From: Verrucomicrobiia bacterium
Lineage (GTDB): Bacteria; Verrucomicrobiota; Verrucomicrobiia; Verrucomicrobiales; Akkermansiaceae
Assembly: GCA_030431475.1 (NCBI GenBank)
Contig: JAUIJD010000002.1
Location: forward strand, 62,001 to 126,000
Length of the DNA stretch: 64,000 bases
Direction of reading: 5' to 3'
Below are positions 1-64,000 of the stretch, one piece after another. Below the pieces are notes generated by a model that did no database searches, was not told where the DNA came from, and worked only from the letters and a program-made list of their open reading frames with translations. Numbering within the stretch: the stretch's first letter is position 1; every line of letters starts with the position of its first letter. Made by a program: the position numbers and the translations under genes.

Positions 1-1
1 C

Positions 2-427
2 CAGCTTTCGCTTCTCGGATCGGCCGACGGTGAGCCGGGCGGGGACCGGACCGAGCCGGACCGGGAGAAGGTCACGCTCTCATCCATCCACCAGGCCAAG
101 GGCCTCGAATGGAAGGCGGTCTTCGTCGTCTGGCTGGCCGAGGGGCAGTTTCCGAACGGCCGGGTGATCGAGGCCGACGATCCCGACATGATGGAGGAGG
201 AGCGGCGGTTGTTCTACGTGGCGGTGACCCGGGCGAAGGATGAGCTCTACCTGAGCTATCCGATGGTGAACCCGAAGAGCTATTCGGGCGACGTCATCCA
301 GCGCCCGTCGCGCTTTCTCGAAGACTTTCCGAAGGAAATGGTCGAGGAATGGAAGGTGCGGTCGTCCTGGGAGGAGCCGGACTGGGACGAGGCCGAGTGG
401 AAAGGCGAGGTCGACGAACCGTTCTGA
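2..427 (+). CDS. uvrD: UvrD/PcrA-family ATP-dependent DNA helicase, C-terminal part (5' end outside window)
   Basis: Only the last 141 codons are present; the reading frame is open to the window edge. The visible segment holds helicase motif V (SSIHQAKGLEWKAVF) and motif VI (EEERRLFYVAVTRAKDEL), which bind ATP and couple hydrolysis to 3'-5' unwinding in superfamily 1A helicases (UvrD, PcrA, Rep). These proteins work in nucleotide excision and mismatch repair and in removing proteins from DNA. After motif VI comes a short acidic tail ending in DEPF. Which of UvrD, PcrA or Rep it is cannot be settled from the C-terminus. It converges on the TauE/SafE gene with only 17 bp between the two stop codons. 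Confidence 0.88.
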   Translation, partial: QLSLLGSADGEPGGDRTEPDREKVTLSSIHQAKGLEWKAVFVVWLAEGQFPNGRVIEADDPDMMEEERRLFYVAVTRAKDELYLSYPMVNPKSYSGDVIQRPSRFLEDFPKEMVEEWKVRSSWEEPDWDEAEWKGEVDEPF

Positions 428-430
428 GGC

Positions 431-444
431 GGACCACGCGGTCC
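431..444. terminator. short hairpin between convergent stops
   Basis: A perfect 5-bp stem (GGACC / GGTCC) with a 4-nt loop fills almost the whole 17-bp gap between two converging stop codons. No T-run follows on either strand, so intrinsic termination is only a guess. Confidence 0.3.
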
Positions 445-1233
445 TCACCGCTTCGCGAACAGGCTGGCGGCGATGGACAGGCCGATGGCGGCAACGATGA
501 ACCGGACGACCTTGGCGGGCACCCGTTGGGCGAAATGGGCGCCGAGGAAGTAGCCGGGCACCGAGCCGACGAGGAGGATCAGCGCGAGCCGTCCGTCGAA
601 GCTGCCGGTGAGGAGGAAGAACAGCATCGCCGCGGTGTTGCAGAGCAGCGCGAGGAGATTCTTGAGGGCGTTCATCCGGTTCAGGTCGCGGATGCCGAGC
701 AGGCCGAGGCCGGCCAGCATCATGATCCCGATCCCGGCGCCGAAGTAGCCGCCATAGACGGCCACCAGCGACTGGAAGGCATTCCCCCAGCGCGGTGGTT
801 GGTCCGGATCCCGGTCGCCGGCGTGGGCGAAGGCCCAGCGGCGGATGGGTTCGTTGGCGAGGAAGAGGATGGTGGCGCCCAGGATGAGCCAGGGGACGGC
901 GGCCTCGAAGACCGATTCCGGAAGGCGGACGAGCAGCAGCGCGCCTGCCAGGCCGCCGACCAGCGACACGATACCCAGCGGCAGGATCCAGGACCGCATT
1001 TCCCGCAAACGGTGGCGGAAGGCCCAGACCGAGCCCGGCATGCCGAACCACAGGGCGACGGTGGAGGTGGTGTTGGCCATCACCGCCGGGAGGCCGGCGG
1101 CGAGCAGGGCCGGAAAAGTCAGCATGGTGCCGCCCCCGGCGATCGCGTTCATCGCGCCGGCGAGGAAGCCGGCGGCGAGGACGATCCAGTCGGAGGCCGT
1201 GAACACAGGCGGCTTTTTCGGGGGAATCGACAT
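445..1233 (-). CDS. TauE/SafE-family sulfite/anion exporter (membrane permease)
   Basis: A 262-residue, very hydrophobic protein with about eight predicted membrane segments and the early glycine-rich motif (AGAMNAIAGGGTMLTFPALL) typical of TauE/SafE permeases, followed by a second similar half. The family exports sulfite, sulfoacetate or other small organic anions across the inner membrane; the substrate here cannot be read from sequence. The ATG at 1233 lies inside an 18-bp palindromic repeat (1226-1243), so the natural start may be the in-frame GTG at 1206, which would remove eight residues and still keep the first membrane helix. It stands alone, divergent from recN. Confidence 0.82.
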   Translation of the reverse strand: MSIPPKKPPVFTASDWIVLAAGFLAGAMNAIAGGGTMLTFPALLAAGLPAVMANTTSTVALWFGMPGSVWAFRHRLREMRSWILPLGIVSLVGGLAGALLLVRLPESVFEAAVPWLILGATILFLANEPIRRWAFAHAGDRDPDQPPRWGNAFQSLVAVYGGYFGAGIGIMMLAGLGLLGIRDLNRMNALKNLLALLCNTAAMLFFLLTGSFDGRLALILLVGSVPGYFLGAHFAQRVPAKVVRFIVAAIGLSIAASLFAKR

Positions 1234-1243
1234 TCCTGTCGAT
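1226..1243. repeat. REP-like palindrome, copy 1
   Basis: ATCGACATTCCTGTCGAT: 7-bp arms around TTCC. The identical 18-mer is found at 43585-43602 and, inverted, at 43888-43905. It overlaps the annotated start codon of the TauE/SafE gene. A degenerate inverted partner follows at 1270-1297, so this locus is a doublet. Confidence 0.8.
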
Positions 1244-1269
1244 CAGCACTTTCGAAAGGTCGGCGTTCC

Positions 1270-1297
1270 GGTCGAGAGGAAGGTCGATGCTTCGGAA
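1270..1297. repeat. degenerate REP-like copy, inverted partner
   Basis: Matches 24 of 28 positions of the copy at 43887-43914, including the GGTCGATGCTTCGGAA end. With the copy at 1226 it makes an inverted doublet in the 123-bp region between TauE/SafE and recN. Confidence 0.55.
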
Positions 1298-1310
1298 GCA
1301 CGGCCCGGTA

Positions 1311-1338
1311 TTGATTCGTCGGACCTCGCAGGCATACT
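1311..1338 (+). promoter_or_regulatory. possible sigma70-type promoter of recN
   Basis: TTGATT at 1311 and CATACT at 1333 are separated by 16 bp, with the recN ATG 18 bp further downstream. This is assigned by resemblance only. Confidence 0.3.
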
Positions 1339-1356
1339 CCGGCGACGACCGACGCC

Positions 1357-3003
1357 ATGCTGACCCTGCTGAAGATTCGCAACCTCGCCTTGGTGGATGA
1401 ACTGGTGTGGGAGCTCGGCGAGGGGCTGGTGGCGGTGACGGGCGAAACCGGCGCGGGGAAATCGGTGATCGTCGGGGCCCTCAAGCTGGTGCTGGGCGAG
1501 CGGGCCGACAAATCCCTGATCCGCACCGGGGAGGATTCCTGCACGGTGGAGGCGGTGTTCGAACTCGAGGAGTCCTCGGAGGTCGATGCCGTGCTGGAGG
1601 AGGGCGGGCTTGAGCCCTGCGACGGCGGCCTGCTGATCGTCCGGCGCGTCATCGGAGCCCGGGCGAACCGCCAGTTCGTCAATGATTCGCCCGTCACGCT
1701 GAGCCTGCTCAAGCGGATCGGCGAGCGGCTCGTGGATCTCCATGGGCCGCACGATCACCAGTCCCTGCTTTCGACCGAGCGTCAGCTCGTGATGCTGGAT
1801 GCCTACGCCGATGTGGAGCTGGGGTCGTTCCGCGACGCCTGGCAGGCATGGCGCGAGAAGCAGTCGGAACTGGAGGACCTGCGGGAGGCCGAGTCGGCGG
1901 GCGAGCAGGAGCTGGAACTGCTGCGGCACCAGGTGTCGGAGATCGACGCCGCGGAGCTGAAACCGGAGGAAGAGGAGGAGATCACCGATCGCTGGCGCCG
2001 GGCCGGCAATGCGACGCGGCTGGTGGAGCTGTCGGGAGCCGCGGCGAACCTGCTCGGCGACGACGAGTCGGGGGTGGTGGCCCGGCTCGGCGAGGTGCAG
2101 CGCTTGACGCGCGAGCTGGAGAAGCTCGATCCCTCGATGTCCGATCGGGCGATGGGGCTCGAAGGCGCGGTGGTGGAACTGCAGGATCTCGAGCGGGTCT
2201 TCCGCGACTATGCCGACGAACTGGACCTGGATCCTTCCGAGGCGGCGGAGTTGGAGGAACGCGTGAATCTTTTCGAATCCCTCAAGCGGAAGTATGGCGC
2301 GACGCTGGAGGCGGTCCTCGCCCATCGCGACCGCTGCGCGGAGCGTCTCGACTCGGTGGAGAACCGGGGGGAGCGGCTGCAGCGATTGGTGGACGAGGCG
2401 GCGAAGCTCAGGGAGAAGGTCGACAAGCTGGGCCGGGCGGTCGGCCTGAAGCGCAAGAAGGCGGCGCCGCGCCTCGCGAAGGAGATCGCCGGCCAACTGC
2501 GGGATCTGGGTTTCAAGAGCTCGACCTTCGAGATCCGGCTGGAACCGAAGCGCGAGCCGGGGTCGGCGGGGTTCGAGGCGGTCGAGTTCTTCTTCGGTCC
2601 GAATCCCGGAGAGCCGGTCCAGCCGCTGCGGCAGGTGGCGTCCAGCGGCGAGGTCAGCCGCGTGATGCTGGCGGTAAAGAGCGCGCTGGCCGATCAGGAT
2701 TCGACACCGTTGATGGTCTTCGACGAGATCGATGCCAACGTCGGCGGTGAGATCGCCCGGGCGGTGGGTCGCAAGATGTCGGCGCTGGGCGAACGGCACC
2801 AGGTGGTGGCGATCACCCACTTTCCGCAGGTCGCCGCGAGCGCCGCGAGGCACTATGTGGTGGAGAAGCAGGTGGTTGGCGGCCGGACCTGTTCGAGGCT
2901 GTTCCCGGTGGATGGCGACGGGCGGGTCGAGGAACTGGTCCGGATGCTCGGGGGCGGTGGGGCATCGGCCACGGAGATGGCGAAGAGTCTTTTGAAAGCC
3001 TGA
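1357..3003 (+). CDS. recN: DNA repair protein RecN
   Basis: 548 residues, the normal RecN length. RecN is an SMC-like ATPase that acts at DNA double-strand breaks, bringing ends or sister chromatids together before recombination. The start (LLKIRNLALVD) and Walker A (GETGAGKS, residues 29-36) form the N-terminal half of the ATPase. A long Glu/Lys/Arg-rich coiled coil occupies roughly residues 150-370. The ABC-type signature (ASSGEVSRVMLA) and Walker B (LMVFDEIDANVGG, about residue 450) are in the C-terminal half, with a switch histidine region (AITHFPQVAA). Its stop overlaps the next start by one base (TGATG), so the RimB-like protease gene is translated from the same mRNA. Confidence 0.97.
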   Translation: MLTLLKIRNLALVDELVWELGEGLVAVTGETGAGKSVIVGALKLVLGERADKSLIRTGEDSCTVEAVFELEESSEVDAVLEEGGLEPCDGGLLIVRRVIGARANRQFVNDSPVTLSLLKRIGERLVDLHGPHDHQSLLSTERQLVMLDAYADVELGSFRDAWQAWREKQSELEDLREAESAGEQELELLRHQVSEIDAAELKPEEEEEITDRWRRAGNATRLVELSGAAANLLGDDESGVVARLGEVQRLTRELEKLDPSMSDRAMGLEGAVVELQDLERVFRDYADELDLDPSEAAELEERVNLFESLKRKYGATLEAVLAHRDRCAERLDSVENRGERLQRLVDEAAKLREKVDKLGRAVGLKRKKAAPRLAKEIAGQLRDLGFKSSTFEIRLEPKREPGSAGFEAVEFFFGPNPGEPVQPLRQVASSGEVSRVMLAVKSALADQDSTPLMVFDEIDANVGGEIARAVGRKMSALGERHQVVAITHFPQVAASAARHYVVEKQVVGGRTCSRLFPVDGDGRVEELVRMLGGGGASATEMAKSLLKA

Positions 3004-3545
3004 TGAGAAAGAAGGGAAAGCCGGAATGTTTCGTGGGGGCGCCTCGCCGGGTGGCGCGGCCGGCCGGTGAGGTGGCGTCGGAGCTCGGGCTGCCGACACG
3101 GAAACGCTCGGCGGACAAGCTGATCATCGGACGCCGGGAGTGGATCCGCCTGCCGGACTTCGATGCCGGTCCGTTCCACGCGAAAACCGACAGTGGGGCG
3201 CGGAGTTCAAGCATCCACGCCGAAGGCATCGAGTTGTCGGAGGATCGATCCCGGGTCGGATTCTTCACCCGGGACCACTACGGGCGCCGCCGCTGGTGCG
3301 AGATGCCGGTCGGCGGAGTAAGTCGGGTCAAGAGCTCGACGGGTGAGGCGAAGCCGCGGATCTGGGTGGAGACCGATCTCGAGCTTCCCGGGGGGTTCCG
3401 GTGGCGGGCCCGTCTGACGCTGGCGAATCGCTCGAAGATGTTGTGTTCGATGCTGCTCGGACGCCGCGCCTTGTCCGGCTATTTCCTCATCGACACCGCC
3501 CGGGACCACCTGATGGGGACCTTCGACGCGCGGGACGGCCACTAG
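3003..3545 (+). CDS. RimB-like retropepsin-type protease (DUF785, 'ATP-dependent zinc protease' family)
   Basis: 180 residues. The family hallmark, AKTDSGARSSSIHA at about residues 59-72, contains the D-S/T-G triplet of retropepsin-like aspartic proteases; the 'zinc protease' name in databases is historical. In Pseudomonas, RimB of this family trims the poly-glutamate tail that RimK adds to ribosomal protein S6. Here it is coupled to recN by a TGATG overlap, and converges on the desuccinylase gene, the two stop codons sharing a CTAG. The rimK gene lies just beyond, matching the protease/desuccinylase/RimK grouping known from proteobacteria. The first ~38 residues are basic and poorly conserved, so a later start is possible. 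Confidence 0.8.
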   Translation: MRKKGKPECFVGAPRRVARPAGEVASELGLPTRKRSADKLIIGRREWIRLPDFDAGPFHAKTDSGARSSSIHAEGIELSEDRSRVGFFTRDHYGRRRWCEMPVGGVSRVKSSTGEAKPRIWVETDLELPGGFRWRARLTLANRSKMLCSMLLGRRALSGYFLIDTARDHLMGTFDARDGH

Positions 3546-4615
3546 ATCGTGTCGTTGAGCGAGTCGTACGGGACGGGATGGTCATCCTCGTCCTCGTGGG
3601 CGGTCGGCAGGGTTTCGGCGGTGCGGGCGATGCGTGACTCGGCGCGGTCGAGTTCCTCCAGCGAGGCGAGATGGAAGAGCCCGTCGCCTTCGTCGGCCGC
3701 GGCGTCATTGGTTCGTCCGATCAGCACACCCGCCTTGCCGGCGATCACCGGGGTGTCGCCGCTGCCGTGGGGGTCGGCAACGAAGCCCAGTTGCGTGCCG
3801 GCTTCCACCGCCTTCCCGAGCGGCACCAGCGGCGTGAAGATGCCTCCGGCCGGAGCTCGTTCCCAGAACGACCTCGAGGCGACCAGCGGGAGGCGCCTGA
3901 CGGTCGCCTTGCCACGGAGCATGCCGAGCTGGCGCATGACCGAGACCGCGCCCTCGACGCCGAAGCGGATGGCCGGGGTGTCGAGTCGCAGCGCTTCGCC
4001 GGCTTCGTAGAGAAGGAAGGGCTTGCCGAGCGTCCGGCAGGCATGGCGGAACGTGCCTTCCTTGGGATGGCCGACGAGGATGACCGGGGGCGAGAAGACC
4101 CGCGCGAGCTCGAGATCCTTGTCGCGATCCGGGCAGATGCGGATCTGGGGAAAATTCGGTCGGTTGACCGCGCCGGTGTGGAGGTCGAGCACGACATCGG
4201 CGCGCTGGACGACCTCTTCGGTGAGGACCCTGGCCAGCCGGGAGCCGAGCGACCCGCCGGTACTGCCGGGGAAGAGGCGGTTGAGGTCGCGCCGGTCGGG
4301 CATGTAGCGCGAGCGGGTCACGAAGCCGGGACGGTTCACGATCGGCAGCGCCAGCAGTGTGCCGGCGAGCCGGTTGAGTCGGCGGTCGCGCAGCAGGCGG
4401 CGCACGATCTCCGTGCCGTTGGTTTCATCCCCGTGGATGGCCGCGGTGACGAGCAGCACGGGCCCGGGTCGATTGCCGTGCAGCACATGGACGGCGAGAC
4501 GCAGGGGTTCGGAAGTCAGGAAGGTGCCGACGTCCAGCAGCACGCGCTGGCGGGTGCCGGGGGCGACATCGACATCTCCGAGACGGAAGGGATCGGCGGC
4601 AGGTCGCTTGGGCAT
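3542..4615 (-). CDS. succinylglutamate desuccinylase/aspartoacylase-family zinc hydrolase
   Basis: 357 residues of the M14-type AstE/AspA fold. Zinc ligands are visible as H61-x2-E64 in AAIHGDETNG and H146 in DLHTG; the RRDLNRLFPG stretch around 108-117 matches the substrate-binding arginine region. The C-terminal part (PLVPLGKAVEAGTQLG) is the usual beta-rich lid. Members often found beside rimK are thought to act on glutamate-related amides, possibly in turnover of RimK products, but no substrate is proven for this type. It lies downstream of rimK on the same strand after a 200-bp gap with no recognisable gene, and its stop overlaps that of the RimB-like gene. Confidence 0.82.
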   Translation of the reverse strand: MPKRPAADPFRLGDVDVAPGTRQRVLLDVGTFLTSEPLRLAVHVLHGNRPGPVLLVTAAIHGDETNGTEIVRRLLRDRRLNRLAGTLLALPIVNRPGFVTRSRYMPDRRDLNRLFPGSTGGSLGSRLARVLTEEVVQRADVVLDLHTGAVNRPNFPQIRICPDRDKDLELARVFSPPVILVGHPKEGTFRHACRTLGKPFLLYEAGEALRLDTPAIRFGVEGAVSVMRQLGMLRGKATVRRLPLVASRSFWERAPAGGIFTPLVPLGKAVEAGTQLGFVADPHGSGDTPVIAGKAGVLIGRTNDAAADEGDGLFHLASLEELDRAESRIARTAETLPTAHEDEDDHPVPYDSLNDTI

Positions 4616-4815
4616 GGGGGAGCTTGGGGCGCCGCCGGCGGAACATCAAGCGGATGCCGGCAAGGACCGCGTAGCTCCGGCCGCGCAGCACGAGTCAGGC
4701 ATGAGGGAGGCCGCGGGTTTGCGAACCGCTCCGGCTCGCGAGAGCTTGAGCCGGCCACCCTCGCAAGGCGTGCGCGGCGGGAGCCACGCGGTCCGTCACC
4801 GGGGATGCGTGCCGG

Positions 4816-5721
4816 CTACCCCTTGCCGCGGGTGCGGGTCGCTCCGGCCTTGGCGTTCTTCTCGAGGAACTCGATGATCTTGCCGGCCACGTCCTTTCCG
4901 GTCGCTTCCTCGATCCCTTCCAGTCCTGGCGAGGAATTCACCTCCATGACCACCGGCCCGTGGTTCGAGCGCAGCAGGTCGACGCCGGCGATGTTGAGTC
5001 CCATCACGCGGGCCGCGCGGACGGCGGTGGAGCGTTCCTCGGGGGTGATCTTCACCACCGTGGAGCTGCCGCCCCGGTGGAGGTTCGAGCGGAATTCCCC
5101 CTCGGCTCCCTGGCGCTTCATGGCGGCGACCACCTTGTCTCCGACGACGAAGCAGCGGATGTCCGACCCGCCGGCCTCGGCAATGAATTCCTGGGCGAGA
5201 ATGTTGGCCTCCAGGCCACGGAAAGCCTCGATGACGGACTCGGCCGCCTTCTGGGTTTCGGCGAGCACCACGCCGACCCCCTGGGTTCCCTCGAGCAGCT
5301 TGATGACGATGGGAGCGCCACCGCAGAGCTTGATCAGGTGTCCGGTCGCCTTGGTGTCGTGGGCGAAGGCGGTGACCGGCAGGCCGATGCCCTTGCGGGC
5401 GAGGAGTTGGAGCGAGCGCAGCTTGTCGCGCGACCGCGAGATGGCGACCGATTCATTGGCCGGATAGGTGCCCATCATTTCAAACTGCCGGACGACGGCG
5501 GTGCCGTAGAAGGTGTGCGTGGCGCCGATGCGCGGGATGATCGCGTCGACTCCGGCGATCTCCTCGTCACCGAGGTAGATCTTCGGACGCATCGTGGTGA
5601 TGTTCATGTGGCACCGAAGGTAGTCGATGCGTCGGATGTCGTGGCCCCGCTCCTTGCCGGCTTCGAGGAGCCTGCGGGTGGAGTAGAGCTTGCCGTTGCG
5701 GGAAAGAACGCAGATTTGCAT
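4816..5721 (-). CDS. rimK: RimK-family ATP-grasp alpha-L-glutamate ligase
   Basis: 301 residues from the start chosen here; an in-frame ATG 42 bp upstream would add 14 residues not typical of the family, whereas the protein from 5721 begins [18 protein letters not shown] as RimK normally does. RimK adds glutamates to the C-terminus of ribosomal protein S6 using ATP. ATP-grasp features seen are the [11 protein letters not shown] segment, [15 protein letters not shown] (nucleotide-binding lysine and glycine loop), [16 protein letters not shown], and the Mg-binding [15 protein letters not shown] near the C-terminus. A basic tail ([11 protein letters not shown]) follows. The neighbouring desuccinylase and RimB-like genes support a protein-glutamylation role. 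Confidence 0.92.
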
Positions 5722-5768
5722 GGGAAAGGGTGGGGGAACGAGGTTGGTGGCCGCTCCGTGCACGATCG

Positions 5769-7466
5769 CTAGGACCGCTCTCCGGTGGCGTCAACGGTAA
5801 TCGCCGGGTCGGCCTGATGGACGGTGATCTGGGTGAACGGAATCGTCCAACCACGCTCGTTGCAGACGTCGACGCAGAGCTTCTGGAGAAGCCGTTGGAT
5901 GGCATTGTAGCGTGACGCGGCCTCGCCGGTGAAGTCGGCGAGGACGGTGTAGTCGAGGGACGAGGCACCGGCGGCGCTGAACTCGACGTTGAGATTGTGA
6001 AGGACCTCGTGGCCGAACTTGTCGATGAGCTCCTTCTCCAGGCGGGCGGAGAAGATCAGGGGCACGTCTCCGGTGCAGATCTCCTGATGGGCGTAGTCGA
6101 TGCCGAAGACCGAGCTCACCCGGAATCCGGTCGAGAGGTTCTCGGGCGAGAGGGAGAGGAAGTCGGCGGTCGGATAGGTCTTCCGGCTGCCGCCGAGGCG
6201 CAGGACGGTGACGCGTTCCGGAGTCTGGTGGATCACCTTGCCGTAGGTCTCGTCGCCGAGGATCACCCAGTCGTTCTCCTTGGTCGGAAACCAGGGTTCC
6301 TTCTTGTCGCACGGACGCGAGTAGAGGTCGTTGACGACCCGGATCGGCAGGCGGAGCGTGCCGCCGCCCAGGAGCGGGTTGCTGAAGCGGCAGTAGACAC
6401 CGAGACGATCGACCCGCCACGGCACGCCGTCGTGGACGAGGCGCTCGCCCTCCCGCACGGGACCGAGGTTGAGGATCGTGCGGATCTGGTCGATGTAGGG
6501 CGGCAGGGAGTTCCTCGACGCGATGACGATGCCGGCGAGGATGATGGCGGAAACGGTGAGGAGCAGCCAGTCGCCGCGAAGATAGAACACCACGAGCGCG
6601 GCGGCGATCGCGACGATGACCGCGACGCCGACGGCCAGCAGGTTGATCAGGCGCGCGGTGAAGCGGGGTTCGCCCTTGCGGTGAAAGGGGCTGACGCGCT
6701 GGAACAGACGGTAGAGACGGCGAAGGAGAAGGAAGGTGACGATGAACGCGGCCACGGCCAGCAGCAGGTTCAGGCCCCGGCTCTTCCAGAAGCTCGACAG
6801 TCCGTTGGAAACGGATTCGAGGATGGTGGGGGTGTTGCGGTCACGCTCGGCGATCTTCGCCTCGATCACGGCGATCCGTCCGACGGCCTCGTCCAGGCGC
6901 TCCTGCCAGAGATCACGGGTCTCGCGAACCTGGGCGGCGATGGCCTCGCCGAGGCCTTCGTCCCGGAGCAGGCCTTCAAGCCGCCCGACCGCGTTCTCGG
7001 CGAGTTCACGACGTTCCCTGGCTTCGCCGAGGGCGTCGCGCAGCTGCTCCATCTCGCGCGGGGCGGAGGTCGCATCCCGGAGCTCGTCGAGCAGGGGCTG
7101 GACGATCTCCTGAACCTGATCGTTGATCGTCGTGCTCTTCTCCGGCTCGTCGAAGTAGACGTCCTCGTCGACACCTGACGCGAGGGTGCGGAAATTGTCG
7201 CGAAGCTCGTCGATGCGGTTCCGAACCGCGGCGATCTCGGCCTCGAGCTTCTCGCGCTCGACGTCGCTTGCGGTTTCCTTGAGCCGTTCGCGGAGCGTCT
7301 GGAGAGAAGCTTCCTCCCGTTGGATGAGCGGCAGGGTGGAGCGGAGGGCTTCGAGGTTCTTGCCGTCGGTGTTTGCCGGCTCGTCCTGAGCGGAGAGGGG
7401 GGTGATCGCGCCGATCAGCGGCAGGAGGAGCGCGAAAAGGAGAAAGATGGGGCGAGGGCGATGCAT
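5769..7466 (-). CDS. MscS-family mechanosensitive channel protein with periplasmic coiled coil
   Basis: 565 residues. A signal peptide ([20 protein letters not shown]) is followed by a long acidic coiled-coil region, about residues 35-215, then three hydrophobic segments (about 232-252, 272-295 and 300-322) and a C-terminal cytoplasmic beta-domain resembling Msc[20 protein letters not shown] fits the small beta-barrel. MscS channels open under membrane tension and release solutes on osmotic downshift. The third helix lacks an obvious Gly/Ala-rich MscS pore pattern, so gating ability is uncertain. It is divergent from the GH20 gene, with about 100 bp between starts. Confidence 0.72.
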
Positions 7467-7571
7467 TGGCGTCGCACACTATGAGACCGGGACCGCAGGG
7501 CTGTCTAGCAGCCATCGGATCGAACTTTGGAATTGTTTTTGGAGGGAATCCTGCGTTTCAACGACGTTGTC

Positions 7572-9566
7572 ATGACATCGATTCTCGCGCTTGGTTCATG
7601 GATCGCCGCCGGATCCGCCGCCCTCGTTCCGCTTCCCCACTCGGTGCAGGAGGGAGACGGCCATTTCGAAATCTCGCCGGCGACGGCGATCCGGCATGAT
7701 GACGCCCTGGCCGGGGAAGCGGCCCTGCTGGCGGGAGATCTCAAGCTGGCGGCCGGACACGAGCCGCGGCTCTTCGGCGAGAGGTTGAAGATCCTTCTTC
7801 CGTCGGAGATCCGCATCGATCTCGACGCGACGCTGGATCTGGCGCCGGGGGGATATCGGTTGGAGTCCTCTCCCGACGGGGTCGAGGTGGTCGGAAAAGA
7901 TGCCGCCGGCGTCTGGAACGGAACCCGCAGCCTGTTGCAGTTGATCGGATGCGGGGCGAAGGACAATCCGAAGGTTCCCGCGGTGTCGATCGTGGACGAG
8001 CCCCGCTTCCAGTGGCGGGGGATGCATCTCGATGTGGGGCGGCATTTCTTCGGCGTCGAGGACCTCAAGGAGTTCCTCGACTGGATGGCCTTCCACAAGC
8101 TGAACGTCTTCCACTGGCACCTGACCGAGGACCAGGGCTGGCGGATCGAGATCCGGAAATACCCGAAGCTCACGGAGATCGGTGCCTGGCGTGAATCCAC
8201 TCCACCGTATGGAAATCGCAACGGCGACGACGGCGAGCGCTACGGCGGCTTCTACACCCAGGAGGAGATTCGTGAGGTGGTGGCCTACGCCCGGCAGCGA
8301 CACATCACCATCGTCCCGGAGATCGACATGCCGGGACACATGGCCGCGGCGATCGCGGCGTATCCGGAGTTCGGGAATTCGGACGTTCCCGGCTACGCCC
8401 CGAAGGTGATGACCCGGTGGGGCGTGCACCCCTACACGCTCGCGCCGACGGAGGAGGCGTTCGGTTTCGTCGACGACATCCTCACCGAGGTCTGCGAACT
8501 CTTTCCCTCGGAGTACATCCACATCGGGGGAGACGAGGCTCCGAAGGGTCAGTGGGAGAACTCGCCGCGGGTGAAGGAACTGATGAAGGAGGAGGGGCTG
8601 AAGAACGGCCACGAGGTGCAGAGCTACTTCATCAAGCGGGTCGAGAAGATGCTCGAGGCCAAGGGGCGGAAGCTGATCGGCTGGGACGAGATCCGCGAGG
8701 GCGGACTGGCGCCGAGCGCGACGGTGATGTGCTGGCGGGGCGACGGAATCGGCTCGGCGGTGGCCTCGGCGAAGGAGGGCCACGACGTGGTGATGGCGCC
8801 GAATTCGACGCTGTATTTCGACCACTATCAGGCGCCGGCCGGCGCCGAGCTGGCGAAAGGGGCGGAATTCGAGGCGATCGGGGGCTTTTCCCCGCTGTCG
8901 GAGGTGTATGCCTACGAGCCCGTGCCGGGTGCGCTGGACGCGGAGCAGGCGAAGCACATCCTCGGCGTGCAGGCGCAGCTCTGGACCGAGTACATGAAAA
9001 CCTGGAACAAGGTCGAATACATGGCCTTCCCCCGGATCGCGGCCTTGTCGGAGGTGGCGTGGACGCGGCCGGATCGGAGAAACTACGACGACTTCCGTAG
9101 CCGGCTCGACGGGATCCTCGCGTGCTACGACGCGGCGGGAGTGAACCGTGCGGAGCCCTTCGACCCGCCGAAGCGCGAAACGAAGGACGGGTCAACGGTT
9201 TCGACCTCGCTCGGCATCCACGAGAATCACTGGCCCGAGCTGGTCTTCGACGGGCGAATGGACACCTTCTTCTGGAGCAACCGGGCGCTGAAGGCCGGGG
9301 ACCATCTCACGATCGCTTTCAAGCAGCCGATGGCGGGGAAAGTCGAGGTCCGGACCGGTGGGGCGGAAGGGCGCGAGGAGGATACGCTGGAGAACGGCGT
9401 GGTCGAAGCCTCGCCTGAAGGCACCGAGTGGACCGAGGTTGCCAGATTCCGGAACGGCGTGGCGAACGGTCCGCTGCCCGAGGGCAGCGGCCGGCTCCGG
9501 ATCCGGGTCACGGATCCGCAGACGAACTGGTTGAAGGTGCGCGAGGTTCTGCTGGAGGCGGAATAG
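7572..9566 (+). CDS. secreted beta-N-acetylhexosaminidase, glycoside hydrolase family 20
   Basis: 664 residues from the ATG at 7572, which begins a clean signal peptide (MTSILALGSWIAAGSAAL); a start 15 codons earlier would put a charged stretch before it. Domains: N-terminal GH20b (about 20-140), then the catalytic TIM barrel starting FQWRGMHLDVGRHFF. The catalytic pair is D321-E322 in HIGGDEAPK, the residues that position the 2-acetamido group and protonate the leaving sugar; FHWHLTEDQGWRIE and the WDEIREGG stretch are further family marks. A C-terminal beta-rich F5/8-like domain follows from about residue 550. It removes terminal GlcNAc/GalNAc from glycans outside the cytoplasm and faces a large beta-galactosidase gene only 6 bp away. 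Confidence 0.93.
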   Translation: MTSILALGSWIAAGSAALVPLPHSVQEGDGHFEISPATAIRHDDALAGEAALLAGDLKLAAGHEPRLFGERLKILLPSEIRIDLDATLDLAPGGYRLESSPDGVEVVGKDAAGVWNGTRSLLQLIGCGAKDNPKVPAVSIVDEPRFQWRGMHLDVGRHFFGVEDLKEFLDWMAFHKLNVFHWHLTEDQGWRIEIRKYPKLTEIGAWRESTPPYGNRNGDDGERYGGFYTQEEIREVVAYARQRHITIVPEIDMPGHMAAAIAAYPEFGNSDVPGYAPKVMTRWGVHPYTLAPTEEAFGFVDDILTEVCELFPSEYIHIGGDEAPKGQWENSPRVKELMKEEGLKNGHEVQSYFIKRVEKMLEAKGRKLIGWDEIREGGLAPSATVMCWRGDGIGSAVASAKEGHDVVMAPNSTLYFDHYQAPAGAELAKGAEFEAIGGFSPLSEVYAYEPVPGALDAEQAKHILGVQAQLWTEYMKTWNKVEYMAFPRIAALSEVAWTRPDRRNYDDFRSRLDGILACYDAAGVNRAEPFDPPKRETKDGSTVSTSLGIHENHWPELVFDGRMDTFFWSNRALKAGDHLTIAFKQPMAGKVEVRTGGAEGREEDTLENGVVEASPEGTEWTEVARFRNGVANGPLPEGSGRLRIRVTDPQTNWLKVREVLLEAE

Positions 9567-9572
9567 CGTCGC

Positions 9573-13250
<3,678 letters not shown>

Positions 13251-13889
13251 TCAAACGGTGCGGACCACGTCGTCTTTCGGGAATCGCGCCTTCGGGCGCG
13301 CCGCGTGATGGTCGTCAGGGGAGCGATAGCCGACGGCGCATCCGACGCAGGTGGCGTAGCCGCTGCCCTCGAGGCCCAGGATGCGGTCGTAGCTGGCGGG
13401 GTCGAGGCCTTCGAGCGGGCAGGTGTCGACCCCGAGCACCGCGGCCGAGGTCATGAACTGTCCGAGGGCGATGTAGGTCTGGCGGATGTTCCAGGCGTGC
13501 CGCTGCTCGACGGTCATGTTGTTGGCGAAACCGTCGACCACCTTGCCGAAGCCCTCCAGATCGGCCGGGTCCTGGCCCTGAACCTCGGCGACGCGCTCGA
13601 GCCAGCGTTTCGTGTCCTCGGGCGTCAGGTCGGTACGGGTGGTGAAGACGACGAGCTTGTCGGCATCGGTCACCTGACCCTGACCCCATGAGACTTCGCG
13701 GAGGCTGGTCCGGATGGCGGGGTCCTCGATGACCAGGAACCGCCAGGGCTGGAGGCCGAAGGAGGACGGGGCGAGGACCAGTGAGTCAAGAAGGGCGCTC
13801 CAGGTTTCCGCGGGGATCGACTTCGAGGCGTCGAAGGCTTTCGTGGCGTAGCGGAAGTTGAGGGCGTCGAGGAGTGCGGACGGGGTCAT
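13251..13889 (-). CDS. nitroreductase-family FMN-dependent NAD(P)H oxidoreductase
   Basis: 212 residues. The N-terminal FRYATKAFDASKSI holds the R-x-T-x-K/R FMN-phosphate contact; LVLAPSSFGLQPWRFLVI is the standard second FMN-binding segment and EGSGYATCVGCAVGYRSPDD the C-terminal one. The family reduces nitroaromatics, quinones and enones with NAD(P)H through FMN as a cytoplasmic dimer, closest in pattern to NfsB/YdfN-type proteins. The physiological substrate is unknown. It lies directly upstream of lacZ (12-bp gap), and probably shares its transcript, though no functional link is obvious. Confidence 0.88.
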   Translation of the reverse strand: MTPSALLDALNFRYATKAFDASKSIPAETWSALLDSLVLAPSSFGLQPWRFLVIEDPAIRTSLREVSWGQGQVTDADKLVVFTTRTDLTPEDTKRWLERVAEVQGQDPADLEGFGKVVDGFANNMTVEQRHAWNIRQTYIALGQFMTSAAVLGVDTCPLEGLDPASYDRILGLEGSGYATCVGCAVGYRSPDDHHAARPKARFPKDDVVRTV

Positions 13890-13998
13890 GCCGGCAGTCT
13901 GGCGAGCTGGCGGGGGGGTGCAAGGGTGGACGACGCACGGAACGTCGTGCCCCGGGGGGGAGTGTTCGACACCGTGTGAGCGGGGCGTTTCCGGAGCC

Positions 13999-16518
13999 CT
14001 ACTGCGCGTCGAGCGAGAGCGGCAGCGAGGCCGAGGGGAAGTCCTTCAGGGAGAAGGCGAGCACGACGCCGTATTCCTCGTCGACCCGGTTGTCGCGCGC
14101 GGTGACGCCGAGCGAGGCGACCCAGTGGTTGAAGTCCCGGTGAAGGGTGTACTGCTGGACTTCGAGGGTGCCGTCGTCGAGCTCCCAGATCTGGGTGGCG
14201 CCGACGCCCCACTTGTCGTTCAGGCGGACGTAGCCGCGCAGGTCGAGCCGGTCGGAGTCGACCAGGATGGGGTGGTTGTTCAGGTGTCGGGCACCAATGG
14301 AGAACTCGACGTTCTCATTCGGCATGAAGCGGAGGCGGGCGCTGACTTCCGAAAACCCGGATCCATCGTCGATCACCGGAACCTGGGTCTCGAGGCGGAC
14401 GCCGAGCCACGGCAGCGGGTTCCAGGAGAGGTCGTTGTAGAGATTGGAGAAGGAGCGGTTCAGCTCGGGGTCCTCGAAGAAGGCGTCCATGTAGGTGTCG
14501 AGGTAGAGCCACTCGAAGCTCTGGCCGTCGCGGCGGGTGATGAGCCGGTTGCGCATGCCGAGGCGCAGAATGGACCAGTCGCGGAGCGAGTCGACCGCGG
14601 TGAAGCGGTTCGGGGCGAGCGTCCGCGGCCGGGTGGTGAAGTTCTCGCGGTCGATCGACGGGAACAGCGGATCGAGGTCGTCGGTGTTCAGGTAGGAGAA
14701 CCGGGCGTAAGGCTGGAAGACGTGCAGCAGGCCGTCGAGTCCCCAGAAGCGGTCCTGATGGTCCCCGAAGTCCTTGGTGAACTTCACCGATGCCTCCGCG
14801 CCGGCGTAGAGGTGGGCGCGGCTGATCGAGGTGGCGGGGCCGTTGACCGCGCCGTAGCGGCTGTAGCCGACCCCGACCTCGGGCGTGAAGTTGAGCCACC
14901 CGCCGAGCTTCATCGGGCGGGAGATTTCCTGATAGGTGTGGAAGCGGGAGTATGAGGGGTTGAGCAGCTGGGTGGTGAGCGACGGAATCGCGGGGCTGCC
15001 CGGAGGAAGCGAGCGGATGAGCTGGACGATCTGGCGCTCGTACGGCGGGAGGCGGTTGAGCAGCGTCGGGATCCGCGGACTTCCCGGCGGCAGGCTGAAG
15101 ATGGCCCGGATGTCGGCCTGGGTGGGTCCCCCGATTTCCTCCTCGATGACGCCGAGGGTGGTCTGGCCCTCGTGGAGGATGGAGGTGCCGAAGATCGGAC
15201 GGCGCGATTGCTCGAAGGAGAGTTCGACCCGGGTATCGGAGCGGTAGAAGTCGTTCGGGCGGACGCGGGAAACGATGCCGAGGAGCGAGTTCTCGCCCTG
15301 GCGGAAAAGTCCGAGCGTGTTGTCGGGAGCGGGGTCCGTCCGGAACTCCCGGGGATCGAAGTCCTCGAGGAAGTAGTTGTCGCTGAGGGCGGTCAGGTTG
15401 CTGTCGACCCGCCAGCGCTCGCCGTCCTCGAACGGGAGCGGCACCCGGTAGCGGAGTCGGGCACGCCAGCGGTCCTCATTGACGAAGGGCCGCGGCAGGC
15501 CGGTCCGGCTGATGGTCGGGTCGAGGTCGTTGGCGTAGTAGAGCGAGAGTCCCTCGAGGTGGTCGTTGTCGTCGTAGCGGCGGTCGATGAGATCGACCCC
15601 GCCGCCGAGGCCCCGTTTCGAGCGGAGGTCGAAATTCCAGCGGGAGAGCAGCCAGGCCTCGTCCGACGAAGCGCCGTCGCCCTCGCCGAGCATGATGCCG
15701 TAGCTGTTGAGCAGGTAAGCACCCCAGTTGCTGCGGGCACCGGGGACGAAATGGTAGCCGAGGTCACCGTCGAGCGGTTGCGAAAGGTAGGGGAGCCAGA
15801 AGATGGGGGTTTCGCCGGCGTAGAGCTTGAGGTTGCGGAAGGTGATGCGTTCGTCCGGGTAGACCGCGGTCTCATCGGCACGCAGCCAGTAGCCCGGTTG
15901 CTCGACGTCGTGGGTGGTGATGCCGGCATCGCGGCCGACGTAGACGCGTTCGCCGTTCCGGTCCTCGACCGAAAAGGCCCCGGCTTCGAGCAGGACCGGA
16001 TCGACGCCGGTCCGCAGGTCGGAGGCGTCGATCTTCTGCTCGTCCATCAGGTAGACGACGCGTTCGCCACGCTGGAGCGTCTGGCCCTGGTAGATGCTGA
16101 CGTTTCCGGTGAGGGTGACGGTTTTCGCCGCGTCGTCGAGAACGCCGTGATCGGCGAAGATCTCGACGCCGGTGTCGGTGCGGAGTTTGACGTTGCCGTC
16201 GACCTCGAGGCGCTTCTGCTTGCCGAGGTAGCGCCCGCGGTTGGCGCGCAGCGTCATGCCGGTGTCGGTGCGGGCGCTGACCGCCCCGCGCGAGGTGAGC
16301 GTTTCGGTTTCCTTCTTGTAGTCCGCGCCCCCGGCAAAATCGAGGGACACCGACTCCGGCTTGGCGGGGGCGAGCTCCTCGGCGTCGATCAGGTCCTGTT
16401 CGGTCGGCAGGGGGACGGGTTCCACCGGAGCGATCGGGGGGGCTTCGGCGTCGTCGGGCAGGAGGTCCTGAGCAGCGATCGGGAGCAGGAAAAGGAGGAA
16501 AACCGAGAGACACCTCAT
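13999..16518 (-). CDS. lptD: LPS-assembly protein LptD (OstA/Imp)
   Basis: 839 residues from the ATG at 16518, chosen because it opens a signal peptide (MRCLSVFLLFLLPIAAQ); the longer reading adds 25 residues without sense. The N-terminal periplasmic OstA/LptA-like domain (about 55-215) has the beta-jellyroll repeats (TLTSRGAVSARTDTGMTL, VTLTGNVSIYQGQTL) that carry LPS. The rest is a large outer-membrane beta-barrel with many alternating strands and aromatic girdles. LptD inserts LPS into the outer leaflet with LptE. Around residues 478 and 503 the motif LPPGSPxIP occurs twice in a Pro-rich loop, a local duplication. Divergent from the TIGR01777 epimerase gene; the 92-bp gap must hold both promoters. 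Confidence 0.88.
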   Translation of the reverse strand: MRCLSVFLLFLLPIAAQDLLPDDAEAPPIAPVEPVPLPTEQDLIDAEELAPAKPESVSLDFAGGADYKKETETLTSRGAVSARTDTGMTLRANRGRYLGKQKRLEVDGNVKLRTDTGVEIFADHGVLDDAAKTVTLTGNVSIYQGQTLQRGERVVYLMDEQKIDASDLRTGVDPVLLEAGAFSVEDRNGERVYVGRDAGITTHDVEQPGYWLRADETAVYPDERITFRNLKLYAGETPIFWLPYLSQPLDGDLGYHFVPGARSNWGAYLLNSYGIMLGEGDGASSDEAWLLSRWNFDLRSKRGLGGGVDLIDRRYDDNDHLEGLSLYYANDLDPTISRTGLPRPFVNEDRWRARLRYRVPLPFEDGERWRVDSNLTALSDNYFLEDFDPREFRTDPAPDNTLGLFRQGENSLLGIVSRVRPNDFYRSDTRVELSFEQSRRPIFGTSILHEGQTTLGVIEEEIGGPTQADIRAIFSLPPGSPRIPTLLNRLPPYERQIVQLIRSLPPGSPAIPSLTTQLLNPSYSRFHTYQEISRPMKLGGWLNFTPEVGVGYSRYGAVNGPATSISRAHLYAGAEASVKFTKDFGDHQDRFWGLDGLLHVFQPYARFSYLNTDDLDPLFPSIDRENFTTRPRTLAPNRFTAVDSLRDWSILRLGMRNRLITRRDGQSFEWLYLDTYMDAFFEDPELNRSFSNLYNDLSWNPLPWLGVRLETQVPVIDDGSGFSEVSARLRFMPNENVEFSIGARHLNNHPILVDSDRLDLRGYVRLNDKWGVGATQIWELDDGTLEVQQYTLHRDFNHWVASLGVTARDNRVDEEYGVVLAFSLKDFPSASLPLSLDAQ

Positions 16519-16610
16519 CGGGGCTGGATCACAGGGACTGCCGGCGCCCAAGTAAAGGTGGAAAGCGATTGCGGGTGGGGACGGCCGGGGCATCGTGGGG
16601 CATGGGTGGC

Positions 16611-17486
16611 ATGAGCAGGTCGGTGGGGATCGTGGGAGCTTCGGGATTCATCGGGAGTGCGGTGGCGGAGGAGGCGTCGTCGAAAGGTTGGCGGGTTGTC
16701 GGCTTCAGCCGCCGGGACCGGGCGCCCGGGGGGAGCATCGCCGAGTGGAGGCGGTGGTCGGACGCAGTCGACCTGTCGGGCCTGGACGCGGTGGTGAATC
16801 TCGCGGGTGAACCGATCGACCGTCGCTGGACCGATGCGGTCCGGGAGAAGCTGAGGTCCAGCCGCATCGGCGTGACCGAGACGCTGGTCGAGGCCATGGC
16901 GGGAAGCGCGCCCGAGGTCTTCGTCAACGGCTCCGCGGTCGGGATCTACGGCGACCGGGGGGACGAGCGTCTGACCGAGGAAGCGCCCGCGGGCGCGGGT
17001 TTTCTCGCGGACCTCTGCCGGGACTGGGAGGCGGCGGCCGAGCGGGTTCCCGCCGGAGTGCGGGTGGCGAAGGTGCGCACCGGCATCGTTCTGGGAGCGG
17101 GAGGGGCGGCATGGGCCAAGATGGAGCGGGTCTTCCGGCTCGGGATGGGCGGGAGGTTCGGAGACGGGCGCCAGTGGATGCCGTGGATCCACATCGCCGA
17201 TCTCGCGGGGGGGATTGTGCATGCGCTCGACACCGCGGAGGTGTCGGGGGCCTTCAACGGCGTGGCGCCGGAGCCGCAGCGGAATGCGGATTTCACCAGG
17301 CGGCTCGCGGAAGCGATGAACCGGCCGGCGGTGTTCCATGCACCGGCGTGGGCGCTGAAGCTGGGTCTGGGCGAGTTCGCCGACGCCCTGCTCGCGAGCC
17401 AACGCGTCGTGCCCGGCGTCCTGCTGAAAAGCGGCTATCGCTTCCGGTATCCCGAGTTGGGGGCGGCGCTGGACGACCTCCTTTGA
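16611..17486 (+). CDS. TIGR01777-family NAD(P)-binding epimerase/SDR-like protein (YfcH/SulA type)
   Basis: 291 residues from the ATG at 16611, which places the Rossmann motif [16 protein letters not shown] directly at the N-terminus; earlier ATGs at 16569 and 16602 would add an unneeded leader. Family marks are [32 protein letters not shown] and the [10 protein letters not shown] stretch, ending in a DUF1731-type C-terminal region ([17 protein letters not shown]). These extended SDR proteins bind NAD(P); the reaction is unknown, although relatives in plants and cyanobacteria affect cell or plastid division. It is followed at 52 bp by the HAD hydrolase gene. Confidence 0.88.
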
Positions 17487-17538
17487 GCGCAATTGCGCTT
17501 GTCGGTCCAGCGGTGGCGGGCTTGGGTTCGGGACACCG

Positions 17539-18420
17539 ATGGCTGCACCCCAGAACAAGATCGCCCTGGTCTTCGACTACGACCAGACCCTCAGTCCGCG
17601 CTACATGCAGGACGACGTCGTGTTTCCCGAGTTCGGGATCGACCCGGAGCAGTTCTGGAAAAAGTGCAATTCGCTGGTGGCCGATTCCCAGTGGGATGGC
17701 GAGCTGGCCTACCTGAAGTGCCTGCTTGATTATCTGGAGATGGACCGCGTGACGAACGAGCGCTTGCGCGAGCTCGGCGGCGGGCTGCGGTTCTTCCCGG
17801 GCATTCCCGAGATCTTCGACGAGCTGCCCGAGCGGATCCTGTCGCCGGACCACGAGGCGGCCGGGATCGAGATCGAGTTCTACATCATCTCCTCGGGGTT
17901 GAAGGAGCTGCTGGAAGGATCGCGTCTGCGCCACAAGGTGAAGGCGATCTTCGGGTGCGAGTTCGGAACCAACGACGCGGGCTTCATCTCGTTCCCCAAG
18001 CGCGCCATTTCGCACACGACCAAGACCCAGTTCCTCTTCCGCATCAACAAGGGGATGCTGGAGTATTCCCAGGACGTGAACGACCACATGCCGCCGGAGC
18101 TCCGTCCGGTGCCGTTCGAGAACATGGTCTACGTCGGCGACGGCCCGACCGACGTGCCGTGCTTCACGGTGATCTCCCGCAACGGCGGACACGGAATCGC
18201 GGTCTACAATCCGGAGGACGAGAGCGGGCGGAGCTTCCGCAAGTGCTTCCAGCTCTGCGCGCACGCCAACCGGGTGAAGCACATCGCGCCGGCCGACTAC
18301 CGCCAGGGGAGCCATCTGTGGCTGCTTTTGAGCGAGATGGTCCGCGAGATCGCCGATCGCATGCTCCGGGATCGGCGGGAGGAAGCCGACCGCGGGACGG
18401 TGTCCGCGCCCACTTTCTGA
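17539..18420 (+). CDS. HAD-superfamily hydrolase (phosphatase-like)
   Basis: 293 residues. Motif I is FDYDQTLS near residue 14, with the nucleophile Asp and the Dx2 acid/base; motif II is the serine in [11 protein letters not shown]; motif III lysine is probably in the KAISH/KTQ region; motif IV is [13 protein letters not shown]. The insert between motifs I and II is alpha-helical (type C1 cap). Such proteins hydrolyse phosphate esters with Mg2+; the substrate is not identifiable. The stop is 3 bp before the mpl start, indicating translational coupling, so a role in cell-wall sugar or nucleotide metabolism is possible but unproven. Confidence 0.85.
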
Positions 18421-18423
18421 TCC

Positions 18424-19806
18424 ATGCCCGAGAAGAAGCACTTTCACTTCGTCGGGGTCTGCGGCACGGCCATGGGGTCGGTGGCCGCGGCCATGAAACG
18501 CAAGGGGTTCACCGTCACCGGCTCGGACGCGAACGTCTATCCGCCGATGTCCGATTTCCTCCGCGAGGAGGGCGTCGAGGTGGTCGAGGGCTACCGCGCG
18601 GGGAACATCCCGGAGACGGCCGACGAGATCGTCATCGGAAACGCGATCAGCCGGGGGAATGACGAGGCCGAGGAGGCACTCGACCGGCGGCTGCTCTACG
18701 TGTCGCTGCCGGAGGTGATGAAGGAGCACTTCCTGCGCGGAAAACGCAACCTGGTGGTGAGCGGCACGCACGGCAAGACGACCACCAGCTCGATGCTCGC
18801 GTGGCTGCTGCTTTCCGCCGGGCGGGATCCCGGCTGGATGATCGGAGGATTGCCCCGGAATCTCGGAAGGGGCGCGAATTTCTCCGCCTCCGAGTTCAAC
18901 GTGCTTGAGGGCGACGAATACGACACCGCCTTCTTCGACAAGCGGTCGAAATTCCTGCACTACCTGCCCGAGGTCGCGGTCATCAACAACATCGAGTTCG
19001 ACCATGCCGACATCTACGACAACCTCGACCAGATCAAGCTGAGCTTCGAGCGGCTGCTGAGGGTGGTTCCCCGGAGCGGTCTGGCGGTGATCAACGGCGA
19101 CGATCCCAACTGCCTCGACGTGGCGGCGGGGGCGCCGTGCCCGGTGACGAAGGTCGGCTTCGGCCAGCACTGCGACGTCCGGATCGAAGCGGTGGAGTAC
19201 TCGCCCGCCGGCAGTGCTTTCACCCTGGGAGGGGCGCGGTATTCGGTGGGAATGCCGGGGGAGTTCAATGTGCGCAACGCGGCGATGGCGGCGACGGCGG
19301 CCCGTCAGGCCGGGCTTTCCGAAGACGAGGTCCGCGAGGGGCTGGCGAGCTTCGAGGGGATCGCCAGACGCCAGGAGCTGCGGGGTGTCGCAGGGGGGGT
19401 GAAGGTGATTGATGACTTCGCCCACCATCCGACGGCGATCCGCCAGGCGGTCGAGGCGCTTCGGCAGCAGCATCCCGACGGGCGCCTGTGGGTCCTTTTC
19501 GAGCCGCGGTCGAACACGACCAAGCGCAAGATCTTCCAGAACGAACTCGCGGAGTGCCTGGCGGGGGCGGACGTGGCGGTGATCGCGGCGCTTCCGGACC
19601 CGGAAAAGGTCCCGCCGGAGGACCGGCTCGATCCGGCGGCGGTCGCGGCGAACGTGCCCGGCGGGAAGGGGCGCTACATTCCGGGTGTCGAGGCCATCGT
19701 CGAGGCGGTCGCGAGCGAAGCGGTGTCGGGCGACGTGGTCGCGGTCCTCAGCAACGGCGGATTCGGCGGCATCCACCGCCTGCTGCTCGAGCGTCTCGAG
19801 GGCTGA
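18424..19806 (+). CDS. mpl: UDP-N-acetylmuramate:L-alanyl-gamma-D-glutamyl-meso-diaminopimelate ligase
   Basis: 460 residues of the Mur ligase fold. The N-terminal domain begins FHFVGVCGTAMGSVAA (UDP binding). The ATP loop is VVSGTHGKTTTSSM near residue 114. EYDTAFFDKRSKFLHYLPE and NNIEFDHADIYDN separate Mpl from MurC. The C-terminal domain has IDDFAHHPTAI. Mpl recycles the tripeptide released from old peptidoglycan by joining it to UDP-MurNAc, saving several Mur steps. Its presence shows a meso-DAP peptidoglycan and a recycling route. It is coupled to the HAD gene upstream and converges on the coiled-coil gene with 6 bp between stops. Confidence 0.95.
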   Translation: MPEKKHFHFVGVCGTAMGSVAAAMKRKGFTVTGSDANVYPPMSDFLREEGVEVVEGYRAGNIPETADEIVIGNAISRGNDEAEEALDRRLLYVSLPEVMKEHFLRGKRNLVVSGTHGKTTTSSMLAWLLLSAGRDPGWMIGGLPRNLGRGANFSASEFNVLEGDEYDTAFFDKRSKFLHYLPEVAVINNIEFDHADIYDNLDQIKLSFERLLRVVPRSGLAVINGDDPNCLDVAAGAPCPVTKVGFGQHCDVRIEAVEYSPAGSAFTLGGARYSVGMPGEFNVRNAAMAATAARQAGLSEDEVREGLASFEGIARRQELRGVAGGVKVIDDFAHHPTAIRQAVEALRQQHPDGRLWVLFEPRSNTTKRKIFQNELAECLAGADVAVIAALPDPEKVPPEDRLDPAAVAANVPGGKGRYIPGVEAIVEAVASEAVSGDVVAVLSNGGFGGIHRLLLERLEG

Positions 19807-19812
19807 CCGGCC

Positions 19813-20682
19813 TCAGGCGCCGGCAAGCCGGTGGTTGAGATTGATGGACCGCCGCAGCGCGCTCATCACCTCGACCATGGAGGACCATTCGCGGGTCGCT
19901 TCGCGGCAGGTCGGATTCGATTTCGTCGCCCGGCTGACATGCCGGCCGATCTCGCCGTAGAGCTGCTGCATCTCGGTTTCGAGCAGGCCGATTTCGGCCT
20001 TGAAGGATGAGATGTTCTGGTTGGCCTCACCAATCATTTGGAAGGCTCCGGCAGCCTCCGTGCGGTGCTTCTTCCGCTCGTCTTCGAGTTGCTTGTCGAA
20101 GCCGTCGATCGTCTCGTTGTGCTCCGCGATCCGCGCGGCGATACCGGACCGCTCCTCCTTGAGGAGGTCGAACTGCCCGCGGAGCTCCTCCATGCGCTTC
20201 CGCGCCGCCGCCTCCGTCTCGGCGTCGTCGCGCTTCTCCGAACGAAGCACTTCGAGTTTGGTCTTGATGCCGTCGTAGAGGCGGCGCAGGTCCCGGGCGC
20301 GTCGCACGACGTCGTCGCGCTTCCGGGCGAGTTCGTCGAGGCGGTCGAGCACCTCGGCTCTCTCCGCCTCGAGCGCCTCGGCGGCCTCGGATTTGGCGCC
20401 GAGAAGCTCGGCCCGCTGTTCGTGGGCCTTCTCGAGCTTCGCCTGCGAGGCTTCGAGCTGCTTGGCGAGTTCCTTGCGCTTGGTGTGGAGCCTCCGCAGG
20501 TTCCAGTACTCGATCCCGAGCTCCTCGACCGACTCGACGCGTTCCCAGACCCGCCGACCGAGGATCTGCTCCGCCTCGCGAAGGAGGTGGCTTTCGGTGG
20601 CGGCCTCGGCCATGCGCCGTTGCTTCCGGCTGATGCCGAAAGCAAGGGCGATGCGGGCGAAGAAATAGCGGGTCGTCGTCAT
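19813..20682 (-). CDS. coiled-coil protein of unknown function
   Basis: 289 residues, not assigned to any family. After a short N-terminus with a weak hydrophobic stretch (YFFARIALAFGIS) comes an almost continuous alpha-helical region, about 25-245, with heptads rich in Leu, Glu, Lys and Arg, broken once near residue 85. The last 40 residues (SRATKSNPTCREATREW) are less charged. No signal peptide or enzymatic motif is seen. It could be a structural or adaptor protein. It lies 13 bp downstream of acs on the same strand, so the two may be co-transcribed, which gives no clear clue to its role. Confidence 0.6.
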   Translation of the reverse strand: MTTTRYFFARIALAFGISRKQRRMAEAATESHLLREAEQILGRRVWERVESVEELGIEYWNLRRLHTKRKELAKQLEASQAKLEKAHEQRAELLGAKSEAAEALEAERAEVLDRLDELARKRDDVVRRARDLRRLYDGIKTKLEVLRSEKRDDAETEAAARKRMEELRGQFDLLKEERSGIAARIAEHNETIDGFDKQLEDERKKHRTEAAGAFQMIGEANQNISSFKAEIGLLETEMQQLYGEIGRHVSRATKSNPTCREATREWSSMVEVMSALRRSINLNHRLAGA

Positions 20683-20695
20683 GAAGGCGGCCTGC

Positions 20696-22645
<1,950 letters not shown>

Positions 22646-22898
22646 GGGTTGAGTTGCGTAGCAGACTTCGATGGAGACTAGGGACTCCCGCCGAATGCCT
22701 TCGACCCAATTCTTGCGGCAATCGTCGCGAATCCTCCGCTTTATTTGCTTTTGCAACCCGGTCGCGACTCCGCGCCGTTGACGAGGAGATATCCCGGGGC
22801 TTCCGCGATCCGAATCGAGCGAGTCGATTGCTTCGTCGGTCCACGAAGTGCTGAACTTCGAATCCGTCGCCAAGGGAAGGCAGAGTCGGCGTCGTGCC

Positions 22899-23702
22899 TC
22901 AGTCCTTTTTCTTCCGCTTCAGGAACGGAGGAGTTCCCGGCTTCCGCGGGGAGCGGCTCTTCCTCGGCTTGGACGGGGTCGGCGACCGCTTCTTCGAAGC
23001 CGGATTCTCCAGCAGCAACTCGACCTCCTTCGGGGTCAGCCGGCTCCACTTTCCGGGAGGAAGGGCTCCGAGCTCGAGCGAGCCGATGCGGACGCGGAGC
23101 AGGCGCTGCACCCGGTAGCCGAGTTTCTGGTACATCACCCGGATCTGGCGCTTGTGGCCCGAAGTGAGGACGATGCTCAGGCGACGGGGCGAAAGCCGCT
23201 CGATGCGGTCGGCGGAGAGCTTGCCCTCCTCCGTGTAGATGCCGCCGAGAAAGGTGGCGAGGTGCTCGTCGGTGACCGGTTGGTTGGAGGTGACGACATA
23301 CTCCTTCTCCACCTTCTTCGACGGGTGGAGCATGGCATGGGCGAGATCACCGTCGTTGGTGAGGACGAGCAGTCCTTCGGATTCGCGGTCCAGGCGCCCG
23401 ACGTGCTGGAGGTGGCGCATCGAGTCGGGCAGCAACTCGAAGATGTTGCCGCGTTTGAGTTCATCCGCCTTGGTGCACACCAGCCCGCGGGGCTTGTTGA
23501 GCACCACCACGCTCTCCTGCTTCGGCAGCACCTTGCGGCCGTCGAGCTTGACGTGGTCCCCGGGGCCGACCCGGGTCGCCGGGTTCAGGCACGGCTGTCC
23601 GTTGATCTCGACATGGCCTTCCTGGACCAGACGGTCGCAGGTGCGGCGGGATCCGACGCCGCAGGAGGCGAGAAACTTGTTGAGCCGGGTGCCGTCGGTC
23701 AT
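22899..23702 (-). CDS. rluB: RsuA/RluB-family rRNA pseudouridine synthase
   Basis: 267 residues from the ATG at 23702, where the S4 RNA-binding domain starts (TRLNKFLASCGVGSRR); the open frame continues upstream but is not conserved. The catalytic aspartate is in HVGRLDRESEGLLVLTNDG, about residue 105. GHKRQIRVMYQKLGY is the C-terminal RNA-contact motif. RluB makes pseudouridine 2605 in 23S rRNA and RsuA modifies 16S; the RluB assignment is by overall resemblance only. A Lys/Arg/Pro-rich tail of ~35 residues ends in KRKKKD, likely to bind RNA. The small basic protein gene lies 83 bp upstream on the same strand. Confidence 0.88.
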   Translation of the reverse strand: MTDGTRLNKFLASCGVGSRRTCDRLVQEGHVEINGQPCLNPATRVGPGDHVKLDGRKVLPKQESVVVLNKPRGLVCTKADELKRGNIFELLPDSMRHLQHVGRLDRESEGLLVLTNDGDLAHAMLHPSKKVEKEYVVTSNQPVTDEHLATFLGGIYTEEGKLSADRIERLSPRRLSIVLTSGHKRQIRVMYQKLGYRVQRLLRVRIGSLELGALPPGKWSRLTPKEVELLLENPASKKRSPTPSKPRKSRSPRKPGTPPFLKRKKKD

Positions 23703-23785
23703 CGGAACGTGGGGTCGTTGGACAAAAAAGGCGCGGCCCCGTAGCAGGGAACCGCGCGCTTGGAGAAAGGAGTCGGACGAGAGGA

Positions 23786-23941
23786 TCAGTCTTCGCCCTT
23801 CGTCTTCGGCAGACCGATGGGGCTTTGACCTTCCTTCCACTGGCCGCGGGACTTGAGGGCCTTGACGCGCTCGAAGCGCTTCATCACGGAGCGCTTGCCT
23901 TCGGCGCCGCCTTTGAGCTTGAGACTGTTGTGCTTGGACAT
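23786..23941 (-). CDS. small basic protein of the Chlamydiae/Verrucomicrobia type (putative ribosome-associated)
   Basis: 51 residues, 14 of them Lys or Arg, beginning MSKHNSLKLKGGAEGKRSV. This agrees with the small basic protein family described only from Verrucomicrobia and Chlamydiae (TIGR04137), suspected to be a ribosomal or rRNA-binding protein on the basis of size and charge. Its place directly upstream of an rRNA pseudouridine synthase on the same strand fits such a role. The pattern KRFERVKALKSRGQWKEG is the most recognisable part. It is one of the better phylum markers in the window. Confidence 0.82.
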   Translation of the reverse strand: MSKHNSLKLKGGAEGKRSVMKRFERVKALKSRGQWKEGQSPIGLPKTKGED

Positions 23942-24127
23942 GGGAAAAACGCGCGGTTTCAGGTCGCGGGGCGCGGAAACTAGGGGGCGCGTCCCGGGAT
24001 GGCAAGGCGAAAGGCGCGGAAACCTCGCCTCGGGGATTCCGGAGGAGCGGAGGGGCGAGGGACGAGAGGCGTCCAACCTCGGGACATGTGGATTGATCGG
24101 GTTCCGGGGGCGTGGCAGCCTGCCGGC

Positions 24128-24673
24128 ATGATTTTGAGAATCCTCGGTGCTCTGGGGCTCGGCATGGCGGCTCTGGGCGCCACGACGCTTTCGGTGGTCC
24201 CCATTTTCGAGCCCATCACCCTGCACGGCACCGATGTGGATGAAGCGGTGAGTGAGACCGGTGAGGCGCTTCAGGCGACGGTGATCGCGCGGCCGATGGC
24301 ATTGAGCGGCGCGTTCCCGGAGACGCTGGTCGATGCCGTCCGCACCGCCCATCGGCTGCCGACCAACGACCCGAACTACGGGGTGACCGAGGTGAACCTG
24401 CTGGTGCTCTGTCGCGTGGGCGTCGCCGCCGAGATCGTGGACCAGAAACTGCGGGTGAGGCTCGATGTCGCGGACATGGAGATCCCCGAGGGCATCGACT
24501 TGACGGAACGCCAGGTGATCAAGCTCGCCATCGTGGCGATCCGCAAGACGCTGGAGGCCTACCAGAAGCCCCAGCCCGACCACCTCGACGTGGCGATTTC
24601 CATCCTCGGTGCGGAAGGGGAGCGCCAGGGTCTGGACGAACTGGAGTGTCGCTTCGAGATCGAAGGAGCCTGA
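24128..24673 (+). CDS. hypothetical secreted protein
   Basis: 181 residues from the ATG at 24128, which opens a signal peptide ([22 protein letters not shown]). The mature part is acidic and mixed alpha/beta with no recognised domain; phrases such as [21 protein letters not shown] suggest an amphipathic helix near the C-terminus, and there are only two cysteines after the leader. No lipobox is seen. It is likely periplasmic. pyrH starts 52 bp downstream on the same strand, but the products are not evidently related. An upstream extension of 43 codons is open but lacks a sensible leader. Confidence 0.6.
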
Positions 24674-24725
24674 AGGGCTTTTACCTTTGCAAGCGGCGGG
24701 ACGGGCGCTTGGATCGGCCCGGACG

Positions 24726-25463
24726 ATGAGCAGCGACGAACCCTCCGCCAGACGCCGGGTCATTCTCAAACTGAGTGGCGAAGCCCTCCGCGAGTCGGGG
24801 AGCACGGACAACATTTCGCCGGAGATCGTCGATCGGATCGCCAATGAGGTGAAGGCGGCGATGGAAAGCGGAACCGTCGAGCTCGGCATCGTCGTCGGTG
24901 GCGGCAACTTCTGGCGCGGGGCCTCGGCGAGCGCCCGGGGGATGGATCGGGCCACCGCCGACTACGTCGGCATGCTGGCGACGGTGATGAACGCCCTGGC
25001 CCTGCAGGGAGCGCTCGAACACAAGGGCGTGCCGTGCGTCGTGCAGTCGGCGATCGAGATGAAGAACGTCGCCGAGACCTTCATCCGCCGGAAGGCGGCC
25101 CGTCATCTGTCCGAGGGACGGGTGGTGATCTTTGCCGCCGGCACCGGAAGTCCGTTCTTCTCCACCGACACCACCGCCGCGCTCCGCGCGAGCGAGATGG
25201 GCGCCGATCAGGTGCTGAAGGCGACCATGGTCGATGGCGTCTACGATGCCGATCCGAAGAAGAACCCCGACGCGAAGCGCTTCGACCGGGTCAGCTTCCA
25301 GGAATGCATCAGCAGCCGGTTCCAAGTGATGGACTCCACCGCCTTCAGCCTCTGCATGGACAATCACATCCCGATCGTTATCTTCGATCTCACCCGCCAC
25401 GGAAACGTCACCTCGGCCCTGCTCGGCGAGTCGGTCGGCACGGTCGTCGACGGCGGTGAATGA
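24726..25463 (+). CDS. pyrH: UMP kinase
   Basis: 245 residues from the ATG at 24726, the usual PyrH size; the open frame extends 39 codons upstream without family sequence. It phosphorylates UMP to UDP with ATP in the cytoplasm, as a hexamer controlled by GTP and UTP. Amino-acid-kinase motifs are [23 protein letters not shown] and [18 protein letters not shown] near the front, [21 protein letters not shown] in the middle, and [18 protein letters not shown] (nucleotide site). The frr start lies 34 bp past its stop, the common bacterial pyrH-frr pairing. Confidence 0.97.
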
Positions 25464-25497
25464 CCCTCTCACTCCCAATCCCCAGCCCCAGCAAGTC

Positions 25498-26064
25498 ATG
25501 GACCCGGAAGAAAGCCTCCTCGAAGTTGAAGACGCCATGCAGAAGGCGGTCGATCACCTGACCCACGATTTTGCCTCGGTGCGCACCGGCAAGGCGTCGC
25601 CGACGCTGTTGGAGAACATCGACGTGTTCGTCCATGCCTACGGCAGTCAGATGAAGCTCAAGCAACTCGCCGTGATCAGCGTGCCCGAGCCGCGCCTGCT
25701 GAACGTTTCGCCCTTCGATCCCTCGACCACCCAGGAGATCGAGAAGGCGATCCGCGAGTCGAAGCTGGGACTCAATCCGGTCGCGGCCGAGCGCTCGATC
25801 CGGGTGCCGATCCCCGAGCTCTCGGAAGAGCGTCGCCTGGAGATGACCAAGCTCGTCAAGCAGCTCGGCGAGGAGGCCAAGGTGCGCATCCGCTCGGCGC
25901 GGAAGGACGGCATGGACGCGGCCAAGAAGATGAAGGCGGACAACGTGCTGACCGAGGATGGTCAGAAGGATCAGGAAACCGAGGTGCAGACGCTGACGGA
26001 CAAGTATGTCAAGCAGATCGAGGAGAACGTCGCCGCCAAGGAGGCGGAGGTGATGAAGGTGTAG
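25498..26064 (+). CDS. frr: ribosome recycling factor
   Basis: 188 residues from the ATG at 25498; an earlier in-frame ATG at 25456 would overlap pyrH and add a Pro-rich leader not seen in the family (~185 residues). RRF splits post-termination ribosomes with EF-G. Hallmarks are the HDFASVRTGKASPTLLENI helix, GSQMKLKQLAVISVPEPR in the small domain, RVPIPELSEERRLEMTKLV, and the basic KVRIRSARKDGMD helix. It is downstream of pyrH. fusA, its partner, is also in the window at 39578. Confidence 0.97.
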   Translation: MDPEESLLEVEDAMQKAVDHLTHDFASVRTGKASPTLLENIDVFVHAYGSQMKLKQLAVISVPEPRLLNVSPFDPSTTQEIEKAIRESKLGLNPVAAERSIRVPIPELSEERRLEMTKLVKQLGEEAKVRIRSARKDGMDAAKKMKADNVLTEDGQKDQETEVQTLTDKYVKQIEENVAAKEAEVMKV

Positions 26065-26077
26065 GGGCCACCGGGGT

Positions 26078-26108
26078 GAGGATCGACGGGAAGGTCGATC
26101 CTCCGGAA
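26078..26108. terminator. REP-like hairpin between convergent frr and pheA
   Basis: A perfect 10-bp stem (GAGGATCGAC / GTCGATCCTC, loop GGGAAG) fills most of the 46-bp gap between two converging stops. The stretch 26081-26108 matches 25 of 28 positions of the repeat at 43887-43914, so a member of the repeat family seems to serve as a bidirectional terminator. No T-run follows. Confidence 0.6.
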
Positions 26109-26110
26109 CG

Positions 26111-27181
26111 CTACTCGGTCGTGTCCGGATACGAACCGAGCAGCTTGACGATGGAGCAATGCCGCTCCAGTTCGGTGATGGCCTCGGCCACCTTCCGGTC
26201 CTCGCAGTGACCGGCGAGATCGACGTAGAACACGTACTCCCAGTCCTTCCGCTTCGACGGACGCGACTCGATCTTGGACATGTTGATGTCGAAGTGCTCG
26301 AAGGCCTGAAGCGCCTTCACCAGGGAGCCCGGTCGGTCGTGGATGGCGAAGAGCAGCGAGGTCCGGTCCTTGCCCGTCGGCGGGCAGGTCTTCTCACCGA
26401 TGACCAGAAAGCGGGTGGTGTTGGTGGCCCGGTCCTGAATGCATTCTTCGAGCATCTCGAGACCGTTGAGTTCGGCGGCGAGCGGTCCGCCGAGGGCGGC
26501 GGCCCCCTCGAGGGCCTTGTCCCGCGCCAGCTCGGCGGCGCGGGTGGTTGACGAAACCTCCACCAGATCCGCCTCCGGGAAGTGGCGCAGGATCCAGTTC
26601 CGGCACTGGCCGAAGACCTGGGGGTGCGAGTAGAGCGTGCGGATCTCCTCGCGCGGGATCGCGGCCATCAGGCCGTTCTCGATTCGCAGCAGGATCTGGG
26701 CGCAGATGTGGAGCGGCGAGTCGACGAAGAGGTCGAGGGTGTGGGAGACCGCGCCTTCGGTCGAATTCTCGATCGGGACGACCCCGTAGTCGGCACGACG
26801 CCGGCTGACCTGGTCGAACACCTCGGCGAAGTTCGGTTGGGCGCTGTAATCCACCGAGTGCCCGAACTTCTTGATCGCGGCCTGGTGGGTCCAGGTGCCT
26901 TCGGGCCCCAGATAGGCGATCTTGAGGTCATCCTCCAGGGCCAGCGCGGCGGACATGATCTCGCGATAGATGGCGCGGATCGACTTCTCCGGGAGCCGGC
27001 CCTCGTTCATCTCCACGAGTTTCCGCAGCAGGGCGTCCTCGCGCTCCGGAGCGTAGATCTGCAGCCCGTCCCGTTTCTTCACCACGCCCACCTCGTGAAC
27101 CAGGTCGGCGCGCTCGTTGAGCAGGGAGAGCAGTTGGCGATCGATGCGATCGATCTCGTTGCGGATGTCGTCGAGGTTCAC
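26111..27181 (-). CDS. pheA: bifunctional chorismate mutase / prephenate dehydratase (P-protein)
   Basis: 356 residues: an AroQ-type chorismate mutase (about 1-85, with IRNEIDRIDRQLLSLLNERADL), prephenate dehydratase (about 90-270, starting IAYLGPEGTWTHQAA, with the FGVVPIENSTEGAV-like YGVVPIENSTEG motif and NTTRFLVIG), and an ACT regulatory domain (about 275-356, with the ESRPSKRKDWEYVFYVD motif that binds phenylalanine). It turns chorismate into phenylpyruvate and is feedback-inhibited by Phe in homologues. Its ATG overlaps the scpB stop (ATGA), so it is coupled to scpB upstream. It converges on frr. Confidence 0.96.
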   Translation of the reverse strand: MNLDDIRNEIDRIDRQLLSLLNERADLVHEVGVVKKRDGLQIYAPEREDALLRKLVEMNEGRLPEKSIRAIYREIMSAALALEDDLKIAYLGPEGTWTHQAAIKKFGHSVDYSAQPNFAEVFDQVSRRRADYGVVPIENSTEGAVSHTLDLFVDSPLHICAQILLRIENGLMAAIPREEIRTLYSHPQVFGQCRNWILRHFPEADLVEVSSTTRAAELARDKALEGAAALGGPLAAELNGLEMLEECIQDRATNTTRFLVIGEKTCPPTGKDRTSLLFAIHDRPGSLVKALQAFEHFDINMSKIESRPSKRKDWEYVFYVDLAGHCEDRKVAEAITELERHCSIVKLLGSYPDTTE

Positions 27182-27921
27182 GATGGCGTTTCGGAGGATT
27201 CGGCTTCGGGCGCAGGGGTCTCGTCGGCCGCCTCGGTGTCGGTGCCGGCGGCCTTCAGGGCGAGTTGCTCCTCGGGGGAGGTCCCGGTCGATTCCTCCTC
27301 GGGCTCGGGGAGTTTCACCTTGCGCAGCTCACCCGCGTTCGGGAGGTCGTCGATCGAGCGGATCCCGAAGTGCTCGTAGAACAGGTCGGTGGTTTCGTAG
27401 AGCAGCGGACGGCCGGGAAGTTCCGCGCGGCCACCGATCCGGACCAGTTCGCGGTCGAGGAGTTTCTGCAGCATGCCATCGCAGGACACCCCGCGAACGG
27501 CTTCGATGGCCGACTTGGTGATGGGCTGCCGGTAGGCGATGATCGCGAGGGTTTCCATTGCCGGGGCGCTGAGCCGCTCGGGTCGGCGTCCGGGATAGAG
27601 CTGGCGGACGAACTCGCCGTAGTCGACGCGGGTGAAGATGCGCCACCCCCGGGCCCGTTCGCTCAGGGTGAAGGCCCGTCCGGTCTCGTCGTAGCTGCGG
27701 TTCAACTCGGCGATGGCCGCCACCACCTGCTCTTCGGAGACTTCGGCCAGGTCGGTCAGCCACCCGGGGAGGGGCTCGGGTTCCTCCTCCTCCTCGATCT
27801 GCCGGGCTCTCACATCCTCGGCCTCGGCGACGCGTGCGCGAACCAGACGAGCGATTTCTTCCGAGGAGAGGGCGTTGTCCGAAGCGGTGACCAGCGCTTC
27901 AATGATGGAGCTGAGTTGCAT
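27178..27921 (-). CDS. scpB: segregation and condensation protein B
   Basis: 247 residues. Two winged-helix domains: the first begins [24 protein letters not shown], the second includes [31 protein letters not shown], the best-conserved ScpB segment, then [29 protein letters not shown]. ScpB works with ScpA and SMC in chromosome condensation. A loop at about 38-50 and the last 45 residues are Glu/Pro-rich and probably disordered. scpA is not next to it. Its stop overlaps the pheA start by 4 bp. Confidence 0.93.
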   Translation of the reverse strand: [247 protein letters not shown]

Positions 27922-28097
27922 GAATGGGCGCGCAGCTTAGGGAAGCGCCGGGTCAGATCAAGCACCGGGGAGGTGCTCCCATGATCGAAAATTCAACTTG
28001 AAGGGGTGGAGCAGAGGCGCTAATCCACCGCGCCTCTCACGGGCAAGCGCTGCGGCGCCGGGTGGGGGCAGATCCTAATTTTCCCTAACCACGATCC

Positions 28098-28697
28098 ATG
28101 GCTGCGAAGAAGAAGTCGGCGAAGAAGGCTGCGAAAAAGGCACCGGCGAAGAAGGCGGTGAAGAAAGTTGCGAAGAAATCCCCGGTGAAGAAGGCGCCCG
28201 CGGCGAAGGCCGCCAAGCCCAAGGCCCCGAAAAAGCTGTCGTCGTTCATCAAGAAGCAGCAGCAACGCCTCCTGGAGCTCCGGGATGAACTGGTCGATGC
28301 GATGTCCGGGGTGACCGGCGAGATCCGCAACGGCCCCGAGGGCAGCGAGGCCTCCGGCAGCGGCATGCACCAGGGCGATGCCGGCAGCGATGCCTACGAC
28401 CGGGATTTCGCGCTCAGCGTCCTGGCCAAGGAACAGGATGCCCTTTACGAGATCGAGCAGGCCCTGCGGCGCATCGAGCGGGGAGTCTACGGGGTGTGCG
28501 AGCTTTCCGGCGACAAGATTCCGCAGGCGCGCCTCGAGGCGATTCCCTTCGCCCGGTTGACCGTGGAATGTCAGGCCCAGTGGGAGCAGGAGTGGGGCAA
28601 CAAGCGCTTCCGACCGAAGTCCGAAGTGGGTTTCAGCAACGGAAATGTCGCCGACGAGGATTCTGACGCGGTTTCGCTTGACGAGGCGGACGAGTGA
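28098..28697 (+). CDS. DksA/TraR-like RNA polymerase-binding regulator with histone H1-like N-terminal tail
   Basis: 199 residues. Residues 1-48 are almost only Lys, Ala and Pro in AKKA/PAKKAVKK repeats, like histone H1 or bacterial HU tails. The rest is DksA-like: two helices around an acidic tip (GDAGSDAYDRD) and the globular end GVYGVCELSGDKIPQARLEAIPF. Of the four zinc cysteines of DksA, only the outer two remain; the second is Ser (CELS) and the third Thr (LTVEC). Proteins of this type enter the RNA polymerase secondary channel to retune rRNA and amino-acid promoters with ppGpp. The tail may bind DNA or RNA. It precedes rpmG and rpsR in a probable operon. Confidence 0.8.
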   Translation: MAAKKKSAKKAAKKAPAKKAVKKVAKKSPVKKAPAAKAAKPKAPKKLSSFIKKQQQRLLELRDELVDAMSGVTGEIRNGPEGSEASGSGMHQGDAGSDAYDRDFALSVLAKEQDALYEIEQALRRIERGVYGVCELSGDKIPQARLEAIPFARLTVECQAQWEQEWGNKRFRPKSEVGFSNGNVADEDSDAVSLDEADE

Positions 28698-28735
28698 CCT
28701 AGTCTCCCGCCCCCAACTTTCCAGACGGACATCCC

Positions 28736-28909
28736 ATGCCACGCGACATCATCATCCTTGAGTGCACCGAAGCGCGCCCGGAGGGCAAATCGCCTTCGCG
28801 CTACGTCACCACCCGGAACAAGAAGAGCCTCCGCACGCCTGGCCGTCTGGAGAAGGTGAAATTCAATCCCGCCCTGCAGCGCCGCACGCTGCACCGCGAA
28901 CTCCGCTAA
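28736..28909 (+). CDS. rpmG: 50S ribosomal protein bL33
   Basis: 57 residues beginning [20 protein letters not shown], with [10 protein letters not shown] and LEKVKFNP as in bL33. Only one cysteine is present, so this is the C-minus form without the zinc ribbon. It is a small protein of the large subunit near the E site. It lies 38 bp after the dksA-like gene and 12 bp before rpsR, indicating one transcript. Confidence 0.93.
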
Positions 28910-28921
28910 CTTCCCCGACTC

Positions 28922-29164
28922 ATGTCCGAACCGAAAACCGTTCAGCGCCGGATCGCCTTCCGCAAGGCGAACCGCACGATGCCCCGCCGCCGCCTCGACA
29001 TTCCGGTCGAGCAGGTGATCTACACCAATCCGGATCTGCTTGCGAAGTTCACTTCCGAGACGGGCAAGATCCTGCCGCGTCGCGTGACCGGTGTGTCGGC
29101 CAAGCTGCACCGCCGCATCACCCGCGAAATCAAGCGCGCCCGGGCGGTGAACCTGATGCGCTGA
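28922..29164 (+). CDS. rpsR: 30S ribosomal protein bS18
   Basis: 80 residues with the bS18 core: PVEQVIYTNPDLLAKFTSE followed by GKILPRRVTGVSAKLHRRIT and REIKRARAVNLM. bS18 binds bS6 on the small-subunit platform. No cysteines, so it is the zinc-free form. In many bacteria it pairs with rpsF, which is not here; instead it follows rpmG. An intrinsic terminator ends the group at 29191-29227. Confidence 0.95.
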   Translation: MSEPKTVQRRIAFRKANRTMPRRRLDIPVEQVIYTNPDLLAKFTSETGKILPRRVTGVSAKLHRRITREIKRARAVNLMR

Positions 29165-29190
29165 GCCACGGGTTCGATCAAGCTTTCTCC

Positions 29191-29227
29191 AAGGCCTGTC
29201 CGGGTTTCCCGCGGCAGGCCTTTTTTC
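29191..29227 (+). terminator. intrinsic terminator after rpsR
   Basis: An 8-bp perfect stem (AAGGCCTG / CAGGCCTT) with a 16-nt loop followed by six T residues, 26 bp past the rpsR stop and just before the folE2 ATG. Confidence 0.85.
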
Positions 29228-29234
29228 TGATGCC

Positions 29235-30017
29235 ATGAAGGAGCTGAAGGACACGCAGAATGAGCGCGACGACCGGCGGATTGCGATCGACCGCGTCGGC
29301 GTGAAGGGGCTCCGGTTCCCCGTGGAGGTGAGGGACAAGGGGGGATCCACGCAGCGGACGGTGGCCACCGTGGCGCTGGCGGTGGACTTGCCGGAGCACT
29401 ACAAGGGCACCCACATGAGCCGCTTCGTCGAGGCGCTCAATGCCCACGGCGGCTGCCTCGACGTCCGCGAGATGGCGGCCCTGCCGCGCGAACTGCTGGA
29501 GCGTCTCGATGCCCGCAAGGCTCACGTCGAGTTCGAGTTTCCCTTCTTTCGATCGAAGCCGGCACCGGTCACCGGGAAGCCGGGCCTGATGGACTACGGG
29601 ATCACCTTCGAGGTCGAGGCGGAGAAGGGCGGCGAGGTGGATTTCGCGGTGACCGTGAAGGTGCCGGTGGCGACCCTTTGCCCGTGCTCGAAGGAGATCA
29701 GCGACCGCGGCGCCCACAACCAGCGCGGCGTGGTGACCTACTCGGTGCGCTTCCGCGAGCCGATCTGGATCGAGGACCTGATCGAACTGGTCGAGCGGTC
29801 CGCGAGCTGTGAGCTCTACAGCCTGCTCAAGCGGCCGGATGAGAAATTCGTCACCGAGCGCGCCTACGACCACCCGGTCTTCGTCGAGGACCTCGTCCGC
29901 AACGTCGCCTCGCGCTCGAACGCCCATGACGACATCGTCTGGTACCGGGTCGAGGCCGAGAATTTCGAGTCGATCCACAACCACAACGCCTACGCGGTGG
30001 TCGAGAAACGAAGCTGA
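29235..30017 (+). CDS. folE2: GTP cyclohydrolase FolE2 (type IB)
   Basis: 260 residues, normal for FolE2. It turns GTP into 7,8-dihydroneopterin triphosphate, the first step of tetrahydrofolate (or queuosine-precursor) synthesis, using a metal other than zinc when needed. Marks: RVGVKGLRFPVEV at the front, HMSRFVEALN, and the metal-site block VKVPVATLCPCSKEISDRGAHNQRG with the key cysteine; then AHDDIVWYRVEAENFESIHNHNAY near the end. It begins only eight bases past the rpsR terminator, so its promoter must overlap the terminator or rely on read-through. Confidence 0.95.
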   Translation: MKELKDTQNERDDRRIAIDRVGVKGLRFPVEVRDKGGSTQRTVATVALAVDLPEHYKGTHMSRFVEALNAHGGCLDVREMAALPRELLERLDARKAHVEFEFPFFRSKPAPVTGKPGLMDYGITFEVEAEKGGEVDFAVTVKVPVATLCPCSKEISDRGAHNQRGVVTYSVRFREPIWIEDLIELVERSASCELYSLLKRPDEKFVTERAYDHPVFVEDLVRNVASRSNAHDDIVWYRVEAENFESIHNHNAYAVVEKRS

Positions 30018-30029
30018 CCCAGCCCGGGG

Positions 30030-30470
30030 TCAGAGCCGTTGGTCGAAACGGAACGGCTTCGGGGGACCGATGCGGATCCGCTCGATGTCGGCATGGGCCG
30101 GGTTGAGTGCGAAGTTGGATTCCTCGGGGATGAGGGCCGACGGGATCCGCAGTGCCAGGGAGCGCCCTGTCTGGAGCCAGGCGTTTCCGGCTTCGATCGA
30201 TGGCCCGGTGGTGGCGGCCGCGACGAGGGAGGCGGCGGGGAACAAGACCTCGAAGATGAGGTAGGGTTTGGCGCGGCTGCCCGGGGCCGTGAGATGGACC
30301 AGCATTTCCAAGGCCGCCAGCGCCCGGCTCCCGGCGACATACACGACCCGGCGGCCGGGCGAGTTCCATCGGCCGCCGTACTTCGCCGCCCCGTCGCCCG
30401 AGAACGCGGAAGCCTCCCAGCGGGGGGCGACGATGCGATATCCGGCGATCCAGTCTTCAGAAGACGCCAT
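30030..30470 (-). CDS. RES-domain toxin of a type II toxin-antitoxin system
   Basis: 146 residues, all of them RES domain. The three defining positions are visible: Arg in AGYRIVAPRWEASAFSGDG with GGRWNSPG, Glu in ALEMLVHL, and Ser in PEESNFALNPAH. RES toxins destroy NAD+ (MbcT, ParT-type), stopping growth unless bound by an Xre-family antitoxin. The gene overlaps the antitoxin gene by 14 bp and follows it on the same strand. All key residues are in place, so it is probably active. Confidence 0.88.
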   Translation of the reverse strand: MASSEDWIAGYRIVAPRWEASAFSGDGAAKYGGRWNSPGRRVVYVAGSRALAALEMLVHLTAPGSRAKPYLIFEVLFPAASLVAAATTGPSIEAGNAWLQTGRSLALRIPSALIPEESNFALNPAHADIERIRIGPPKPFRFDQRL

Positions 30471-30942
30471 GGTCGAGGCGGCCGAGGACGTTTTCGACTT
30501 CGCGGGCGCCGAACTCGGTGTCGGCGTAGGAAAGGGGGGACTCGCCGCCGGTGCCGGGATTCGGCGTCTTCAGCCATTCACGGGAGGCCTCCTCACCGCC
30601 CAGCACCTCCATCGCGATGCCGAAGAGCCGGGCGAAGCGGACCACCCGTTCGCTTTCCGGCATGCCGAGTTGGCGGGCCTTCTTGCGACGATTGAGGGTG
30701 GCGGGCGAAATGCCGAGCAGCCGGCCGAGCTCCTCCTCGGGAATGGCAAGGAGCTCGAGCAGCACCCGGAACTCCGTGAACGGCAACCCCTCCCGGATGC
30801 GCTCGACCAGAGGCGGCGCGACCAGGTGCTCGTCGTGGAGGGCCGAGGACTCCCCGAGCCTGGGAAGCAGATTTCGGACGACCGGTGCGAGGTTGTATTT
30901 CACGCCATGAGGATCACCCGGATCCTCCCGAGCGTCAATCAA
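30457..30942 (-). CDS. Xre/MbcA/ParS-family antitoxin
   Basis: 161 residues. A helix-turn-helix of the Xre-like type is in the middle (EEELGRLLGISPATLNRR, about 68-85), and the C-terminal MbcA/ParS toxin-binding domain follows (SERVVRFARLFGIAMEVLGG, EASREWLKTPNPGTGGESPLSYADTEFGAREVENVLGRLDHG). Such antitoxins neutralise the RES toxin and repress their own promoter. An in-frame GTG 39 bp downstream of the ATG is an alternative start, since the first 13 residues are unusual. It lies 31 bp upstream of the thiC stop codon position, in a different operon. Confidence 0.88.
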   Translation of the reverse strand: MIDAREDPGDPHGVKYNLAPVVRNLLPRLGESSALHDEHLVAPPLVERIREGLPFTEFRVLLELLAIPEEELGRLLGISPATLNRRKKARQLGMPESERVVRFARLFGIAMEVLGGEEASREWLKTPNPGTGGESPLSYADTEFGAREVENVLGRLDHGVF

Positions 30943-30971
30943 AAGACGGTCTCAATCCTATCAAATGATCA

Positions 30972-33768
<2,797 letters not shown>

Positions 33769-33784
33769 GATTGGGTCGCTGTGG

Positions 33785-34537
33785 TCAAGATGAGGCCCCG
33801 AGGGCCTCGATTTCCGAGCGGGCGATCTTGATGAAGACGTCGTCGAGGTCGCGGCCGGCGAAGCGCTCGGTGATTTCCTCGGCCGTGCCCTCGGCGAGGA
33901 TGCGGCCCTCGTGGAGGAAGAGGACGCGGTCGCAGACCTCCTCGATGTCGCGCATGTTGTGCGAGGTGTAGAGGATGGCGGGATGGCGCTCGCGCTGGAT
34001 GCGGCGGACCAGCTTGCGGACCTTGTCGGCGATGTCGGGGTCGAGCGAGGCGGTCGGCTCGTCGAGCAGCAGCAGGTCGGGATCGTTGAGCAGGGCCTTG
34101 GCGAGATTCACGCGGGTGCTTTCGCCGGCGGAGAGCTGGCCGGTGATCTTGTCGGCGAGGCGCGGGATTTCGAGCAGGTCGAGCAGCTCGGCGACCTTCT
34201 GCTTCGGCTGCCTCACCTCGTAGAGCCGGGCGAAGATTTCGAGGTTGTGGCGGACCTTGAGGTTGCCCGGTAGGGTGGCGTAGGTGGTGCAGAAATTGGT
34301 GCGCTTGAGGATCTCGATGCGGTGCTTGGCGAGCTCCATGCCGAAGGCCCGGATCGATCCTTCGCTCGGCGTGATCAGGCCGAGGACCATGTTCATGAGT
34401 GTGGTCTTGCCGGCGCCATTGACGCCTAACAGGCCGACCGTTTCGCCGGCGGCGACGTCGAGCGAGACTTGCTTCACGGCGGTGAAATCGCCGAAGCGCT
34501 TGACGACGCCTTGGATCGAAAGGGGAGGTGCGCTCAT
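33785..34537 (-). CDS. ABC transporter ATP-binding protein (ABC-2/CcmA type)
   Basis: 250 residues, a single nucleotide-binding domain: Walker A GVNGAGKTT (about 39-47), signature LSAGESTRVNLA (the usual LSGGQ reads LSAGE), Walker B LLLLDEPTASLD, and switch histidine in LYTSHNMRDIEE. It resembles NatA-type subunits that power ABC-2 exporters. No ABC-2 permease is next to it; a four-helix membrane protein follows. Its ATG overlaps the stop of the amidohydrolase upstream (ATGA), so it is translated from the sugar-oxidation transcript, although the link is unexplained. The frame stays open far upstream, but only the part from 34537 is family sequence. Confidence 0.88.
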   Translation of the reverse strand: MSAPPLSIQGVVKRFGDFTAVKQVSLDVAAGETVGLLGVNGAGKTTLMNMVLGLITPSEGSIRAFGMELAKHRIEILKRTNFCTTYATLPGNLKVRHNLEIFARLYEVRQPKQKVAELLDLLEIPRLADKITGQLSAGESTRVNLAKALLNDPDLLLLDEPTASLDPDIADKVRKLVRRIQRERHPAILYTSHNMRDIEEVCDRVLFLHEGRILAEGTAEEITERFAGRDLDDVFIKIARSEIEALGASS

Positions 34538-35376
34538 GGGAAATCGAGGGAGTAGATGCGCCGGGCGTTGCCGCCGAGGATGGCCTCGCGCTCGCTTTCG
34601 CTCAGCGTGCCGACGAGATCGCGGACGGTATCGACCCACTGGCGATAGTGGTCGAGCCGCAGCAGGCAGACCGGCCAGTCGGTGCCAAACATCACGCGCT
34701 CGGCGCCGAAGATCCCGAGGGTTTCCTCGAAGTAGGCGCGGACGGTTTCGGGATCGACCGGTCCCTCGGGGAACTCGGTGGCGAGCCCGGAGAACTTGAC
34801 GCCGAGGATGTGGTCGCGGCGCGCCAGCTCGCGCATACCGCTGCGCCATGCGGGCTCGATGCGGCCGGGGTGGACCTCGGGCTTGGCGATGTGATCGACG
34901 ATGATGCCGAGGTCGGGTTGGCGATCGACGAGGCGGATCGCCACCGGGAGCTGGCGCTGGAAAAGAAGCAGCTCGTAGCGGAGGCCGTGGGTGGGCAGTC
35001 GCGCGAGGCCGCGGTGGAAATCGTCGCGCAGGAAATAGTCGTCCGGCTCGTCCTGGAGCACATGGCGCACGCCGACGAAGCGGTCGCGGGCGGCGAGGGT
35101 CTCGAGGAGGGCATCGACCTCGGAGTCGATCAGCGGCGCCCAGCCGACCACGCCGCGAATCGCCGGGCAGCGGTCCGCGAGGTCGAGCAGGAAGTCGTTT
35201 TCCGCAGGGATCTGGCGGGCCTGCACCGCGATGGTGCCATCGACGCCGGCGGCGGCCAGGCTGGCTTCGAGCTCCGGGGCGAGGTGGTCGGCGGCGAGGG
35301 CCGAGCCGGCGGGGATCCAGTCGTAGGCCTCGGGCGAGTAGCGCCAGAGGTGGTGGTGGGCATCGATGACCTTCAT
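34534..35376 (-). CDS. amidohydrolase-family lactonase (L-fuconolactonase-like, COG3618)
   Basis: 280 residues. The metal-site motif is at the very start (VIDAHHHLWRY); other metal-dependent amidohydrolase residues are VDHIAKPEVHPG and FGTDWPVCLL near the C-terminus, the latter with the catalytic Asp. Members hydrolyse sugar-1,5-lactones such as L-fuconolactone or L-rhamnonolactone in non-phosphorylating sugar breakdown. Its neighbours, a Zn-dehydrogenase and an aldo/keto reductase, fit a sugar-lactone route. It overlaps the ABC ATPase start by 4 bp and is 9 bp downstream of the dehydrogenase gene. Confidence 0.85.
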   Translation of the reverse strand: MKVIDAHHHLWRYSPEAYDWIPAGSALAADHLAPELEASLAAAGVDGTIAVQARQIPAENDFLLDLADRCPAIRGVVGWAPLIDSEVDALLETLAARDRFVGVRHVLQDEPDDYFLRDDFHRGLARLPTHGLRYELLLFQRQLPVAIRLVDRQPDLGIIVDHIAKPEVHPGRIEPAWRSGMRELARRDHILGVKFSGLATEFPEGPVDPETVRAYFEETLGIFGAERVMFGTDWPVCLLRLDHYRQWVDTVRDLVGTLSESEREAILGGNARRIYSLDFP

Positions 35377-35385
35377 CGTGGGATC

Positions 35386-36411
35386 TCAGCGGATTTCGAT
35401 GAGCGCCTTGATGGCCCCGGTCGAGGGATCGGTGAAGCGGGCGAAGCCGTCCGGCACCTGATCGAAGGGCAGGCGGTGGGTGATCCACTTGTCGGTGTCG
35501 ATGCGGCCGGCGCGGATCAGCCCGATGATCTGGTCGAAGTCTTGCGGCAGGGCATTTCGCGATGCCAGCAGGGTGAGCTCGCGGCGGTGGAAGACGGGGG
35601 CGTGAGGGAAGGTGAGCTCGGCGGTGGTGATGCCGACATAGACGACGCGCCCGGCGAAGGCGGCGAAGTCGAAGCAGGTGGACATGGATTGCGGGCTGCC
35701 GGTGGCGTCGATCACGACCTCGGCGAGCTGGCCGCGGGTCCGTTCCTCGAGCGCTCCGATCGCGTCGGGACCGGCGAGGATCCCCTGGATGCCGAGGGTT
35801 TCCCGGCAAAAGTCGAGACGCCCGGGGACGCGGTCCATGACGAGCGGCGTGACGCCCTCTATGAGCCGCAGGAACTCGAGGCAGGCGAGGCCGATGGGAC
35901 CGGCACCGATGACGAGCACGGTTTCTCCGGCCCGGGGCCGGGCGCGCTCGACGGCGTGGAAGCCGATCGCGAGGGTCTCGACCAGGGCGAGCTGGTCGTA
36001 GGAGAGGTCGTTGCCGGGGTGGAGCTTGCGGGCGGGCACGTTGAAGGTGCCCTGGCGGAGTCCGCCCGGGGTGTGGACGCCGATCACCTCGACGGATGGG
36101 CAGCAATTCGAGTGCCCGGAGCGGGACGTGGGGGACTGCGGGTCATCGACGTAGGGCTCGAGCGAGCAGCGATCGCCGGCTTTCACGTGATCCACGCCCT
36201 GGCCGACGGCGACCACCTCGAGGCCGAGTTCGTGGCCCGGGATGCGCGGGTAGCTGAAGAAAGGAAAGCGGCCGAGGTAGCAGGCGAGGTCGGTGCCGCA
36301 GATGCCCATGCGGTGGGTGCGGACGGTGGCCTCGCCCGGCCCCGGGGCGGGAGCATCGGGGGCATCGACGAGCGTGATCGTCTCCGGGGCGGTGAACTCG
36401 ATGGCTTTCAT
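35386..36411 (-). CDS. zinc-type medium-chain alcohol/polyol dehydrogenase
   Basis: 341 residues. Catalytic zinc Cys is in MGICGTDLACY and the GHE motif in RIPGHELGLEVVAVG; the Rossmann motif is VLVIGAGPIGLACLEFL. The lobe that normally has four structural-zinc cysteines reads SRSGHSNCCPSVEV, with only two adjacent cysteines, so the structural zinc is probably absent. Likely roles are oxidation of L-fuconate derivatives, L-galactonate or a related polyol; the exact substrate is not readable. It is 6 bp downstream of the aldo/keto reductase gene, and upstream of the lactonase. Confidence 0.85.
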   Translation of the reverse strand: MKAIEFTAPETITLVDAPDAPAPGPGEATVRTHRMGICGTDLACYLGRFPFFSYPRIPGHELGLEVVAVGQGVDHVKAGDRCSLEPYVDDPQSPTSRSGHSNCCPSVEVIGVHTPGGLRQGTFNVPARKLHPGNDLSYDQLALVETLAIGFHAVERARPRAGETVLVIGAGPIGLACLEFLRLIEGVTPLVMDRVPGRLDFCRETLGIQGILAGPDAIGALEERTRGQLAEVVIDATGSPQSMSTCFDFAAFAGRVVYVGITTAELTFPHAPVFHRRELTLLASRNALPQDFDQIIGLIRAGRIDTDKWITHRLPFDQVPDGFARFTDPSTGAIKALIEIR

Positions 36412-36417
36412 CGGCAG

Positions 36418-37356
36418 TCAGTTGTTTTCGGCAAGACCTTCGAGGTGGCCGATGTCTTTCACCGGCTCGAAGATCGCCAGCACCTCGGCGAGCAGGGCCT
36501 CGTCGATCGGCTGCTCGAGCCACTCGGCCCATTTGCGGATGTTGTCGGGATTGGCCGAGCCGGCGACCATGGAGGCGATGTCCGGGTGGGCGCAGGCGAA
36601 CTGCAGCGCGAGCTGGGCGATATCGACGCCGCGCTGGTCGCAGAGGCGGTCCGCCTCCTTTGCGGCGGCCCGGACTTCCTCGGGCTCCTTGAGCCAGTCG
36701 GGCAGCGGGGCGTGGGTCAGCAACCGGGCGGAGAAGGGACCGGCGCCGATCACGCCGATCCGCTTCGCCTTGAGCCGCGGCAGCAGCTCGGTGGCGAGGC
36801 TGGTGTTTTGCAGCGTGTAGCGGTTGTAGGCGAGGATGCAGTCGATCTCGTCTTCGACGTGATCGAGCACCGTGTGGAAGGTCTTGAGCGGGTAGCAGGA
36901 GAAACCGACGGCCCTGGCCTTGCCTTGATCCCGGATCTTCAACAGGGCGGGCAGGGTTTCCTCCCAGATTTGCGGCAGCTCGACGAACTCGACGTCGTGG
37001 AGCAGGAGGACGTCGAGGTGGTCGGTCTTCAGGCGCTGGAGCGAGACGTGCACCGATTCCTCCACCCGCCGGGCGGAGAAATCGAAGTGCTTGTCCGAGT
37101 AGCGGCCGAGCTTGGTGCCGAGCAGGTAGGAATCGCGGGGCACGCCCTTGAGCCCCATGCCGAGGAGGATCTCCGACATGCCGCGACCGTAGTAGGCGGA
37201 GGTGTCGATGAAGTTCATCCCGAGATCGAGCGCGGTGCGGGTCGAGCGCATCGCCTCATCGAGCGAGATGTCGCGGAACTCGGCCCCGAGCGACGAGGCA
37301 CCGAAGGAGAGGACGGGAAGGTCGATGCCGGTGCTGCCGAGCGGTCGTGTCTTCAT
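36418..37356 (-). CDS. aldo/keto reductase (L-galactose / L-fucose dehydrogenase-like)
   Basis: 312 residues from the ATG at 37356, which gives the family start MKTRPLGSTGIDLPVLSFGAS; an ATG 33 bp upstream is also in frame. The catalytic tetrad is visible: Asp and Tyr in NFIDTSAYYGRG, Lys in LGTKLGRY, His in VLLLHDVEF. NADP-type contacts are near GSANPDNIRKW. Closest in pattern to L-galactose 1-dehydrogenase and D-threo-aldose dehydrogenase, which oxidise the C1 of L-fucose or L-galactose to a lactone. It is the first gene of a four-gene transcript ending with the ABC ATPase, and diverges from the aldolase gene. Confidence 0.85.
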   Translation of the reverse strand: MKTRPLGSTGIDLPVLSFGASSLGAEFRDISLDEAMRSTRTALDLGMNFIDTSAYYGRGMSEILLGMGLKGVPRDSYLLGTKLGRYSDKHFDFSARRVEESVHVSLQRLKTDHLDVLLLHDVEFVELPQIWEETLPALLKIRDQGKARAVGFSCYPLKTFHTVLDHVEDEIDCILAYNRYTLQNTSLATELLPRLKAKRIGVIGAGPFSARLLTHAPLPDWLKEPEEVRAAAKEADRLCDQRGVDIAQLALQFACAHPDIASMVAGSANPDNIRKWAEWLEQPIDEALLAEVLAIFEPVKDIGHLEGLAENN

Positions 37357-37442
37357 GGGTGGAGCGAGCTTCGCGGCTGGGCATGACAAGGCAAGGGTGG
37401 AATCGCTTGCCGCGCGAGGGCGCGAGGGATTACACGGACGGC

Positions 37443-38069
37443 ATGATTGATCGGGTTGAAGCGAAGAAGGTGGTGCCGGTGGTGGTTCTGGACTCGGTCG
37501 ATGATGCCGAGCCGCTGGCCGAGGCGCTGCTGGCCGGCGGGCTGGACATCATGGAGATCACCTTCCGGACGGAGGCCGCCGCGGGGTCGATCGAGCGGAT
37601 CGCGAAGTCGTTTCCCGAAATCCTGGTGGGTGCCGGCACCTTGCTCACGCCCGACCAAGCGCGGGCGGCGAGGGATGCCGGAGCGGTCTTCGGGCTGGCC
37701 CCGGGGCTGAATCCCGAAGTGGTCGAGGCCGCGACCGCCGCCGGTCTGACCTTTTCGCCGGGGATCATGACGCCGAGCGAGATCGAGCGCGCGCTTTCGC
37801 TCGGCTGCCGGTTGCTGAAATTCTTCCCGGCCGGGGCCGCGGGTGGCCCCGGGATGCTCAAGGCACTGGCGGGGCCCTACGGGCACACGGGCGTGAAATT
37901 CATCCCGACCGGGGGCATCAGCGCCGCCAACCTCACCGACTACCTCGCGCTGCCTGTGGTGGCGGCGATCGGGGGCTCGTGGATGGTCGATCGCAAGCTG
38001 GTCGCCGACAAGCGCTGGGACGAGATCACCCGTCTCACCCGCGAGGCTCTCGAAGCGGCGGCGGGGTGA
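37443..38069 (+). CDS. eda: KDPG/KHG-type aldolase
   Basis: 208 residues from the ATG at 37443. The fold is the (beta/alpha)8 barrel of class I 2-keto-3-deoxy-sugar-acid aldolases: Glu in IMEITFRTEAA, GAGTLLTPDQARAA, SPGIMTPSE and the Schiff-base lysine in CRLLKFFPAGAAGG, then KFIPTGGISAANL. It splits 2-keto-3-deoxy acids (phosphorylated or not) into pyruvate and an aldehyde. Standing divergent from the dehydrogenase-lactonase genes, it may finish the same pathway on 2-keto-3-deoxy-L-fuconate or galactonate, but the specificity is a guess. The stop lies 3 bp before the MITE-like element. Confidence 0.88.
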   Translation: MIDRVEAKKVVPVVVLDSVDDAEPLAEALLAGGLDIMEITFRTEAAAGSIERIAKSFPEILVGAGTLLTPDQARAARDAGAVFGLAPGLNPEVVEAATAAGLTFSPGIMTPSEIERALSLGCRLLKFFPAGAAGGPGMLKALAGPYGHTGVKFIPTGGISAANLTDYLALPVVAAIGGSWMVDRKLVADKRWDEITRLTREALEAAAG

Positions 38070-38072
38070 TTC

Positions 38073-38222
38073 TTTGGAGTGCGCGAGGCTTGCCTCCGCT
38101 TTGCGAGCTACCGGAAGCCACAGTTTGCTGATGAGCGCACGCCTGGTGATCCGAGGCTCGCTTCAGGGGAGCGGCGCGATGGGTTCGCCCGGAAAGCGGC
38201 GGCAAGCCGCGCGCACTCCAAA
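38073..38222. repeat. 150-bp MITE-like element with 30-bp terminal inverted repeats
   Basis: The outer arms 38073-38102 and 38193-38222 are inverted repeats matching at 28 of 30 positions (TTTGGAGTGCGCG... with ...CGCGCACTCCAAA). The 90-bp centre has no gene. The element begins 3 bp past the aldolase stop and ends 2 bp before the isomerase stop, filling the convergent space exactly. It may work as a bidirectional terminator and may be a non-autonomous mobile element. Confidence 0.8.
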
Positions 38223-38224
38223 TC

Positions 38225-39037
38225 CTAGCCAAGCGCGGCCTTGATGCTGGCGATCGTCTGCCCGGCGGCGGTCTCCGCATCGGGCTGCGGGAAAACCTCC
38301 GCGGAAAGGTAGCCGGCGTAGCCGATTTCCCGGAGGGCGGCGGTGATCGGTGCCGGGTCGGTGTGGCCGAAACCCATCGCCTGGCGGTTCGAATCGGCCC
38401 AGTGGACGTGGCCGAGGCGGTCGCCCATTTCGCGCAGGCCGTCGGCGATGTCGCGCTCCTCGATCGCCATGTGGAAGAGGTCCGCGAGCAGCACGACGCC
38501 CTCGAGCCCGTCGGCATGGAGGAAGTCGGTGGCAGGCGCGGCGTGGTTGAAGAGATTCGTTTCGTTGCGGTTGAGCGGCTCGTAGATGAAAGAAACCCCA
38601 CTTCCGGCAGCCTGACGGCCGAGGTCGAGGAGGGCTGCGTAGAGCCAGTCGCGCGCCTGCTCGCGGCTCACCCCCGCGCCGGCGCGGCCCTGCATCGAGC
38701 CAAGGATGGCCGGCGCTCCGAGGCGGGCTCCGAAATCGACCATGCTGCGGATGAACTCAAGGGCCGCCTGCCGCTTCGCCGGGTCCGGATCGGTCACGCT
38801 CAGCCCGTGCTTCACCATCCCGGCGCCGGTACCGACCGCGGCGATGGCGAGGCCGTGTTTTTCCTGAAGCGATTGGATTTCGGCGATCTCCACCGCGTCC
38901 GGGCCGGGCAGGAAGAGCTCGACGGCGTCGAAACCCGCCGCGGCCGCCTTTTGAAAACCGACCTCGAGAGGGTCGTGGAAGACGAAAGGCCCGGCGGCGG
39001 CTTCGCGGACGAGACAGAGGGTGACGGCGGATTTCAT
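38225..39037 (-). CDS. TIM-barrel sugar phosphate isomerase/epimerase (AP endonuclease family 2 / IolE-OtnI fold)
   Basis: 270 residues from the ATG at 39037, which overlaps the RbsD/FucU stop (TGATG). The metal-binding Glu/Asp/His residues of this fold can be seen in VSFIYEPLNRNETNL, VLLADLFHMAIEE, GHVHWADSNR and LSAEVFPQPD. Enzymes of the group isomerise or epimerise keto-sugars (hydroxypyruvate, erythrulose phosphate, inosose, L-ribulose). The tight coupling to a sugar mutarotase suggests a monosaccharide substrate, with the pathway genes beside it as the likely source. Specificity is unknown. Confidence 0.8.
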   Translation of the reverse strand: MKSAVTLCLVREAAAGPFVFHDPLEVGFQKAAAAGFDAVELFLPGPDAVEIAEIQSLQEKHGLAIAAVGTGAGMVKHGLSVTDPDPAKRQAALEFIRSMVDFGARLGAPAILGSMQGRAGAGVSREQARDWLYAALLDLGRQAAGSGVSFIYEPLNRNETNLFNHAAPATDFLHADGLEGVVLLADLFHMAIEERDIADGLREMGDRLGHVHWADSNRQAMGFGHTDPAPITAALREIGYAGYLSAEVFPQPDAETAAGQTIASIKAALG

Positions 39038-39429
39038 CAGGCCGATTCGATGATGATGTTGCCGTAGGGGGTCGGATCGCCGGTGCGGATCAGGCCGATG
39101 GCCGAGGGGACCATCGTCTTGAAGGTGAGATGCGGCAGCCTCTCGATCTCCGGGATGCCCTCGAAGGCGGCGTCGAAGGCCTGAATGGTTTCGCCGGGGT
39201 TGTGGGCGAGGAATTCCTCCGCCTGCCACAGCCGCCCGATCTTGAAATTCGGGCGGATCAGGCCGAGCACGTCGAGCACGGTGGGGATGCCGTGGGTCAG
39301 GCTGATATCGACGGTCTCGATCTGCGGCCAGTAGGGGAAGGCCCAGTCGGAAATGACCAGGGTGTTGGTGTGGCGGATCCTCGCCAGGAGGTCGAGAATG
39401 TGGGGATTGAGGATTCCATTCTGCAGCAT
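39037..39429 (-). CDS. RbsD/FucU-family sugar mutarotase/pyranase
   Basis: 130 residues from the ATG at 39429; the frame is open upstream into the fusA promoter region but is not family sequence. The start MLQNGILNPHILDLLARIRHTNTLVI (His and Asp of the active site in RHTNTLVISD) matches RbsD and FucU, which speed up interconversion of pyranose and furanose or alpha and beta forms of ribose or fucose. The FucU identity would fit the fucose-type cluster but RbsD is equally possible. Divergent from fusA; the 148-bp gap contains both promoters. Confidence 0.82.
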   Translation of the reverse strand: MLQNGILNPHILDLLARIRHTNTLVISDWAFPYWPQIETVDISLTHGIPTVLDVLGLIRPNFKIGRLWQAEEFLAHNPGETIQAFDAAFEGIPEIERLPHLTFKTMVPSAIGLIRTGDPTPYGNIIIESA

Positions 39430-39577
39430 GGCGGCGGCGAGCCTGCGCTCTCCTCGCCGCCGGATCAATCCCGCGGGGCGGATTTTCCCCCAGTCCGGGG
39501 TTGCCAAATTCTCCGAGGTGGATAGCAATTCGCCGCCTCGCGACTTGGTCGCCTGACAATCAAGCCACAACGACCCG

Positions 39578-41695
39578 ATGACGGACCTCAGCAAATACCG
39601 CAACATCGGCATCTTCGCCCACGTCGATGCCGGCAAGACGACCACCACCGAGCGAATTCTCAAGCTCACCGGAAAAATCCACAAGCTGGGCGAGGTTCAC
39701 GACGGTGCCGCCACCACCGACTTCATGGAGCAGGAGCAGGAGCGCGGCATCACCATCCAGTCCGCCGCCACCACCTGCTTCTGGCCCGGCAAGGACCAGC
39801 AGTGGGCGAAGGATCCCTTCCGCTTCAACATCATCGACACCCCCGGTCACGTCGACTTCACGGTCGAGGTCTACCGCTCGCTGAAGGTGCTCGACGGCGG
39901 CGTCGGCGTGTTCTGCGGTTCCGGCGGCGTCGAGCCCCAGTCGGAAACGAACTGGCGCTACGCCAACGATTCGAAGGTCGCCCGTCTCATCTACGTCAAC
40001 AAGCTCGACCGCATCGGCGCCGACTTCTACCGCGTCGTCGAACAGGTCAAGAACGTGCTCGGCGCCAACCCGCTGGTCATGGTCCTGCCGATCGGCACCG
40101 AGAGCGACTTCGTCGGCGTGGTCGACCTGCTCGAGGAAAAGGCCTACTACTGGGACGACACCGGCCTTCCCGAGAACTACGAGATCAAGGAGATCCCGGA
40201 TGACATGAAGGAGAAGGCGGCGCAGTACCGCCACGAGCTCATCGAGATCGCCGTCGAGCAGGACGACGAGGTGATGGAACAGTACCTCGAGGGCAACGAG
40301 CCCGACATCGAGACGATCAAGAAGTGCATCCGCAAGGGCACGATCAACCTTTCCTTCTTCCCGACCTTCTGCGGTTCGTCCTTCAAGAACAAGGGTGTCC
40401 AGCAGGTCCTCGACGGGGTGGTGGACTACCTGCCGAGCCCGACCGAGGTCCCGGCCCAGCCGGAAGTCGATGCCGAGGGCAACGAGACCGGCGAGTTCGC
40501 CACCGTGACCCCCGACGGCCCGCTTCGTGCGCTCGCCTTCAAGATCATGGACGACCGCTTCGGCGCGCTGACCTTCACCCGCATCTACTCCGGCAAGATC
40601 GAGAAGGGCGACACGATCCTCAACAGCTTCACCGGCAAGACCGAGCGGGTCGGCCGGATGGTCGAGATGCACGCCGACGACCGCAATGAGCTCGAGTCGG
40701 CGCAGGCGGGCGACATCATCGCCATCGTCGGCCTCAAGAACGTCCAGACCGGTCACACGCTCTGCGACGCCAAGAATCCGGCCACGCTCGAGCCGATGGT
40801 GTTCCCCGATCCGGTCATCTCGGTGGCCGTCTCGGCCAAGGACAAGGCCAACGCCGAGAAGATGGGCACCGCGATCGGCAAGATGGTCGCCGAGGACCCG
40901 TCGTTCCGCGTCGAGACCGACGAGGAAACCGGCGAGACCATTCTCAAGGGGATGGGCGAGCTTCACCTCGACATCAAGGTCGACATCCTCAAGCGCACCC
41001 ACAAGGTCGAGGTCGAGGTCGGCGCCCCGCAGGTCGCCTACCGCGAAACCATCACCAAGCCGGTGTCCGACAGCTACACCCACAAGAAGCAGTCGGGGGG
41101 TTCCGGTCAGTTCGCCAAGATCGACTACTCCATCGAACCGCTCGAGCCGGGCGACGGCTTCCAGTTCGAGTCGTCCGTGGTCGGCGGCAACGTGCCGAAG
41201 GAATACATTCCGGCGGTGGAGAAAGGCTTCAAGCAGTCGATCGAGAAGGGGCCGCTCGCCGGTTATCCCTGCCTCGACTTCAAGGTGACGCTGACGGACG
41301 GGGGCTTCCACGCCGTCGACTCCTCGGCCGTGGCCTTCGAGATCGCCTCCAAGGCCGCCTATCGCCAGACGATGCCCAAGGCGGGCCCGCAGATCCTCGA
41401 GCCGATGATGAAGCTCGATGTGTTCATCCCCGAGGAGAAGGTGGGTGACGTGATCGGCGACCTCAACCGCCGCCGGGGCATGATCCAGGGTCAGGACCCG
41501 ACGCCGACCGGCGTCCGCGTCAAGGCCGAGGCCCCGCTGAGCGAGATGTTCGGCTACATCGGCGACCTGCGCACGATGACCTCCGGTCGCGGCCAGTTCT
41601 CGATGGAGTTCAGCCACTACGCGCCCTGCCCGAAGAACGTCGCCGACGACGTCATCGCGGCCGCCAAGAAGCGCGAGGAGGAGCGCCAGAAGTAA
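39578..41695 (+). CDS. fusA: elongation factor G
   Basis: 705 residues, all five EF-G domains. G1 is [15 protein letters not shown] (Val where Ile is usual), the switch region [21 protein letters not shown]3 [10 protein letters not shown]4 NKLDR. Domain IV has [14 protein letters not shown] (canonical KQSGGRGQYG) and the tip region; domain V contains [16 protein letters not shown] moves tRNA and mRNA after peptide transfer and, with RRF, splits ribosomes. Some changes ([12 protein letters not shown] for FCAVGGVQPQSE) suggest the Verrucomicrobia form; a second EF-G gene elsewhere cannot be excluded. Ended by a good terminator. Confidence 0.96.
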
Positions 41696-41716
41696 TCCGC
41701 TTCCGGTTCATTTCCC

Positions 41717-41750
41717 AAGCCCGTCATCCCGCGTGGATGGCGGGCTTTTT
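41717..41750 (+). terminator. intrinsic terminator after fusA
   Basis: Stem AAGCCCG.CATCC / GGATG.CGGGCTT (one internal mismatch), loop CGCGT, then TTTTTC, 21 bp past the fusA stop. Confidence 0.85.
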
Positions 41751-41793
41751 CATGGAGGGGCTCCTTCCAGGTGCCTCGTGGAAAGAACCGCGC

Positions 41794-42036
41794 CTACGTT
41801 CCGATCCGCTCGACCCCGTGGGCATCGAGCTGCGGGTCGGTCGAGAGGATGGGCAGGCCGCGCCGTCGCGCCTTGGCGACCAGCATGCCGGCTTTCGGGG
41901 CGGCCACCGTCGGCGGCGAGAGTCCGGCGACCACCTTCCCGTGCTTGGTCAGTGCGATCGCTTTCCCGGTGCTCTCCACCTCGGCCACCAGCGACGAGAG
42001 AGAGGTTTTCGCCTCGTAAAGCCCGACTTGTTTCAT
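41794..42036 (-). pseudogene. Phd-type antitoxin fused in frame to the C-terminal remnant of a VapC-like PIN toxin
   Basis: 80 residues. The first ~42 are a Phd/YefM DNA-binding domain (MKQVGLYEAKTSLSSLVAEV, HGKVVAGLSPP). The last ~30 (MLVAKARRRGLPILSTDPQLDAHGVERI) look like the final helix and strand of a PIN-domain toxin, where LLTxDxxxxAYGV is typical. The antitoxin's toxin-binding part and the toxin's catalytic acids are missing, so an in-frame deletion seems to have joined the ends of a two-gene module. It may still bind DNA but cannot be a working toxin. The ATG at 42036 begins the Phd domain. Confidence 0.65.
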
Positions 42037-42102
42037 CCAGGTCAGACCGGTCAGATCGGAATCGTGCGCAAGCGTTTTCCAGATCGTGGAACAGTGGAAA
42101 TG

Positions 42103-42142
42103 GGAAAGGCGGGCGCTCCCGATGGAGCCGACCCGCCTTTCC
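42103..42142. other. long hairpin with adjacent G/T-rich tract, murA side
   Basis: An 11-bp perfect stem (GGAAAGGCGGG / CCCGCCTTTCC) with an inner CGCTCCC...GGAGCC pairing in the loop. On the plus strand it is followed by a G/T-rich tract (42145-42200). It lies 139 bp past the murA stop and may end murA transcription or be part of a small RNA. No T-run follows on the minus strand. Confidence 0.4.
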
Positions 42143-42280
42143 GCGTGTGTTTGGTTTGGTTTTCCCGCCGTCGTGTGTGTGGGTTTCCCCGGGTGTGTGC
42201 AAGCCGGGTCACCCGCCGGAGCGGATGGGTGGACCATGCCCGATCGGACCGGTGCCCGCCATTCCGCGATCAGGGAGGAG

Positions 42281-43549
42281 TCACTCCCGCACGCGCTCGA
42301 CGTTGGCCCCGAGCGCCTCGAGCTTCTCGTCGATGTGCTCGTAGCCGCGGTCGATGTGGTAGAGCCGGTTGATCTCGGTGGTGCCGTCGGCGGTGAGCGC
42401 GGCGAGGACCAGTGCGGCCGAGGCCCGCAGGTCGCTGGCCATCACGGGGGCACCGCTGAGCCGGGCGACGCCGGTGATCTCGGCCTGGCCGTCGGCGACG
42501 TGGATGTCGGCCCCCATGCGCTTCAGCTCGGCGCAGTGCATGAAGCGCTGCGGGAAGATCGTGTCGGTGACCCTGCTCTTGCCCGGCGTGGTGGCGAAGA
42601 GGGCGGTCATCTGCGCCTGCATGTCGGTCGGGTAGCCGGGGTAGGGATCGGTGACGATCTCGGCGGGCATGGGCGTGTCGCCACGGTGGATGGTGCAGGC
42701 GTCGCCGCTGTCGTTGAAGTGCACCTGGTGGCCGGCCTTGCGCAGCGCGGCGGTGATGGCGACCAGATGGCCCTCGTGAACGCGACGCAGCGTGACCCCT
42801 TCGCCGGCGAGCGCGGCGGCGACCATGAAGGTGCCGGCCTCGATGCGGTCCGGGATGACGTTGTGGACGGTGCCGTGGAGGCTCTCGACGCCTTCGATGG
42901 TGATGGTCGAGGTGCCGGCTCCGGAAATCTTCGCCCCCATCGAATTGAGGAAGTCCGCGAGATCGACGACCTCCGGTTCGCAGGCCGCGGAGGTGATGGT
43001 GGTGGTGCCCTCCGCCAGCGTCGCGGCCATCATCACGTTGTCGGTGCCGAGCACGGTCGGGCCGCTCTCGCCGCGGAGGTCGAGGGTGGCGCCCTTGAGG
43101 CCGTCGGGGGCCGAGAGGATCACGTTTCCGCCTTCCACCTCGGCTTTCGCCCCGAGCGCCTCGAGGCCGCGGATGTGGAGGTCGATCGGCCGGTCGCCGA
43201 TCACGCAGCCGCCGGGCAGCGCGACCACGCAGCGGCGCTTGCGGGCGAGCAGGGGACCCATCATGCACACCGAGGCGCGCATGCGACGGACGATGTCGTA
43301 GGGCGCGGTGTCGGAAATGTCGGCGGCGGTCACGCGCACGGTGCCCGAGAAGCGCTCCACGTCGGCGCCCAGCCCGGTGAGGATCTGCACCATGTAGTTG
43401 GTGTCCGAAACGTCGGGCACGCGGCGGATGACCACGTCGTTCTCGGTCAGGAGCGCGGCGGCGAGGATGGGCAGGGAGGCGTTCTTCGATCCGGAAATGG
43501 TGATCGCACCGTGGATCGGCGTGCCGCCGTGAACGAGAAGCTTGTCCAT
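42281..43549 (-). CDS. murA: UDP-N-acetylglucosamine 1-carboxyvinyltransferase
   Basis: 422 residues, the usual MurA length. It transfers enolpyruvate from PEP to UDP-GlcNAc, the first committed step of peptidoglycan synthesis. The N-terminal lysine is in ITISGSKNASLPILAAALL; MRASVCMMGPLLAR and the catalytic-loop cysteine of PGGCVIGDRPIDLH (about residue 116, the fosfomycin target) are intact; NRLYHIDRGYEHIDEKL is the C-terminal motif. It stands alone; a 366-bp non-coding region with REP-like repeats precedes it. Confidence 0.96.
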   Translation of the reverse strand: MDKLLVHGGTPIHGAITISGSKNASLPILAAALLTENDVVIRRVPDVSDTNYMVQILTGLGADVERFSGTVRVTAADISDTAPYDIVRRMRASVCMMGPLLARKRRCVVALPGGCVIGDRPIDLHIRGLEALGAKAEVEGGNVILSAPDGLKGATLDLRGESGPTVLGTDNVMMAATLAEGTTTITSAACEPEVVDLADFLNSMGAKISGAGTSTITIEGVESLHGTVHNVIPDRIEAGTFMVAAALAGEGVTLRRVHEGHLVAITAALRKAGHQVHFNDSGDACTIHRGDTPMPAEIVTDPYPGYPTDMQAQMTALFATTPGKSRVTDTIFPQRFMHCAELKRMGADIHVADGQAEITGVARLSGAPVMASDLRASAALVLAALTADGTTEINRLYHIDRGYEHIDEKLEALGANVERVRE

Positions 43550-43584
43550 GAGTTGGGAAAGTGGAGGAGGAGGGATTGCGGGGC

Positions 43585-43602
43585 ATCGACATTCCTGTCG
43601 AT
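43585..43602. repeat. REP-like palindrome, copy 2
   Basis: Exact copy of the 18-mer at 1226-1243, also followed by CA (ATCGACATTCCTGTCGATCA). Confidence 0.8.
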
Positions 43603-43886
43603 CAACAACAGAGCGTCACCCCCTCCCGATGCCCGTCTTCCGGACCTCCGGGGCGCAGGGAAATGCCAAAGCGGGAGGGGAGGGTCAAGGCGTCCTTGCC
43701 CGGGTGTCGGAGAGGCCGATCCAGCGACGGGGAGGCTTCTGCGGGACTTTGGGGATCTGGGAGCAGGATGAACTTGATGGGAACGATGAAGAGGAGGGTG
43801 GTTCGGTTTTCGGTCAATCCCCATCCGTCTCATCTTCTTCATCAGACAAGCCATTCCTCCGTGGCTTGCTCCCGCGGAAGGGGGGT

Positions 43887-43914
43887 GATCGACAGGAATG
43901 TCGATGCTCCGGAA
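43887..43914. repeat. REP-like palindrome, copy 3 (inverted)
   Basis: The 18-mer in opposite orientation at 43888-43905, followed by GCTCCGGAA, so its reverse complement reads GGAG just before the palindrome, as in the tetranucleotide that precedes RAYT-linked REP hairpins. The same GCTCCGGAA-type flank is seen at 26100-26108. Confidence 0.8.
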
Positions 43915-43915
43915 C

Positions 43916-44755
43916 TCACGCCTTGCGGGCGATCGGGAAGCGGGGGATGCCAGAGAGGTCCTTGAGGGTCAAGACGTCCGTGAGTCCTGCATCCGTCAGC
44001 ATCCGCTCGACGGCGGCCGACTGGTCGTGACCGATTTCGAGCGCCAGCCAGGCGCCGGACCGCAGGTGGGTCGCGGCCTCGGGAATGAAGCGACGGATGA
44101 CGTCCAATCCGTCTTTTCCGCCGAAGAGGGCCAGTGCCGGGTCGTGCCGGACTTCCGGGGCAAGTTCCTCGTCCTCAGGGACATAGGGCAGGTTGGCGGC
44201 GATCAGGTCGTAGCGCCTGTCCGTGGGGATGGCGCTGAAGAGGTCGCTTTCGACCAGCTCGACCGCGCCGAAGCCGTTCGCTTCGGCATTCTCGCGGGCG
44301 AGGGCGAGCGCCTCGGCGGACACGTCGGCGAGCGTGACCGTCGCCCCGGGGAAGTCGGCGGCCAGCGAAAGCCCGAGGCAGCCGCTGCCGGTGCCCATGT
44401 CGAGAATCGCCGCATCGCCGGGAAGTTCGGCGTGCTTCGCCAGCCATTCGGCGAGTTCCTCGGTCTCGGGGCGGGGAATGAGGGCGCGGGCGTCGGTCTT
44501 GAACTCGTGCTGGCGGAAACCGACGGAGCCGACCAGATGCTGCACCGGCACGCCTTCTCCCCGCTTCTTCAGGGCCTCGCGAAGCGGGCCGAGCCCGCTT
44601 TCCTCGATCGGCTCGTCGAAGCGCAGGTAGAGATCCATGCGGGTGCAGCCGAGCTGGTGGGCGACGAGCATCTGCATGTTGCGCCGGGCATCGTCGATCC
44701 CGCGCTTCTCGAGGTAGGCGGTGCCCTTGTCGAGGATGTCGAGAACCGTGGTCAT
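43916..44755 (-). CDS. prmC: peptide chain release factor N5-glutamine methyltransferase
   Basis: 279 residues from the ATG at 44755. N-terminal helical domain (about 1-85), then the SAM-binding fold with ILDMGTGSGCLGLSLA. The catalytic N-P-P-Y motif reads ANLPYVPE (about residue 188), a variant found in some bacterial lineages. It methylates the GGQ glutamine of RF1 and RF2. The ATG directly abuts a tract of five 7-bp units (44756-44790) and overlaps the M20 stop (ATGA). The open frame continues upstream across the M20 gene, but that is a shadow. prfA is not adjacent. Confidence 0.92.
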   Translation of the reverse strand: MTTVLDILDKGTAYLEKRGIDDARRNMQMLVAHQLGCTRMDLYLRFDEPIEESGLGPLREALKKRGEGVPVQHLVGSVGFRQHEFKTDARALIPRPETEELAEWLAKHAELPGDAAILDMGTGSGCLGLSLAADFPGATVTLADVSAEALALARENAEANGFGAVELVESDLFSAIPTDRRYDLIAANLPYVPEDEELAPEVRHDPALALFGGKDGLDVIRRFIPEAATHLRSGAWLALEIGHDQSAAVERMLTDAGLTDVLTLKDLSGIPRFPIARKA

Positions 44756-45894
44756 CCGATTGCGGATTGCGGATCGTGGATTGTGGATTGGATGAGGCGG
44801 GAGAAGAAGGCGGCACCTTCCTCGAGGGCGGCGATTTCGATGAACTCGTCGCAGGTGTGGGCCTGGTCGATGGACCCGGGGCCGAGGCAGATCGCGGGGA
44901 TGCCGCCGGCGAACAGGTGGGCGGCATCGGAGAACCACGGGGCGCCGACCGGTTTCGATGCCGGGCGCACGGAGCGGATGCGCTCGATCCACCGGTGGTC
45001 GGCCGGCAGTTCCATGGGCGGATTGTCGTGAGGATCGACGAGTTCGAAAGGGGTCCCGTCGAGCGCTTCGGCGAGGAGCTTGAGGCCCCCTCCGGCATCG
45101 CGCAGCGAGGGGGTGGTGCGAAGGTCGATCTCGGCCTCGCAGGCGTCGGGCACGACATTGGGGCGGGTGCCGCCGCGGATCACGCCGATGTTGAGGGTCG
45201 AGGCCCCGAGCACCGGATGGGTGAAGCCTGCCAGTCGGTCGCGGAGGCGGCGTTCGAAATCCGGCAGGGCCCGAACCATCTTCATCACCGCGTTGTCGCC
45301 CTTCTCCGGCTGCGAGGAATGGGCGGCCTTGCCGGGGGTCCGCAGCGTCGCCCACAGCGAGCCCTTGGTGACGTGGACGATGTCGAGCGAGGTCGGTTCG
45401 CCGACGATGGCGAACTCGTACTCCTCCGCGTATTTCGCGGCGAAGTCCTTGGAGCCCCACTGTCCCGACTCCTCCCCCATGAAGGCGACGAAGTCGATCG
45501 CGACCGGGGCGTCGGCGAGGTGGCCGGCGTTTTCCTTCAAGCCCCAGAGCATCGCGGCCATCGGGCCCTTGGTGTCGGAGGCGCCGCGGCCCCACACCCG
45601 GCCGTCGCGGACCTCGCCGGAGAAGGGCTCGATGGTCATGCCCTCGATGCCGACGGTGTCGAGGTGGGGTCCGAGGAGGATGCGCGGCCGACCGTCGCGC
45701 GGGGCCCAGCGGGCGATCAGGTTCGGGCGCCCGGGCTTGATCTTGTCGCGCTCGACCGTGGCGCCGATCCGCTCGAGCCACTCGGACAGCCACGCCGCCA
45801 GCCAGCCCTCGCCGGTCTGCTCGGTCCCCGGCGCGTTGTCGGGGTTCACCGATGGCACCCGGATCAGGTGTTGGAGGAGTTCGGTAATCGGCAC
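44752..45894 (-). CDS. M20-family zinc peptidase/deacylase (ArgE/DapE/CPG2-like)
   Basis: 380 residues with a GTG start at 45894. Dinuclear-zinc residues: His in LLGPHLDTVGIEG, Asp in GRGASDTKGPMAAML, Glu pair in VAFMGEESGQWG, and EPTSLDIVHVTKG, then HTCDEFIEI near the end; the dimerisation domain includes AAHSSQPEKGDNAV. Members remove acyl or peptide groups, e.g. from acetylornithine or succinyl-DAP; the precise substrate is uncertain. The final residues STIHDPQSAIG are encoded by a heptameric repeat tract and are probably not conserved. Its stop overlaps prmC. A second heptad tract lies just upstream of the GTG. Confidence 0.85.
   Translation of the reverse strand: MPITELLQHLIRVPSVNPDNAPGTEQTGEGWLAAWLSEWLERIGATVERDKIKPGRPNLIARWAPRDGRPRILLGPHLDTVGIEGMTIEPFSGEVRDGRVWGRGASDTKGPMAAMLWGLKENAGHLADAPVAIDFVAFMGEESGQWGSKDFAAKYAEEYEFAIVGEPTSLDIVHVTKGSLWATLRTPGKAAHSSQPEKGDNAVMKMVRALPDFERRLRDRLAGFTHPVLGASTLNIGVIRGGTRPNVVPDACEAEIDLRTTPSLRDAGGGLKLLAEALDGTPFELVDPHDNPPMELPADHRWIERIRSVRPASKPVGAPWFSDAAHLFAGGIPAICLGPGSIDQAHTCDEFIEIAALEEGAAFFSRLIQSTIHDPQSAIG
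44756..44790 (-). repeat. 7-bp tandem tract directly before the prmC start
   Basis: On the minus strand five consecutive 7-mers read CAATCCA, CAATCCA, CGATCCG, CAATCCG, CAATCGG, and are followed at once by the prmC ATG. The tract is also the last coding part of the M20 gene. Confidence 0.85.
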
Positions 45895-45903
45895 GGACCG
45901 AGG

Positions 45904-45939
45904 GAAACCCCAAACTCGAAACTTTAAACCTCAAAAATG
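45904..45939 (-). repeat. 7-bp tandem tract upstream of the M20 start
   Basis: On the plus strand AAACTCG, AAACTTT, AAACCTC and AAAAATG follow one another from 45912, with a partial unit before them. It ends about ten bases from the GTG start of the M20 gene on the minus strand. Confidence 0.75.
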
Positions 45940-46088
45940 AACCGGAACGCCATGGGGTTTCCCCCGGGGAGGTGAAGCGGATCGGCAGAAAGAATCCGTG
46001 GATGGCGACGTTTGGCGGAGAAGCCCGGTCGTCGTCCATCGATTCTTCGCTTGGAGGGCGCGTGGGGGATTCTCTAATCTGGAGACCG

Positions 46089-46559
46089 ATGCAGCCGAAG
46101 ACTCCCTTCGAATACACCATTGTGGGTCTGCGTGTGCTGCTGGGGGTGTGGTTCGCCGGGATCGGCGGCGACAAGCTGTTCCGCGTCGGCGCGCCGGCCT
46201 TCGCCCGCCAGGTGGCGGAGTTCGGCATCCTCCAGGACCCGTGGAACATGATGGTCGCCTATTTCATCCCCTGGCTCGAGTTGCTCGCCGGGCTCTGCCT
46301 GGTCGCGAGCTTCGTTCATCGCGGGGCGGTGCGCATCCTGCTGGCGCTGACGGTCATGTTCGTCTTCGTCAATGGTCAGGCGATGGTCCGCGGACTCGAT
46401 CCCGACTGCGGCTGTTTCGGCAAGCTCTTCGAGTTGTCGATCGGGGGCAAGATGGTGCTGCTGGTGGTCCAGCTCGCCCTTCTCGGGTTTCTCATGGCCA
46501 CCGAGCGGAAGGTCGGACGGAAGGTGTTCCGCGGGGCCCGCATGCGCTTGCCGGGGTGA
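46089..46559 (+). CDS. MauE/DoxX-family membrane protein
   Basis: 156 residues from the ATG at 46089. Four membrane segments: about 10-30, 52-72, 80-98 and 118-138. GLDPDCGCFGK between helices three and four is the Cys-x-Cys signature of the MauE group, linked in other bacteria to disulfide or redox handling in the periplasm. The start of the frame at 45972 would add 39 residues without a helix and is not chosen. No evident partner; pyrF follows after 90 bp. Confidence 0.78.
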   Translation: MQPKTPFEYTIVGLRVLLGVWFAGIGGDKLFRVGAPAFARQVAEFGILQDPWNMMVAYFIPWLELLAGLCLVASFVHRGAVRILLALTVMFVFVNGQAMVRGLDPDCGCFGKLFELSIGGKMVLLVVQLALLGFLMATERKVGRKVFRGARMRLPG

Positions 46560-46649
46560 GTCCTTGCGAGGATTCCGGGTGGCTTTGGAGGGCCCGCGCA
46601 AACCCGGGTTCGTCTTGCGGTGACGGGGCAACGGACCCAAATTGGGCTC

Positions 46650-47438
46650 ATGCGCTACACCGAACGGCTGCAGGCCCGCATCGCCACCACCGGATCGCGA
46701 CTTTGCGTCGGCATCGACCCCCGGCCGGGCGACGACGGGATCGAAGCGGTGCCGGACTTTCTCAAGCGGCTGATCGATGAAACCTGGGAGCAGGCGGCCG
46801 CGTTCAAGCCGAACATGGCCTACTTCGAGGCGATGGGCCTGCGCGGGATCGAGATTCTCGGCGAAATGCTCGCGGGCATGCCCGACGAGGTGCCGGTGAT
46901 CCTGGATGCCAAGCGCAGCGACATCGGCGAAACGCAGAAATACTACGCCCGCAGTTATTTCGAGCACTGGAAGGTCGATGCGGTCACCCTCAATCCCTTC
47001 CTCGGCTACGATTCACTCGAGCCCTTCCTGGACTGGGAGGGGAAGGGGATCTACCTGCTGGCGGTGACTTCCAATGCCGGTTCGGCCGACTTCCAGCGTC
47101 AGCAGCTCGCCGACGGCCGCTCGGTGTTCGAGCTCGTCACCGCGCTCGGCGACCGCTCGAAGGACGAGGGCCGGGCGACCGACGTCGGCTACGTGGTCGG
47201 CCTGACCAATGCCGCCGGCGTGTTGTCCAAGGTGCCGGACGCCCCGCTGCTGGTCCCCGGTCTCGGCGCGCAGGGGGGCGATCTCGCCTCGCTGGCCGCC
47301 GCCGGACGGTCCGCGCCGGATGTGATCAACGTCTCCCGGGGCATTTCCTACGCCGGCGATGCCCGCAGCTTCGGAGAGAGGGCGCGGGACTGGGCGGAGA
47401 AGATTTCCGAGGCATACGCGGGCGCTGCAACCGCTTGA
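46650..47438 (+). CDS. pyrF: orotidine 5'-phosphate decarboxylase
   Basis: 262 residues from the ATG at 46650; an in-frame GTG at 46620 would add ten unconserved residues. It makes UMP from OMP in pyrimidine synthesis. The catalytic charge network is VILDAKRSDIGET, with Lys and two Asp; CVGIDPRP begins the barrel and VGLTNAAGVL with VPGLGAQGGD form the phosphate site. This is the type 2 (longer) PyrF. It overlaps no other gene; the MBL-fold gene starts 8 bp after its stop. pyrH, the next kinase in the route, lies 21 kb away. Confidence 0.95.
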   Translation: MRYTERLQARIATTGSRLCVGIDPRPGDDGIEAVPDFLKRLIDETWEQAAAFKPNMAYFEAMGLRGIEILGEMLAGMPDEVPVILDAKRSDIGETQKYYARSYFEHWKVDAVTLNPFLGYDSLEPFLDWEGKGIYLLAVTSNAGSADFQRQQLADGRSVFELVTALGDRSKDEGRATDVGYVVGLTNAAGVLSKVPDAPLLVPGLGAQGGDLASLAAAGRSAPDVINVSRGISYAGDARSFGERARDWAEKISEAYAGAATA

Positions 47439-47446
47439 AGGAGGCG

Positions 47447-48370
47447 ATGGCGAAGAAGCGACCCAAGGCCCGACGCGCCAGCGCGCACTATTCGGGGATC
47501 CTTCCCCAGAAGGGTTGGCCGCAGCGCAACTACAAGTTCTGGCGCCATCGCATCGTCCCCGGGATGTTCCGTCGGCCGGATGGCCGGGTGCAGGCGCCGG
47601 TGCTCGATCCACCGGGTGAGGGCCGGGTGCGCGTGACCTGGATCGGCCACGCCGGCTTCTTCCTCCAGTTCGCCGATCATGCGATGGTCATCGACCCAAA
47701 CTGGGCCCGCTGGCACGGGGTTGTCCGCCGTCAGCGTGAGCCGGGCCTGCCGATCGACCTGATCCCCGAGCTCGACCTGGTCCTCGTCACCCACGCCCAC
47801 TTCGACCACCTCCACAAGCCGAGCCTGAAGGTGCTGCAGGCGCGCGACGGCATCGTGGTCCCCCTCGGCAGCGGCTCGCTGGTCCGCCGGCTCGGCTTTC
47901 CCGAGGTCCATGAAATGAAGGTCTGGGACCACCTCGCGCTGGACGAGCTGCACATCGTTCACACCCCCAGTCATCACTGGGGAGCGCGCTACCTGCACGA
48001 CACCCACCGCGACTACGGCGGCTACCTGATCGAGGCCGGCGGCAAGAGCGTCTTCCACTGCGGCGACTCGGCCTGGTTCGACGGCTTCGCCGAAATCGGC
48101 CGCCGCCACCCGGACATCGACGTCGCCCTGATGCCCATCGGCGCCTACGACGCGCCCAGCGGCCGCGACGTCCACATGAACCCGGAGGAAGCGGTTCGTG
48201 CCTTCGCCGAGATCGGGGCCAGGGTCATGATTCCCATGCACCACGACACCTTCCCGCTCGGCAACGAGGCCCCCGGGGAGGCGCTCGACCGCCTGTTGCA
48301 GGAGGCCGACCGGCTCGGCATCAGCGAGCGGATGCTGATCCCCGAAGAGGGCGTCGGCATCGAGTGGTAG
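47447..48370 (+). CDS. MBL-fold metallo-hydrolase (NAPE-PLD/UlaG-like)
   Basis: 307 residues from the ATG at 47447, which has AAGGAGG just upstream, one of the few strong ribosome binding sites in the window. The metal-binding THAHFDHLHK motif and HTPSHHWGARYLHD are typical of the NAPE-PLD branch, with GDSAWFDGF and PMHHDTFPLG as later ligands. The branch includes phospholipases, lactonases and unknown hydrolases, so the substrate cannot be named. It is a metal-dependent hydrolase, predicted cytoplasmic or without a signal peptide. Tightly after pyrF, but this may be only transcriptional. Confidence 0.85.
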   Translation: MAKKRPKARRASAHYSGILPQKGWPQRNYKFWRHRIVPGMFRRPDGRVQAPVLDPPGEGRVRVTWIGHAGFFLQFADHAMVIDPNWARWHGVVRRQREPGLPIDLIPELDLVLVTHAHFDHLHKPSLKVLQARDGIVVPLGSGSLVRRLGFPEVHEMKVWDHLALDELHIVHTPSHHWGARYLHDTHRDYGGYLIEAGGKSVFHCGDSAWFDGFAEIGRRHPDIDVALMPIGAYDAPSGRDVHMNPEEAVRAFAEIGARVMIPMHHDTFPLGNEAPGEALDRLLQEADRLGISERMLIPEEGVGIEW

Positions 48371-48412
48371 CGGTGGGTTGCGTCTGGGAGCGTGATTTTC
48401 TAGAGCTGACCC

Positions 48413-48742
48413 ATGCCCGTGCCCGCCGAACCTCTCCCGCTCGTCCTCTGGATCCTGCTCGGGGTGCAGACCGCGCTGCTGCTTCTGCTCTGGCTCGGCC
48501 AGTTGATCCAGGGCGCCCGCCTGCGGCGGATCGAGCGGCGTTTGGCGGAACCCTCATCGTCGACCGAACCCGAGCTCCAGCGCGTCAAATCCTCGGGCGG
48601 CGAGGGCGGCCGCCATTTCGAGCAGTGGCTCGATCAGGACCCGTCGCGTCGCGATCTGCCGAAGAAGGAGCAATTTGCCGGATTCCGCAAATGGCGCGCC
48701 GAGCAGGGGATGAACTGGAGTCCCGGCGACCCGGGGGCCTGA
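48413..48742 (+). CDS. hypothetical single-pass membrane protein
   Basis: 109 residues with one hydrophobic segment (LPLVLWILLGVQTALLLLLWL, about 8-28) and then a basic, Glu/Arg-rich cytoplasmic part (RRIERRLAEP, WLDQDPSRRDLPKKEQFAGFRKWRAEQG). No family was recognised. It lies 42 bp after the MBL gene and is ended by the terminator at 48779-48809. Confidence 0.6.
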   Translation: MPVPAEPLPLVLWILLGVQTALLLLLWLGQLIQGARLRRIERRLAEPSSSTEPELQRVKSSGGEGGRHFEQWLDQDPSRRDLPKKEQFAGFRKWRAEQGMNWSPGDPGA

Positions 48743-48778
48743 CGGGATCGTCGGACGGGGCCGGGGGCATGCGAGAAA

Positions 48779-48809
48779 ATGCGCGGTTCGGCGACCGCGC
48801 ATGATTTTT
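48779..48809 (+). terminator. intrinsic terminator separating the pyrF-MBL group from the act operon
   Basis: A 9-bp perfect stem (ATGCGCGGT / ACCGCGCAT), loop TCGGCG, followed by GATTTTTC. Confidence 0.85.
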
Positions 48810-48871
48810 CAGAAATCCAGCAGTTTTTCCGGTTGCCAGCAGGGGATGGGTTTGCAACATCGGCGCGCCCC

Positions 48872-48890
48872 GCCGAAAGCCTCTTTCGGC
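48872..48890 (+). promoter_or_regulatory. hairpin in the actA leader
   Basis: Perfect 8-bp stem (GCCGAAAG / CTTTCGGC) with loop CCT, 78 bp before the actA ATG. No T-run follows, so its role is unknown. Confidence 0.35.
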
Positions 48891-48904
48891 AATGCCCCGA
48901 AATC

Positions 48905-48926
48905 GCTTGTGAAAAATTTCACAAGC
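48905..48926 (+). promoter_or_regulatory. CRP/FNR-like palindrome or attenuator hairpin upstream of actA
   Basis: Two 10-bp arms (GCTTGTGAAA / TTTCACAAGC) around AA contain the consensus TGTGA-N6-TCACA of CRP-family regulators, 41 bp before the actA ATG. The same bases can fold into a 9-bp stem followed by TCTGTTTTTC, so a terminator/attenuator is the other reading. Confidence 0.55.
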
Positions 48927-48967
48927 TCTGTTTTTCCCCGCCGCCGAGCACCCCGTCGTCGATCGTT

Positions 48968-49663
48968 ATGGCCAATTTCTTTCCGCGCTGGACCAATCTC
49001 CTGCCGTTCAAGATCGGAATCTGTGTGATCGCACTCGGCGCTGGCGTCGTGGCGGCCTTCACCTACTACGCGACGCCCAAGACCCTTGCGGTGGGCTACC
49101 AGCCGTCGCAGCCGATTCCCTTTTCCCACCGGATCCACGTCGAGCAGCTCGGGCTCGACTGCCGCTACTGCCACTCTTTCGTGGATGTCGCCGGCCACTC
49201 GAACGTGCCGACGTCGAACACCTGCTGGAACTGCCACCAGCACGTCCAGCAGGAGAGCCCCAAGCTCCAGCCGCTGCGCGACCGCTTTGATCCGGACCAT
49301 CCGGATTTCGGCAAGCCGGTCGAGTGGGTGCGCATCCACAAGACGCCCGACTACGTGTTCTTCAACCACTCGGCCCACGTGAACCGGGGCATTTCCTGCC
49401 AGAGCTGCCACGGCCGGATCGACAAGATGGAGGTCGTCTACCAGGCCGAGAACCTGTCGATGGGCTGGTGCCTCGAGTGCCACCGCGCGCCCGAGAAGCA
49501 CCTGCGGCCGATGGAGGAGGTCTACAATCTCGAATACGATCCGGAGCAGTACATCGCCGACAATCCGCATCTCGGCGTCAAGACCACCGAAGAACTGGGC
49601 CTCAAGCTCAAGGAACTGTGGCAGGTCCAGCCCCGCGAGTCCTGCGCCACCTGCCACCACTGA
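48968..49663 (+). CDS. actA: alternative complex III, pentaheme cytochrome c subunit ActA
   Basis: 231 residues from the ATG at 48968; the frame is open upstream but the first membrane segment (GICVIALGAGVVAAFTYYA) follows this start well. Five CxxCH motifs are present: CRYCH, CWNCH, CQSCH, CLECH, CATCH, the fifth at the very C-terminus. ActA is the periplasmic multihaem subunit that takes electrons from the quinol-oxidising part and passes them on. It heads an operon, 21 bp upstream of actB. The leader has a CRP-like palindrome. Confidence 0.95.
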   Translation: MANFFPRWTNLLPFKIGICVIALGAGVVAAFTYYATPKTLAVGYQPSQPIPFSHRIHVEQLGLDCRYCHSFVDVAGHSNVPTSNTCWNCHQHVQQESPKLQPLRDRFDPDHPDFGKPVEWVRIHKTPDYVFFNHSAHVNRGISCQSCHGRIDKMEVVYQAENLSMGWCLECHRAPEKHLRPMEEVYNLEYDPEQYIADNPHLGVKTTEELGLKLKELWQVQPRESCATCHH

Positions 49664-49684
49664 TTTTTCCCTCTTTCGCCGACC

Positions 49685-52600
49685 ATGAGCAAACGCATCT
49701 GGCAACACCCCGACGTGCCCGCCGACGAAACCACCGTCGCCTGGCGCAGCACGGGACAGCTTGAGAACACCGCCGACTTCCGCGAGTGGCTGGAACGCGA
49801 GTTCCCCCGCGGGGCCGCGGAAATGGCGAACCAGGAGGAGGCCGAGACCTCCCGCCGGAGCTTCCTCAAGCTGATGGGTGCCTCGACCGCGCTGGCCGGC
49901 TTCGGCATGGCCGCCTGCCGTCGCCCCGAGGCCCACATCCTGCCCTACGCGCAGGCCCCCGAGTGGGTGATCCCCGGCAAGGCGACCTACTACGCGAGCA
50001 GCTTCCCCCGCAGTGGCGGCGCCACGCCACTGGTGGTGACCTCCTTCGAGGGACGCCCGACCAAGCTGGCGCCGAACACGCTTCATCCGGATGCCGCCGG
50101 CACCGACGCCTTCGCCCAGGCCTCGGTCCTCGATCTCTATTCGCCCTACCGCTCGACCCGCGTGCTGAAGGGGGGCAAGCCCTCGTCGCGCAAGGAGTTC
50201 GACGCCGCCTTCGCGGAACTCGCCAAGGACTCGGGGGCGAAGGTCGGGTTCGTCTTCGGTCGCGATGATTCGCCGACCCGCACCCGCCTGCGCAAGGAAC
50301 TCGCCGGTCGCTTCGGCAACGCGAAGTTCTACGCCTACGAGGCGCTCGAAGGCGATGCCCACAAGGCCCACGGCGATGGCACCCGCTACGTCGCCGACTT
50401 TGCCAAGGCCGACCGCATCGTCTCGCTCGACTGCGATTTCGCCGGGCTCGACCCGATCGGCCCGGTCACGCCGTTCTCCGAGCGCCGCAAGCCCGAGGGC
50501 AAGGGCTACGACCAACACGCTTCGAAGGACGCCCTCAACCGCCTCTACACCGTCGAGAGCGGCTTTTCGCTCACCGGTGGCATGGCCGACCACCGCCTGC
50601 GGATCAAGCCGAGCCAATTGCTCCAGGTCGCGGCGCACATCGCCCGGCGCCTTGGGGCCGACGCCCCTGTCGGCGGCGTGCCGATTCCGGACAAGCGCCT
50701 CGGCGACTGGATCAACCCGATGGTCGATGACCTCAAGGCCCACGGCGGAAAGTCGATCGTCGTTGCGGGCAGCCGCGCGCCCGAGGTGGTCCACCACTTC
50801 GTCGCCGCGATCAACGCCAAGCTCGGCAACGTCGGGGACGACAAGCCCCTGCGCTTCGTCCGGACCGGCACCGAAGGTCTCGGCGACATCGAGCAGCTGA
50901 CCGCCGACCTCGGCTCCGGCGCGGTCGAGCACGTGCTTTTCTTCACGCCCTCGAACCCGGTCTACGACGCTCCGGCCGACCTGAAGTTCGGCGAGGTGCT
51001 CGCGAAGGCGAAGACCAGCATCCACTTCGGTCTCCGCACCGATGCCACCGCGAATGCCGCGACCTGGCACGTGCCCGCGAGCCACTATCTCGAGAGCTGG
51101 TCCGACAGCCGCACCGCCACCGGCGTGCACACCGTCGTCCAGCCGCTCATCCTGCCGCTCTACGCCGACTGTGCGAGCGAGCTCGAGGTCCTCGCCGCCT
51201 TGCTTTCCGAGGAGGGCGCGCTGGCCACCGGGGAAGGGGAGGAAGGCGCGGCCTCGCCGGCCTTGGTCGAAGTCCGCAAGACCTTCGAGGGGCTCGCCGG
51301 TGACAAGGAGGAGGACTGGAAGAAGTTCCTTCGCGACGGGTTCTACGCCGGCTCGACCTACGAGTCCGCGACCCCGCAGCTCGACTCCGGAAAGGCCGGG
51401 GAGCTGGTTGCCAAGGCGCCGAAGGCGAAGGACGGCGAGCTGGAGATCGTTTTCGCCACCGACGGCTCGATCTACGACGGACGCTGGATCGACAACGGCT
51501 GGTTGCAGGAGGCGCCCGATCCGATTTCGAAGGTCTCCTGGGACAACGTCGCGTTGATCGCCCCGAAGACCGCCAAGAACCTCGGCATCTACGACAAGAT
51601 CGTGACGCTCGAGACGCCGACCGCCGCCAAGCCGGCCGACGGCGAAGGGCAGCACCGCACCGGTCAGCTCATCCGGATCAAGGCCAACGGCGTCGAAATG
51701 GAAGTGCCCGTCCAGATCGGCTTCGGCCAGGCCGAGGACACCGTCATCGTGAGCCTCGGATACGGCCAGGGCTTCAGCGCCGAGGATGAACTCGGACGCG
51801 GTCCGCTCAACGAGTCCAACGTCGGTCTCGTCGGGATCAACACCGGCTTCAACGCCTACCCGCTGCGGACCGCCGCCGCCGGCTACTTCGCCGCGCTCGA
51901 GGGCGCCCCGGCGATCACCGGCAAGTCCTACAAGATCGCCGCCGTGCAGGAGCACCACGCGATGTACGGCCGCGCGCTGGCCCGCGAGGTTTCGACGCTC
52001 GACGACTCCAAGAAGGGCGACTTCGAGCACCAGCTCGCGAGCGTGAAGAAGCACGGGATGGATTCCCACGCGCCGCCGAACATCTCGCTCTACAAGCCGG
52101 TCGACGAAAAGGGAGAGTCTCTTCTCAGCGATCCGCTCCACCAGTGGGGCATGGCGATCGACCTCACTTCGTGCACCGGCTGCAACGCCTGCCTCGTCGC
52201 CTGCCAGGCCGAGAACAACATCCCCATCGTCGGCAAGGAGCAGCTCGCCATGGGCCGCGAGATGCACTGGATCCGGATGGACCGCTACTTCGCCGTCCAG
52301 CCGCTCAAGGATGACGACGGCAACTACGTCGAGGAGAACGGGGAGAAGGTGCTCGATGAGGACAACATGGAGCTGATTCCGCAGCCCGTGGCCTGCGTCC
52401 AGTGCGAGTCGGCGCCCTGCGAGACCGTCTGCCCGGTCAACGCCACCGTTCACACCGAGGACGGCCTCAACGCGATGGCCTACAACCGCTGCATCGGCAC
52501 CCGCTACTGCGCGAACAACTGCCCCTACAAGGCGCGTCGCTTCAACTTCTTCGACTACAACAAGCGCAACCCGCTGGTCCCGCACAACCTCTACCGGGGC

Positions 52601-53053
52601 CCGCTCGGCGAGAAGCAGGTCGGCACCGCCGCCCATCTCCAGCGCAATCCGAACGTCTCGGTCCGGATGCGGGGGGTGATGGAGAAGTGCACCTACTGCG
52701 TGCAGCGCCTCAAGGACGCCAAGATCCGCCAGAAACGCCGCCAGAAGCAGGAGTCGCTGGCATCCGGCGAGTCGACGAAGACGAAGATCGGCACTCCCGA
52801 ACTACGGATCCCGGTCGACTCCGTGAAGGTCGCCTGCCAGGAGGCCTGCCCGAGCGAGGCAATCAGCTTCGGCAACCTGCTCGACGAGAAGGACAGCCGC
52901 ATGGGCCGCGCGAAGAGCGTCGAGCGGAACTACGATCTCCTCAACTACATCGGCACGCGGCCGCGCACCAGCTACCTGGCGCGGGTCAAGAATCCGAACG
53001 AGAACATGCCGGGTGCCAGCCGCATCGGCAAGGCGACCATTCACATGCACTAG
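49685..53053 (+). CDS. actB: alternative complex III, iron-sulfur/molybdopterin-like subunit ActB
   Basis: 1122 residues. An N-terminal Tat-like signal (SRRSFLKLMGAS) at about residue 57 is followed by a molybdopterin-oxidoreductase-like domain (about 90-790) that in ACIII lacks Mo cofactor, then a ferredoxin-type domain with four cysteine clusters: CTGCNACLVACQ, CVQCESAPCETVCP, CIGTRYCANNCPYK with the later CTYC, and CQEACP. These bind Fe-S clusters that move electrons from quinol to the haems. The split of the two halves is as in Rhodothermus and Flavobacterium ActB (fused). The spacer to actC is 154 bp, long for this operon, and carries heptad tracts. Confidence 0.95.
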   Translation: MSKRIWQHPDVPADETTVAWRSTGQLENTADFREWLEREFPRGAAEMANQEEAETSRRSFLKLMGASTALAGFGMAACRRPEAHILPYAQAPEWVIPGKATYYASSFPRSGGATPLVVTSFEGRPTKLAPNTLHPDAAGTDAFAQASVLDLYSPYRSTRVLKGGKPSSRKEFDAAFAELAKDSGAKVGFVFGRDDSPTRTRLRKELAGRFGNAKFYAYEALEGDAHKAHGDGTRYVADFAKADRIVSLDCDFAGLDPIGPVTPFSERRKPEGKGYDQHASKDALNRLYTVESGFSLTGGMADHRLRIKPSQLLQVAAHIARRLGADAPVGGVPIPDKRLGDWINPMVDDLKAHGGKSIVVAGSRAPEVVHHFVAAINAKLGNVGDDKPLRFVRTGTEGLGDIEQLTADLGSGAVEHVLFFTPSNPVYDAPADLKFGEVLAKAKTSIHFGLRTDATANAATWHVPASHYLESWSDSRTATGVHTVVQPLILPLYADCASELEVLAALLSEEGALATGEGEEGAASPALVEVRKTFEGLAGDKEEDWKKFLRDGFYAGSTYESATPQLDSGKAGELVAKAPKAKDGELEIVFATDGSIYDGRWIDNGWLQEAPDPISKVSWDNVALIAPKTAKNLGIYDKIVTLETPTAAKPADGEGQHRTGQLIRIKANGVEMEVPVQIGFGQAEDTVIVSLGYGQGFSAEDELGRGPLNESNVGLVGINTGFNAYPLRTAAAGYFAALEGAPAITGKSYKIAAVQEHHAMYGRALAREVSTLDDSKKGDFEHQLASVKKHGMDSHAPPNISLYKPVDEKGESLLSDPLHQWGMAIDLTSCTGCNACLVACQAENNIPIVGKEQLAMGREMHWIRMDRYFAVQPLKDDDGNYVEENGEKVLDEDNMELIPQPVACVQCESAPCETVCPVNATVHTEDGLNAMAYNRCIGTRYCANNCPYKARRFNFFDYNKRNPLVPHNLYRGPLGEKQVGTAAHLQRNPNVSVRMRGVMEKCTYCVQRLKDAKIRQKRRQKQESLASGESTKTKIGTPELRIPVDSVKVACQEACPSEAISFGNLLDEKDSRMGRAKSVERNYDLLNYIGTRPRTSYLARVKNPNENMPGASRIGKATIHMH

Positions 53054-53057
53054 GGGA

Positions 53058-53085
53058 GACCTCAGACCCCCAGACGTCAGACTGG
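53058..53085 (+). repeat. 7-bp-periodic tract after actB
   Basis: TCAGAC-type units at 7- or 8-bp spacing (ACCTCAG, ACCCCCAG, ACGTCAG, ACTGG). Its reverse complement resembles the tract at 53157-53193, so the two may pair across the actB-actC spacer. Confidence 0.6.
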
Positions 53086-53156
53086 AATTCTCCGCACCTC
53101 ATCTCACCTCAACAGAATGCGAAACGCCATGAAGCTTCCGACCCATGCCTGCTCAA

Positions 53157-53193
53157 GTCTGGCGTCTGTTGTCTTCAAGTCTGTCGTCTCCAA
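53157..53193 (+). repeat. 7-bp tandem tract upstream of actC
   Basis: GTCTGGC, GTCTGTT, GTCTTCAA, GTCTGTC, GTCTCCAA in succession; two of the five units are 8 bp. Ends 14 bp before the actC ATG. Confidence 0.8.
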
Positions 53194-53207
53194 CTGATTT
53201 TCCCAAG

Positions 53208-54692
53208 ATGGCCACTGCCACCCAAAATGAACCGACCCGCCAGGGACCGAAGCTTCCGGTCCTCAAGCGCGAGAAGCTGATCCTCAACGACCGGTCCTAT
53301 CACTGGATCACCGAGCGGATCTGCGGCGTGTTGGAGAACCGTCAGCCCTTCCTCTGGTGGCTGCTCTTCATCCCGAGCGCGATCATCGCGGCGACCGGTG
53401 TCGGTTTCGGCCTGTTCCACCTGGTGTCGACCGGTGTCGGTGTCTGGGGGAACACCAACCGCGTGATGTGGGGCTGGCCCATCGTCAACTTCGTCTTCTG
53501 GATCGGTATCGGCCACGCCGGAACCCTGATTTCGGCCATTCTGTTCCTCACCCGCCAGAACTGGCGGACCTCGATCAACCGCGCCGCCGAGGCGATGACC
53601 ATCTTCGCGGTGATGTGCGCGGGCATCTTCCCCGCCTTCCACGTCGGCCGTGTGTGGATGGCCTGGTTCCTCGCTCCGATCCCGAACGCCAACGCGATCT
53701 GGCAGAACTTCAAGTCGCCGCTGCTGTGGGACGTGTTCGCGGTCTCGACCTACTTCACGATTTCGCTGATCTTCTGGTACCTCGGCATGGTGCCCGACCT
53801 CGCGACCATCCGCGACCGCTGCAAGCCGGGCCTGCGCAAGCTCCTCTACGGCCTGTTCTCGCTCGGCTGGCGCGGCGGCAACCGCCAGTGGAGCCACTAC
53901 GAGATGGCCTACCTGCTCCTCGCCGCGCTCTCGACGCCGCTGGTGCTCTCGGTCCACTCGGTCGTCTCCTTCGACTTCGCCACCTCGGTCGTTCCCGGCT
54001 GGCACACCACGATCTTCCCGCCCTACTTCGTCGCCGGCGCCATCTTCGGTGGCTTCGCGATGGTGCTCACCATCATGGTTCCGGCCCGTTTCATCTACGG
54101 CCTGCAGGACCTGATCACGATGAAGCACATCGACAACATGGCGAAGATCATCCTGCTGACCGGCACGATCGTCGGCTACGCCTACCTGATGGAGCTCTTC
54201 GTCGCCTTCTACTCCGGCGCCAAGTTCGAGATGGAGGCCTTCAAATACCGCATCACCGGTCCCTACAACTGGGCCTACTTCTGCATGATGTTCTGCAACG
54301 TCATCTCGCCGCAGGTCTTCTGGTTCAAGTGGTGCCGCGAGAACCTGTGGGTCGTGATGGCCGTCGCGATGTGCGTGAACATCGGCATGTGGTTCGAGCG
54401 ATTCGTCATCATCGTCACCACCCTCGCCCGCATGTGGCTGCCCGGGGACTGGAAATACTACTCCCCGAGCGGCCAGGACATGCTGCTGTTCATCGGCACG
54501 ATCGGGATGTTCCTGACCCTCTTCCTCCTCTTCCTCCGCTTCCTCCCCTGCATCAACATCGCCGAGGTGAAGTGGACGCTTCCCCAGTCCGATCCGCACC
54601 ACGACGACCACGAGGATCACCCCGACGACGGCGTCGCCGCCGAGGCCGCCTACCAGAAGGAACTTCATGGCTCCAAGGAGGCGACCGCCTGA
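53208..54692 (+). CDS. actC: alternative complex III, NrfD-like quinol-binding membrane subunit ActC
   Basis: 494 residues from the ATG at 53208; an earlier in-frame ATG at 53145 would run through the repeat tract. Ten hydrophobic segments between residues 40 and 460. NrfD-like polytopic protein, in ACIII the proposed site of quinol oxidation and proton movement. Features include [20 protein letters not shown] and [17 protein letters not shown] typical of ActC, and a His/Asp-rich C-terminal tail ([14 protein letters not shown]). Paralogous to ActF. Confidence 0.95.
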
Positions 54693-54702
54693 TGGTCCCG
54701 GC

Positions 54703-54730
54703 ATTTGAAATCTAGCATTTGGAATTTCCC
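54703..54730 (+). repeat. 7-bp tandem tract upstream of actD
   Basis: ATTTGAA, ATCTAGC, ATTTGGA, ATTTCCC in succession, three bases before the actD GTG. Confidence 0.75.
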
Positions 54731-54733
54731 GAC

Positions 54734-55288
54734 GTGAGTACGACCCGCAAACGAGTTTACGGCTACCTGGCCGAGTTCAAGAGCGCCTCCGCCCTCTACA
54801 AGGCGGCGGAGAAGGTGCGCGATGCCGGCTTCCGCAAGTGGGATTGCCACTCGCCCTATCCCATCCACGGCCTCGACGGCGCGATGGGCATCAAGCGGTC
54901 GATTCTCCCGTGGTTCGTCTTCTTCGGCGGCGCGACCGGCCTCGCCACCGGCTTCTTCCTCGCCTTCATCACCCAGGTGAAGATCTACCCGACGGTGGTC
55001 CAGGCCAAGCCGGCCAACATCTTCACCGTGCCGGCCTTCTTCCCGCCGATGTTCGAGCTGACCATCCTGTTCTCCGGCTTCACCGTGCTCTTCGGCCTGC
55101 TGGCCCTGATGAAACTCCCGCGGCTCAACCACCCGCTTTTCGCCAGCCGCCAGTTCCACCGCGCCACCGACGACGCCTTCTTCATCGCCATCGAGGCCCG
55201 CGACCCGAAGTTCAGCCCCGACGGCACCCGCTCGCTCCTCGAGGAGATCGGCGGCTCGAACATCGAACTCATCGAGGAGGAGGACTAA
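54734..55288 (+). CDS. actD: alternative complex III, membrane subunit ActD
   Basis: 184 residues from the GTG at 54734. Two membrane segments (about 58-80 and 100-122). The N-terminal soluble part, YLAEFKSASALYKAAEKVRDAGFRKWDCHSPYPIHGLD, is typical of ActD. ActD helps hold ActC and ActF together in the membrane. The start choice: an earlier TTG in the heptad tract is open in frame but unlikely. Confidence 0.92.
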   Translation: MSTTRKRVYGYLAEFKSASALYKAAEKVRDAGFRKWDCHSPYPIHGLDGAMGIKRSILPWFVFFGGATGLATGFFLAFITQVKIYPTVVQAKPANIFTVPAFFPPMFELTILFSGFTVLFGLLALMKLPRLNHPLFASRQFHRATDDAFFIAIEARDPKFSPDGTRSLLEEIGGSNIELIEEED

Positions 55289-55330
55289 CTCCCCGCTCCC
55301 AGCTCCCAGCTCCCAGCTCTCTGCTCCCAC
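55289..55330 (+). repeat. 7-bp tandem tract between actD and actE
   Basis: Six complete 7-mers fill the whole spacer: CTCCCCG, CTCCCAG three times, CTCTCTG, CTCCCAC, then one C before the actE GTG. The clearest case of the tract family. Confidence 0.92.
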
Positions 55331-55331
55331 C

Positions 55332-56036
55332 GTGAAATACTTCTTCCTCGCCTACGCCATCGTCGCCGCCCTGGTCATCGGGCTGCTGCCGATGCGCGGT
55401 GAAAAGTCGCCGGAAACGCCGCTGCGCCTGTTCCCGGACATGGACGACCAGGACCGGCTCGACGCCCAGGCGCCGAGCGAATTCTTCGCCGACGGCGCCG
55501 GCGGCCGGCATCCGGTCGACGGCACCCGCCCGCTCGGCTTCCAGGCCGATGGCGAAACCGAACTCGGAGGCATTCCGAGCTACGAGTTCGGCGGTGGCAC
55601 CGGCTACTACGAGACCGGTGGCATCGAAGGCTACTACTCCAACGGCATGCCCGAGGAACTGGGCCTGACCGAGGACAACGTCGTCACCTTCCTCCGCCGC
55701 GGGCGCGAGGTCTACAACATCAACTGCATGCCCTGCCACGGGGAGTCCGGCGACGGGCTCGGGGTGACCGCCAACTACGGCGTCCCCGGCATCGCCAACC
55801 TGACGCTGGAGTCGTTCCAACAGGCCACCTACCCCGACGGCCGGATGTTCGACGTGATCAGCAACGGCAAGAACAACATGGGTGCCTACAAGCACAACAT
55901 TCCGCTGCGCGACCGCTGGGCCGTGGTCGCCTACGTCCGCGCCCTCCAGCTCGCCCGCAAGGCGCCGCTCTCCGAGTCGTCGATCCAGGAGGCCTTCGAG
56001 GCCCAGATGGAGGAGCAGAAGCAAGCCGCCCAGTAA
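55332..56036 (+). CDS. actE: alternative complex III, monoheme cytochrome c subunit ActE
   Basis: 234 residues with a GTG start. An N-terminal membrane anchor or signal (YFFLAYAIVAALVIGLLP) lacks an obvious lipobox cysteine. The haem motif is CMPCHGESGDGLG; the methionine ligand is probably in NNMGAYKHNIPLRD. A Gly/Tyr-rich linker (YETGGIEGYYSNG) sits before the haem domain. ActE passes electrons from ActA to cytochrome oxidase or to another cytochrome. Confidence 0.93.
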   Translation: MKYFFLAYAIVAALVIGLLPMRGEKSPETPLRLFPDMDDQDRLDAQAPSEFFADGAGGRHPVDGTRPLGFQADGETELGGIPSYEFGGGTGYYETGGIEGYYSNGMPEELGLTEDNVVTFLRRGREVYNINCMPCHGESGDGLGVTANYGVPGIANLTLESFQQATYPDGRMFDVISNGKNNMGAYKHNIPLRDRWAVVAYVRALQLARKAPLSESSIQEAFEAQMEEQKQAAQ

Positions 56037-56049
56037 TCCCTTTCCCACC

Positions 56050-57417
56050 ATGGCATCCCATTTCGTCACCTCCGCAGACATCCCCGCCGACGGCGAGCGG
56101 CTGCACAACGCGACCGCGTCCAAGGTCAAGATGATCGCCGGCGGCGTCTGCGCGCTGCTCACGCTGGTCAGCCTCGTGCTGCTCTTCGTCGCGCCCGAGT
56201 CGGTGCGCGCGCCCTTCGCCTACTCGTGGCTCTTCGCGTTCTTCTTCTTCTTCACGCTGACCATCGGCGGGATCTTCTGGACGCTGCTGCACAACGTCTC
56301 GAACTCGGGGTGGGGGACCGCGGTCCGCCGCGTCATGGAGAATCTCGGTTCCATCTACCCCTTCATGTTCCTCTTCGCGATCCCGCTGCTCTGCCCGGCG
56401 GTGCAGCAGTACCTCTACGAGTGGATGACCACCCACCGCGAGGGGCTGTCGCAGGAGAATGTCGGCCTCTTCGACGGCGCGCTGCTCGGCTTCTACGGCT
56501 CCGATTCGTTGAAGCATTGGTTCGAGGAGCACCACCACGCCCTCCTCTACAACAAGGCCTGGTACATGAACCTCTTCGCCTGGTATGTGCGGGTGGTCTT
56601 CTACTTCGTGGCGATGACCCTCGTGATCCGCGGGCTGCGCAAGCTCTCGGTCGCCCAGGACACCGACCCGAACCCGGGCACCAAGCGCCTGTTCCAGGCC
56701 CGGTTCCACTCGACCTACACCTTCATTCTCTTCGCGATCACCATCACCTTCGCGGCTTTCGACCTGCTGATGGGCCTCGACTTCAAATGGTTCTCCACCA
56801 TGTGGGGCGTCTACCTCTTCGCCGGATCGGCGCTGAACTCGATGGCGGTCATCATCATCACCGTCACCCTGCTGCAGCACGCCGGCTACATGAAGAAGGT
56901 GGTCACCCCCGAGCACTTCCACATCAAGGGCAAGCTGCTCCTCGCCTTCACCATCTTCTGGGCCTACATCGCCTTCTCGCAGTTCTTCCTCATCTGGTAT
57001 GCCAACATCACCGAGGAAACGAGCTACTTCCTGATCCGCAACACCGGCGGCTGGAACACGGCGAACATCTTCCTCGTCTTCGGCCACTTCGTGGTGCCCT
57101 TCGTCATCCTGCTCCAGGCGTGGCTGAAGAAGAGCCCGAAGCTGCTCAGCCTGATGGCCGTCTACACGCTGGTGATGCACGTGGTCGACCACTACCTCAT
57201 CGTCATTCCCGAGCGTTCGGTCTCGCTGATGAACATCCTTCCGGAGCAGTTCGGCCACGTGACCACCGCGGTGCCCGGCGCGTTCTGGGGTGACCTCCTC
57301 GCCTTCGCGGCGATCGGCTCGGGCTTCGTCTTCTTCTTCCTGCGCGCCCTCGGCAGCAACAATCTCTATCCCAACCGGGACCCGCGTCTGCTCGAGTCCG
57401 CCAACGTCTCCAACTGA
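56050..57417 (+). CDS. actF: alternative complex III, NrfD-like membrane subunit ActF
   Basis: 455 residues from the ATG at 56050, with about ten membrane segments. Homologous to ActC; lacks the ActC-type C-terminal tail. FDGALLGFYGSDSLKHWFEEHHHALLYNKAWYMN holds the family His cluster (in short pieces: FEEHHHALLYNKAW). ActF is thought to form a proton path. It is 13 bp after actE. In many species coxB follows, but here a cytochrome c gene does. Confidence 0.93.
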   Translation: MASHFVTSADIPADGERLHNATASKVKMIAGGVCALLTLVSLVLLFVAPESVRAPFAYSWLFAFFFFFTLTIGGIFWTLLHNVSNSGWGTAVRRVMENLGSIYPFMFLFAIPLLCPAVQQYLYEWMTTHREGLSQENVGLFDGALLGFYGSDSLKHWFEEHHHALLYNKAWYMNLFAWYVRVVFYFVAMTLVIRGLRKLSVAQDTDPNPGTKRLFQARFHSTYTFILFAITITFAAFDLLMGLDFKWFSTMWGVYLFAGSALNSMAVIIITVTLLQHAGYMKKVVTPEHFHIKGKLLLAFTIFWAYIAFSQFFLIWYANITEETSYFLIRNTGGWNTANIFLVFGHFVVPFVILLQAWLKKSPKLLSLMAVYTLVMHVVDHYLIVIPERSVSLMNILPEQFGHVTTAVPGAFWGDLLAFAAIGSGFVFFFLRALGSNNLYPNRDPRLLESANVSN

Positions 57418-57451
57418 TCCGGTTCCAGCGTCTCAGTATTTCCGTAACCCC

Positions 57452-58261
57452 ATGTCTTCCCGCGACAATCCCTTCGTCCGCTTCGCCGCCTTCTGGTGGG
57501 GGATCGGCGTGATCCTGCTGTTCTTCGTCATCCTGCTCGTCACCCGCGCGATCGTCGGCGGAGGCGACGCCGAGGATCCGCTCGAGGAAACGGCGCGCAA
57601 GAACCGCCTCAAGACCCTGGCCGGCATCGAGGCCGCCCAGCAGGCCTATTTCGAGGCCAAGGTCGTCGAGGAGGGCAAGACGGTGCAACTCGATCCCGAG
57701 GGGGTCTTCGAGCACGTCGGTTCGCAGCTGCTCGCCGCCCAGCCGACCAAGGTCGATGACCCGGCCCAGGTGGTTCCGGGTTCCGCGGCCGCCGAGGCGC
57801 TGGCCACCGCCGGAGGGGAAGCCGATACCGAAGGGGTCGACGCGCTGACGCCCGAGGCCGGCACCGAGCCCGATCCCGCCATGATGGAGAAGGGCAAGCA
57901 GCAGTACATGGTCTGCATGGCCTGCCACGGCATGAATGGGGAAGGCGGTCCCGTCGGCCCGCCCTTGGCGAACTCCGACTGGGTCGCCGGCCCGGTCTCC
58001 AACCTGATCCGGATCCAGATGCGCGGTCTCGAGGGGCCGATCACCGTCTCCGGCAAGGAATACACCTTCCCCGCGCCGATGGCGCCGATGGGTGCCGCCC
58101 AGAGCGACGAGGACGTCGCGTCGGTGCTCACCTACATCCGCAACTCCTTCGGCAACTCGGCCCCGCCGGTCCTGCCCGAGCAGGTCAAGATGCTGCGCTC
58201 GGAGATCGGCAAGCCGCCGCTCACCCAGGACGACCTCATTCCCGTGGCCCCCGGCTCCTGA
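57452..58261 (+). CDS. membrane-anchored monoheme cytochrome c
   Basis: 269 residues from the ATG at 57452. One N-terminal membrane segment (FWWGIGVILLFFVILLVTRAI), a ~110-residue acidic, Ala/Glu-rich linker, then a class I cytochrome c domain with CMACHGMNGEGG and a probable methionine ligand in PAPMAPMGA. The end VASVLTYIRNSFGN is like that of the cytochrome at 60589, suggesting the two are paralogues. It is not CoxB: no cupredoxin domain or Cu-A cysteines are present. Likely electron carrier between ActE and the next oxidase-like module. Confidence 0.85.
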   Translation: MSSRDNPFVRFAAFWWGIGVILLFFVILLVTRAIVGGGDAEDPLEETARKNRLKTLAGIEAAQQAYFEAKVVEEGKTVQLDPEGVFEHVGSQLLAAQPTKVDDPAQVVPGSAAAEALATAGGEADTEGVDALTPEAGTEPDPAMMEKGKQQYMVCMACHGMNGEGGPVGPPLANSDWVAGPVSNLIRIQMRGLEGPITVSGKEYTFPAPMAPMGAAQSDEDVASVLTYIRNSFGNSAPPVLPEQVKMLRSEIGKPPLTQDDLIPVAPGS

Positions 58262-58267
58262 TCCATC

Positions 58268-59755
58268 ATGTCCACGCCTTCCGACAACGCCTTCGACGTG
58301 CAGCTCCGCAGTGAGATCGACCGCTCACTGCGCCACCCGGTGATGTTCTTCTTCACCAGCGGTGCCGCCTGGCTCGCCGTTGCCATTCTTCTCGGCATCA
58401 TCTCCTCGGCCAAGGTCCACGCGCCGGGCTTCCTCGACAGCTGCCCGTGGATGACCTACGGCCGGGTTTCCGCCGCCCACCAGACCGCGCTGGTCTACGG
58501 CTGGGGCTGCCAGGCGGCCTTCGGCATGATCATCTGGCTGATGTCCCGCCTCTCGCGCCAGACCTGTCGCAATGTCGGCACGATCCTGATGGCCGGCCAC
58601 GTGTGGAACTTCGCCCTCTCGCTCGGCGTGATCGGCATCCTTGCCGGCGGCGGCACGGGCATGCCGTGGATGGAGATGCCTTCCTTCGCCTGGATCCCGC
58701 TCCTCCTGGCCTATGTCGCCATCACCATCTGGTCGATGGTCCAGTTCAAGGTCCGCCCGGAAGGGCACACCTACATTTCGCAGTGGTACCTGATGGCCGC
58801 GCTGATCTGGTTCCCGTGGTTCTTCGGCTCGGCGCACCTGCTGGTGCACGGTTTCTCCGGCAGCCCGCTCGGCGCCGCCGGCGTCAACGCCTGGTTCCAC
58901 TCGGCGATGCTGCTTCTGTTCTTCGCGCCGGTCGGCATCGGCATGGCCTACTACCTGGTGCCCAAGGTCATGGGACGGCCGGTCTACAACTACGCGCTGT
59001 CGCTGATCGGGTTCTGGAGCCTGGCCATCATCGTGCCATGGGCCGGGATGCAGAAGCTCACCGGTGCCCCGGTGCCGAACTTCCTTCCCTACCTCGGGGC
59101 CTTCGCTGCGATTTTGTTCGCGGTGCCGGCCGCCGTTGCCGGGATCAACCTGCTCAAGACCGCGGCCGCCGACATGGAGACGGTCAACCACAGTCCGACC
59201 CTGCGCTTCACCGTCTGGGGCCTGGTCTTCCTGCTGGCGTTCGGCTTCGCCAGCCTGGTCCTCAACAGCCCGGGGATCACGCAGGTCACCCAGTTCACGA
59301 TCGCCGGCTACGGCTTCGACATCCTCGGCGTCTACGGCTTCTTCAGCTTTATCGCCTTCGGCGCGATCTACTTCATCGTCCCGCGCATCACCCGCCGCGA
59401 GTGGCTTTCCCGCCGCCTGATCAAGTGGCACTTCTTCGTCTCGATCTACGCGGTGATGGCGATCGTCGTGGTCACGCTCTTCGGCGCCCTGATGCAGGGC
59501 ATCGCGCAGGAGGGAACCTACGACGGCCTCTGGTACAACGCCGCCTCCACCGTCTTTCCCTACGCGGTGCTCACCACCATCGCCTGGTGCTTCCTGCTGA
59601 TCTCCAACTTCTTCTTCTTCATCCACCTGACGCTGATGTGGCTGCGCCTCGGCCGCCGCAGTTCCCACCCGACGCTGCTGGTCCACCACGAGCCGGAAAG
59701 CCCGCACGGCCCGGAGGGCGACATCGACAACACCGGCACCGCCTCCGCCCACTGA
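58268..59755 (+). CDS. CcoN-like (cbb3 oxidase subunit I-like) membrane protein lacking most metal ligands
   Basis: 495 residues, twelve membrane segments, homologous to CcoN along its length (e.g. WHFFVSIYAVMAI, ALMQGIA). Of the CcoN ligands, the helix-II haem His (H71 in AAHQTALVYGWG) and one Cu-B His (H211 in NAWFHSAML) remain. The helix-VII HH that binds Cu-B in AGPHH is replaced by Q262-K263 (WAGMQKLTG). The helix-X HVH of GHVHSGALGW is replaced by G347-Y-G349 (TIAGYGFDILG). So neither haem b3 nor Cu-B, nor the second low-spin ligand, should be bound. Probably not a working oxidase; it may be a scaffold or electron/proton partner. Confidence 0.8.
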   Translation: MSTPSDNAFDVQLRSEIDRSLRHPVMFFFTSGAAWLAVAILLGIISSAKVHAPGFLDSCPWMTYGRVSAAHQTALVYGWGCQAAFGMIIWLMSRLSRQTCRNVGTILMAGHVWNFALSLGVIGILAGGGTGMPWMEMPSFAWIPLLLAYVAITIWSMVQFKVRPEGHTYISQWYLMAALIWFPWFFGSAHLLVHGFSGSPLGAAGVNAWFHSAMLLLFFAPVGIGMAYYLVPKVMGRPVYNYALSLIGFWSLAIIVPWAGMQKLTGAPVPNFLPYLGAFAAILFAVPAAVAGINLLKTAAADMETVNHSPTLRFTVWGLVFLLAFGFASLVLNSPGITQVTQFTIAGYGFDILGVYGFFSFIAFGAIYFIVPRITRREWLSRRLIKWHFFVSIYAVMAIVVVTLFGALMQGIAQEGTYDGLWYNAASTVFPYAVLTTIAWCFLLISNFFFFIHLTLMWLRLGRRSSHPTLLVHHEPESPHGPEGDIDNTGTASAH

Positions 59756-59763
59756 CCCGCGGC

Positions 59764-59798
59764 CATTTGTCATTGGAGTTTTAACATTCGGCACTTCG
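59764..59798 (+). repeat. 7-bp-periodic tract before the CcoO-like gene
   Basis: CATTTGT, CATTGGA, GTTTTAA, CATTCGG, CACTTCG in succession, five bases before the ATG at 59804. More degenerate than the others. Confidence 0.6.
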
Positions 59799-59803
59799 AA
59801 TCC

Positions 59804-60568
59804 ATGTCCTTCCGCCTCTTCGCCATCGGTCTCACCGCCAGCTTCGGCCTCGCCTGGCTCTCGGTCGTGGTCGTTCCCTTCTTCAAGCTTCGCACCCCGT
59901 CCCCGATCTCCTTCCAGGAGGGATTCGACGAGCAGGAGGGCATCTACCACCCCAAGCGCGCCGGTCGCGTCGCCAACGGCGCCGCCGTCTACGCGGAGAA
60001 CGGCTGCTACCAGTGCCACACCCAGGTGATTCGCCCGACCTACGCCGGGATGGATCTCGCCCGGCCGGACGTCGGCGGCCTCTCGCCGGCGGTGAATCCC
60101 GACGGCATCGACAGCCGCCGCGAGTCGAACGTGTTCGACTACAGCGGACTGGACTTCGCGATGATCGGCACGACGCGCACGGGCCCGGACCTGATGAACC
60201 TCGTGCCCCGTCTCAAGGCCCGCGTCCGCCAGCAGGCGAAGGACGACGGCGAGGAGATCTCCGAAGGCGTGGTGGCCGGTCGCGTGCGCGACTACCTCTT
60301 CCAGCACCTCTACAACCCGCGGAGCTTCGCCCGGCTCGAAAACTGGTCGAGTTGCCCCTCGATGCCCTTCCTGTTCGAAGAGCGGGAGATCAAGGGCCAG
60401 CCTTCGGATGACGCGCTCGATGTCACCGTCGAAGCCGGCCACGAGGTCGTTCCCGGCGACCGCGCCGAGGCGCTGGTGAGCTATCTGCTCTCGCTCGAAC
60501 ACGACGATCCGGTTCCCGCGACCATGGACTACGCCCCGGCGGCTCCGGCCGACGACTCGCAAGGCTGA
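59804..60568 (+). CDS. CcoO-like membrane-anchored monoheme cytochrome c
   Basis: 254 residues. An N-terminal anchor (MSFRLFAIGLTASFGLAWLSVVVV) is followed by the CcoO pattern: NGAAVYAENGCYQCHTQVIRP with haem Cys68, Cys71 and His72, GTTRTGPDLMN, and HLYNPRSFARLENWSSCPSMPF with the Met ligand. In cbb3 oxidases CcoO hands electrons to CcoN. Since its CcoN partner here lacks ligands, its acceptor is unclear. It is 48 bp after the CcoN-like gene. Confidence 0.85.
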   Translation: MSFRLFAIGLTASFGLAWLSVVVVPFFKLRTPSPISFQEGFDEQEGIYHPKRAGRVANGAAVYAENGCYQCHTQVIRPTYAGMDLARPDVGGLSPAVNPDGIDSRRESNVFDYSGLDFAMIGTTRTGPDLMNLVPRLKARVRQQAKDDGEEISEGVVAGRVRDYLFQHLYNPRSFARLENWSSCPSMPFLFEEREIKGQPSDDALDVTVEAGHEVVPGDRAEALVSYLLSLEHDDPVPATMDYAPAAPADDSQG

Positions 60569-60588
60569 ACCTCCCTTCCCGACACCCG

Positions 60589-61365
60589 ATGCAAGATCCC
60601 AACAAGCCCGATCTCGACGAGACGCTGAACGTCACCGAGTCCCACGACCGGATGCTGCGCGAAGCCGCGGCCGTGTCGCGTGAGAAGCACGTCGACGAGG
60701 GAGGTCGCGAACCGGTCTCGCTGTGGATCTTCGCGTCCTGCGGCCTCATCCTGATCTTCGCCGGCCTGGCGCTCGGGAACATCGGGTCGCTCGGCTCGCT
60801 TTTCGACTACGACCAGACGGTCAAGCCCGGCTACGTCCGCCTCGACCTCAGTGAGGATGGCGCCAAGGGGCCGCCGCCCGCCGAGGCGCTGGCCGTCTAC
60901 ATGAAGAAGGGCCAGAAGATGTACAGCTCGAAGTGCCAGGGCTGCCACGGCGGCGACGGCAAGGGAGGGGCCGCCGCGCCGTCCCTGGTCGGCAGCGAAT
61001 GGGCCCTCGGGGATACCCAGCGCTTCGCGATGATCATTCTCAATGGCCTGGCCGGTCCGACCAGCACCGGCCAGACCTTCGCCGGTGGCATGCCCACCCA
61101 GAAGGTCGGCATGGCTCCGGTCGATCTGGCGGGCGTCATGACCTACGTCCGCAACTCCTTCGGCAACGAGACCGGTGACGTGATCACCGAGGAAATGGCC
61201 GAGCACGCCTTCAAGCTCGCCGAGGAGCGTTCCGATCCGAACGCCCAGTCGACGAAGGAAGAGCTCGAGTCGAAATACCTTGCACCCCTCGAGGGCGAAC
61301 CGATGGATCCATCGACGAAGATCGATCCGGTCACCCTCGAGCCGGTCGAAGATGCCGCCGGTTGA
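60589..61365 (+). CDS. CcoP-like membrane-anchored monoheme cytochrome c
   Basis: 258 residues. One membrane segment (SLWIFASCGLILIFAGLALGNIG) and one CxxCH (CQGCHGGDGKGG), whereas true CcoP has two haem domains. The segment GVMTYVRNSFGN resembles the end of the cytochrome at 57452. The last ~60 residues are acidic and probably disordered. It is 20 bp downstream of the CcoO-like gene and 124 bp before coxA. Confidence 0.8.
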   Translation: MQDPNKPDLDETLNVTESHDRMLREAAAVSREKHVDEGGREPVSLWIFASCGLILIFAGLALGNIGSLGSLFDYDQTVKPGYVRLDLSEDGAKGPPPAEALAVYMKKGQKMYSSKCQGCHGGDGKGGAAAPSLVGSEWALGDTQRFAMIILNGLAGPTSTGQTFAGGMPTQKVGMAPVDLAGVMTYVRNSFGNETGDVITEEMAEHAFKLAEERSDPNAQSTKEELESKYLAPLEGEPMDPSTKIDPVTLEPVEDAAG

Positions 61366-61489
61366 GCTGCTTCCCCAAAGGGGCTTTCCCCTTGTGCCAT
61401 CCAGTCAAACGAAGAATCATCTCCGCTGATCCGCATATTTTGCTTTTAAAGAAGCCTATCTTGCGTTCACTCCAGCCCAACTCTTGCCC

Positions 61490-63361
61490 ATGAGCGCCAC
61501 CGCGACCCACGACGAGCTGCACCACGATCATCACGACCCCGGATTCGTGCGGAAGTACATCTTCTCGACCGACCACAAGATGATCGGCCTCCAGTACGGC
61601 ATCACCGCCGGACTGTTCCTGTTGTTCGGCTTTTTCCTGATGATCGCGATGCGTTGGAGCATCGCCTTTCCCCACGAGCCGCTGCCGGGGTGGATCGCGA
61701 TGTTCTTCCCGGACGGCTGGGAGGCCCGCTGGCTCCAGGACGGAAAACTGACCGGTGACGCCTACAACATGTTCGGCGCCATGCACGGCACGATCATGGT
61801 CTTCCTCGGCGTCGTGCCGCTCGGCTTCGGTGCCTTCGGCAACTACGTCACCCCGCTGCAGATCGGGGCGCCCGACATGGCCTTCCCGCGGCTCAACATG
61901 ATGAGCTACTGGATCTACCTCGCCGGTGGGCTGGTGATGTGCGCCTCGTTCTTCATGGAGTCCGGCGCCGCCAAGTCGGGCTGGACCAACTACTCGCCGC
62001 TCGCCGGTATCGCCGACGGCCAGATCGTCAACCAGTGGCTGGCCGGCCAGACCCAGTGGCTGATCGGCCTGGTGCTGCTCATCACCTCCTCGCTGCTCGG
62101 TTCGGTCAACTTCATCACCACCATCATCAACCTCCGCGCCCGCGGCCTGACCTGGATGCGGATGCCCTTCTTCGTCTGGGCGATGCTGGTCACCGGCTTC
62201 CTCCTGCTGCTCGCCTTCCCGCCGCTCGAGGCGGCCGGTATCATGCAGCTCATGGACCGGGTCGCCGGCTCCTCCTTCTTCATGCCCAGCGGCCTCTACA
62301 CCTCGGCCGAGGGCCTGATGGAGATTTCGGGCGGTGGCTCGCCGCTGTTGTTCCAGCACCTGTTCTGGTTCCTCGGTCACCCGGAGGTCTACGTGCTGCT
62401 CCTGCCGGCGATCGCCTGCGTCGCGGAAATCATCCCGGCCAACACCCGCAAGCCGCTGTGGGGCTACAAGGCGATGGTCTACGGGGTGCTGGTGCTCGGT
62501 TTCCTCTCGTTCATCGTCTGGGCCCACCACATGTACATGACCGGCATGGGTCCGGTCGTGTCGACCTTCTTCCAGACGACCACGGTGCTGATCTCCATCC
62601 CCTCGGTGATCCTCCTGACCTCGCTGATCATCTCGCTGTGGCAGGGATCCATCCGCTTCACCCCGGCGATGATCTGGGCCTGCGCCTTTCTTCCGATGTT
62701 CGGCATCGGCGGCCTCACCGGCCTGCCGCTCGCCTTCAACCTCGTGGGCCTGCACCTTCACGACACCTACTACGTGATCGGCCACTTCCACTACGTGGTG
62801 GCGCCGGGCATCCTCTTCGGCCTCTTCGCCGGGGTCTACCACTGGTATCCGAAGATCACCGGGCGCTTCATGAGCCGCTTTCTCAGCCACCTGCACTTCT
62901 GGCCCAGCCTGATCTGCATGAACCTGATCTTCTTCCCCATGCTCACGCAGGGCATGGCCGGCTTCCACCGCCGCTGGTACAACGGGGGGGACTCCTACCT
63001 CGCCACCGACCCCGAGAGCGCGAACGTCTTCGGCCGGACCGTCGCCGAACACATCGACCTCAACATCGTGATGTCCTACGCGGCCTGGGCGATGGCGCTC
63101 GCGCAGGTCCCGTTCCTGATCAACCTCGTCTGGTCGAAGCTGGCCGGCCGCAAGGTCGAGAGCGACAACCCGTGGAATGCGACCACCCTCGAGTGGGCGA
63201 CCCCGACGCCTCCCGGCCACGGCAACTTCACCACCGAACCGGTCGTCTACCGCGGCCCCTACGAATACAGCCGCCCCGACCACGACGAGGATTTCCTGCC
63301 GCAGTGGACGGAGCCGAAGAAGCCGGCCGAGAAGCCGGAGGAGAGCCCCGCGGCGCACTGA
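61490..63361 (+). CDS. coxA: cytochrome c oxidase subunit I (aa3 type, A-family)
   Basis: 623 residues from the ATG at 61490. All ligands are present: H99 (AMHGTIM) and H434 for the low-spin haem, H297 in GHPEVY with the cross-linked Tyr301, H346 and H347 in WAHHMYM for Cu-B, and H432 in GHFHYV for the high-spin haem. The Glu of HPEVY and GNYVTPLQIGAPDMAFPR indicate the A1-type D-channel. It reduces O2 to water and pumps protons. An N-terminal His-rich stretch (DELHHDHHD) precedes the first helix. Confidence 0.96.
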   Translation: MSATATHDELHHDHHDPGFVRKYIFSTDHKMIGLQYGITAGLFLLFGFFLMIAMRWSIAFPHEPLPGWIAMFFPDGWEARWLQDGKLTGDAYNMFGAMHGTIMVFLGVVPLGFGAFGNYVTPLQIGAPDMAFPRLNMMSYWIYLAGGLVMCASFFMESGAAKSGWTNYSPLAGIADGQIVNQWLAGQTQWLIGLVLLITSSLLGSVNFITTIINLRARGLTWMRMPFFVWAMLVTGFLLLLAFPPLEAAGIMQLMDRVAGSSFFMPSGLYTSAEGLMEISGGGSPLLFQHLFWFLGHPEVYVLLLPAIACVAEIIPANTRKPLWGYKAMVYGVLVLGFLSFIVWAHHMYMTGMGPVVSTFFQTTTVLISIPSVILLTSLIISLWQGSIRFTPAMIWACAFLPMFGIGGLTGLPLAFNLVGLHLHDTYYVIGHFHYVVAPGILFGLFAGVYHWYPKITGRFMSRFLSHLHFWPSLICMNLIFFPMLTQGMAGFHRRWYNGGDSYLATDPESANVFGRTVAEHIDLNIVMSYAAWAMALAQVPFLINLVWSKLAGRKVESDNPWNATTLEWATPTPPGHGNFTTEPVVYRGPYEYSRPDHDEDFLPQWTEPKKPAEKPEESPAAH

Positions 63362-63388
63362 TCACCCTTCCAGCCTTTCATCCCAGAC

Positions 63389-64000
63389 ATGGAAATTCCC
63401 TACGTCGTCAATCCGCGCAAGGACACCGGCCTCTTCAACTCGAAGATCGCCATCTGGCTGTTCCTCGCCTCGGAAGTCATGCTCTTCGGCGGGCTGTTCT
63501 CCGGATACGTCTTCCTGCGCATCGGCGCCGACTACCCGTGGCCGGAGCGGACGCTTCCGGTGCTCCCCGGCCTGATCAACACCTTCATCCTGATCGCCTC
63601 GTCGGTGACCGTGGTGTTCGCCTGGGCCGCGCTGAAGATGCGCAAGTGGCGCCAGTTCCAGATCTTCATGGGGATCACCGTCGCCTGCGCGTTGATCTTC
63701 ATGGTCTTCAAGGGCGTCGAGTACGGGGTGAAGTTCAAGCACCAGGCGCTGCGGATGAACGACTTCACCATGGTCGAGGGACACATCGGCTACGTGAAGG
63801 CCAAGGGGGGTGACGACCATGCCGACGACCATGCCGACGACCACGGGGAGGAACACGGGGACGACCACGCCGCCGACTATGCCCGCGACGTTCACGGCGA
63901 GAAGATCGAGGCGAACCAGCACGTCTTCGCCGCCGAGTCGGTGGCCTTCAATCTCGCCCGCTACCACAAGCCCTGGGCCGAGGATCTCATCGCCGAGGCG
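63389..64000 (+). CDS. coxC: cytochrome c oxidase subunit III, N-terminal part (3' end outside window)
   Basis: 204 codons from the ATG at 63389, frame open to the window end. SKIAIWLFLASEVMLFGGLFSGYV is the standard subunit III start, and four membrane segments are seen up to residue 120. Residues about 140-162 are an unusual insertion of DDHA/DDHG-like repeats rich in Asp and His. Subunit III stabilises CoxA and affects proton uptake. It is 27 bp after coxA. Confidence 0.9.
   Translation, partial: MEIPYVVNPRKDTGLFNSKIAIWLFLASEVMLFGGLFSGYVFLRIGADYPWPERTLPVLPGLINTFILIASSVTVVFAWAALKMRKWRQFQIFMGITVACALIFMVFKGVEYGVKFKHQALRMNDFTMVEGHIGYVKAKGGDDHADDHADDHGEEHGDDHAADYARDVHGEKIEANQHVFAAESVAFNLARYHKPWAEDLIAEA

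Follow-up and report, generated by a model that had tools for sequence, protein, structure and literature searches.

A CcoN Homologue without Active-site Ligands in the Alternative Complex III-aa3 Oxidase Operon of a Verrucomicrobial Genome

Introduction

Haem-copper subunit I is usually read as a sign of respiration with oxygen or NO. Haem-copper folds with an altered active site occur in the nitric oxide reductases and the NO dismutase-like qNOR paralogues, which retain their haem ligands but differ at the Cu-B site or in a few ligands. The window examined here, a stretch of 64,000 nucleotides from an Akkermansiaceae genome of the Verrucomicrobiia (assembly GCA_030431475.1, contig JAUIJD010000002.1), encodes a CcoN-like protein, designated CcoN', that retains one of six metal-ligand histidines and is located between the genes for an alternative complex III (ACIII) and those for an A-type oxidase.

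Results

All genes of the operon are on the forward strand. ActA, the pentahaem cytochrome c of ACIII (48779..49663, start codon uncertain), has Cytochrome_C7 and QrcA-type matches and is followed by ActB, the Mo-protein-like and Fe-S subunit (49685..53053; Fer4 domains, QrcC/QrcB and TAT-variant Mo-protein matches), the NrfD-like membrane subunit ActC (53145..54692; PF03916, 84.9 bits), ActD (54719..55288; PF11821, 199.6 bits), and the monohaem cytochrome c ActE (55332..56036; PF13442, one CxxCH). The second NrfD-like membrane subunit, ActF (56050..57417, start inferred), has no match in the Pfam or NCBIfam profiles and was assigned from its position and hydrophobic make-up; frames in the ActF position of three relatives have weak similarity to ActC. 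On this assignment, the ACIII set from the five-haem ActA to ActF is complete in one cluster. It is followed by an extra membrane-anchored monohaem cytochrome c, cyt1 (57452..58261; PF00034, haem motif CMACH), by the gene for CcoN' (58268..59755), and by those for two further monohaem cytochromes, the CcoO-like CcoO' (59804..60568; CYQCH, TIGR00781, PDB CcoO matches at E about 3e-5) and the CcoP-like CcoP' (60589..61365; TIGR00782, best PDB match CcoP at 7.6e-10). The A-type subunit I, CoxA (61490..63361; PF00115, 425.9 bits), comes next, and then CoxC, a subunit III with a long hydrophilic insert (63389..64000), which continues beyond the window end as a frame of 634 aa reaching 65293 in window numbering. 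CoxB, also beyond the window at 66202-66993, has a CuA motif and no haem motif. The neighborhood is thus the one that an earlier note on this DNA had described, with ActA-F upstream, a fourth monohaem cytochrome at 57452, the CcoO- and CcoP-like cytochromes, and an A-type subunit I.

The same note had stated that the protein follows CcoN throughout, and this holds. The open reading frame encodes 495 aa without an internal stop. It matches COX1 (PF00115, Pfam) over residues 25-438 with 126.5 bits and the NCBIfam ccoN profile TIGR00780 with 114.6 bits, far under the 583-bit cut-off of the latter, and the solved structures that it matches at E<=1 are cbb3 CcoN chains only (five sequences, best E 6.9e-24). 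An AF2 model of CcoN', which was built on five sequences and has a modest mean pLDDT of 58, aligns with cbb3 CcoN (3mk7) over 429 residues with a Z of 29.2 and Foldseek TM scores of 0.72-0.77. The corresponding model of CcoO', likewise built on five sequences (mean pLDDT 53), was kept out of all claims. In sequence and predicted fold, CcoN' is a full-length homologue of cbb3 subunit I.

The ligand columns of CcoN' were compared with those of 12 canonical CcoN, 21 intact relatives, 19 order-level copies including that of the window, and 28 other ligand-lost copies. The six-ligand state of the window protein is HSQKFI, whereas it is HHHHHH in 12/12 canonical CcoN. The only ligand retained is H71, in the low-spin haem column of helix II (58478..58480), which is His in all 19 order-level copies, in agreement with the earlier note. 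The two helix VII Cu-B histidines are replaced by Q262-K263 (59051..59056), also as previously read; Gln occupies column 262 in 18 and Lys column 263 in 15 of the 19 order-level copies. Two other assignments require correction. The Cu-B His column of helix VI is S212 (58901..58903) and not H211, which had been taken for a retained ligand and whose column contains Arg (6), Val (6), Lys (4), or His (3) in the order-level copies. In helix X, the His columns for haem b3 and the low-spin haem fall on F350-D-I352 (59315..59323) rather than on G347-Y-G349, and that stretch has no His nearby. Other histidines at the ligand positions, named in the note as grounds for rejecting its reading, are not placed there by the alignments, which show none in the parts of helices VI, VII, and X concerned save H211, one column off.

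The losses extend beyond the ligands. The column of the cross-link Tyr, which is Tyr in 12/12 canonical CcoN, 21/21 intact relatives, and 0/47 ligand-lost copies, is V256 in the window protein. W440 of helix XII (59585..59587) is Trp in 19/19 order-level copies, but Gly fills this column in 21/21 intact copies and in every canonical CcoN with a residue there (11 of 12, one having a gap). H453 is likewise new in the 19 order-level copies and recurs in 10 of the 28 other ligand-lost copies, whereas Asn is the residue here in 20/21 intact copies and in all 11 canonical CcoN without a gap; W440, N447, and H453 are new invariant residues specific to the clade. Column 71 is not His in 25/28 other ligand-lost copies, or in L153, L160-L163, and L166 of the same order, and the residues that replace the Cu-B ligands vary by lineage (QK, SR, RH, AQ). 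The low-spin haem ligand pair is retained in three ligand-lost copies (L054, L057, L159), and because these retain only that pair, the sequences point to the active site as the first part to be lost. The observation of a ligand-poor CcoN-like protein is confirmed and is broader than first described. With the ligands of Cu-B and haem b3, and mostly also those of the low-spin haem, gone, haem-copper chemistry of the known kind should be impossible for CcoN', a conclusion that the alignments strongly support.

The haem motifs of the partner cytochromes are kept in every copy found of CcoO' (67/67) and CcoP' (66/66). The filter missed CcoO' in one locus (L085) and CcoP' in two (L069, L074), but the frame listing shows a CcoO'-like frame in the first and one in each of the others. 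Canonical CcoP has two haem motifs, whereas the window CcoP', like each of the 66 copies found, intact relatives included, has a single CxxCH; the axial Met of CcoP', M168, is kept in 65/66, the remaining copy (L057) having a gap. CcoO' of the window has its CxxCH but not the His/Met pair of a canonical CcoO haem, since the axial Met column is C184 (60353..60355). Cys occupies this column in 13/13 copies of the window's clade and in L155, L156, and L170 of its family, and Met in 21/21 modules with intact CcoN. The gene for cyt1 is directly upstream of ccoN' in 14/68 loci and lacks its CxxCH in three of them (3/13 within the window's family). The redox chain of the module thus erodes, and the CcoP' haem is its only redox site kept throughout. 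Electron transfer through the set, as had been proposed, is in that form not supported. Of the module's cytochromes, CcoP' is the one most likely still to carry electrons to the aa3 oxidase next to it, and the CcoO' haem is, judging from its ligand column, probably of low potential and off the main path.

The block actABCDEF-ccoN'-ccoO'-ccoP' recurs across the class, in 68 loci. All six ligands are present in 21 of these copies and none to three in 47; among a further 20 copies, ligands are lost in 18. The fetched loci contain ActE in 68, ActC in 65, ActB in 64, and ActA in 63, with five CxxCH in 63/63 ActA counted, and ActD is above the cut-off in 65/65 class genomes holding CcoN'. In one genome (G008), ccoN', ccoO', ccoP', and coxA are all absent together from the act operon. 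Five methanotroph genomes have an ACIII-linked CcoN without five of the six ligands, with His in column 263. A scan of genome contigs with CcoN' alone as query found four close relatives, and the wider homologue search covered the order. L035, a Haloferula rosea copy with the ligand-lost operon, shares a contig with L039 and was left out of trees and counts, and L003, a PF00115 match of the window genome, was not part of the analysis. The protein is therefore not absent from all relatives, the finding that was to have marked it as a local relic; ligand loss recurs in 47/68 syntenic copies and is not due to chance, and CcoN' is not a gene decayed in the window genome only.

The CcoN tree forces at least three changes of ligand state, and the ActB+ActC tree has eight changes, at least six of them forced. 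A single loss, with the ligand-lost copies as one clade, was rejected on the CcoN tree (p-AU 0.0004); it should be noted that the ligand-lost rows in this tree are long branches and that the direction of change comes from the outgroup, not from the count. On the CcoN tree, the Opitutaceae-like set takes in L086, L088, and L093, which fall outside it on the ActB+ActC tree. L109 was omitted from the CcoN alignment, and the ActB+ActC tree excludes L048, L049, L050, and L076, as those genes are missing from the stretch. A regained intact state would require the recovery of six His and one Tyr. Most copies have full-length open frames; in-frame stops are present in three matches of the search within the order (G310, G311, G314) and in one intact copy (G119). 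Values of dN/dS, calculated on stop-to-stop frames, are 0.10-0.29 in 11 ligand-lost pairs, not all of them independent. The ligand-lost branch of L075 has a length of 0.61 on the CcoN tree compared with 0.036-0.12 in its intact sisters. The ligands have thus been lost several times, with frames, synteny, and purifying selection mostly kept.

Among the matches listed (E <1e-120), an A-type oxidase is present in 43/43 genomes with a ligand-lost CcoN versus 17/21 with an intact one; the association (Fisher p 0.009) is uncorrected for descent and derives from four genomes that belong to two families. CoxA follows the module in 23 ligand-lost loci. Of 20 operon loci searched for CoxB, 15 yielded it, among them L083, which has no CoxA in the stretch, and none of these 15 CoxB has a fused cytochrome c or haem motif; a second match to the CoxB motif in L102 lies within a 666-aa frame and was discounted as fortuitous. 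All 30 CoxB examined from elsewhere, which were best-scoring matches and not a random draw, have a haem motif. The pattern is not strict, because short CoxB frames (269-313 aa) also occur outside the operon (G013, G166, G223, G268), and in L055, an intact copy, the linked CoxB is also without cytochrome c. Many Opitutaceae-like loci (e.g. L078-L086 and L088-L097) keep the ligand-lost module without CoxA in the fetched stretch, and a bridge to aa3 is therefore not its sole function. The proposal of an electron-transfer or docking module between ActE and CoxA consequently survives in part: a bridge to CuA has some support from the operon CoxB, but an electron path through the whole set does not.

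Discussion

The cbb3-type (C-family) CcoNOP (PDB 3mk7, 6xkw, 8smr) shares with the window module the subunit I fold over nearly its whole length, the CcoO and CcoP partners, and the N-O-P gene order, but the window module is without Cu-B, haem b3, a complete low-spin site, and the cross-link Tyr, its CcoP' has one haem motif, and it is linked to ACIII. As in the window operon, ActA-F precede an A-type oxidase made up of CoxA, CoxC, and CoxB in the ACIII-aa3/caa3 supercomplexes of Flavobacterium johnsoniae and Rhodothermus marinus, whereas the window operon has a cbb3-derived module in between. Electrons are reported to be handed over by an extra cytochrome c domain on ActA in F. johnsoniae and by a cytochrome domain on subunit II in R. 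marinus (PMC5928083); neither domain was found in this operon. The ACIII-linked C-type oxidases of Opitutaceae and verrucomicrobial methanotrophs have the same gene neighborhood as the window module and, on present evidence, belong to the same family. Two reports describe them as terminal oxidases (PMC8498564, PMC6688271), and one links them to high O2 affinity (PMC6688271), but the five methanotroph genomes in the present analysis have lost five of six ligands. Among the titles and abstracts listed from the open-licence literature, none describes ligand loss in ACIII-linked CcoN.

The explanation that is tentatively favored, at close to an even chance, is that a former ACIII-cbb3 assembly has kept its burnt-out core as what would now be a membrane adaptor, with CcoP' carrying electrons to aa3. 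The ancestor would have had a cluster for ACIII and a C-family (cbb3-like) oxidase, a CcoNOP with monohaem CcoP; in the window lineage, and independently in others, CcoN would have lost Cu-B, haem b3, and mostly the low-spin haem ligands, and would have been kept because ACIII, together with the aa3 oxidase coded beside it, physically depends on it. As a cofactor-poor membrane adaptor, CcoN' would keep CcoO' and CcoP' positioned at ACIII. Electrons from menaquinol would exit ACIII via ActA/ActE, and the CcoP' haem, with its Met ligand kept, would pass them to the CuA of aa3, whose own CoxB carries no cytochrome c domain; in the window's family, where Cys replaces the axial Met, the CcoO' haem would probably have become a low-potential site away from the main path. 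CcoN' is probably now a structural partner rather than an enzyme. Because a CcoN without a metal site is conserved in the ACIII-aa3 operons of relatives, the new, non-oxidase role for the haem-copper fold that had been envisaged is supported.

It is possible, though rather doubtful, that CcoN'OP' serves ACIII only, stabilizing or assembling it with no share in electron flow to aa3. The retention of the module with ACIII in the Opitutaceae-like loci that show no CoxA, the erosion of the CcoO' and cyt1 redox sites, and the precedent of the ActB1 domain, which is reported to be molybdopterin-protein-like with no prosthetic group (PMC5928083), are in its favor, but the motif and axial Met of CcoP', kept in 66/66 and 65/66 copies, would be unneeded in a purely structural module, and CoxA follows the module in 23 ligand-lost loci. 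That CcoN' still binds one haem b, with H71 and a new residue (e.g. H388 or H453) as its ligands, and passes electrons through it is unlikely: H453 in helix XII should sit near the cytoplasmic end, far from H71, the Trp that replaces Gly440 would be close to the haem pocket, and column 71 is not His in most other ligand-lost copies or in the six order members given above, although H71 is invariant in the 19 order-level copies, H453 is new in these and recurs in 10/28 others, and L054, L057, and L159 keep the low-spin pair.

A new activity of CcoN', as a proton or ion path, a small-molecule channel, or a factor in maturation of the neighboring aa3, would fit the retained fold and the polar Gln and Lys that replace the Cu-B ligands in most order-level copies; it nevertheless seems improbable, as the replacing residues differ across lineages, which argues against one shared new site. 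Least credible, with a very small probability, is a functionless decaying gene: ligand loss can go with faster evolution than in intact sisters, as in L075, and three matches within the order contain in-frame stops, as does one intact copy, but most frames are open and full-length with dN/dS of 0.10-0.29, the neighbors are conserved over deep divergence, and the clade has gained the invariant residues W440, N447, and H453.

For the family as a whole, we consider it fairly probable that the haem-copper core has several times independently become a cofactor-poor scaffold and a lasting part of an ACIII-pseudo-cbb3(-aa3) assembly, in which selection would keep mainly a structural role, and that the "cbb3 oxidase" beside ACIII in verrucomicrobial methanotrophs and many Verrucomicrobiota would be no oxidase. 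Homology, and even operon context, misleads here, as a family that would be annotated as cbb3 oxidase has no metal site in 47/68 copies. These copies include those of methanotrophs from a group whose oxygen affinity has been tied to the ACIII-linked oxidase (PMC6688271). The occurrence of intact and burnt-out ACIII-bound modules in close relatives (L075 versus L064, L068, and L073) is a natural experiment, in which the structural share of the complex IV core in III-IV assembly is separable from catalysis.

Ligand Columns and Fold of the CcoN-like Subunit

The CcoN-like protein (CcoN′, 495 residues) is encoded at 58268-59755, downstream of the actA-F cluster of alternative complex III (ACIII; 48779-57417) and of the monohaem cytochrome that follows it (cyt1, starting at 57452). 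The monohaem CcoO-like (CcoO′, from 59804) and CcoP-like (CcoP′, from 60589) cytochromes come next, followed by coxA (from 61490) and coxC (63389-65293 in window numbering, past the window end), all on the forward strand, and coxB lies beyond the window at 66202-66993 in the same numbering. CoxC has 634 residues and a hydrophilic insert of about 400 residues. Aligned with 12 canonical CcoN sequences of the phylum, one of them from the same genome, and with solved cbb3 structures, the six metal-ligand columns of CcoN′ hold H71, S212, Q262, K263, F350, and I352, only one of the six being His, and the cross-link Tyr column holds V256. The alignment agrees with an earlier note in placing Q262-K263 at the helix-VII His pair; in helix X the note's register was shifted by a few residues, which changes nothing, and H211, which it had taken for a remaining ligand, lies one residue ahead of the Cu-B column (S212) and is not conserved. 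In predicted fold the protein corresponds to CcoN. The top Foldseek hits are cbb3 chains (3mk7, E 5.6e-13), and VIA-align aligns the model over 429 residues with Z 29.2, although confidence in the model is modest (mean pLDDT 58). PF00115 has four matches in the genome: CcoN′, the adjoining CoxA, a CcoNO fusion that keeps 6/6 ligands and is encoded on a different contig, and one more.

Among 288 genomes of the phylum searched, 90 gave a match; 65 of these, in the window's class, hold the ACIII-linked CcoN family and the other 25 more distant CcoN only. ActD is above the cut-off in all 65. The 68 copies compared come from 64 class genomes, fetched with 12-20 kb of neighborhood, the window, and three further loci (L036-L038). 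Downstream of ccoN′ are a ccoO′-like gene in 67/68 and a ccoP′-like gene in 66/68 loci, and the same stretch holds ActE in 68, ActC in 65, ActB in 64, and ActA in 63. At loci L048-L050 the act cluster is split, with only actE near the ccoN′ operon and actD on another contig. The six His are complete in 21 copies and incomplete in 47, which retain none (8 copies), one (33), two (4), or three (2); in none of the 47 is the first helix-VII His or the full set of three Cu-B His preserved. Twenty extra copies, from the window's order, including its family, and from second copies in genomes, lack the full set in 18 cases. The two intact extras (L151, L152) are second copies of CcoN-O-P closest to locus L055, in stretches seen without act genes, and their host genomes (G382, G405) also carry a ligand-lost copy. 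In genus g2 of the window's family, 13 genomes have weak ActD matches only, possibly an ACIII-like remnant, and none is among the CcoN matches of the 288-genome search.

Repeated Loss and Retention

In a CcoN tree that omits the ligand columns and is rooted on canonical CcoN, well-supported branches require at least three changes between intact and ligand-lost; these are read as losses because the outgroup is intact (12/12). Placing the ligand-lost rows in a single clade was rejected (p-AU 0.000448, log-likelihood 83.8 lower). An ActB+ActC tree of 64 of the 68 loci, made by a quick method with no mixture model, has eight label changes, six forced by starred branches. The clearest loss is L075, a full-length frame with AAVNQQ in the ligand columns and intact neighbors (L064, L068, L073) in both trees. 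Three copies (L054, L057, L159) have both low-spin haem His with the active site gone, which, with no Cu-B triad among the 47, suggests stepwise loss beginning at the active site.

That ligand-lost CcoN′ is a decaying gene is very improbable. Three matches (G310, G311, G314) do have one in-frame stop, but pairwise dN/dS is 0.10-0.29 in 11 ligand-lost pairs, higher than in the two computable intact pairs (0.05-0.075; dS was saturated in two others) yet low, indicating weaker but clear constraint. Moreover, the 19 copies of the window's order have invariant residues of their own in helix XII (W440, N447, and H453, 19/19 each). Mean conservation of the last helix (residues 449-473) is 0.82 in this group versus 0.58 in intact copies, whereas conservation is lower than in intact copies in two stretches, residues 199-248 surrounding the helix-VI ligand and residues 324-348 ahead of the helix-X ligands. 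Column 453 (window 59624-59626) is Asn in 20/21 intact copies and His in 19/19 order-level and 10/28 other ligand-lost copies, a recurrent change.

Partner Cytochromes and the aa3 Oxidase

CxxCH is present in every CcoO′ (67/67) and CcoP′ (66/66) found. The axial Met of CcoP′ is kept in 65/66, the exception being a gap in L057, where the contig ends within the gene. CcoO′ has its axial Met in all 21 modules with intact CcoN, whereas in 46 ligand-lost modules the column is Met in 27, Cys in 13, His in 2, Arg in 2, Ala in 1, and Lys in 1. Cys (window 60353-60355) occurs in 13/13 members of the window's clade (the window and L036-L047). In 18 extra ligand-lost modules the column is Met in 11, Cys in 5 (the window's family contributes L155, L156, and L170, another family L161 and L163), Ser in 1, and His in 1; both extra intact modules have Met. 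c haems with His/Cys ligation are known for low potentials. Since CcoO′ has exchanged its axial Met for Cys and CcoP′ has kept its own, CcoP′ is the candidate carrier to the aa3 oxidase in the window's family, if the module carries electrons. Upstream of ccoN′ in L038, L045, and L047, the cyt1 homologue is shortened (129-148 residues) and has no haem motif.

CoxA lies downstream of the module in 23 ligand-lost loci and one intact locus of the 68. A scan of 20 operon loci found CoxB in 15, each time with the CuA motif but lacking a haem motif, whereas the 30 best-scoring CoxB fetched from elsewhere in the genomes all have CxxCH following the CuA motif. This contrast has limits, as short CoxB frames (269-313 residues, judged by length) lie away from the module in G013, G166, G223, and G268. 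ActA has five haem motifs in 63/63 (stop-to-stop frame 217-324 residues), and no extra cytochrome motif was found in the 63 counted. PMC5928083 describes two ways of electron hand-over in ACIII supercomplexes, through a cytochrome domain carried either by subunit II or by ActA; this operon shows neither, so there is room for the module to take that part.

Among the matches listed (E under 1e-120), A-type subunit I occurs in each of the 43 genomes, out of the 64, whose copy is ligand-lost, and the four genomes without it (G001, G128, G146, G228) all have intact CcoN; COX2 is also missing from these four. The intact copy of G001, like that of G146, is its genome's sole PF00115 match among those listed, as would fit a working oxidase. 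Some genomes, G018 (L120) among them, have two ActD matches; behind their second ACIII cluster comes an A-type oxidase, with no CcoN module.

Possible Role of the Module

Ligand loss, retention, and linkage are established at the level of sequence. The ancestor would have been an ACIII-cbb3 assembly, whose oxidase core may have given up its chemistry, perhaps after its task had passed to an A-type oxidase, and stayed on as an adaptor. We prefer this reading, with confidence just short of even. A purely structural role in ACIII is somewhat less likely, while a rewired haem b site in CcoN′ and a new activity of the protein are both improbable.

The former oxidase proposed here bears on the verrucomicrobial methanotrophs. 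Genes of the AMO/PMO family (PF02461) are found in G042, G054, G072, G152, and G265, whose operons have SESHFV or ADAHQT in the ligand columns, with 5/6 ligands lost and the second helix-VII His kept. No second full-length CcoN was found in these five in the search of 288 genomes, G152 having one further match of 84 residues. In G008 (L118), of the same family, the act operon is followed by coxC, and ccoN′, ccoO′, ccoP′, and coxA are all absent from the act-operon stretch seen. PMC8498564 and PMC6688271 describe ACIII of verrucomicrobial methanotrophs as co-located with a cbb3-type oxidase, to which PMC6688271 links their high oxygen affinity, and PMC10205796 names a cbb3 type among their terminal oxidases. 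Because of its place, the published cbb3-type oxidase would be the ligand-lost gene, and these statements thus probably concern the same ccoN′.
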